Below are positions 1 through 25,596 of a DNA stretch of 25,596 nucleotides, piece by piece. The notes under the pieces were generated by a model. That model did not search any database. It was given only the letters and a program-made list of their open reading frames with translations, and had not been told where the DNA came from. Positions within the stretch are counted from its first letter, which is position 1, and each line of letters opens with the position of its first letter. Location of the stretch: positions 1 to 25,596 of IMG/VR virus record IMGVR_UViG_3300031957_003203, one strand, 5' to 3'. The DNA comes from a virus. The translations under genes and the position numbers were made by a program.

Positions 1-11
1 TCGCGCCGCGT

Positions 12-88
12 GCCGCCTTAGCTCAGTTGGTTAGAGCGCTAGATTGTGGATCTAGAGGTCCCCCGTTCGAACCGGGGAGGCGGTACCA
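12..88 (+). tRNA. tRNA-His (GTG anticodon), probable phage attachment gene
   Basis: A full cloverleaf is visible. The acceptor stem pairs 12-18 with 78-84, starting with a G-U pair. The D arm is at 21 onward. The anticodon stem is CTAGA/TCTAG with loop TTGTGGA, and the T arm is CCCCG/CGGGG around TTCGAAC. The discriminator base is A at 85 and CCA is encoded at 86-88. Bacterial tRNA-His normally has an extra G-1 pairing with C73; here position 73 is A, as known for many Alphaproteobacteria. The integrase gene lies 77 bp from the tRNA 3' end, the usual layout when a phage integrates into the 3' part of a tRNA gene and rebuilds it. The partner attR repeat is not in this window. Confidence 0.96.
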
Positions 89-165
89 TTTACTTTTCAA
101 CCAGTTAAGTGCGTTCCGGAATGTTCCATTCCGACAACCGTTCTGGCGCTCATTCCGACACTTGT
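89..165. other. Left prophage end between tRNA-His and integrase, with candidate integrase arm sites
   Basis: This short non-coding stretch has a cluster of TTCCG-type words. The 10-mer CATTCCGACA occurs at 127-136 and again at 151-160, 24 bp apart in the same orientation, and the palindrome TTCCGGAA sits just upstream. Tyrosine integrases use short direct repeats next to the crossover core as arm sites, so these are candidates. The crossover core itself is probably the 3' half of the tRNA gene, but it cannot be delimited without attR. Confidence 0.4.
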
Positions 166-1368
166 TCATGACTTGCTCCGGCGGTGCTCGATGCGCATCA
201 GGGTTCCGGCCTGTTTTTGCGCAGTGGTTCGGTGGATGTAGGTGTCCAGCGTGGTGCGCTGTTTGTGACGTGAGAGGGCTTGCGCCCAGGTGTCTGGTAG
301 CCCGGCATCGCCCAGCTCGGTCAGGCCGCCATGCCGGAAATTGCGCATGCCGATTCCGGCCGGTAGTCCGGCCGCCTTGGCGATCCGGGCGGTGAGCTGT
401 TCCCGGAAGCGCTTCGGGAATGGGTCCCAGACCTTGATGTCGGTCTGCCGGCCGCGCTTGCGCGGGCGCATCAGCATCAACGTGCCCTGGACTTCCAGGA
501 GCGAAGCGAACCGCTCCAGCTCCGGATAGAAGACCACAATCTCTCCGGTCTGCGGGTCCACGCCTTCCAGCGGTGTCCATTCGTCACGGGTCTCGCCGCG
601 CCGGTTCTTGTTGTGCGTGACCAGGGTTTCGCCCGGCCGGTTACTGGGCCGCCAATCTGCCCAGGTCCGCCGGTCAAAGACATCAATCGGCCGCTGCAGG
701 AGATCCCAGCAGGCGCGCGCGGCGAAGGCCATTTGCGGCCACCCCATCTCCACCGCCTTCTCACAAAATCGGACAAGCTGGTCGTGACTGGCCGGTACGG
801 TCTCGGCGCGGGTCCGATCTATGTCCATCGCCTCGAACGGATTGAGGGCCGGCACATCGTCCGGCTTGCGCCGGCGGGCGACTTTCCAGGCCTTGCGGCA
901 AACATCCATGCACAGGGCGGCCTGGCGCGTGAGGCCCTGGCTGCGCAATTTGTCATAGACGGCGTCCACGGTTTGCGGCGTCAGCCGATCGAGCGGATAG
1001 CTGCCCAGGCGCTGGCCGTTCTTGAGTTTGTAGTTCCCGAACCGGTCGAGCGCGGTTTCGTAACCCTGCTTGGTCTCGGCCTGGAGTTCGCGATAGCGCC
1101 GGTCCTGGCGATAAATTCCACACAGCCAGTCGAAGCTGCCGAAATTTGCCGGCATGGCGCCAGGCTCTCGGCTCTGTCGCCAGTCTTGCAGCGCCTGGTT
1201 CATCTTGCCGGCGCGTTCCATGGCGCTGGCAAAGTCCGAGCCCAACGGCGTGGCCGGCAAGGGGCAGCCCGCCTTGCGGTCCCGCGTTGGCGGTGACCAA
1301 TACCAGGACACCTTTCCGGATTTGAGCTTTTTGGAGGTAACGAAGGGGGGGAGGTCTTCGGCGTTCAT
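166..1368 (-). CDS. int: Tyrosine-type phage integrase
   Basis: This 400-residue site-specific recombinase would integrate and excise the prophage at the tRNA-His gene. The C-terminal catalytic domain shows Arg226 (LLQRPIDVF), Arg345 in RNFRHGGLTELG, His368 in LSRHKQRTT and the nucleophile Tyr377 in LDTYIH. The usual His of the HxxR box is replaced by Arg342. The N-terminal part (about 80-165) fits a core-binding SAM-like domain. The open frame extends further upstream, but the start at 1368 gives a normal length and lies 5 bp after the stop of the upstream small HTH gene; the longer version would run through that gene. It is the last gene of the leftward operon and ends 77 bp from the tRNA. 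Confidence 0.93.
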   Translation of the reverse strand: MNAEDLPPFVTSKKLKSGKVSWYWSPPTRDRKAGCPLPATPLGSDFASAMERAGKMNQALQDWRQSREPGAMPANFGSFDWLCGIYRQDRRYRELQAETKQGYETALDRFGNYKLKNGQRLGSYPLDRLTPQTVDAVYDKLRSQGLTRQAALCMDVCRKAWKVARRRKPDDVPALNPFEAMDIDRTRAETVPASHDQLVRFCEKAVEMGWPQMAFAARACWDLLQRPIDVFDRRTWADWRPSNRPGETLVTHNKNRRGETRDEWTPLEGVDPQTGEIVVFYPELERFASLLEVQGTLMLMRPRKRGRQTDIKVWDPFPKRFREQLTARIAKAAGLPAGIGMRNFRHGGLTELGDAGLPDTWAQALSRHKQRTTLDTYIHRTTAQKQAGTLMRIEHRRSKS

Positions 1369-1373
1369 GGTGA

Positions 1374-1661
1374 CTAGACGAGTTCCGAGAGATCGCCGGT
1401 TCCCCGGCGGCCGTGTATTTTGTCCAGTGCCGCGTCCAGATCCTCGATCAACCATCTGTGGCCCTTGCCCATGATCATGCGCGGGGCAGGATACAGCTTT
1501 TCCCGTCCCCGGCAATTTGGGGTGGTGTCGAGGTCTTCACCGGGCTTGGCACAGGCCTGCAGGAATGCGGTCACCGATTTTTCGTCGACATAGGCCGCCG
1601 CCGTTTCCGCGCGCATCTGGCGCGGCCATCCGTGATAGTTGGGCTGACGGGCGGCAGACAT
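1374..1661 (-). CDS. Small HTH protein, excisionase-like candidate
   Basis: A 95-residue protein directly upstream of the integrase gene and read in the same direction. The segment MRAETAAAYVDEKSVTAFLQ (about residues 16-35) resembles the N-terminal helix-turn-helix of AlpA/Xis-type proteins, where a tAA-YL pattern opens the recognition helix pair. It is followed by a basic stretch and a likely amphipathic C-terminus. The start at 1661 is chosen because it lies 2 bp after the stop of the preceding gene; the longer frame would overlap that gene heavily. Position next to int makes a directionality factor likely, but this is inference from size, motif and place. A small transcription factor is the alternative. 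Confidence 0.6.
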   Translation of the reverse strand: MSAARQPNYHGWPRQMRAETAAAYVDEKSVTAFLQACAKPGEDLDTTPNCRGREKLYPAPRMIMGKGHRWLIEDLDAALDKIHGRRGTGDLSELV

Positions 1662-1663
1662 GG

Positions 1664-2254
1664 TCAGGGCTCCAGCTCCTCGCTCGGAAGAACTGCAGCG
1701 GTCGGCTCTGCGCAGTGGCTGCACAGATCGACCTCGACCCACCAGCAGGGTCCGCGCCCGTCCACGCAGGGCCGAGTTTCGGTGCAACCGCATTTTCGGC
1801 ATTCGAGGAAGTGGCCGAAGTAGTCAGTTAGCCAGCCTTCAAGTGGAGTATCGACAGGCCCGGCATGGCCGACGTTCGTATCATCAACGTCTACATTGTA
1901 GAATTGGATGCGCGCTTGGCCGGCATCGCATTGGCTGTTTGCCAGCGTGATCAGGGCCTTGAGGGCTGCACGCGTGTTCTCGGGGTCGAGAGTTTGTGTG
2001 TCGGCTTCCAGCTCGCTGGGCTGATAGCCGTCCGGTTCCAGGTCGCCAGCCGTTTCCAGTGCCAGAGGTCGAATGATGCCGTGCCTGACGTGGGTCATCT
2101 CCTCGATGAAGGCTTCAATATCCATATCGTTCAAGGTGGCCACCACGGCCGCGCTGGAGGCAAAGGATTTGATGTCGATGTAGATTTCGGGGTACTTGGC
2201 GCGGCGGCGCGTGTCGCGCTGCCGGCGCCAGGCGAGTTCGGTGCGCTTTCTCAT
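1664..2254 (-). CDS. Hypothetical phage protein with C-terminal cysteine-rich zinc-ribbon-like region
   Basis: A 196-residue protein of unknown role. The N-terminus is very basic. The middle is acidic and mostly helical. The C-terminus (about 150-185) has CRKCGC, then a single Cys, then GPCWW, then DLCSHC, which looks like a small metal-binding knuckle. Its ATG overlaps the TGA of the upstream MazG-like gene (ATGA at 2251-2254), which supports this start over a longer frame and suggests translational coupling. I do not recognise a named family with certainty. Confidence 0.75.
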   Translation of the reverse strand: MRKRTELAWRRQRDTRRRAKYPEIYIDIKSFASSAAVVATLNDMDIEAFIEEMTHVRHGIIRPLALETAGDLEPDGYQPSELEADTQTLDPENTRAALKALITLANSQCDAGQARIQFYNVDVDDTNVGHAGPVDTPLEGWLTDYFGHFLECRKCGCTETRPCVDGRGPCWWVEVDLCSHCAEPTAAVLPSEELEP

Positions 2255-3249
2255 GCGGCCGCCTCGTCGCCATAAGGAGATGCGGTCGGCCGGAGTGCCG
2301 GCATCCAGAAGCCGGGGCGGAGATTGCCAATCGCCCGGCCTGTCGATGCGAGAATGAATTCTCCGTCCACATCCGCAAAGACGAGCTGTGCGCGCTTGTG
2401 GGTTGTGCGCCAGATCCAGATCGGGGCGCTTCGATCTGCATTGCCGCTCCAGACGCCGGGCCACTTCTGGTCCGGCTCACTTCGTTCACACTCTTCCCAG
2501 AGTTCCGAGATCGGTATCCACGCGGCGCCGGCGTCCTGTTCGGTTTCAGGTTGAGCGGTATGGCGGGTGATCTCGTTGTCATTTCCCTCCACGCCCCGCT
2601 CGGAGAGCATCATCGCGAAATTCGCGATGTCGACTGGGTCGCCCTTGTGGACGTGTTTGATCAGCAGCTGGGTGAGATGCGCGGTGGTGCAGGCGAGAGG
2701 ATTGTCCCAGCCGGCCATGCCTTCGCGGCGAGCCTGGGCGAGCTTGGCCTTCATGCGGGCGGCGAAGCGCTCGACCGCGATATCGTCGGTGTGTTGATCG
2801 AGGCCGTCCAGCCTTGTGGCCAGCTCGTATTTCTCGCTGGTCGCGTTGAATTTCCTGACTATGGCTCGGGCGAGATTGATGTCGAGTTTCGCCGCCAGGA
2901 GATCCAGCGCGATCGCGACATCGGCCATTTCATCGGCGATGTCATCCAGGGTGGCGCTGCTGCCCTTGATGCCCAGCTGGGAGCGCCGATATTTCTTCAA
3001 GGCTTCCAGGAGTTCGCCGGTCTCGCCGCCCACCTCCAATGCGCGGAAAGACAGGTCGGCTGCTTCGCTGCCGGGCCATTCCGCCTGGCGTCTGGCGCTG
3101 GCCTCTCGCAGGTCGGAAAAGAGGAGGCCAGGCTTGCCGATCACCCCCTCAGCTTGAAGGGCGAGGGCAATCGTTTCGGCGAGGTCGGCGCTGCCGGTCT
3201 TATTGCCAATTACCCGCAGGGCGGTCTTCATCTTGTTCATGTTGCTCAT
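2251..3249 (-). CDS. MazG-like nucleotide pyrophosphohydrolase fused to further C-terminal domains
   Basis: A 332-residue multidomain protein. Residues about 60-145 match the all-alpha NTP pyrophosphohydrolase fold: EVGGETGELLEALKK (72-86; metal ligands likely Glu76 and Glu79) and then DDIADEMADVAIALDLLA (102-119; Glu107 and Asp110). The family hydrolyses NTPs or dNTPs to monophosphate and pyrophosphate. A second block (about 160-218) with a WDNP and KGDPVDIANFAMM pattern is common in phage proteins. The end (about 243-325, starting WIPISELWEE and ending GFWMPA) resembles DUF551-like tails. The start at 3249 overlaps the upstream stop (ATGA). It may clean or rebalance nucleotide pools during infection; substrate unknown. 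Confidence 0.8.
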   Translation of the reverse strand: MSNMNKMKTALRVIGNKTGSADLAETIALALQAEGVIGKPGLLFSDLREASARRQAEWPGSEAADLSFRALEVGGETGELLEALKKYRRSQLGIKGSSATLDDIADEMADVAIALDLLAAKLDINLARAIVRKFNATSEKYELATRLDGLDQHTDDIAVERFAARMKAKLAQARREGMAGWDNPLACTTAHLTQLLIKHVHKGDPVDIANFAMMLSERGVEGNDNEITRHTAQPETEQDAGAAWIPISELWEECERSEPDQKWPGVWSGNADRSAPIWIWRTTHKRAQLVFADVDGEFILASTGRAIGNLRPGFWMPALRPTASPYGDEAAA

Positions 3250-3620
3250 CCCTGGGCCTCCTCTTGGCGCATGTCGCGGCGGGCGATGGTGTAAAGGCGG
3301 CCGGTCACCGAGTTGGGCTTGCGGCCGAGCTTGCGGGCGATATCGATCGTGCGGGCGCCGTCGAGGCGCATGCGCTGGATCGTCTCGTCTTCCTTGGGGG
3401 TGAAGCGCCGGACCTGGTGGCCGCCGCGTATCATCACGCGGGGGCCTTTGATCTCGGACCAGGACTGGCCCGGGTTGGGTGCTTCGACGCCGAGGCGCGT
3501 GCAATGCCATGCGATGGTGTCAGGCGAGACATCCAGTGCAGCGGCGATGGCTTCATAAGTCTCGCCGCGCTCACGGCGCTCGCACATGTCTTCGACTTTT
3601 CCGGGGGTCATCTTTCCCAT
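3246..3620 (-). CDS. Small DNA-binding protein with two helix-turn-helix segments
   Basis: A 124-residue basic protein. Residues about 5-45 (ERGETYEAIAAALDVSPDTI) form a resolvase/sigma-like HTH. Residues about 72-115 (FTPKEDETIQRM, then IDIARKLGRKPNSVTGRL) form a second homeodomain/Myb-like HTH, as in GcrA-like and phage regulatory proteins. The ATG at 3620 shares its A with the TGA of the upstream gene (TGATG); a GTG one codon earlier is possible. It probably binds DNA and regulates phage genes, but no target is visible. Upstream and downstream genes overlap it, so it is part of the leftward operon. Confidence 0.75.
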   Translation of the reverse strand: MGKMTPGKVEDMCERRERGETYEAIAAALDVSPDTIAWHCTRLGVEAPNPGQSWSEIKGPRVMIRGGHQVRRFTPKEDETIQRMRLDGARTIDIARKLGRKPNSVTGRLYTIARRDMRQEEAQG

Positions 3621-4006
3621 CACTGCACCGCCTTTCCGGCGCGGGCATTAAGCAGCGCTTGAGCTTGTTGCGCCGAGGCAGTCTCGAACCGGCGGTGGCG
3701 CTCGCCATCAGGCGTGATGACTTCCAACTGATGCACCTGAAAGAGGCCTCCGAGGGTCCAGTTGCACGGTTTGCCATCCGCCTTGCCACGAGGGGCCGGT
3801 GCGTTGGTCCAGCGTCCCACGCATGAGAAACCCAGGAATCTCTCGACTTCTTCAAAGCTGCCTCCTGCGCCAGCATTTATGAGGTCGTGCGCGGCCTGCA
3901 CCGTTCCACACATTGGGCACACGAACGCCAAGTGTTCTCGGCAGGGCATTCCTTGGGCCTGTAGTTCCGCATGGAATTCTTCGACGGTGATCTTGCGAAC
4001 GTCCAT
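3620..4006 (-). CDS. Phage zinc-ribbon protein resembling the VVA0879 family
   Basis: A 128-residue protein. It has FVCPMCGTVQ (about residues 28-37), then GFSCVGRW, then GKPCNWTLGGLFQVHQLEV, and a C-terminus rich in Ala and Gln. A CPxCG knuckle followed by FSCxGR and a GC-x-GGLF segment is the pattern I associate with the VVA0879 family of phage and prophage proteins, whose function is unknown to me. The ATG at 4006 shares a base with the stop of the ParB-like gene. Its last residues, AGKAVQ, are identical to the end of the ParB-like protein because both gene junctions carry the same 25-bp sequence. Confidence 0.72.
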   Translation of the reverse strand: MDVRKITVEEFHAELQAQGMPCREHLAFVCPMCGTVQAAHDLINAGAGGSFEEVERFLGFSCVGRWTNAPAPRGKADGKPCNWTLGGLFQVHQLEVITPDGERHRRFETASAQQAQALLNARAGKAVQ

Positions 4007-6129
4007 CACTGCACCGCCTTTCCGGCGAGCATGGCGGTGACCCGCTCTTGCGTTGTTGCGTCGGCCGCGAATTCCAGCTCAGGCGGGCACCAGGCTGGGT
4101 CTCGCTCTTCATGAGTCAGGATGAAGTCGATGCTGACATCCTTGCCGCCGGGCATCTTGGCGACTTCATGGCCGGGGATGCCGGCGGCGAGCGCGATCTG
4201 GCGGCGCTGGGCGAGGGTGAAATTGGCCAGATAGTCGGCCGTCATTTCAAATGCCGGCACCGTCTGGAAGCGCAGGAGGCAGAGCGCCAAGTCCATGACC
4301 GGGGCTTTGCTGCCGGGCGCGGCGCGATAGCCCGGCCAATCGCCGCACTGTGAGGCCACGATGGCGGCGAAAATGCGGGTCAGCACCTGCATCGGCTGGT
4401 CCAGGAGTGTGGCCAGTGCGGCTTGCCGGTTGCTGACGTGGACATGCGGGGCTTTGATCTCAAAGCCGGCCGGCTTCTCCAGCTGGAGGAAGGCCTCTGC
4501 CAGCGCTGCCGGTGGGGCAATGCGATCATCCTCGCCCGATGAGGCGTGCCCGCGAATCCAGTCGCCGGGAAAGCCATTGTCGGTTCGCGCATAGGCGGCC
4601 GGCAGCAGGCTGATGATCGCAATCGAGAGGGCGAGTTCGGGCGGGGCATTGGCAATGCCCGTCTGCAGGCGCTGGGTTTTGATGACCGCCGCCTGGTTCC
4701 AGTGTTTCGGGCCGAAGGGCGCAACACTGTCTTCCTTGGTCTCGCCGGTGGCGGTTTCCCGCGTGACCTTGACCGGTTGATTGCCGGACGGGTTGAGGTC
4801 GCTTTTCCTGACCACGCGTTGCTCTTTGATGCGGCTATCGTAGTTCAGGACCAGGATATAGCCGACCGGGAGTGCCGTGTTTTCATCGGCTTCGGCGTAA
4901 TTACTGGAGTCGAAATAGTCCCGGATCTCTGCGAAGGCGGCTCCGTCGCGTTTGAGCTGCTTGGCGCGACGCTTCATCGCGGCCGTCTGCAGCGTGGTGA
5001 CCAGGGCCTTGTCGACGTAAAGGACTTCCCCGGTCTCCGGGTCCTCCATTGTCTCACCGTCATATTCGGAGGGGTCGAATCCGGCTTCGCTTGCGGGCAG
5101 ACCTTCGCGGCGCATTTGCGAGACGACCTGGTCGTAAGTGATCCAGTAATTACTGCCCTTCGCGGTGCCCTCGACCAGGTGCGGCAAGGCGTTGCGCTGG
5201 CGCTCATGGCTGGCTTTACGGACGGCGCGGGCCTGGGCCAGCGTGATCTGCTCGGCTGATAGGGCTTCCTGGAGTTCGGGGGCCAGATCCGTGACCAGAT
5301 TGAGCTGAAGCTGCAACCAACGCTCACTCTTGCCCAGGTTCGCGGCCAGTTCCTTCATGGCGATGCCGATGGCCATGCGGGTTTCGCTGGCGATTTCCTC
5401 TTCGGTGAAGCCCTTCTCGATCGGGTCGCCCTTGTAGATCTCGGCGAGGATTTCCTTGATGCGCATCTCGCGGTAGGCGGCGATGCCGCGCGCCTCTTCC
5501 ATGGGCGGCGGGTCGCGGCGCACGCGGTTTTCCGCGAGGGCGATCAGCAGCATGTCGCGGTCGGTGAGGTCTTCGACCAGGGCGCGCACCGGATAGTCGG
5601 CCGGGGCTTCGCCGCGCTCGATCAGAAGGCCGATCGCGCGCCAGCGCCGCTCGCCGGCGGCCAGCTCGTAACAGCCGGCCTCGGTCGGGTGGGGCCGCAT
5701 GACCAGATTCTGCTTCAGGCCCTTCTCGGCAATGGAGGAGGCCAGCTCTTCCAAGGCTTCCGGATCGAAGGTCTTGCGCGGGTTGATGTCTGACCGGCGG
5801 ATCTTGGAATGCGGGACGTGGGACAAGTCGTCAGCGCCGGTGTTGGCCGGTTCGGCGCTGTTGGCAGGGGGCGGGGCCGATGCCTCGCCACGCCAGACGC
5901 TGGCCAGGGCGCGGGCGGTGGGGGACACGGTGAAGGGTTCGATGCTGATCAGGCCCGCATCCGCCAGGCGCAAGGTTGATTTGCGGGCGTTGGAATCGTT
6001 GCGGCCCAGCGTCTTGGCCAGATCGGTCCAGGACGGTTTGTCCAGGCCGCTATCGGCCTGATCGGCGAGGGCTTCGATCAAGGCCGGGTCCGCGATCTTG
6101 AAGGCGTCTTGTGTGGGTTGAGCGGTCAT
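4006..6129 (-). CDS. Large ParB/Spo0J-like protein with extra N- and C-terminal domains
   Basis: A 707-residue protein, about twice the usual ParB length. Residues about 1-80 look like a winged-helix segment, followed by a Pro/Ala linker. Residues about 103-215 are a ParB N-terminal domain: INPRKTF, a GERRWRA box (159-165) and ENRVRRDPPPMEEARG. Residues about 255-303 are the ParB/KorB HTH (KELAANLGKSERWLQLQLNL). The remaining 400 residues are not recognised. ParB proteins bind palindromic centromere sites and use CTP through the GERR box; related phage proteins act as nucleases or regulators. No ParA is seen in the window. Four copies of a strict palindrome in this prophage are possible targets (speculative). 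Its ATG overlaps the upstream stop. Confidence 0.9.
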   Translation of the reverse strand: MTAQPTQDAFKIADPALIEALADQADSGLDKPSWTDLAKTLGRNDSNARKSTLRLADAGLISIEPFTVSPTARALASVWRGEASAPPPANSAEPANTGADDLSHVPHSKIRRSDINPRKTFDPEALEELASSIAEKGLKQNLVMRPHPTEAGCYELAAGERRWRAIGLLIERGEAPADYPVRALVEDLTDRDMLLIALAENRVRRDPPPMEEARGIAAYREMRIKEILAEIYKGDPIEKGFTEEEIASETRMAIGIAMKELAANLGKSERWLQLQLNLVTDLAPELQEALSAEQITLAQARAVRKASHERQRNALPHLVEGTAKGSNYWITYDQVVSQMRREGLPASEAGFDPSEYDGETMEDPETGEVLYVDKALVTTLQTAAMKRRAKQLKRDGAAFAEIRDYFDSSNYAEADENTALPVGYILVLNYDSRIKEQRVVRKSDLNPSGNQPVKVTRETATGETKEDSVAPFGPKHWNQAAVIKTQRLQTGIANAPPELALSIAIISLLPAAYARTDNGFPGDWIRGHASSGEDDRIAPPAALAEAFLQLEKPAGFEIKAPHVHVSNRQAALATLLDQPMQVLTRIFAAIVASQCGDWPGYRAAPGSKAPVMDLALCLLRFQTVPAFEMTADYLANFTLAQRRQIALAAGIPGHEVAKMPGGKDVSIDFILTHEERDPAWCPPELEFAADATTQERVTAMLAGKAVQ

Positions 6130-6338
6130 GAGGGGGCTCCTTGTTGGATCAACAGGTCGGCCAGGGCTCTCGCGTCGGCAGGCGTCAGCAGGCTGGACAT
6201 GCGTTCATTGTTGAAAATGAGGGTGAGGCGCACGGCGTTGGGCATGTGCTCGACCGTGATTTCTTCCCGGTTCTTCGGAAAGCGCGTAAGTTGCGATCCG
6301 GAAACGGAGAATGTCTGGATGTCGTTATTGCAAGACAT
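6126..6338 (-). CDS. Small hypothetical protein overlapping the start of a divergent gene
   Basis: A 70-residue protein of unknown function with a LTPADARALADLLI helix near the C-terminus. The start at 6338 is preceded on the minus strand by GAGGG at a good 8-nt spacing. Its stop overlaps the ATG of the ParB-like gene (ATGA), so it belongs to the leftward operon. Its first codons overlap the first codons of the rightward gene at 6319, so the two genes share about 20 bp head to head. Confidence 0.7.
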   Translation of the reverse strand: MSCNNDIQTFSVSGSQLTRFPKNREEITVEHMPNAVRLTLIFNNERMSSLLTPADARALADLLIQQGAPS

Positions 6339-6627
6339 GTTGAATGCCCTCGATCGATGGGATGAGTGGAAGCGCATGCGGGCCGCACCGGCGCGCGTGG
6401 ATGAGCTGGAAGAGCGGCTGGCGGCGCTGGAAGGGCGCCTGGCCCCGACGCCCGGTGATCCGTCCCTGCCGCTGTGTGAGCTGTGCCGGGAAGGCCGCAT
6501 GAAGACGATTGCGATCAAAGACGATCCGAAGTTCGCCTTTGCCGGGCTCAAGCGGCACACGCTGAAGTGCCAGAACGCGGCATGTGGCCATACCGAGACG
6601 CGGCAGGTTGACCCGAACAAGCGCTGA
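6319..6627 (+). CDS. Rightward small protein with coiled coil and zinc ribbon
   Basis: A 102-residue protein. Residues about 1-45 are helical and heptad-like (RVDELEERLAALEGRL). The C-terminal half has CELCREGRM and, about 35 residues later, CQNAACGHTETR, giving two Cys pairs of a zinc ribbon. The ATG at 6319 follows GGAGA at 8 nt; an ATG at 6337 is also in frame. It is the only rightward gene inside the leftward block. Its 5' end overlaps the divergent gene 6126-6338, and its 3' end lies 8 bp from the end of the leftward gene 6636-7076. A promoter for it would have to lie inside the neighbouring coding sequence. Confidence 0.65.
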   Translation: MSLLQDMLNALDRWDEWKRMRAAPARVDELEERLAALEGRLAPTPGDPSLPLCELCREGRMKTIAIKDDPKFAFAGLKRHTLKCQNAACGHTETRQVDPNKR

Positions 6628-6635
6628 CCTTTTCA

Positions 6636-7076
6636 TCAACTTCCCGCCTTCTTCTTGCCGCCGGCCGGCTCGGCCAGCGTCACGCGGAAAGGTTTCAGGG
6701 ACAGGATGCCGGTGGCTTCCAGGCGGCGGGCAGCATGGCGAACTGCGGTGTCCGAGCGCTGAGTGCGCAGTACGACTTCCGACCAATCGGGGAAGTCCAG
6801 ACCCTCGCAACGCTGGCGGAAGAGTTCCAGCAGGGTTGGCAGGTCGGTCACGGGCACCAGGCGGGCGCGATCAAGATTGCGGCCCTGCAAGTCCATGAGG
6901 GCCGTGCGCTTTTGCGACTCGGCCCACTGGTCCAGATCGTCGAGGTCATAGACGATCCGCCCGCCCAGCCGCACAAAGTTCGGCCCGCGCCCTTCACGGC
7001 GTAGCGACGTCAAAAGGCTGATGGAAACGCCCATTCGCAGGGCGGCGGCGTTCACGCTGATATATTGCGCTTTCAT
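6636..7076 (-). CDS. MerR/AlpA-like helix-turn-helix regulator
   Basis: A 146-residue protein. The N-terminus reads ISVNAAALRMGVSISLLTSL then GRGPNFVRLGGRIVYDLDDLDQW, the pattern of AlpA/excisionase-type winged HTH proteins. A second part (about 70-146) with RSDTAVRHAARRLEATGILS resembles another winged helix and ends in a Lys-rich tail. It lies 15 bp downstream of the first gene of the leftward operon. It could be the real directionality factor or an early regulator; the sequence does not decide. Confidence 0.72.
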   Translation of the reverse strand: MKAQYISVNAAALRMGVSISLLTSLRREGRGPNFVRLGGRIVYDLDDLDQWAESQKRTALMDLQGRNLDRARLVPVTDLPTLLELFRQRCEGLDFPDWSEVVLRTQRSDTAVRHAARRLEATGILSLKPFRVTLAEPAGGKKKAGS

Positions 7077-7091
7077 GGGGGAGGCTCCGGA

Positions 7092-7433
7092 TCAGTCGGT
7101 GAAGGGGCGGCCGTGCGCGTCGATCGGCACCAGATGGCGCAAGGGTTCGACGCGAAGAATGCCGGTGAAGGGCGGGGTGGAGATGCGCACCTGGGCGGTG
7201 CCGGCCGTTCGGTCGATGGACTCGATCCGGCCTTCGACGCTGCGCCTCTGCATCAGGAAAGTGACGCGGCGATAGATGACCAGGAGCCGATCAAAGGCCC
7301 AGGGCTGGTCATCATTGGCGGGGGCGCAATCCTCGCCCACCGAACGGCGTTCGGTGGCGGGGCCAGCCAGCGGCGGGAAGGTGTGAATCTGAAAACCATC
7401 CTGCCCGGGGATGAATGCATGTGTGTCGACCAT
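7092..7433 (-). CDS. First gene of the leftward operon, hypothetical
   Basis: A 113-residue protein that I cannot assign to a family. The C-terminal half (VEGRIESIDRTAGTAQVRIS) looks like a small beta-barrel. It carries one copy of the repeated palindrome, read as ERRS in its own frame. The ATG at 7433 is preceded by GGAGG at 5 nt on the minus strand. That ribosome binding site lies inside a 9-bp hairpin (7435-7460), so translation may be controlled. It sits directly downstream of the two left operators. Confidence 0.68.
   Translation of the reverse strand: MVDTHAFIPGQDGFQIHTFPPLAGPATERRSVGEDCAPANDDQPWAFDRLLVIYRRVTFLMQRRSVEGRIESIDRTAGTAQVRISTPPFTGILRVEPLRHLVPIDAHGRPFTD
7337..7357. repeat. 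Dispersed palindrome copy 1 (core CGAACGGCGTTCG)
   Basis: A perfect 21-bp odd palindrome around a central G, inside the gene 7092-7433, where it reads as ERRS on the minus strand. Confidence 0.75.
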
Positions 7434-7434
7434 G

Positions 7435-7460
7435 GGGTCCTCCGTAGTTCGGGAGGACCC
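7435..7460 (-). promoter_or_regulatory. Hairpin covering the ribosome binding site of the first leftward gene
   Basis: The minus-strand leader contains GGGTCCTCC, an 8-nt loop and GGAGGACCC, a perfect 9-bp stem (7452-7460 with 7435-7443). The GGAGG of the second arm is the Shine-Dalgarno sequence of the gene starting at 7433, and the stem ends one base before its ATG. In the folded leader the site would be closed. Confidence 0.6.
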
Positions 7461-7462
7461 TA

Positions 7463-7480
7463 ATCACGAAAAATCGTAAT
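7463..7480. promoter_or_regulatory. Left operator 1 (repressor site)
   Basis: ATCACGA-AAAA-TCGTAAT: the same inverted repeat as the perfect site at 8534-8551 with one change in the left arm. It lies upstream of the leftward operon and beside a possible minus-strand -10 (TGTAAT, 7484-7479). Confidence 0.75.
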
Positions 7481-7491
7481 TACAACACTAA

Positions 7492-7509
7492 ATCACGAAA
7501 AATCGTAAA
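7492..7509. promoter_or_regulatory. Left operator 2 (repressor site)
   Basis: ATCACGA-AAAA-TCGTAAA, centre 29 bp from operator 1. Inferred to bind the CI-like repressor encoded at 7827-8468. It covers the place where the -35 of the leftward promoter would be, and it also lies upstream of the small membrane protein gene at 7563. Confidence 0.75.
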
Positions 7510-7562
7510 TGCGAGTGTGTGGCGGCACTGCTAATCTGGCGTTGAATTGTGAGGAGAGTGCG

Positions 7563-7826
7563 ATGGCAGAGGCCGAGAAGGGGCAGCCGATGAGAGAAAT
7601 CGGGGCGATATGGGGCGTGTTTGGGTGGTTCACTTTTATAGGCGGATTCATCTGCCTGAGCGGCGCTGCAGCCATAGGCAATGCGCCATCATATGCCACC
7701 ACAGTAAGCTATGACTGGATTGCGACGCGGCTGGTCTTTGCGATTATCGGCGCGGCGTTGACCGGATCCGGAGCCGTCATGATTTCGGCTCGCGTTGTCA
7801 TTACGGCGCTGGCCCGATTGAAGTAG
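7563..7826 (+). CDS. Small two-helix membrane protein in the immunity region
   Basis: An 87-residue protein with two clear hydrophobic segments: about 14-38 (IWGVFGWFTFIGGFICLSGA) and about 57-82 (LVFAIIGAALTGSGAVMI). Both termini are likely cytoplasmic. The ATG at 7563 has GAGGAG 6 nt upstream. It ends exactly where the convergent repressor gene ends, with no gap. It sits between the left operators and cI, roughly where lambda carries rex, so it may be expressed in the lysogen and act in superinfection exclusion. That role is inference from place and topology. Confidence 0.72.
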   Translation: MAEAEKGQPMREIGAIWGVFGWFTFIGGFICLSGAAAIGNAPSYATTVSYDWIATRLVFAIIGAALTGSGAVMISARVVITALARLK

Positions 7827-8468
7827 TCAGCGCACCACGACTTGCGGGCTGGCGATGCTGACAAAGGGGAGGGCGCGCACAATCTCGACATCTTCGATGA
7901 GTGGCGCCCCATCCCAGCTTTCCAGATTGTATCGCCCGGCCGAGTAGCCCCGCCGAACAGTCTTGAAGAGCAGGGTCCCGTCAGCTAGCTCCACGATGCA
8001 GGCCTGTCCCAGGGCTTCAGTCGCTTCAATGGTATCGCGATCCAAGCAATAGATGATCCAGCGGTCCTGCGCGGGCGGCATGGAAAACCCTCTTACCTCG
8101 AAGGCGACATAGTCAAGATCCGGATTCAATCCGGGTGGAAGTGCGACCTCGTAAATGCCTTCATGTTTCCCCACGCCATCCATTACTTGAACCAATGCAC
8201 CTGCTCCGACGAGGCCTTTAACCCACACCTTTTTAGTGTGTTTATGAGAGTGTTCATCATAAAGTTGGTCAAGAGTAAGGCCGAGTGCGGCGGCGATTTT
8301 TCTGGCTGTGTCTTCTCTGAGTGAGCGCGATTTCCCGTCCAGGTAAGAATAAATCGTGGAGGGCGGCACGCCGGCAGCCTTGGCCAAAGCGTTAGGTTTG
8401 GTCCCGGCCCTTTCCAGGGCCTTGCGTACGCATTCGCGGCGTAGATCGGCATCGTCCAGCTTCGTCAT
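7827..8468 (-). CDS. cI: CI/LexA-type self-cleaving phage repressor
   Basis: A 213-residue repressor. Residues about 10-70 are an XRE-type HTH (NALAKAAGVPPSTIYSYLDG). The C-terminal peptidase S24 domain has the cleavage site VGAGA (Ala89-Gly90), the nucleophile Ser129 in VRGFSM and Lys169 in GTLLFKTVRR; the spacings fit LexA and CI. RecA-stimulated self-cleavage would therefore induce the prophage. The start at 8468 is chosen because it opens MTKLDDADLRRECVRKAL just before the HTH; no good Shine-Dalgarno is visible, so a leaderless message or a weak site is possible. It is divergent from the Cro-like gene and flanked by the three operator copies. Confidence 0.93.
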   Translation of the reverse strand: MTKLDDADLRRECVRKALERAGTKPNALAKAAGVPPSTIYSYLDGKSRSLREDTARKIAAALGLTLDQLYDEHSHKHTKKVWVKGLVGAGALVQVMDGVGKHEGIYEVALPPGLNPDLDYVAFEVRGFSMPPAQDRWIIYCLDRDTIEATEALGQACIVELADGTLLFKTVRRGYSAGRYNLESWDGAPLIEDVEIVRALPFVSIASPQVVVR

Positions 8469-8525
8469 GATTGTGAGGTAGCACACGCTTTTGCATAGAG
8501 CATTTGCGGAAAATCCCAATTTTGG

Positions 8526-8551
8526 TTGACATGATTACGAAAAATCGTAAT
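8526..8551 (+). promoter_or_regulatory. Rightward early promoter with perfect operator
   Basis: TTGACA at 8526-8531 is a consensus -35. The perfect 18-bp operator ATTACGA-AAAA-TCGTAAT follows at 8534-8551 and would fill the spacer and run into a poor -10 (about 8548-8553). A start near 8560 would make the Cro-like gene message nearly leaderless. Bound repressor would block polymerase directly. Confidence 0.75.
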
Positions 8552-8561
8552 TCATTTGGCC

Positions 8562-8777
8562 ATGACACCCACCGAAGCCAATCTCCAGCGCTTGCAAGCC
8601 GCCGCCAAAGCGCAAGGCCGCAAGCTAAACGAAATCGCTGCGGCGGCAGGCGTTGCGCCGGCGACGCTGTACGACATGGCTCGTCCCGGTTGGCAGCCGC
8701 GCAGCATTCAAAACCTGATCGCGGTGGAGCGCGCCCTGGGCCTGTCTTTTCCTCCCCAATCCAGCGAGGCAGCCTAG
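8562..8777 (+). CDS. Cro-like small HTH protein
   Basis: A 71-residue protein with an XRE-like HTH (LNEIAAAAGVAPATLYDMA, about 24-42) and a second helix pair (RSIQNLIAVERALGL). It is the first gene of the rightward operon, divergent from cI. Size and place fit a Cro-type antirepressor of the lysogenic state. The ATG at 8562 lies only 11 bp after the operator and has no Shine-Dalgarno; a TTG two codons earlier is possible. The next gene starts immediately after its stop. Confidence 0.8.
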   Translation: MTPTEANLQRLQAAAKAQGRKLNEIAAAAGVAPATLYDMARPGWQPRSIQNLIAVERALGLSFPPQSSEAA

Positions 8778-9443
8778 ATGTCTCGCTCGCCCGGCATTGC
8801 CGCCATTCAACAAAGCTGCATCAAGCCCGGCTGGGCGCGGGGTGTGCCGGCCGACTTTGCAGCCGGTCATCGCGATGGCTGGCGGACGGTGGTCACCGCC
8901 GAATTGTCGCTTGCTGGCTGGCAGTGGATGGTCTCGCAATGGCAGGCCGGCCCGGCGGGGGAGGTGGGGCCGGTGCGGGTGTGTGACTGGGGCTGCTGCG
9001 AACATGCCGAGTTTCAGGCTCTGTGTGACCGGCTCTATCGCGAGGCATCGGCCTTGGTGGGCTGGGTGTGCGATGACGCGCATGCGGGCCGGGTCGAGCT
9101 GCCGGGCTGCCGGGTGATCGACCAGGAAGGGTGGGTCGATGTCTGGGCGAAGGTGCGCGGACAATTGGCCTGCAAGATGGGCCTGTGGAGCGGTCTTGCT
9201 GTGGTGATGGCGCGCTGGCGTCTGGGCCTCGTGCATTTGCCGGCCGATGCCGGCCATGCGCCGGCCGGCTGGCTGACGCAGCTGGCGATCGAAGATCTGG
9301 GCGAGAGTGAAGAGGGTTTGGTGCGGCGGCGGATCGTGCCGGGATGCACCACGGAATTCACCCGCAATCTGGCGCGGGCTTGGGTTCTGTGGCGTGACGG
9401 CGTGGCGAGGGCGGCTCGTCCCCGGGTTGGGGAGGGCGGCTAG
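8778..9443 (+). CDS. Hypothetical early protein, Trp- and Cys-rich
   Basis: A 221-residue protein that I do not recognise. It is rich in Trp and has a CDWGCCEH cluster (about 72-79), a possible metal site, and later GWVCDDAHAG. The ATG follows the stop of the Cro-like gene with no gap, and its own stop is followed directly by the next ATG, so it is translated as part of the rightward early operon. Codon use matches its neighbours. Confidence 0.75.
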   Translation: MSRSPGIAAIQQSCIKPGWARGVPADFAAGHRDGWRTVVTAELSLAGWQWMVSQWQAGPAGEVGPVRVCDWGCCEHAEFQALCDRLYREASALVGWVCDDAHAGRVELPGCRVIDQEGWVDVWAKVRGQLACKMGLWSGLAVVMARWRLGLVHLPADAGHAPAGWLTQLAIEDLGESEEGLVRRRIVPGCTTEFTRNLARAWVLWRDGVARAARPRVGEGG

Positions 9444-9728
9444 ATGGTTCTGTTGCGGCTTACGGGCCTGGGATTGACGGGATTGTATTTTGCCGTGTGC
9501 TCGCTCCACGGCTTTCTGGCGGGTGCCAGCTTCATACTGGCACTTCACGAAGACCGTTCGGTTTCGGCAGCATCGGTGGTGTTGGCGCTGTCCTGGCTGG
9601 GTAGCGGCTGCTTGGCCGGGTTGTGGATTTCGATGATCCTGCGGGCCAGAAGCCGGCTGGACAATTTGATGTCCACCCGAATGCGACCTGGCGTGCCGGA
9701 CACCGACAGCGAGGTGCCGCGCAAATGA
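9444..9728 (+). CDS. Small membrane protein, end overlapped by an antisense gene
   Basis: A 94-residue protein with two hydrophobic segments: about 5-33 (LTGLGLTGLYFAVCSLHGFLAG) and about 43-66 (SVVLALSWLGSGCLAGLWIS). A basic and then acidic tail follows. TAGATG coupling to the previous gene supports it. Its last 184 bases are antisense to the 3' part of the leftward frame 9545-10108, which also looks coding, so one of the two ends may be wrong. Its TGA overlaps an ATG at 9725 that opens a short frame resembling the start of the gene at 10582. Confidence 0.55.
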   Translation: MVLLRLTGLGLTGLYFAVCSLHGFLAGASFILALHEDRSVSAASVVLALSWLGSGCLAGLWISMILRARSRLDNLMSTRMRPGVPDTDSEVPRK

Positions 9729-10108
9729 GCCGTGCTTCGCATATCTCCGCCCATCAAGGGCTGCAGCCGCAGGTTTTGCACGGATCGGGACGGGGTGGCG
9801 GCGCAACGCTCGGAGGGCGTGTCCCGCGATTTGCGCTTGCGGGTTACGGGTGCCAGCAACAAGCCGGGTGTCAGGCTGACGACTGTGGCGGTGTGAATTT
9901 CGTCGAACTGATCCGGTTCGAAGGTGAGCAACATCGGGTGGCGATATTGCTCTATGACGATACGGCCATTGCCCTCGGCTCGCCTGTCCCGCTCGCGCTC
10001 CCGCCAACGAAAATAGGCACTGAGGCTGGGGGACAATGCCGCCGCCAGAATAATCAGGGCGTATTGAAGAAGTTCGCTCCAGGGCGAATTCAGGAATTCC
10101 TCGATCAT
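9545..10108 (-). CDS. Leftward protein with N-terminal membrane helix
   Basis: A 187-residue protein against the direction of the operon. Residues about 12-34 (LLQYALIILAAALSPSLSAY) form one membrane helix, followed by a very basic RWRERERDRR, which places the rest in the cytoplasm. The soluble part has plausible beta segments (IRVDIKLSSRLL, IIEIHNP). No family recognised. Codon choice looks natural over the full length, including the part antisense to 9444-9728. It may form a unit with the leftward frame 10172-10459 and could be a late-acquired cassette. Confidence 0.55.
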   Translation of the reverse strand: MIEEFLNSPWSELLQYALIILAAALSPSLSAYFRWRERERDRRAEGNGRIVIEQYRHPMLLTFEPDQFDEIHTATVVSLTPGLLLAPVTRKRKSRDTPSERCAATPSRSVQNLRLQPLMGGDMRSTAHLRGTSLSVSGTPGRIRVDIKLSSRLLARRIIEIHNPAKQPLPSQDSANTTDAAETERSS

Positions 10109-10171
10109 CCGGGCAGTTTGCCGCGGCGTGCGTCACGCGTCGAGAGCGATACGGATGTTCCCAATCCTGTT

Positions 10172-10459
10172 TCATCCTTCTCCCCGCTTGTGGCGATGGG
10201 CATCCCCCAGGTCACGTGTCCCGTTGCCGGCCAACCGGGCGGGGAGAGGGGTGCCGGCCGGCTCCTCGCTGTGTCCCGATCCCATCTCTCCGGGGTCCGG
10301 GTGCAGGCCGGTCGGCGCCTCGTCTTTTCCGGTTTCGTTGGCGTCCAGCCAGTCTCCCACGGCGCGGTCACGCGCCGCGTCTTCCGGCAGGCCCATGGCC
10401 CGCGCCAGACGCGCCAAGGCCCGGGTCAACCGGTCATCGCTTTGTGTGTCGCGTCTCAA
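10172..10459 (-). CDS. Possible leftward small protein with TTG start
   Basis: A 95-residue frame. A TTG at 10459 has GGGAGG 5 nt upstream on the minus strand. The first half is a clean amphipathic helix region (DRLTRALARLARAMGLPEDAARDRAVGDWLDAN); the second half is Gly/Pro-rich and less convincing. It lies upstream of the leftward gene 9545-10108. The flanking stretches 10109-10171 and 10460-10581 hold no other supported gene. An alternative minus-strand frame ending at 10105 overlaps the next ATG but reads poorly. Confidence 0.4.
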   Translation of the reverse strand: MRRDTQSDDRLTRALARLARAMGLPEDAARDRAVGDWLDANETGKDEAPTGLHPDPGEMGSGHSEEPAGTPLPARLAGNGTRDLGDAHRHKRGEG

Positions 10460-10581
10460 TTCCGCCTCCCAACTGCGAATGCCCGGCGAGCCTATCGATC
10501 GGCGGTGCGGCGGAATGGGGAAACAGCGGCGGGCTTCCCCAAATTCCCTCGCCCCCAAACCACCAACAAGGCAGGTGCCCG

Positions 10582-11115
10582 ATGAGCCGCGCCACGGATA
10601 TCCCCGCCCATCGCGTGCATCCGGCGCGCGTCTATTCCGGCCTCAAGGCGGCGTCGGCCGATCTGGTGGAGGATAATGGCGGGCTGGATCGGGCAGCGGC
10701 GCGCACGCGCGGGTCGGCCGAGACGGTGCGGCGCTGTGTCCGCCATGAGTTTGACGCCCATTTCCTGGGCGTTGACCAGGTGGCCGACATGGAGGCCCGC
10801 GCCGAGCATCCCTGGGTGACGGCCGCCCTGGCCGAAACGGCTGGCTTCCTGCTGGTTCCCAGCCCGGAACGCATGAAGGCGGATGGGCTGGAGCAGCGCA
10901 CCATCAAGGAAGCGGCCGAAGCCATAACCGAGATTTCCAAGGCGCTGGCCACGGGCGGGACGATTGACCGCACCGAGGCACCGCGTGTGCGCAAGGAAGT
11001 GCTGGAGGCGATCCTGGCGCTTTTTGCCTTTGATCAGGATCTGCAACGGCGCTTTCCGGACCTCAAACCGCTGCGCCTGGACGGTATCGCCGACCTGATC
11101 GGGGAGGCGGACTGA
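10582..11115 (+). CDS. Phage regulatory protein, weakly CII/CP76-like
   Basis: A 177-residue, mainly helical protein. Residues about 10-45 (YSGLKAASADLVEDNGGLDRAAARTRGSAETVRRC) look like an HTH region, and residues about 65-90 (HPWVTAALAETAGFLLVPSPE) recall the block after the HTH in P2-type CII/CP76 regulators. The C-terminal half is a helical bundle. This is a resemblance by eye, not a firm family call. The ATG at 10582 follows AGGCAGG. Its stop shares a base with the next start (TGATG), opening a long run of overlapping genes. Confidence 0.6.
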   Translation: MSRATDIPAHRVHPARVYSGLKAASADLVEDNGGLDRAAARTRGSAETVRRCVRHEFDAHFLGVDQVADMEARAEHPWVTAALAETAGFLLVPSPERMKADGLEQRTIKEAAEAITEISKALATGGTIDRTEAPRVRKEVLEAILALFAFDQDLQRRFPDLKPLRLDGIADLIGEAD

Positions 11116-11255
11116 TGGCCCGGCGCGCACCTTCCCACAACCGATTTCCATTCCGGCCCTTCGGGCTGGGTCTGCCGGTCTCCGGCATTTTTGCCCTGGT
11201 GGTGGCCGGTCTGGTCTTCGCCGGGGTTTTTCTGGCCAGAGGAGTGACGGGATGA
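11115..11255 (+). CDS. Very small single-helix membrane protein
   Basis: A 46-residue protein: a basic N-terminus (ARRAPSHNRFPFRPFG), then one hydrophobic segment (SGIFALVVAGLVFAGVFLA, about 23-41) and a short tail. Its ATG shares the A of the previous stop, and its TGA overlaps the next ATG (ATGA), which is strong support for a gene of this size. Role unknown. Confidence 0.6.
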   Translation: MARRAPSHNRFPFRPFGLGLPVSGIFALVVAGLVFAGVFLARGVTG

Positions 11256-11761
11256 GTGAGACCAAAAGCCGTTGGTGTGAAGTGAGTTGGAAAGAGGCCT
11301 GCCTGGAGCTGGAAGCCTTTCTGGACGAAGATGGCCGCGTTGTGGCGCTGGGCCGGTTCCGGGGCGTGGTGCCTTTTGAAGAAACGGGGGAGGCCGCCCG
11401 AAGCGCCAGTGTGATGTCGGCGCTGTTTGTCGCGGTGGCCCAGGCCAATGTCTATCTCACCGTGCCGGCCAAGCCGGGAGCGGATGCCAAGCGGCCCTGC
11501 GTCTCTCTGCAAGACTTGTCGATTGTCCTGTCTCGCGGCCCGACGCCCGAGGCCTTCACCGAATTGGTGCGCGCATTGGCCAGTCTTGAACGGCAAGTGG
11601 CGACCGAACGGCGTTCGGCGGTCGAGTCTTCGGCGGCGGATGTGGCGCGCGGCCTGATGGAGAAGGGCATCAAGGATCGCGAGATCCTGGACCATCTCTT
11701 CATCCACCAAAATTTCCACCGGGACATGTCCTGGCTCGCGGAATTGCGGGAGGCGGTGTGA
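11252..11761 (+). CDS. Hypothetical early phage protein
   Basis: A 169-residue protein of unknown role. The C-terminal third is helical (SSAADVARGLMEKGIKDREI, then HLFIHQNFHRDM). It carries one copy of the repeated palindrome, read as ATERRSA at about 118-124. Start and stop both overlap the neighbouring genes. Confidence 0.72.
   Translation: MSETKSRWCEVSWKEACLELEAFLDEDGRVVALGRFRGVVPFEETGEAARSASVMSALFVAVAQANVYLTVPAKPGADAKRPCVSLQDLSIVLSRGPTPEAFTELVRALASLERQVATERRSAVESSAADVARGLMEKGIKDREILDHLFIHQNFHRDMSWLAELREAV
11604..11618. repeat. Dispersed palindrome copy 2
   Basis: CCGAACGGCGTTCGG, inside the gene 11252-11761, where it reads as ERRS on the plus strand. Confidence 0.75.
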
Positions 11762-12054
11762 TGGGTGGGCATAGCTACAGACGCGACGTCAAGGCCCGCG
11801 ATTATGTTGTCTTTGATCCGGCGGGTGAGCCGGTCTGCCGGGGCTTTACCTGCCCGGATGATGCGGTGCGCAAGATTGAACAGCTGGAGCATGAAGCGCG
11901 CCGGGTTGACCGGCCTTGCATGACCTGCCGGGCCATTTTCAAGAGCGAAGGCTCGCACAATCGCATGTGCGATACATGCCGGGGCCGTGCCTCGGGCGAG
12001 GATGTGAGCGGGCATTCGATTGCCCTGCCTCGGCGGACCGGAGGGCGGGCATGA
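11761..12054 (+). CDS. Small zinc-finger phage protein
   Basis: A 97-residue protein. The C-terminal half holds CMTC, then a FKSEGSHNRMC stretch and CDTC, two CxxC pairs that form a likely zinc knuckle. This pattern (a Cys pair, F.SEG.HNR, a Cys pair) is frequent in small alphaproteobacterial phage and chromosomal proteins. The ATG shares its A with the previous TGA; a GTG one codon earlier is possible. Function unknown, perhaps DNA binding. Confidence 0.7.
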   Translation: MGGHSYRRDVKARDYVVFDPAGEPVCRGFTCPDDAVRKIEQLEHEARRVDRPCMTCRAIFKSEGSHNRMCDTCRGRASGEDVSGHSIALPRRTGGRA

Positions 12055-12458
12055 GCCGGGTCAAGCTGAAGCCCTTCGCCCTGCGCCGCTGGGCAGGCCT
12101 GGCCCTGATCAAGCAGGCGGTCCTGGCCGATCTGGCCGGTGTTGCGCGGCCCATGATTTCGGACTGGACGCGCGGCGCGCGGGCCATTCCGGAGGATGTG
12201 TTGGCTCGGTTCATCAAGGCGATCAATGAGCGCCTGGAACGCGAAGGCCTGGCCGAACGCTGCAGTCGCGACAAGCTCGTCCTGCCCAGCCCAATCAAGC
12301 CCGACATGCGCAGCCCTGATCAGCGCAAGCAGGCGCGCTATGCCGCCGAGCGCCGCCGGCGGGGCCTTGACCGGGAAGCAGCGCGCGGGGAGCGGGCGGC
12401 CTCCGGAAAGCCTGGGCGTGCCGTGAATTATCACGCGGGGGCGGGGGTGCGTGGATGA
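12051..12458 (+). CDS. XRE-like HTH protein with basic tail
   Basis: A 135-residue protein. Residues about 12-60 form an HTH: LALIKQAVLADLAGVARPMISDW then ARAIPEDVLARFIKAI, where the second helix would contact DNA. The C-terminal 40 residues are very rich in Arg and Ala. ATGA overlaps at both ends tie it into the operon. A second Cro-type or middle regulator is the likely role. Confidence 0.7.
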   Translation: MSRVKLKPFALRRWAGLALIKQAVLADLAGVARPMISDWTRGARAIPEDVLARFIKAINERLEREGLAERCSRDKLVLPSPIKPDMRSPDQRKQARYAAERRRRGLDREAARGERAASGKPGRAVNYHAGAGVRG

Positions 12459-12733
12459 TCGACCTCCCGCACCGCCCCAAATATGGCGAGGACATCACCG
12501 AAGCCGAGCTGACCCGTCTGCGCCAGGAGGGAGCCGACAAGGCCATGTTCTATGTCCGGGCGGTGATCGGCCGATTGCCGGTGCGGGATCCGCAGCCGGG
12601 GGAAACGCCGGCGGAATGGATGGGAGCCTGGCGCGCCCTGGTCGAAGCGCAACTCGATCTGACGGCCGGTCAGATCGCGCGCGGAGAATTGTCGCTGGCG
12701 CCCTTGCCGAAACGGAGGGCGGCCCATGGCTAA
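12455..12733 (+). CDS. Small hypothetical protein
   Basis: A 92-residue helical protein with an acidic N-terminus (EDITEAELTRLRQEGADKAMFY) and a basic end (PLPKRRAAHG). No family recognised. It overlaps the gene before it by ATGA and the DUF4326 gene after it by 8 bp. Confidence 0.65.
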   Translation: MIDLPHRPKYGEDITEAELTRLRQEGADKAMFYVRAVIGRLPVRDPQPGETPAEWMGAWRALVEAQLDLTAGQIARGELSLAPLPKRRAAHG

Positions 12734-13184
12734 GCCTCGCCGGATCCAGCTGAAACGCACCAAGGGTTATCGCAAGCCGAAAGAGGACGTGACCGTCACC
12801 CGCGCCACGCGGTGGGGCAATCCCTGGCTGGTGAAGGATTGGGGCCAGCACAAGGCGGTTGCCCTGTTCCGGGATGACCTGTTCGAGCGGGAAGTGTTCG
12901 AGGGGCCCAAAGGGCCGGTCACGCTGGCGGAGGTTCGCGCCCAGCTGAAAGGGCGGGACCTGGCCTGCTATTGCGAGCCGGGGCGGCCCTGCCATGCAGA
13001 CGTTCTGATCAAGGCCGCCAATAGCACCGGAAGCCTGAAAACGGTGCGTCGGGTGACGGGCGGGATGGGGATTGGAGAGCAGCCCGGCCGGCTTGGTCGC
13101 AAGCAGGGCGGGGCGCCTTGCGACCATATGGGCGATCCGCTGCCGACCCGTTGGGACTATGTCCTGGATCGGGGGGTGAGATGA
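12726..13184 (+). CDS. DUF4326 domain protein
   Basis: A 152-residue protein. Residues about 7-98 match DUF4326: RIQLKRTKGYRKP, VTVTRATRWGNPW, then LKGRDLACYCEPGRPCHADV. The CYC...PCHAD element with conserved Cys and His is typical and may hold a metal or be catalytic. The domain is frequent in phages, and its biochemical role is not established to my knowledge. The C-terminal 50 residues are an extension with a second Cys and a Gly-rich stretch. The start lies within the end of the previous gene. Confidence 0.85.
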   Translation: MAKPRRIQLKRTKGYRKPKEDVTVTRATRWGNPWLVKDWGQHKAVALFRDDLFEREVFEGPKGPVTLAEVRAQLKGRDLACYCEPGRPCHADVLIKAANSTGSLKTVRRVTGGMGIGEQPGRLGRKQGGAPCDHMGDPLPTRWDYVLDRGVR

Positions 13185-13516
13185 GCCCGGATGACATCCT
13201 GACCCTGACCGGCCGGGTGGTCGGTGTGATCCAGCGCACCCGGGTCGACCTGGCCTGTGAAGATGCCGCACAAGAGGATCTGGCACGGGCGCTTTATCGG
13301 GAATTCTACGGCCCGCGCACCATCGGCCATCTGGTGGACCGCGAAGTCTCCCTGTCACCGCGCGAGCGGATCGACATTATGGTCGGGCCAGTGGGTGTGG
13401 AGGTGAAGCGCGCCACAGCGCAGCGTCGGGCCGTGTTGCGCCAGCTGGAGCGCTATGCCGCGCATGACAGCGTCAAGGCGCTGGTCGCGCGGTATCTGAA
13501 AGGGGGATCATCATGA
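13181..13516 (+). CDS. Small protein with PD-(D/E)xK nuclease-like core
   Basis: A 111-residue protein. The segment ERIDIMVGPVGVEVKRA (about 66-82) has Asp, then about 10 residues, then Glu-x-Lys on consecutive predicted beta strands, the signature of the PD-(D/E)xK fold. A helix with basic residues follows (QRRAVLRQLERYA). At this size it would be a minimal domain, as in VRR-NUC-like or Holliday-junction-type enzymes. No other catalytic domain is visible. ATGA overlaps on both sides. Confidence 0.6.
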   Translation: MSPDDILTLTGRVVGVIQRTRVDLACEDAAQEDLARALYREFYGPRTIGHLVDREVSLSPRERIDIMVGPVGVEVKRATAQRRAVLRQLERYAAHDSVKALVARYLKGGSS

Positions 13517-13872
13517 CCCCCATAACACTGCAGGCCTGTCTTATCCCTGACACGGATGATGTGGCCAAGCCGGGCCAGTATCAGCTGTTGGACAAGCGGT
13601 GGAATGTGACGCGCGGCCGGTTGTCGGCTTGGCGCATCGAGATCGGTTGCCCGTGCTGTGGCCACGCCACGGAGTTTGAGCTGTCGCCGGCCGGAGACCG
13701 GCACGGCGCCCAAGGTCAGTTGCGCTGGGACGGCAATGTGCAATTGCCCACGGTCTTCGGCCGGATCGTCATTGCCGCCCATGGCCGCTGTGGCGGCTGG
13801 TCCGGTCATCTGGAGGGCGGCGAGTTTCGCACGGATGCGACCCTGGTGACGCGGGAGGGCGGGAATGTGTGA
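13513..13872 (+). CDS. Hypothetical protein with paired cysteines, weakly DUF6527-like
   Basis: A 119-residue, beta-rich protein. It has IGCPCCGHATEFEL (about 44-57), a W-x-GN segment, a PT..GRIVI strand and a late CGGWSGHLEGGEF. The order of CPCCG, a central Trp, PT-x-S/I and a late GH/W..GG resembles DUF6527, but the match is loose. Probably metal-binding; role unknown. Confidence 0.6.
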   Translation: MTPITLQACLIPDTDDVAKPGQYQLLDKRWNVTRGRLSAWRIEIGCPCCGHATEFELSPAGDRHGAQGQLRWDGNVQLPTVFGRIVIAAHGRCGGWSGHLEGGEFRTDATLVTREGGNV

Positions 13873-14341
13873 TTGCCCGATCGCCCGCGCCAAGGATGAC
13901 CGGATCGCCGATCTGGAAATGCGCCTGGAGCAGGCGCGCGCTCTGGCGGAGACGGCCCAGCCTGGCGTGCCATGGGAATGGCAGCTGGATCGGCCCATGG
14001 CGATTGCTGCCCATTGCCTGGCGCGGGGGCCGCACACGGCCGCGCAGATGGCCGTCTCGCTCGATCTGGGCATTCCGGAGGCCCGTCACACGGCGCGCGA
14101 TGTGGCGGCCATTGTCGCGCGCCTGGCGCGCAATCTGGGCGACTATGGCTGGTTGGTCGCCGCTGGCGGTGAAACCGGCCGGCCGGCGCGGCTGTCGGAT
14201 ATGCATCAGGTGCATCCCGGCTTGCAGGATCTTTTCAGGGCGGCTGTGAGGGGCGAGGGCGATATCAGCGCCCAGCCTCTGCCGACACGCCGCATACCGC
14301 CCGGCACACGGGCCTATCAAGCATTGGAGGGCAGGGGGTGA
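13865..14341 (+). CDS. Winged-helix-like regulatory protein
   Basis: A 158-residue protein. It starts MCDCPIARAKDDRIADLEMRL, a short coiled coil, then residues about 50-100 (AIAAHCLARGPHTAAQMAVSLDLG... VAAIVARLARNLGDYGW) form a winged-helix-like unit. The stop overlaps the GTG start of the next gene. It may work with that replication protein; this is inferred from adjacency. Confidence 0.65.
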   Translation: MCDCPIARAKDDRIADLEMRLEQARALAETAQPGVPWEWQLDRPMAIAAHCLARGPHTAAQMAVSLDLGIPEARHTARDVAAIVARLARNLGDYGWLVAAGGETGRPARLSDMHQVHPGLQDLFRAAVRGEGDISAQPLPTRRIPPGTRAYQALEGRG

Positions 14342-15336
14342 GCGGTCTGGTATCGGGTCTCTTCTGGAAGGCGCGCGGTCTCGGACGGCCGGCGGTCCCT
14401 GGCGTTGCCGCCACGGAGACCGAACCGGCCATCCCTGCGCAGACGGCTGTCTCCGGCGCGCTGGTCAAGGCGATAGGCGCGCGGATCGGGGATGCCTGTG
14501 ATGAGGACGGCGTCGGCTATCGCTCCTTGGCGCGTGAAGCCCTGGCCGATGACACCGAGCTGTCGCCTAAAGTCGTGCAAAGGGCCGTGTCCTGGCTTCG
14601 CGAGCTGGGCATCCTGATAGTCGCGGCCGGGGGTTCCGGTGGCCGAGGTGTGGCCCCGCGCTATGACATTGATCTGGATCGGCTTTGCGATTTCATCCCG
14701 GCCGATGCCTTGCCAAAGCGCTTCCGCCGCCGGGCGTCCGACCCAGCTGATGAGCGTCACGAAAAGGGGGACAGGCTGACCCCCAATAGTGGCGCAAAAG
14801 GGGGTCACGAGAGTCCCGAAAGGGGGTCAGAGAGGTCCCAAAAGGGGGGCATGTCTGACCCCCACCACAGTAAGACCACAGTTAATAACCACAGCGCGGG
14901 CGCGTCCGCGAGCGAGCGCGGGGGCTCGCGGCCGTCCCGCCGCAAGCGCCGGTCTGACCCGCCACCGGCGGATCCGCCGAAGCCACCGAAGATCGCTGTT
15001 CCCGAGGGACGAGAGGGGCAGCTGATCCGAGCGGCGCTGGACGGCAATGACCCGAATATCGCCTGGAAGGTGAAGCCGTGGCTGGGCCGTTTCCGCTTTG
15101 CGGAATGCCTGGTCAACAGCATCGAGTTGAAACTGGTCGTGGATGGTTCGGACAAGGAGTTTCGTTCTGTTTTCACCGGTGCGCTCAAGCATTTAGGGCT
15201 CGGCGGGGTAACCGTTTGGATGCCCGCCTTTGCTCAACGGCAGGCCGATCACGGCAATGCCCGATGGCTCACAGACGGGCCTGACGAAAACTGGTTCAGC
15301 AAATCGCTTCGACAATTGGAGACCGCTCATGGGTAA
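14338..15336 (+). CDS. Putative phage replication initiation protein (lambda-O-like layout)
   Basis: A 332-residue protein with a GTG start overlapping the previous TGA. Residues about 36-125 are a winged helix of the kind seen in phage replication proteins (ALVKAIGARIGDA, YRSLAREALADDTELS, KVVQRAVSWLRELGILIV, then GRGVAPRYDIDL). Residues about 135-220 are low-complexity, with KGG and SP/SD repeats and a basic Arg/Pro stretch. The C-terminal part (about 222-330) is a compact domain with AWKVKPWLGRFRF and FSKSLRQLE. The low-complexity region is encoded by a repeat array that looks like an origin. No helicase or primase motif is seen, so it would load host proteins. Confidence 0.72.
   Translation: MSGLVSGLFWKARGLGRPAVPGVAATETEPAIPAQTAVSGALVKAIGARIGDACDEDGVGYRSLAREALADDTELSPKVVQRAVSWLRELGILIVAAGGSGGRGVAPRYDIDLDRLCDFIPADALPKRFRRRASDPADERHEKGDRLTPNSGAKGGHESPERGSERSQKGGMSDPHHSKTTVNNHSAGASASERGGSRPSRRKRRSDPPPADPPKPPKIAVPEGREGQLIRAALDGNDPNIAWKVKPWLGRFRFAECLVNSIELKLVVDGSDKEFRSVFTGALKHLGLGGVTVWMPAFAQRQADHGNARWLTDGPDENWFSKSLRQLETAHG
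14762..14863 (+). repeat. Direct and inverted GGGGGTCA repeats inside the replication gene (origin candidate)
   Basis: Four forward copies near AAAAGGGGGTCA start at 14762, 14796, 14818 and 14840; the last three are 22 bp apart. Inverted copies TGACCCCC lie at 14777-14784 and 14856-14863. An AT-richer stretch with GTTAATAACC (14881-14890) follows. Intragenic iterons followed by an AT-rich segment are the plan of lambda ori inside the O gene. Confidence 0.6.
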
Positions 15337-16093
15337 GCTCCCCGCATCCCCCGCCATGATCGCCGGGCTGGCCGCTCAACGTCGCCGCAAGGCCGAGGAG
15401 AGCCCGGAAATAGCCGCCTATCAGGACCAGGCCGACGAACGGCGTTCGGTGCGCCAGGCGCAGGAGAAGGCGCAGCGAGAGGCTTTCCTGAAGAGCCCGG
15501 AGGGGAAGGATATGCTGGCGCGGCGGGAAGCCATGGCGCGCGCGGCGGCGATGCTGGGCAAGTCTGACCGGTGGGGCGAGATCAACACCTTCACGGCGAT
15601 GATGCGCGGCATGTCGGTCGAGAAAGGGGTGGTCAAGGCCCTGGCACCCAATGTCTTTGTCCAGCGGCTTCACTCCCCCGCTAATGGCAAGGGCGGTCTG
15701 CTGACCATTGAGCATGTTGCAGCGGCGGCGGACTATGCCAGCTTGTCGGACCAGCTCAAGGTCGGCGGGGCCAGCCGGGATCCAGCCGAGATCCGGGTCG
15801 AGGGTGGCGGCGCGGGCTGCACCGAGCTGGCGGTCCTCAACCGGATGGACGCAGCCAAGGCCTTCCGGGCTGCGCAAGAGGCGCTCCGTCTGACCTCCAT
15901 CGTGCCCGAATGGGGTCGCGTGATTCGTCGCCTGGTGGACTGGGTCATCCTCGACGGTGGGCATCCGTTGGAGGATTTCGACGTCAAAGCGGTGGCGCCC
16001 CTGCTCGGGCAGGATGCCGAAAAGTCCTGCAGGGCCTTGCTTTTCCGTCAAGGTGTCGACTGCCTGTGTCAACACTTCGCAAAGTCCGGTTGA
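15329..16093 (+). CDS. Candidate late-gene regulator at the end of the early operon
   Basis: A 254-residue protein. The N-terminus is basic and helical (AAQRRRKAEE), followed by a long Arg/Glu/Ala helix (about 38-75). The C-terminal part (about 168-250) is well ordered, with AKAFRAAQEALRLTSIVPEW, RLVDWVILDGGHPLEDF and a Cys-containing end. It is reminiscent of DUF6456-type tails, but I cannot assign it firmly. It carries one copy of the repeated palindrome read as DERRSV. The ATG overlaps the previous stop. It is the last gene before the terminator and control region ahead of the late genes, so a Q-like role is possible. Confidence 0.6.
   Translation: MGKLPASPAMIAGLAAQRRRKAEESPEIAAYQDQADERRSVRQAQEKAQREAFLKSPEGKDMLARREAMARAAAMLGKSDRWGEINTFTAMMRGMSVEKGVVKALAPNVFVQRLHSPANGKGGLLTIEHVAAAADYASLSDQLKVGGASRDPAEIRVEGGGAGCTELAVLNRMDAAKAFRAAQEALRLTSIVPEWGRVIRRLVDWVILDGGHPLEDFDVKAVAPLLGQDAEKSCRALLFRQGVDCLCQHFAKSG
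15436..15448. repeat. Dispersed palindrome copy 3
   Basis: The 13-bp core CGAACGGCGTTCG, inside the gene 15329-16093, again read as ERRS. Confidence 0.7.
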
Positions 16094-16127
16094 CATCCAA
16101 ACAGTTTGGATCGTACCCATTGTGTCA
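16090..16127. promoter_or_regulatory. Nested dyad: TTGACA/TGTCAA around TCCAAAC-A-GTTTGGA
   Basis: A perfect inverted repeat TCCAAACAGTTTGGA (16096-16110) directly follows a TTGACA (16090-16095). On the other side TGTCAA (16122-16127) gives a TTGACA on the minus strand. It overlaps the stop of the preceding gene. It may be an operator inside a promoter. Confidence 0.5.
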
Positions 16128-16151
16128 ATCGAGATCAGTGCGTCTCAACCC

Positions 16152-16185
16152 GCCCCGCCAGCCACCCGCTCGCGGGGCTTTTTCT
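16152..16185 (+). terminator. Rho-independent terminator of the early operon
   Basis: GCCCCGC (16152-16158) pairs with GCGGGGC (16172-16178) across a 13-nt loop and is followed by TTTTTCTT. It lies about 60 bp after the last early gene. Confidence 0.65.
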
Positions 16186-16209
16186 TGCCCGAAACACACG
16201 AAAACAAAG

Positions 16210-16322
16210 GCTTAGCGGGTCCTTCCTGGCGCTATCCCGTATACGGGGCATCTAAGCGCGGGACTTTTGGACACACAGGCCTCTAAAACATTGTTGACAG
16301 TTCCGGGCTCAGCCCGTTGACA
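16210..16322. promoter_or_regulatory. Late control region with palindromes and paired GTTGACA
   Basis: The stretch contains a perfect palindrome CCCGTATACGGG (16236-16247) bracketed by GCTTAG (16210-16215) and CTAAGC (16252-16257). Further on, TTGACA occurs at 16294-16299 and 16317-16322, 23 bp apart, with a GGGCTCAGCCC hairpin between them. No convincing -10 is seen, which suggests an activator-dependent promoter. AAGGAG at 16327-16332 is too far from the ATG at 16363 to serve it. Confidence 0.45.
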
Positions 16323-16362
16323 CCTTAAGGAGTTTCCCGGTCAGCCGGTGGCTTGATCGACC

Positions 16363-17097
16363 ATGTCGGAACCCGTCCCGCTGTTGGACCGGAAGCTGGA
16401 TGACGGCTCGCCGGCCTACTTCCAGTACATGTCGCAATACGGCAAGGCTCGCGGGGGTGTGACCCGCGCGGCCGTAAGCGCCTGGCACACGCGCGATGGA
16501 CTTATTGCCTTTGCGACCTGTCCGGTGACGGGAAAGCAGGTGGTGGACGCGGTCGCCAGTGATGAGCGCCGCTTGGCCCACCAGAATCCGCTCAAGCGGC
16601 AGGCCGATGCGCCGGCTGCGCTCGCTGCGCCGGTCGAGGACCCGGCTGGTGAGGATCTGTTCCAGGACGCGGAGCCGCCGGCAGCTGAAGAGATCAGCCC
16701 GGCCGAGCCGGCGCCGAAGCCCGCCCGTGTGGAAGACCCGTTCAAGCGCAGTGCGGCCGAGGCCGTTAGCCGGGATAAATGGCTGGCCGTTCGGCAACGC
16801 GAGATGAAGCTTCGCCAGGAGATGGGGGAGCTGGCCCGTGTCGAAGACATGCAGGACGCGCTCTTCCAGGCCATGCGCCGGGTGCGGGACGCCATGCAGA
16901 GCGTGGCCGCCGAGTGCTGCGAGCGCGCCAACCCGGATGACCCGTCGATCGCGCGCCGCGCCATCCAGGAAGAGGTCGACAAGAAGCTGACGGCCGTGGC
17001 GCTGGAGGTCGAGCGGCTGCTGGCCGGTGCCGAAGAGATCGATCTGCCCGAGATCGGTGCCGCGCCGGAAACGGCAGACGAGCTGATCGATGCCTGA
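16363..17097 (+). CDS. Terminase small subunit
   Basis: A 244-residue protein. The N-terminal part (about 14-60: PAYFQYMSQYGKARGGVTRAAVSAWHTRDGL) fits a DNA-recognition HTH as in Nu1/DUF1441-type small terminases. A Pro/Ala/Glu-rich linker follows (about 78-130), then a long charged helical region (about 140-235) for assembly or large-subunit contact. It is the gene directly before the GpA-type large terminase and overlaps it by 8 bp. An in-frame TGA shortly upstream fixes the ATG at 16363 as the first start, although no Shine-Dalgarno is visible there. Confidence 0.78.
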   Translation: MSEPVPLLDRKLDDGSPAYFQYMSQYGKARGGVTRAAVSAWHTRDGLIAFATCPVTGKQVVDAVASDERRLAHQNPLKRQADAPAALAAPVEDPAGEDLFQDAEPPAAEEISPAEPAPKPARVEDPFKRSAAEAVSRDKWLAVRQREMKLRQEMGELARVEDMQDALFQAMRRVRDAMQSVAAECCERANPDDPSIARRAIQEEVDKKLTAVALEVERLLAGAEEIDLPEIGAAPETADELIDA

Positions 17098-19249
17098 CGG
17101 TACACCGGCGGCCGACCTGTTCGCGCCCTGGCCTGAATTCGATGCCCACCTGGACAAGCAGCGGCTGGGCTATGCCGCGAAGATCCGGGAGGCCCTGACG
17201 CCAGACCCGCCATTCAGCTTGCTCGAATGGACCTGCACCAACCGGTATTTCGATGAGATGTCATCGAATCCGGGCCTGTATGATCCGGACACGGCGCCCT
17301 ACTGCAACGAGCCGATCGACGCGCTCTCCCCGGGCTCCGGCGTCGAGGAAATGTCGGTCATCAAGTGCGCCCAATCCGGCGGCACGGTGATCCTGGAGAG
17401 CTTCAAGGCGGGCCTCCTGTCCTCGGTCGCGGCACCGGCCATGCTGGTCCATCCGACCATCCGGGCGTTCGAAGACTGGGCCGAGGAAAAATGGTGGCCG
17501 CTGGTCTATTCCTCGCCCTCGCTGGATCCCGGCCGGGGTGGTGAAGTCCGCGACAAGACCGACAAGCAGTCCGGCGGCTCGACCGGCAAGCGGATCCGGT
17601 TCCGCAAGGGCGGCTGGATCGTCGGGGCAGGGTCCAACTCGGCCGCGACCCTGCGTCAGAAGTCGATCCGCTTCATGGCGCTCGATGATCTCGACGGGTT
17701 CGAGATGTCGGCCGCCGAGGAGGGCGATCCAGAGAATCTGGCGCACCAGCGCACCAAGACCTATCGACGGCGCGGGCTGGCAGTGACGCTGCGGGTTTCC
17801 ACCCCGCTCCTGGAGGGCTCCTCCAGGATCATGAAGCACTATGCCAATTCGGACATGCGGCGGTTTTACCATCGCTGCAAGAATGCCGAGTGCCGTGCCC
17901 TGGTCGATTTCGACTGGGAGGACGTGATCCGCAATGAGCGGCCGCCCTATCAATCCCATGTCGTTTGCCCGTCCTGTCAGACGGTCCACCGCCATGGCGA
18001 CAAGCAGCGCATGCAGATCGACGGGATGTGGATCCCGACTGCCGAGATTGAGGGGGAACACGACGAAGACGGAGTCGTAAAGCCGCCCAAGCTTATCGAG
18101 GCCGGCGAGGCGGAACGCTGGCGCACCCGCGACATGAAGCACCTGGCCAAGCACCGGGGCTACTGGATCACGGGTTTCATGAATTTCGCCGAGACCTGGG
18201 ATTCGATCGCCGAGGCGCAAGACCGGGCCGGAAAAGACCAGGACGCGCTCAAGGTCTTCAACAACACGGTCCTCGGCCGGCCGTTCAAGATCGCGACGAA
18301 GACGCCGCAATGGGAAGCGCTCTATGGCATCCGCTCGGAAACCTTCCGGCGGGGTGAGGGCGCCAACGGGCCCTGCGTCTTCACCCTGTCGATCGACGTC
18401 CAGTCATACGGGCTTTACTGGCTGGCCAAGGGCTATAACGCCAATGAAGAGAGCTGGTATCTCGACTGGGGTCTGATCCCCGGCGAGACCGCGATCAAGG
18501 GCGAGGGTGCCTGGAAAGAGTTGGACAAAATTGCCGATCGGGGTGCGCCGCTGACGCCTGGCACCTATGTGCCTTTCGACGTGATCGGCATCGATGGCCG
18601 CTATAACACCGATGCGGTGAAGGACTGGGCCAAGCATCGGCCGCTGGCCATCGTCACCAATGGTGATCCGGGCTGGGGCAGCGACATCATCAAGCTGGCC
18701 CGTCGCTCCGAGATCTCGAAATCGGGAAAGAAGAAAAAATACGGCGAGCGCACCTGGCACATCGCCACCTGGTCGGCCAAGGCCGCTCTGGTCGCGCGCT
18801 ATTACCGATCGGTGGAAGAGGGCGCCATTGATGAGACCGGCATCCCGAAAGGGTATTGCTGGCTGCCCATGAATGCGGATGAGGCGCTGTGCCGCCAGCT
18901 GACATCCGAATATCTGCACGCCGAAAGGCGCAAGCATGACGGCATGCTGGTGCGCAAATGGGTGGTGAAGTCTGGAGAGGAAAACCACCTCTTCGACTGC
19001 GACGTGATCAGCTTCGCCTGCATCTGCTATCTCGGCGCCCGCTCGCCCGGCGATCGCGGCTCCTGGACGCTGGAAGACTGGATCGAGCGGGAAGAGCGTG
19101 TCCGCGATCTGCTCGACCGCGAACAGCGCGATCTGTTCGACCATGCTCGCCGCCGGCCGGCGGCCATCGCAGACACCTCGAACGTCCCGGCCAAGTCGAC
19201 CGAGCTTTCGCCGGCGCTCGCCGCGATGGCCCGGGCAAACCAGTCATAG
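17090..19249 (+). CDS. Terminase large subunit, lambda GpA family
   Basis: A 719-residue packaging motor that cuts and pumps phage DNA. The ATPase has a Walker-A-like KCAQSGGT (92-99) that lacks the usual GKT but resembles other GpA proteins, a Walker B MALDDLDGFE (196-205) and motif III STPL (237-240). A zinc knuckle follows (C263, C268, C293, C296). The nuclease domain begins near SIDVQ (about 430) and continues to the Cys-rich DCDVISFACICYL near the C-terminus. Length and order fit the lambda gpA family. It lies between the small terminase and gpW-like genes. One copy of the repeated palindrome lies just behind its stop. Confidence 0.94.
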   Translation: MPDGTPAADLFAPWPEFDAHLDKQRLGYAAKIREALTPDPPFSLLEWTCTNRYFDEMSSNPGLYDPDTAPYCNEPIDALSPGSGVEEMSVIKCAQSGGTVILESFKAGLLSSVAAPAMLVHPTIRAFEDWAEEKWWPLVYSSPSLDPGRGGEVRDKTDKQSGGSTGKRIRFRKGGWIVGAGSNSAATLRQKSIRFMALDDLDGFEMSAAEEGDPENLAHQRTKTYRRRGLAVTLRVSTPLLEGSSRIMKHYANSDMRRFYHRCKNAECRALVDFDWEDVIRNERPPYQSHVVCPSCQTVHRHGDKQRMQIDGMWIPTAEIEGEHDEDGVVKPPKLIEAGEAERWRTRDMKHLAKHRGYWITGFMNFAETWDSIAEAQDRAGKDQDALKVFNNTVLGRPFKIATKTPQWEALYGIRSETFRRGEGANGPCVFTLSIDVQSYGLYWLAKGYNANEESWYLDWGLIPGETAIKGEGAWKELDKIADRGAPLTPGTYVPFDVIGIDGRYNTDAVKDWAKHRPLAIVTNGDPGWGSDIIKLARRSEISKSGKKKKYGERTWHIATWSAKAALVARYYRSVEEGAIDETGIPKGYCWLPMNADEALCRQLTSEYLHAERRKHDGMLVRKWVVKSGEENHLFDCDVISFACICYLGARSPGDRGSWTLEDWIEREERVRDLLDREQRDLFDHARRRPAAIADTSNVPAKSTELSPALAAMARANQS

Positions 19250-19252
19250 CCG

Positions 19253-19267
19253 CCGAACGGCGTTCGG
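19253..19267. repeat. Dispersed palindrome copy 4
   Basis: CCGAACGGCGTTCGG in the non-coding gap right after the terminase stop. With a single mismatch position the dyad extends to 19249-19271. Confidence 0.75.
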
Positions 19268-19374
19268 TGGCGTTTCCTCATCGGGTCGAGCACCGCTTTT
19301 GCTGCTGCACACGTTGGCCGGTGTGTTGGGTGCGGCCGGAAGGGAGCGGCGTCGGGGCCAGGCGCCAAGTTTCA

Positions 19375-19449
19375 GCGGCTCTGGCAGAGCGGTTATGCGC
19401 AGGCCTTCCAAGCCTTGAGATGCCGGTTCGACCCCGGCGGGCCGCTCCA
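19375..19449 (+). tRNA. tRNA-Gly (UCC anticodon) within the head operon
   Basis: A complete 75-nt cloverleaf. The acceptor GCGGCTC pairs with GGGCCGC (19439-19445). The D stem is short and the D loop AGCGGTTA is Cys-tRNA-like. The anticodon loop is CTTCCAA with TCC at 19407-19409, and the T arm is GCCGG/CCGGC with loop TTCGACC. The discriminator is T and CCA is encoded. Glycine identity elements (G1-C72, C2-G71, G3-C70, U73, C35, C36) are all present. The C27-T43 pair is mismatched. It is on the coding strand between the terminase and a small gene, so it is probably processed from the late transcript and reads GGA codons. Confidence 0.88.
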
Positions 19450-19468
19450 TCTATCGCAGGAGGCGCGA

Positions 19469-19663
19469 ATGCAGCGCACCCGTCAGGCCGATGATGGCCT
19501 GGAGGAAAAGGACCGGCGTGACCGATCGGCGCTCGGCTGTGTCGATCGGGCCTGCAAGGGCAAGTCGGTCCAGCTCGGCGCGGTGACGCGCGGCCGGTGC
19601 CGGCGGCAGCGGCTGCAATGCCTGACCTGCCACACGATCTGGACACGGGTCTGGGTCGACTGA
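19469..19663 (+). CDS. Small Cys- and Arg-rich protein between tRNA-Gly and gpW
   Basis: A 64-residue protein with five Cys, including a LQCLTCHTIW element near the end and an RACKGK segment before it; a zinc ribbon is likely. AGGAGG 5-6 nt upstream of the ATG at 19469 is an excellent ribosome binding site and fixes the start. It begins 19 bp behind the tRNA. No family recognised. Confidence 0.6.
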   Translation: MQRTRQADDGLEEKDRRDRSALGCVDRACKGKSVQLGAVTRGRCRRQRLQCLTCHTIWTRVWVD

Positions 19664-19700
19664 ATTTCCAATCGCATGGCGCTCGGGGGAGGCCAGCGAC

Positions 19701-19734
19701 GGCGAGGCGGCCGGGCTCACGCGGCCGCCTCGCC
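19701..19734. other. Strong intergenic hairpin, 13-bp stem
   Basis: GGCGAGGCGGCCG (19701-19713) pairs perfectly with 19722-19734 across an 8-nt loop. No T-run follows, so a processing or stability element is more likely than a simple terminator. It lies behind the 64-residue gene. Confidence 0.6.
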
Positions 19735-19789
19735 CCATCATTCCAGGCGCCGTCTCGTGTGTTCTCGATTCAGCGTTGCGCGCCTGGCC

Positions 19790-19823
19790 GGGACAGCCGG
19801 TTTTCATAGCGGCCGGCTGTCCC
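19790..19823. other. Second intergenic hairpin, 11-bp stem
   Basis: GGGACAGCCGG (19790-19800) pairs perfectly with CCGGCTGTCCC (19813-19823) across a 12-nt loop. Only a weak pyrimidine stretch follows. It lies 26 bp before the gpW-like start. Confidence 0.6.
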
Positions 19824-19849
19824 ACCTTTCTCATTCACCGGAGGCATCC

Positions 19850-20092
19850 ATGGCGCGCACGCTCGAAGCGATCGACGCAGATATCGCGAAATTCCAGGCC
19901 GCCCTGGACGATCTGCTGCTGGGCAACAAGGCCCAGACCCTGAAACACAATGGCCGCGAGCGCACTGTCGAGACGGGTTCCAATCGTGCCGGCGATATCC
20001 GGCGCCGACTGCTCGAGCTGCAACAAGAGCGCTCCCGTATCACCGGCGAGCGCTCGCCTTTCGCCCCCATCTTTCCGCCGATCATGAGTTAA
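19850..20092 (+). CDS. Head-tail joining protein, gpW family
   Basis: An 80-residue protein. In lambda, gpW sits between terminase and portal, is about 68 residues long and closes the head for tail attachment. The same features are seen here: an N-terminal helix (TLEAIDADIAKFQAALDDLL), a short beta hairpin (AQTLKHNGRERTVET) and a second helix (AGDIRRRLLELQQERSRI). The start at 19850 has CCGGAGG upstream; the longer frame would cross two hairpins. Place and fold pattern agree. Confidence 0.85.
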   Translation: MARTLEAIDADIAKFQAALDDLLLGNKAQTLKHNGRERTVETGSNRAGDIRRRLLELQQERSRITGERSPFAPIFPPIMS

Positions 20093-20096
20093 GCCC

Positions 20097-21719
20097 ATGA
20101 AAGAGCGCATTCGCGTAGCGGCCGGATCCCGCCGCATCGATAAATCCGCGGTTCGCGAGGGCGTCGGCTTTACCACAGAGGCACCGCCGCGTGCTGGTGG
20201 CGATCCGTTCGACGCCACGCTGCACAATTGGCAGCCGGGCATCGGCTCGGCCGATCGTGATTGGCTGCCTTATCGCGACACGTCCGTCGCCCGCACCCGC
20301 AACATCATCCAGAATGAGCCCTGGGCGCAGGCCGGACTGGACGCCAAGGCCGCCACGGTCATCGGTCGGGGCTGGCTCTGGTCTTCGCGGCCGAATGCCA
20401 AGGCCTTGGGGCTGGATCCGGCATCGGAGGAATACAAGGCCCTCGCCAACAGCCTGGAGCAGGCCTTCGAAGCCTGGGGTGCGGACCCGGCTTTTCGGGG
20501 CGATTACTATCGTTCGGTCCCGTTCGGGATCCAGCTCTACCTGATTGCCCTGAGTCTCTTTCGCGATGGCGAAGGTTTGGCCCTGGTCAATTTCGAAACC
20601 GACCGCGCGGACGCGTTCAAATTCTACACCACGCTCCAGCTCATGGATCCTGATCGCCTGTCCAATCCGGATGACCAGATTGATGATGAGCATTTCCGGG
20701 GCGGGATCGAGCGGGACGATCGCGGCCGGCCGGTGCGTGCGCATTTCCGCAAAGCGCATCCCGATGATGTTTCATATCTCGCCTTCGATGCCTTCGAGTG
20801 GGAGAGCTTCAATATCCGCGAGCATTGGGGCCGCCCCCGCGTCATCCATCTTTTTGATCGAGACCGGGTGGATCAGCATCGTGGCGTCTCGCGTCTGGTC
20901 TCGATGCTTCGCCGGTTCAAGGTCCTGCAGTCCTACACCGATGCCGAGCTGAAGACCGCCGCGCTCAACGCAACGGTCTTCGCCACCATCTATTCCGATG
21001 GTGCAGGGGAATACCTGGCCGAGGCTTTCGGCGATCAAAGCATGGTGGGCAATCTTGATGGCCTGGTGAATCTGCAGAACAATTTCTACAAGGCGCAGGA
21101 TCCGCGCTTTGCCGGTTCCCGCGCCGTTCGGGTTTTCCCGGGCGATCGTGTCGATATGCATACTCAGGGCCGCGCCAATGCGGCCTTCGGCGAGTTTACC
21201 ACCGTCCTCTTGCGTTCTCTGGCCGCCGGTCTCGGCCTCACTTACGAGCAGCTGACCAAGGACTTTTCGAACACGAATTATTCCTCGGCGCGGGCGGCTA
21301 TGATCGAGGCCTGGCGCATCGTGGAGCGCGAGCGCAAGCTGATCCAGGACCTCTTCGCCGACCAGGTTCTGCTGGCCGTTCTGGAAGAGGCCTTCGATCA
21401 GGGAATGATCGAAGTCCCGGCCGGCTGTCCCGATTTCTGGGAGGCCCCGGCGGCCTACATCAAGGGGCGCTGGATCGCGCCGGCCAAAGGCTCGGTGGAC
21501 ATGGTCAAGGAAGGGCAGGGCAATGCCCTGGCCGTGGGCATGCTGCAGACCACCTATGATGATCTTGCCGCCGAAGCGGGGCGCGACCTGGACGATGTGA
21601 TCGCCTCGCAGGTCCGGATCCTCAAGGCCCTGGATGACGCCGGGCTCTCGCCGGCGCGGATATCTGAGGTCATGTCCGGCGTCCATTCCGCCATTGATGG
21701 CGAAAACGCCGCTGCCTGA
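20097..21719 (+). CDS. Portal protein, lambda GpB family
   Basis: A 540-residue protein forming the ring at the capsid vertex through which DNA enters and leaves. Family-typical elements include DTSVARTRNIIQNEPWAQAG (about 61-80), LIALSLFRDGEGLAL, an EWESFNIREHWGRPRVIHLF stretch, the LTYEQLTKDFSNTNYSSARAA segment (about 383-403) and a C-terminal helical end. The length agrees with lambda gpB (about 533). It starts 4 bp after the gpW-like gene. Confidence 0.94.
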   Translation: MKERIRVAAGSRRIDKSAVREGVGFTTEAPPRAGGDPFDATLHNWQPGIGSADRDWLPYRDTSVARTRNIIQNEPWAQAGLDAKAATVIGRGWLWSSRPNAKALGLDPASEEYKALANSLEQAFEAWGADPAFRGDYYRSVPFGIQLYLIALSLFRDGEGLALVNFETDRADAFKFYTTLQLMDPDRLSNPDDQIDDEHFRGGIERDDRGRPVRAHFRKAHPDDVSYLAFDAFEWESFNIREHWGRPRVIHLFDRDRVDQHRGVSRLVSMLRRFKVLQSYTDAELKTAALNATVFATIYSDGAGEYLAEAFGDQSMVGNLDGLVNLQNNFYKAQDPRFAGSRAVRVFPGDRVDMHTQGRANAAFGEFTTVLLRSLAAGLGLTYEQLTKDFSNTNYSSARAAMIEAWRIVERERKLIQDLFADQVLLAVLEEAFDQGMIEVPAGCPDFWEAPAAYIKGRWIAPAKGSVDMVKEGQGNALAVGMLQTTYDDLAAEAGRDLDDVIASQVRILKALDDAGLSPARISEVMSGVHSAIDGENAAA

Positions 21720-21736
21720 AATCGAAAGGAAACGCG

Positions 21737-23356
21737 ATGCCGCGTCCTGTGATGCGCCCGCCTAGCGGGCCGCAACGTCTTGCGCTCGCCCCGGGGCATG
21801 AGTCCGCCCTCTTGTTCGCCCTGCTCGATGGCGGGGGCGTGCATATGGGCGCGCATCTCCAGCCCTCCATGATGGAGCGGATGGGCGATGCCGGCCGCCA
21901 CCTGGCCCAAATGGTCGCTGGCCGCGAGGCTCGGCAGGAAGACCGGGGCTGGGCGCCGCAAGTGCCTGAATGGGCCGAGTTTGGCGAGCGCACCGACCAT
22001 GGCTATACGCTCGTCGAGAATGGCGCGGTGATGGATATTTCCGGCGCCCTCATGGCGCGCGGTTGGCAGGGTTGGTTCTCCGGCTGCTATTGGCCGGGCT
22101 ATCGTGATTATGTCGCGGCGGTCGAGGCCGCTCAGGAGGATGAGCGGGTCGATTTCATCTTCCCGCGCTTTGACACGCCGGGCGGCAATACGAACGGCAT
22201 GTGTGAAGCCGCTCGCGCACTGCGTGAGATGAATGAGGCTCATGGCGGCAAGCCGATCGTGGGGCACGCAGCCGAGCTGTGCTGCTCGGCAGGCATGGCC
22301 CTCGCCAGCCAGTGCGACGCTTTCTACGCCAGCGACGGTGCCACGGTCGGCTCGATCGGCGCGCGCCTGATGTTCTTCGACATGGTCGGCGCGATGGAGC
22401 GGTGGGGCGAGCAGGCCCATGTCTTCCGCTCTGGCCGGCTCAAGGACATGGGCGCCTGGTGGCGCGAGCCGAGCGAGGAAGAGGCTTCGCTTTTCCAGCT
22501 TGATGTCGATCACGCGGCCAGCCGCTTCTACGCCGAGCTGGCCGCTGGCCGCGACATGGACCTGGCTCAGATCCGCAAGTCGCGCGGCTGGGAAGCCCAA
22601 ACCTTCACTGCTGGCGATCCGCCGCCGCCGGAGCGCATCGATCCGATGCGCGCTGATGTCGGCCTGATCGACGGTGTCCTGACCGAAGAGGCGGCCTTCC
22701 GGGCGGCCCAAGCTCTGGGCGCGCCCGAATACGGCGCTGTGCCCGATCCCCAATCCACTGGCGCCGAGGAAAGCCGCGCGGCCCAGAAGACGGATCCGCA
22801 AGCGGCTGCATCCACTCAAGAGGAACCGACCATGTCGAAACTCTCTGCGCAGGCTGCCGCCCTTCTGGCCAAGAAGAAAAAGGGCACTCTCACCACGGCC
22901 GAGGCGGCCGATCTGAAAAAGCTGCAAGCCCTGCTGGCGGCGATGAATGAGGACACCGACACCGAAGGTGAGGACGACGACACCGACGCCGAGGGCGAGG
23001 ACGAAGATGTCGACGCCGAGGGCGAGGAAGACACCGATACCGACGCCGAGGGTGAAGACGAAGACACCGACGCCGAGGGCGAGGACGGTGACAAGAGTGC
23101 CCAGGCCCAGCGTGTTCTCGATCTCGCCGCCGCCCAGTCCAACCCGAAACTCGCCGGCCGTCTGGCCCTGCGCGTCGCTGAAGGCCGCATGACCTTCAAC
23201 GAGGCCGCCGCCGATCTCAACGCCGCCAAGTCTGGCGGCAAGCCCGGCCTGGTCGATCGTCTCGCCGATGCCGGTCGCGGCGGTGCCACTCCGGGCGACG
23301 GCAGCGGCAAGCCGAAACAGAGCGCTCTGGTCGCCGACGCGGCCTCCCGCACCTGA
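21737..23356 (+). CDS. S49-type capsid maturation protease with C-terminal scaffold domain (lambda gpC/Nu3 arrangement)
   Basis: A 539-residue protein. Residues about 80-300 are a signal-peptide-peptidase A/S49 domain: DISGALMARG, FPRFDTPGGNTNGM, the nucleophile Ser184 in LCCSAGMALAS and Lys236 in RSGRLKDMG, 52 residues later, a Ser-Lys dyad. Residues about 340-370 are a linker. The rest is a scaffold domain with an acidic repeat block and a basic/Ala-rich end. It processes head proteins inside the procapsid. An internal start at 22832 gives the scaffold alone, as Nu3 does from gene C of lambda. Confidence 0.92.
   Translation: MPRPVMRPPSGPQRLALAPGHESALLFALLDGGGVHMGAHLQPSMMERMGDAGRHLAQMVAGREARQEDRGWAPQVPEWAEFGERTDHGYTLVENGAVMDISGALMARGWQGWFSGCYWPGYRDYVAAVEAAQEDERVDFIFPRFDTPGGNTNGMCEAARALREMNEAHGGKPIVGHAAELCCSAGMALASQCDAFYASDGATVGSIGARLMFFDMVGAMERWGEQAHVFRSGRLKDMGAWWREPSEEEASLFQLDVDHAASRFYAELAAGRDMDLAQIRKSRGWEAQTFTAGDPPPPERIDPMRADVGLIDGVLTEEAAFRAAQALGAPEYGAVPDPQSTGAEESRAAQKTDPQAAASTQEEPTMSKLSAQAAALLAKKKKGTLTTAEAADLKKLQALLAAMNEDTDTEGEDDDTDAEGEDEDVDAEGEEDTDTDAEGEDEDTDAEGEDGDKSAQAQRVLDLAAAQSNPKLAGRLALRVAEGRMTFNEAAADLNAAKSGGKPGLVDRLADAGRGGATPGDGSGKPKQSALVADAASRT
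22832..23356 (+). CDS. Scaffold protein from internal start (Nu3-like)
   Basis: A 174-residue product in the same frame as the protease. The ATG at 22832 has AGAGGA 8 nt upstream and begins MSKLSAQAAALLAKKKK. A highly acidic centre follows (about 31 of 48 residues are Asp or Glu), then a helical end with RVLDLAAAQ and ADLNAAKSGGK. In lambda the equivalent nested gene is the main scaffold. Internal initiation is inferred from the ribosome binding site and the family; it is not proven here. Confidence 0.7.
   Translation: MSKLSAQAAALLAKKKKGTLTTAEAADLKKLQALLAAMNEDTDTEGEDDDTDAEGEDEDVDAEGEEDTDTDAEGEDEDTDAEGEDGDKSAQAQRVLDLAAAQSNPKLAGRLALRVAEGRMTFNEAAADLNAAKSGGKPGLVDRLADAGRGGATPGDGSGKPKQSALVADAASRT
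22952..23093 (+). repeat. Tandem acidic codon repeat in the scaffold
   Basis: Several imperfect copies of a unit encoding DTDAEGEDED follow each other without gaps. The DNA units share the GACGCCGAGGGCGAGGACGA core. Copy number may vary between relatives by slippage. Confidence 0.85.
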
Positions 23357-23424
23357 CCGTCCTGATCGGGTCGCCGATCAAGACACCACCCCAAACCTTC
23401 AACTGACGAAAAGGGAAGTTCCCC

Positions 23425-24099
23425 ATGCTTAAGGTTTACAAGGCGACCCGCCAGACCCTTCTGAGTTCGGTCGTCCTCTCCGTCCTGTCACACGATCTTT
23501 CGTATGCCGAGGGCACTCTTGCTGCCGGATCTGGCGCCGATCGGGAAGTCGTGATCGGTCAAGTGCTGGGCAAGGTCCTGTTCGGCACGCCGACCGAGGA
23601 TCATACTGACAACACCGGTAATGGTGCCATGTCCGGTCTGGCCCTCAAGGCCAACGCCCAACTCGGTGACTATACGGTCGAATGCATCACCGCCACCACT
23701 GACGCTGCGACCTTTGCGGTCTTCGACCCGCTCGGTCGGCGCATGGCCGATGCGGCCACGGATGCGGCCTATGATAATGGCGAGATCGCTTTCACAATCG
23801 CCGATGGCGCAACCGATTTCATTGTCGGTGATGCTTTCACCATCACCGTGCCGGAGGGCAGCGGCGAGTTTGTCGAGCTGTCGCTGACGGCTGTGGATGG
23901 CTCGGCCCGTCCAGCCGGTGTGTCTGCGAGCAATGAAACCGCTCCGGACGGCACGTCCGTGCCGATCGTGGTTCTGGAACGCCTGGCCACCATCAAGTCC
24001 ACGGGTCTGGTCTATCCGTCCGGCGCGAGCTCGGCCCAAAAGGCGGCGATCGTCGCGGCTCTGGACGCCCTCCACATCAAGACGCTCTCGGCGGCTTGA
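23425..24099 (+). CDS. Head decoration protein, gpD family
   Basis: A 224-residue protein, longer than lambda gpD (about 110). The N-terminal two thirds (about 60-160) carry beta-rich sequence with repeated DA/DG turns (AQLGDYTVECITATTDAATFAVFDPLGRR, then FTIADGATDFIVGDAFTITV), a pattern frequent in phage head decoration proteins with inserted beta domains. The C-terminal part (PIVVLERLATIKSTGLVYPSG... AALDALHIKTL) matches the gpD C-terminus. It lies between the protease/scaffold and the major capsid gene, as in lambda. AAGGGAAG precedes the ATG. Confidence 0.86.
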   Translation: MLKVYKATRQTLLSSVVLSVLSHDLSYAEGTLAAGSGADREVVIGQVLGKVLFGTPTEDHTDNTGNGAMSGLALKANAQLGDYTVECITATTDAATFAVFDPLGRRMADAATDAAYDNGEIAFTIADGATDFIVGDAFTITVPEGSGEFVELSLTAVDGSARPAGVSASNETAPDGTSVPIVVLERLATIKSTGLVYPSGASSAQKAAIVAALDALHIKTLSAA

Positions 24100-24159
24100 T
24101 CCCGCGCGGGCGCCTGCGGGTGCCCGCTCCCATCCGGCATCTGAAAGAAGGATTTCCAC

Positions 24160-25224
24160 ATGCCTCCGATTCAACTGTCGAGCGGGATCAACTTCCCGTT
24201 TGAAAATGTCGAGATCGCCCAGGCGCTCTCGGTCCTGCCCAACAAATACGGCAAAATCTCCCGCTCCGGCCTCTTTGGTCCCGGAAAGGGGCTGATTTCT
24301 CGCTATGCTGAGATCCGCATTCGGGATGGCAAGCTTGTCGTTCTGGGCTCCAAAAACCCCGGCGCTGATTCCGACACCCTGGAGCGTGGTGATGAAGATG
24401 CGCTCCACTTTCCGATCGCGCACTTTCCCTGGAAGGGCTCGATCGGTCCGGGTGATATCCAAGGCCTGTTCGCCTTTGAGGCTGGCCCGCATCGTATCAA
24501 GCAACAGGCCGAGGCGCTCAACGAGCTGCTGATCGATCTGCGCGAACCGGCGGATGCCACGACCGAGTATACGCGTGTCGGGGCTCTCAAGGGGCTGATC
24601 AAGGATGGTAACGGCAAGACGCTGTACGATCTCTATGATGCCTTCGAGATCACGAAGAAGGTCATCTACTTCGATCTCTCCAATGAGAATGCAGATGTTC
24701 CGAAGCAGTGCCGGGCGATCACCCAGCACATCGAGAAGAATCTCGGCGGTGACCAGATGACGCAGGTGCGTTGCTACGTCACCTCCGACGATCTCAACGA
24801 CATCCTGAACCATCCCTCGGTCGAGAAATACATCGTTTCCGGCTCGGGTATGGCGGTGCAGGCGCTGCGTCTGTCCAAACTGATGGCGGCCGAAGGGCAG
24901 TTCGTCAGCGAGATCGAGATCAATGGTGTGGTCTTCGAAACCTATGACGGTGAGGCCGTGCTGCGGAACGGTTCCACGGACCCCTACCTCACCGCCGGTA
25001 CGGGCCAGGCCTTCCCGGTCGGAACGCGCAATGCCTTCCGGACTTTCTATGCGCCGGCCCACGCCATGTCGGCCGCCAACAAACTGGGCCAGCGCATCTG
25101 GTCCTCCATGAAAGTGCTTGACCATGACCAGGGCATCGAAGTGGCAATGCAGATGAACGAGCTGAACATCTGCTCCCTTCCGCAAGCGCTGGTCGAGGTC
25201 AGCATGGGTGCGGATCCGTCCTAA
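24160..25224 (+). CDS. Major capsid protein, lambda GpE family
   Basis: A 354-residue protein (lambda gpE about 341) that forms the shell. Typical segments are IQLSSGINFPF at the start, FPWKGSIGPGDIQGLFAFE (about 89-107), an E-rich loop helix, and the C-terminal VLDHDQGIEVAMQMNELNICSLPQALVEV. Good Shine-Dalgarno (GAAAGAAGGA) upstream. A strong terminator follows the gene. Confidence 0.95.
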   Translation: MPPIQLSSGINFPFENVEIAQALSVLPNKYGKISRSGLFGPGKGLISRYAEIRIRDGKLVVLGSKNPGADSDTLERGDEDALHFPIAHFPWKGSIGPGDIQGLFAFEAGPHRIKQQAEALNELLIDLREPADATTEYTRVGALKGLIKDGNGKTLYDLYDAFEITKKVIYFDLSNENADVPKQCRAITQHIEKNLGGDQMTQVRCYVTSDDLNDILNHPSVEKYIVSGSGMAVQALRLSKLMAAEGQFVSEIEINGVVFETYDGEAVLRNGSTDPYLTAGTGQAFPVGTRNAFRTFYAPAHAMSAANKLGQRIWSSMKVLDHDQGIEVAMQMNELNICSLPQALVEVSMGADPS

Positions 25225-25247
25225 CCCTGAAGACCTCCCCAAACTCA

Positions 25248-25278
25248 AAGGCCGGGGCCGTGTGCCCCGGCCTTCTTC
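25248..25278 (+). terminator. Strong rho-independent terminator after the capsid gene
   Basis: AAGGCCGGGGC (25248-25258) pairs with GCCCCGGCCTT (25264-25274) across a 5-nt loop, followed by CTTC. The 11-bp stem is nearly all G-C. It would separate expression of the head genes from the next gene or limit readthrough. Confidence 0.85.
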
Positions 25279-25366
25279 TCAAGCCCTGGGTCCCCCGCAT
25301 CCGGCCAGGGTTTCAGATGAAGGCTGCGCCTGGCGCGTCTTGAGGGTGCTTCACAGGAGAAACGCG

Positions 25367-25596
25367 ATGACCGCGAAAAAACCTGCCGCCAAGACGGCGG
25401 CACCGAAAAAGTCTGCGCCGAAGGCCAAGTCTTCGCCGGCGCCGAACAAGGCCGAGGCCAAGACCGAAACGGGCGAGCCTCAATCCGATCTGCTGTCGGC
25501 GGGGACGCCGCCGGCTGCGAACGGTGAAGCCGTCACGCCGCCGGTCGTGGGCGAAGCCTCGACCCCGGCCGATGAGGAAGCCAAGGGCGCGGAATC
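25367..25596 (+). CDS. Partial Ala/Lys/Pro-rich phage protein, cut by the window end
   Basis: The frame opens at 25367 behind CAGGAGA and continues beyond the window; 76 residues are visible. The N-terminus (TAKKPAAKTAAPKKSAPKAK) is basic and histone-tail-like, followed by an acidic, Pro-rich stretch. In lambda the place after gpE belongs to gpFI, so a packaging or connector accessory protein is possible, but the composition alone does not show this. Confidence 0.6.
   Translation, partial: MTAKKPAAKTAAPKKSAPKAKSSPAPNKAEAKTETGEPQSDLLSAGTPPAANGEAVTPPVVGEASTPADEEAKGAE

Follow-up and report, generated by a model that had tools for sequence, protein, structure and literature searches.

The 13-bp palindrome CGAACG[G/C]CGTTCG, evenly spread along the phage genome, very probably provides the loading sites of the phage's own orphan ParB-family clamp, which would be made early. 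It recurs nearly unaltered in many viruses of distant relationship, for which this ParB-like clamp is the one DNA-binding protein in common. The proposal draws on comparative sequence evidence: sites that are evenly spaced and restricted to prophages, a link to a ParB-like protein with retained CTP-binding motifs, the lack of a ParA in the records searched, and putative CI-type operators in front of the operon that contains parB. The stretch analyzed here, referred to as the window, comprises 25,596 nt of viral DNA (IMG/VR record IMGVR_UViG_3300031957_003203, positions 1 to 25,596). Since an integrase gene adjoins tRNA-His, the window appears to be an integrated prophage. Its relevant features are given in Table 1.

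Table 1. Positions of the palindrome copies and associated features in the window
Feature	Position	Strand	Remarks
tRNA-His	12–88		adjoins the integrase gene
Integrase	166–1515	−	Phage_integrase 1.5e-4; left end of parB-side operon
ParB-like protein, 707 aa, proposed palindrome binder	4006–6129	−	based on Pfam, structure model, fold matches and tracking of the motif across phages
Excisionase/regulator-like HTH_17 protein	6636–7076	−	between copy 1 and parB; HTH_17 1.7e-6; phrog_66 excisionase and transcriptional regulator
Dispersed palindrome, copy 1	7341–7353	.	exact match; within gene 7092–7433 (−), 80 bp from gene start
Probable CI operator ACGAAAAATCGT, first of pair	7466–7477	.	upstream of leftward operon containing parB
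Probable CI operator ACGAAAAATCGT, second of pair	7495–7506	.
CI-type immunity repressor	7827–8519	−	HTH_3 6e-9; PHROG transcriptional repressor; rejected as palindrome binder
Probable CI operator ACGAAAAATCGT	8537–8548	.	at cI promoter
Dispersed palindrome, copy 2	11605–11617	.	exact match; within gene 11252–11761 (+)
Dispersed palindrome, copy 3	15436–15448	.	exact match; within gene 15230–16093 (+)
Dispersed palindrome, copy 4	19254–19266	.	exact match; intergenic, starts 5 bp past terL (terminase) stop codon

A dispersed palindrome in the window

We found CGAACGGCGTTCG in four exact copies and nowhere else in the window, at distances of 4264, 3831 and 3818 bp from copy to copy; when the window is modelled as a third-order Markov chain, 0.0025 copies are expected on average. 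It is also the only odd palindrome with 6-bp arms that occurs more than once there. The count confirms the initial annotation, which had reported four exact, regularly spaced copies far above chance. The final 6.3 kb of the window, a truncated record, contain no copy. The sequence is symmetric around one central base, a G on the plus strand in all four copies, and around copy 1 the symmetry reaches 21 bp (CCACCGAACGGCGTTCGGTGG). Three copies lie within genes and encode ERRS, all in one phase. Both the gene and the codons of copy 1 are preserved in two related records (G001 and G015) and in Maricaulis maris, and the position of copy 2 is preserved in three relatives with variation in the centre base alone. 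Copy 3 is present in G001 and G015 but absent from M. maris, which carries a site in terS instead; as for copy 4, relatives contain a site inside or downstream of terL. The LexA/SOS box of the Bacillus/actinobacterial type has a 4-bp spacer and was dismissed, as the spacer here is 3 and GAAC-N4-GTTC is absent from the window.

Distribution in related prophages and host genomes

In related prophages CGAACG[G/C]CGTTCG occurs 126 times over 15 records, with a maximum of 21 copies per record, compared to a mean of 0.09 copies for 89 composition-matched palindromes. Versions with one mismatch are nearly missing from this set, and the 13 bp are strikingly invariant for an operator. Both centre orientations (G or C) were found among the symmetric sites. 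Of 182 sites 121 are intragenic and about a third intergenic; the sites show no promoter preference, as 60 are located near gene starts and 60 near gene ends. The sites are spaced more evenly than random, with a typical interval of 2.5–8 kb over the whole phage genome; the combined P is about 1e-13 (eight records individually reach P ≤ 0.015), a value that overstates independence because the phages are related and mosaic.

The initial annotation had considered two alternatives, a small palindromic mobile element with in-frame insertion and a motif common throughout the host genome. The ERRS phase shared by the three coding copies in the window would fit insertion in frame. However, intragenic sites in the relatives use all three reading frames (21, 54 and 46 sites), so the shared phase holds for the window only; together with the intergenic sites and flanking sequence that is random past one base, this refutes a mobile element. 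The 3.6-Mb genome of M. maris contains seven copies: a related prophage accounts for six, and the seventh, located at the end of a contig, probably belongs to the same prophage. In 189 further alphaproteobacterial genomes the motif stays at chance level save for one more prophage-like cluster, which refutes a host-wide motif. We therefore regard both explanations as practically discounted. A literature search yielded no relevant paper containing the motif.

Association of the palindrome with a ParB-like protein

The initial annotation had also suggested that the palindrome is a target of the ParB-like protein. Among 24 large records from a single motif scan, this protein is encoded in 8/8 with multiple motif copies and in 0/16 with a single copy (Fisher 1.4e-6, independence again being overstated among related, mosaic phages). 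In a family comparison, which may have missed small or very divergent proteins common to all records, it was the only non-structural family shared by 11 motif-rich records; an HTH_17 profile that drifted into ParB on iteration was disregarded. In the reverse direction, 16 of 30 records retrieved by ParB alone contain the motif (reversed control: 0). For viral contigs an alignment query was required, as a single ParB sequence gave no matches. Sites also tend to lie close to the gene itself: in 19 of 28 cases a site is found within 600 bp of the 5′ end of the parB ORF versus 5.1 expected, at a threshold set after the data were seen.

Alternatively, the sites could serve a different phage protein, or a process that accompanies parB, such as packaging, recombination or DNA modification, with ParB as a mere neighbour. 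An unusually invariant 13-bp sequence and an even spacing, which would fit a process scanning the genome, are in line with this. Terminase, portal and protease were rejected as partners, however, because ten motif-bearing phages possess the ParB-like protein but lack the window-type versions of these head genes. Conversely, two phages with window-type terminase, portal and protease but a different ParB helix-turn-helix (HTH) lack the motif, in a comparison devised after the data were seen. As the motif-rich records have no other non-structural family in common, sites are linked to parB itself, and ParB relatives carry the symmetric variants described below, we consider a different user of the sites improbable.

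Some ParB relatives without the canonical motif carry symmetric variants that are one step away. If the ParB family is the binder, the protein of G232 is predicted to prefer CGAACCCGGTTCG and that of G226 CGCACGSCGTGCG. Four further relatives (G218, G225, G231 and G238) show neither the motif nor an obvious substitute. The sequence ACAGCG-N1-CGCTGT of G230 was rejected as a variant, since all four copies fall into a stretch of 0.9 kb and more likely represent a CI-type operator. The cultured Rhizobium phage RR1-B contains a 21-bp palindrome four times at even spacing; as T-rich tracts follow most of the copies, they resemble intrinsic terminators and were left out. We did not find a dispersed palindrome for the distant ParB-like proteins of Gordonia phages Schnabeltier and Nyceirae, Arthrobacter phage Popper, Microcystis phage yong2 and ctl617. 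Co-occurrence, co-variation and linkage strongly support the palindrome as the target of ParB, and this part of the earlier suggestion stands.

Architecture of the ParB-like protein

The ParB-like protein consists of an N-terminal winged HTH, a ParB CTPase domain, a ParB HTH and a C-terminal region. The window protein matches Pfam ParB_N at 3e-17 as well as HTH_ParB, the latter with 21.3 bits, slightly below the cut-off of 22.6. All 26 family members match both the N-terminal CTPase domain (PF02195) and the ParB-type HTH (PF17762, E ≤ 0.01). The window protein and almost all relatives contain the CTP-binding motifs GERRxRA and ENxxR, and the invariant alignment columns are G159, R161, R162, E200, N201 and R204. 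The structure model (pLDDT 88.5) matches the folds of ParB, Noc and KorB; its CTPase domain aligns with Caulobacter crescentus ParB with Z 16.6 and an rmsd of 1.8 over 99 residues. Beyond about residue 380 structure matches scarcely cover the protein and say little on its C-terminal half; C-terminal of the HTH no family member has a Pfam match, and no dimerisation domain or family was recognised. The ParB proteins of motif-bearing phages are as low as about 20% identical, yet the site is almost invariant.

The CI repressor has probable operators of its own

Dispersed repressor sites, termed stoperators, are known from phages; in cluster A mycobacteriophages they lack symmetry, and the immunity repressor binds them (PMC9283540, PMC6550527). 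The palindromes resemble them as many fixed short sites throughout a temperate phage genome, and many of the records include a CI-type gene, so that the CI-type protein might bind the palindromes and stop transcription across the prophage. However, CI-type relatives occur in just 7 of 11 motif-rich records. The likely CI operator is ACGAAAAATCGT, which is unlike the palindrome; its three exact copies in the window are located at promoters and confined to the immunity region. The cI promoter itself carries no palindrome copy. In several other phages cI is flanked by clustered, phage-specific operator pairs that vary while the dispersed motif remains unchanged. In contrast to stoperators, which are aligned with transcription, the palindromes are symmetric, without promoter preference, and track ParB. 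On sequence grounds CI was rejected as the binder, and a stoperator function seems very unlikely to us.

No ParA partition partner found for the ParB-like protein

The dispersed sites could also be centromeres on which ParB partitions a plasmid-like phage state, as in N15 and P1. Both systems share the ParB fold, and like the ParABS systems of chromosomes, P1 and F/N15 Sop the phage combines CTPase and HTH domains with palindromic sites, one of them often at parB; a ParA could in principle come from the host. However, no ParA above the AAA_31 cut-off was found in 22 records (control positive in 14/14 genomes; the window itself is truncated), and none of the ParB proteins scanned contains a ParA-binding motif of the LG[RK]GL type. 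A tyrosine integrase match was obtained in 18/22 records. Clustered centromere-like sites were not seen; the sites are dispersed evenly over the genome. Because ParA and its binding motif are lacking and an integrase is usually present, we conclude that the system does not act in partition; the N15 analogy of the initial annotation did not hold, and there is little chance that the sites are centromeres.

DISCUSSION

For the loading sites of an orphan ParB clamp we suggest the following course. Synthesis of the ParB-like protein would begin early, as soon as infection or induction has relieved repression by CI. A dimer would recognise each palindrome via its ParB HTH, bind CTP, close as a clamp and slide into adjacent DNA. 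Jointly, the sites would provide ParB coverage of the entire phage chromosome and of essentially none of the host's. We infer binding, CTP-driven sliding and the timing of expression from sequence features of the genes and sites.

KorB has about a dozen dispersed sites with an odd-palindromic core of 13 bp that is centred on G/C. This ParB-family CTPase clamp regulator of plasmid RK2 uses palindromic O_B operators, some of which are distant from promoters (PMC11790492). The phage protein matches its fold (Z 15.2 and an rmsd of 4.2 over 204 residues) but has an additional HTH at the N-terminus, and its large C-terminal half belongs to no recognised family. KorB resides on a conjugative plasmid, whereas the phage system is found in prophages and has another site sequence. 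KorB-type silencer sites lie upstream of target promoters, unlike the evenly spaced, mostly intragenic phage sites. KorB has KorA as a clamp-locking partner; no KorA was identified in the phage system, where several small HTH proteins are present. The nucleoid occlusion protein Noc, a ParB paralogue that has no ParA of its own, also has dispersed palindromic binding sites, and the phage protein matches its fold with Z 15.8 and an rmsd of 4.3 over 202 residues. Noc is a host chromosomal protein in Bacillota, whereas the present ParB is phage-encoded with sites in the phage genome only.

As to purpose, KorB-like long-range control of phage transcription is a plausible candidate, although we would not put it at even chances. 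It is possible that the clamp organises replicating phage DNA structurally or condenses it, and a marking or protection of phage DNA against host DNA is rather unlikely.

Prophages and plasmids commonly encode orphan ParB proteins. A 2025 survey described orphan prophage ParB-CTPase proteins without ParA and ParA-binding motif (PMC12704722); the passages of it consulted name no DNA targets for them, and the literature found names neither target nor function for prophage orphans. We propose a target set, an exact 13-bp sequence, for one large group. ParB relatives with symmetric variants would represent natural pairs of altered specificity, and whole phage genomes are predicted to be loaded with ParB at even spacing. 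Tentatively, a widespread class of temperate phages may mark themselves by evenly spaced ParB loading sites, with an orphan ParB-CTP clamp that coats phage but not host DNA at an early stage of infection or induction. Such a distinction of self from host could serve organisation, protection or selective expression, with each lineage holding its own matched pair of ParB and palindrome. If true, a clamp that covers phage but almost no host DNA would be a new viral way to organise or tag DNA.

A rare and evenly spaced palindrome

The record represents the left end of a prophage (25.6 kb), and the features discussed here are listed in the following table.

Features of the prophage end, with positions in the window
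Feature	Position	Location
tRNA-His	12-88	
Integrase	166-1515	
ParB-like gene	4006-6129 (-)	leftward block
Excisionase-like HTH_17 protein		leftward block
CI-type repressor	7827-8519 (-)	leftward block
Inverted repeat GGGTCCTCC...GGAGGACCC	7433-7461	immediately upstream of the start of gene 7092-7433
Probable CI operators ACGAAAAATCGT	7466 and 7495	ahead of leftward operon with parB
Probable CI operator ACGAAAAATCGT	8537	between cI and neighbouring gene
Late genes including GpA-type terminase		rightward block
Palindrome	7341-7353, 11605-11617, 15436-15448, 19254-19266	
tRNA-Gly (tcc)	19375-19449	between terminase and portal, 109 bp beyond palindrome copy 4
Protease-like head protein	21737-23356	

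The 13-bp palindrome CGAACG[G/C]CGTTCG occurs exactly four times in the window, where the initial annotation had placed it; the rarity estimated there agrees with a third-order Markov model of the window (0.0025 copies expected), and no other repeated odd palindrome with 6-bp arms was found in the window. As first read, three copies encode ERRS within genes, while the fourth is non-coding, 5 bp past the terminase stop codon. The head protein carries acidic repeats (DTDAEGEDE) ahead of its C-terminus, from repeated DNA at ∼22900-23200. The inverted repeat could mask the ribosome-binding site of gene 7092-7433 in the leftward transcript.

A scan for a 16-base form of the site among viral contigs yielded many-copy records (G009, 21 copies; G010, 18; G012, 17; G021, 14; G014, 13). 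In 15 records we counted 126 copies, against an average of 0.09 across 89 palindromes matched for arm composition, with almost no single-mismatch versions. Of 142 unique sites, 140 have G or C as the centre base, and the flanks show clear constraint only on the base adjoining the 13 bases. Homologous sites in window genes differ at the centre base only and keep identical codons even at 40-61% protein identity, compared with roughly 0.5-0.7 of the unchanged residues' codons elsewhere in the same genes. The 95.7-kb record G009 encodes two different ParB-like proteins (L147 3111-5558 and L149 8914-11301) and may comprise two adjacent prophages.

A genome-wide host motif, considered initially, was ruled out by host counts. 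Maricaulis maris DSM 4734, the nearest named host genome (3.6 Mb), has seven copies, of which six are inside one prophage that runs up to the end of its contig. The seventh opens a different contig, next to lysozyme-like and DNA-methylase-like genes; this stretch is probably the remainder of the same prophage if the contigs join as we infer. Counts in 189 further alphaproteobacterial genomes resembled the reversed control, barring one cluster (G195) where a ParB relative is also present.

The regular spacing noticed in the window is borne out by 17 records, related to one another, in which sites are spaced more evenly than at random (combined P about 1e-13; eight records individually P ≤ 0.015). 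With genes called by a simple codon-usage script, 121 of 185 sites lie in genes, in all three frames (ERRS, N[A/G]VR, RT[A/P]F), and 64 between genes. Among 182 classified sites 61 are intergenic versus 31 expected; the starts and the ends of genes each have 60 sites close by, so the sites do not favour promoters. Other repeats were seen in G244 (L314/L315, 378 to 23469), with eight copies of the stem CACGCT-N2-AGCGTG bearing an asymmetric gttgtt-type flank and a single orientation flip between 17209 and 18201, and in Rhizobium phage RR1-B (L318), with four evenly spaced copies of GACCGGAACCGRGTTCCGGTC in gaps between late genes (11531, 18995, 26072, 31109), most followed by T-rich DNA; the latter are probably intrinsic terminators.

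Association with a ParB-like protein

Only terminase, portal, protease and the ParB-like protein are common to all 11 motif-rich records; the CI family occurs in seven. Among the listed records of at least 33 kb in the motif scan, one 494-kb contig left out, the ParB family is encoded in 8/8 multi-copy records and absent from 16/16 single-copy records. Of 30 records retrieved by ParB alignment alone, 16 contain the motif (reversed control 0). Ten motif-bearing ParB phages lack the window-type terminase, portal and protease, and the motif was not found in G218 and G238, which have these three and another ParB HTH. In 19 of 28 cases the parB ORF has a site no more than 600 bp from its 5′ end, against 5.1 such cases expected.

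When ParB phages without the canonical motif were searched blind for palindromes, dispersed symmetric variants that are one step away and keep the 13-bp architecture emerged in G232 (CGAACCCGGTTCG, five copies) and G226 (CGCACGSCGTGCG, four copies); in G233 and G229 the outer base is mixed C and T. Among more distant ParB phages, G236 carries TGCAGACGTCTGCA and G243 carries TTCCGCGCGGAA as a dispersed palindrome of another kind, and in both phages one copy falls within parB.

The 707-residue protein is composed of an N-terminal winged helix, a ParB CTPase domain with CTP motifs retained, a ParB HTH and a C-terminal region matching no recognised family; its relatives of known structure are ParB, Noc and KorB. 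It lacks the ParA-binding motif, and no ParA was found in 22 records, 18 of which have a tyrosine integrase match. Because the type of N-terminal HTH differs among relatives while the site is unchanged, sequence comparison points to the ParB HTH, not the N-terminal one, as the reader of the site. At residue 270 (window protein numbering), in the recognition helix, R is found in motif carriers and in 2/8 non-carriers, with the HTH read by eye and the comparison post hoc.

CI is an unlikely binder of the dispersed site, given its distinct probable operator, present in exactly three copies in the window, and similar layouts, with their own operator sequences, in G004, G008, G017, G019, G217, G223, G229 and G230. 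Since these operators differ from the dispersed site in sequence and layout, the two appear to be distinct systems. In those eight records the blind search finds phage-specific CI-type operator pairs flanking cI and so offers a cheap way of mapping immunity operators. parB is probably shut off in the lysogen and expressed early, a timing that we infer.

Possible mode of action

Orphan prophage ParBs were described in a 2025 survey (PMC12704722) that, as far as covered, names no DNA targets. The literature consulted was open-access, so earlier reports could exist. The closest mechanistic model for the protein and its putative sites is KorB, which silences genes over a distance as a CTP-dependent sliding clamp (PMC11790492). 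Sites spaced evenly along the whole genome and showing no preference for promoters, together with probable early expression, fit better with a ParB-like protein that would load across the whole phage genome than with one acting at local operators. Sequence does not decide among the candidate purposes: such loading may serve transcription control, DNA organisation or self-marking.
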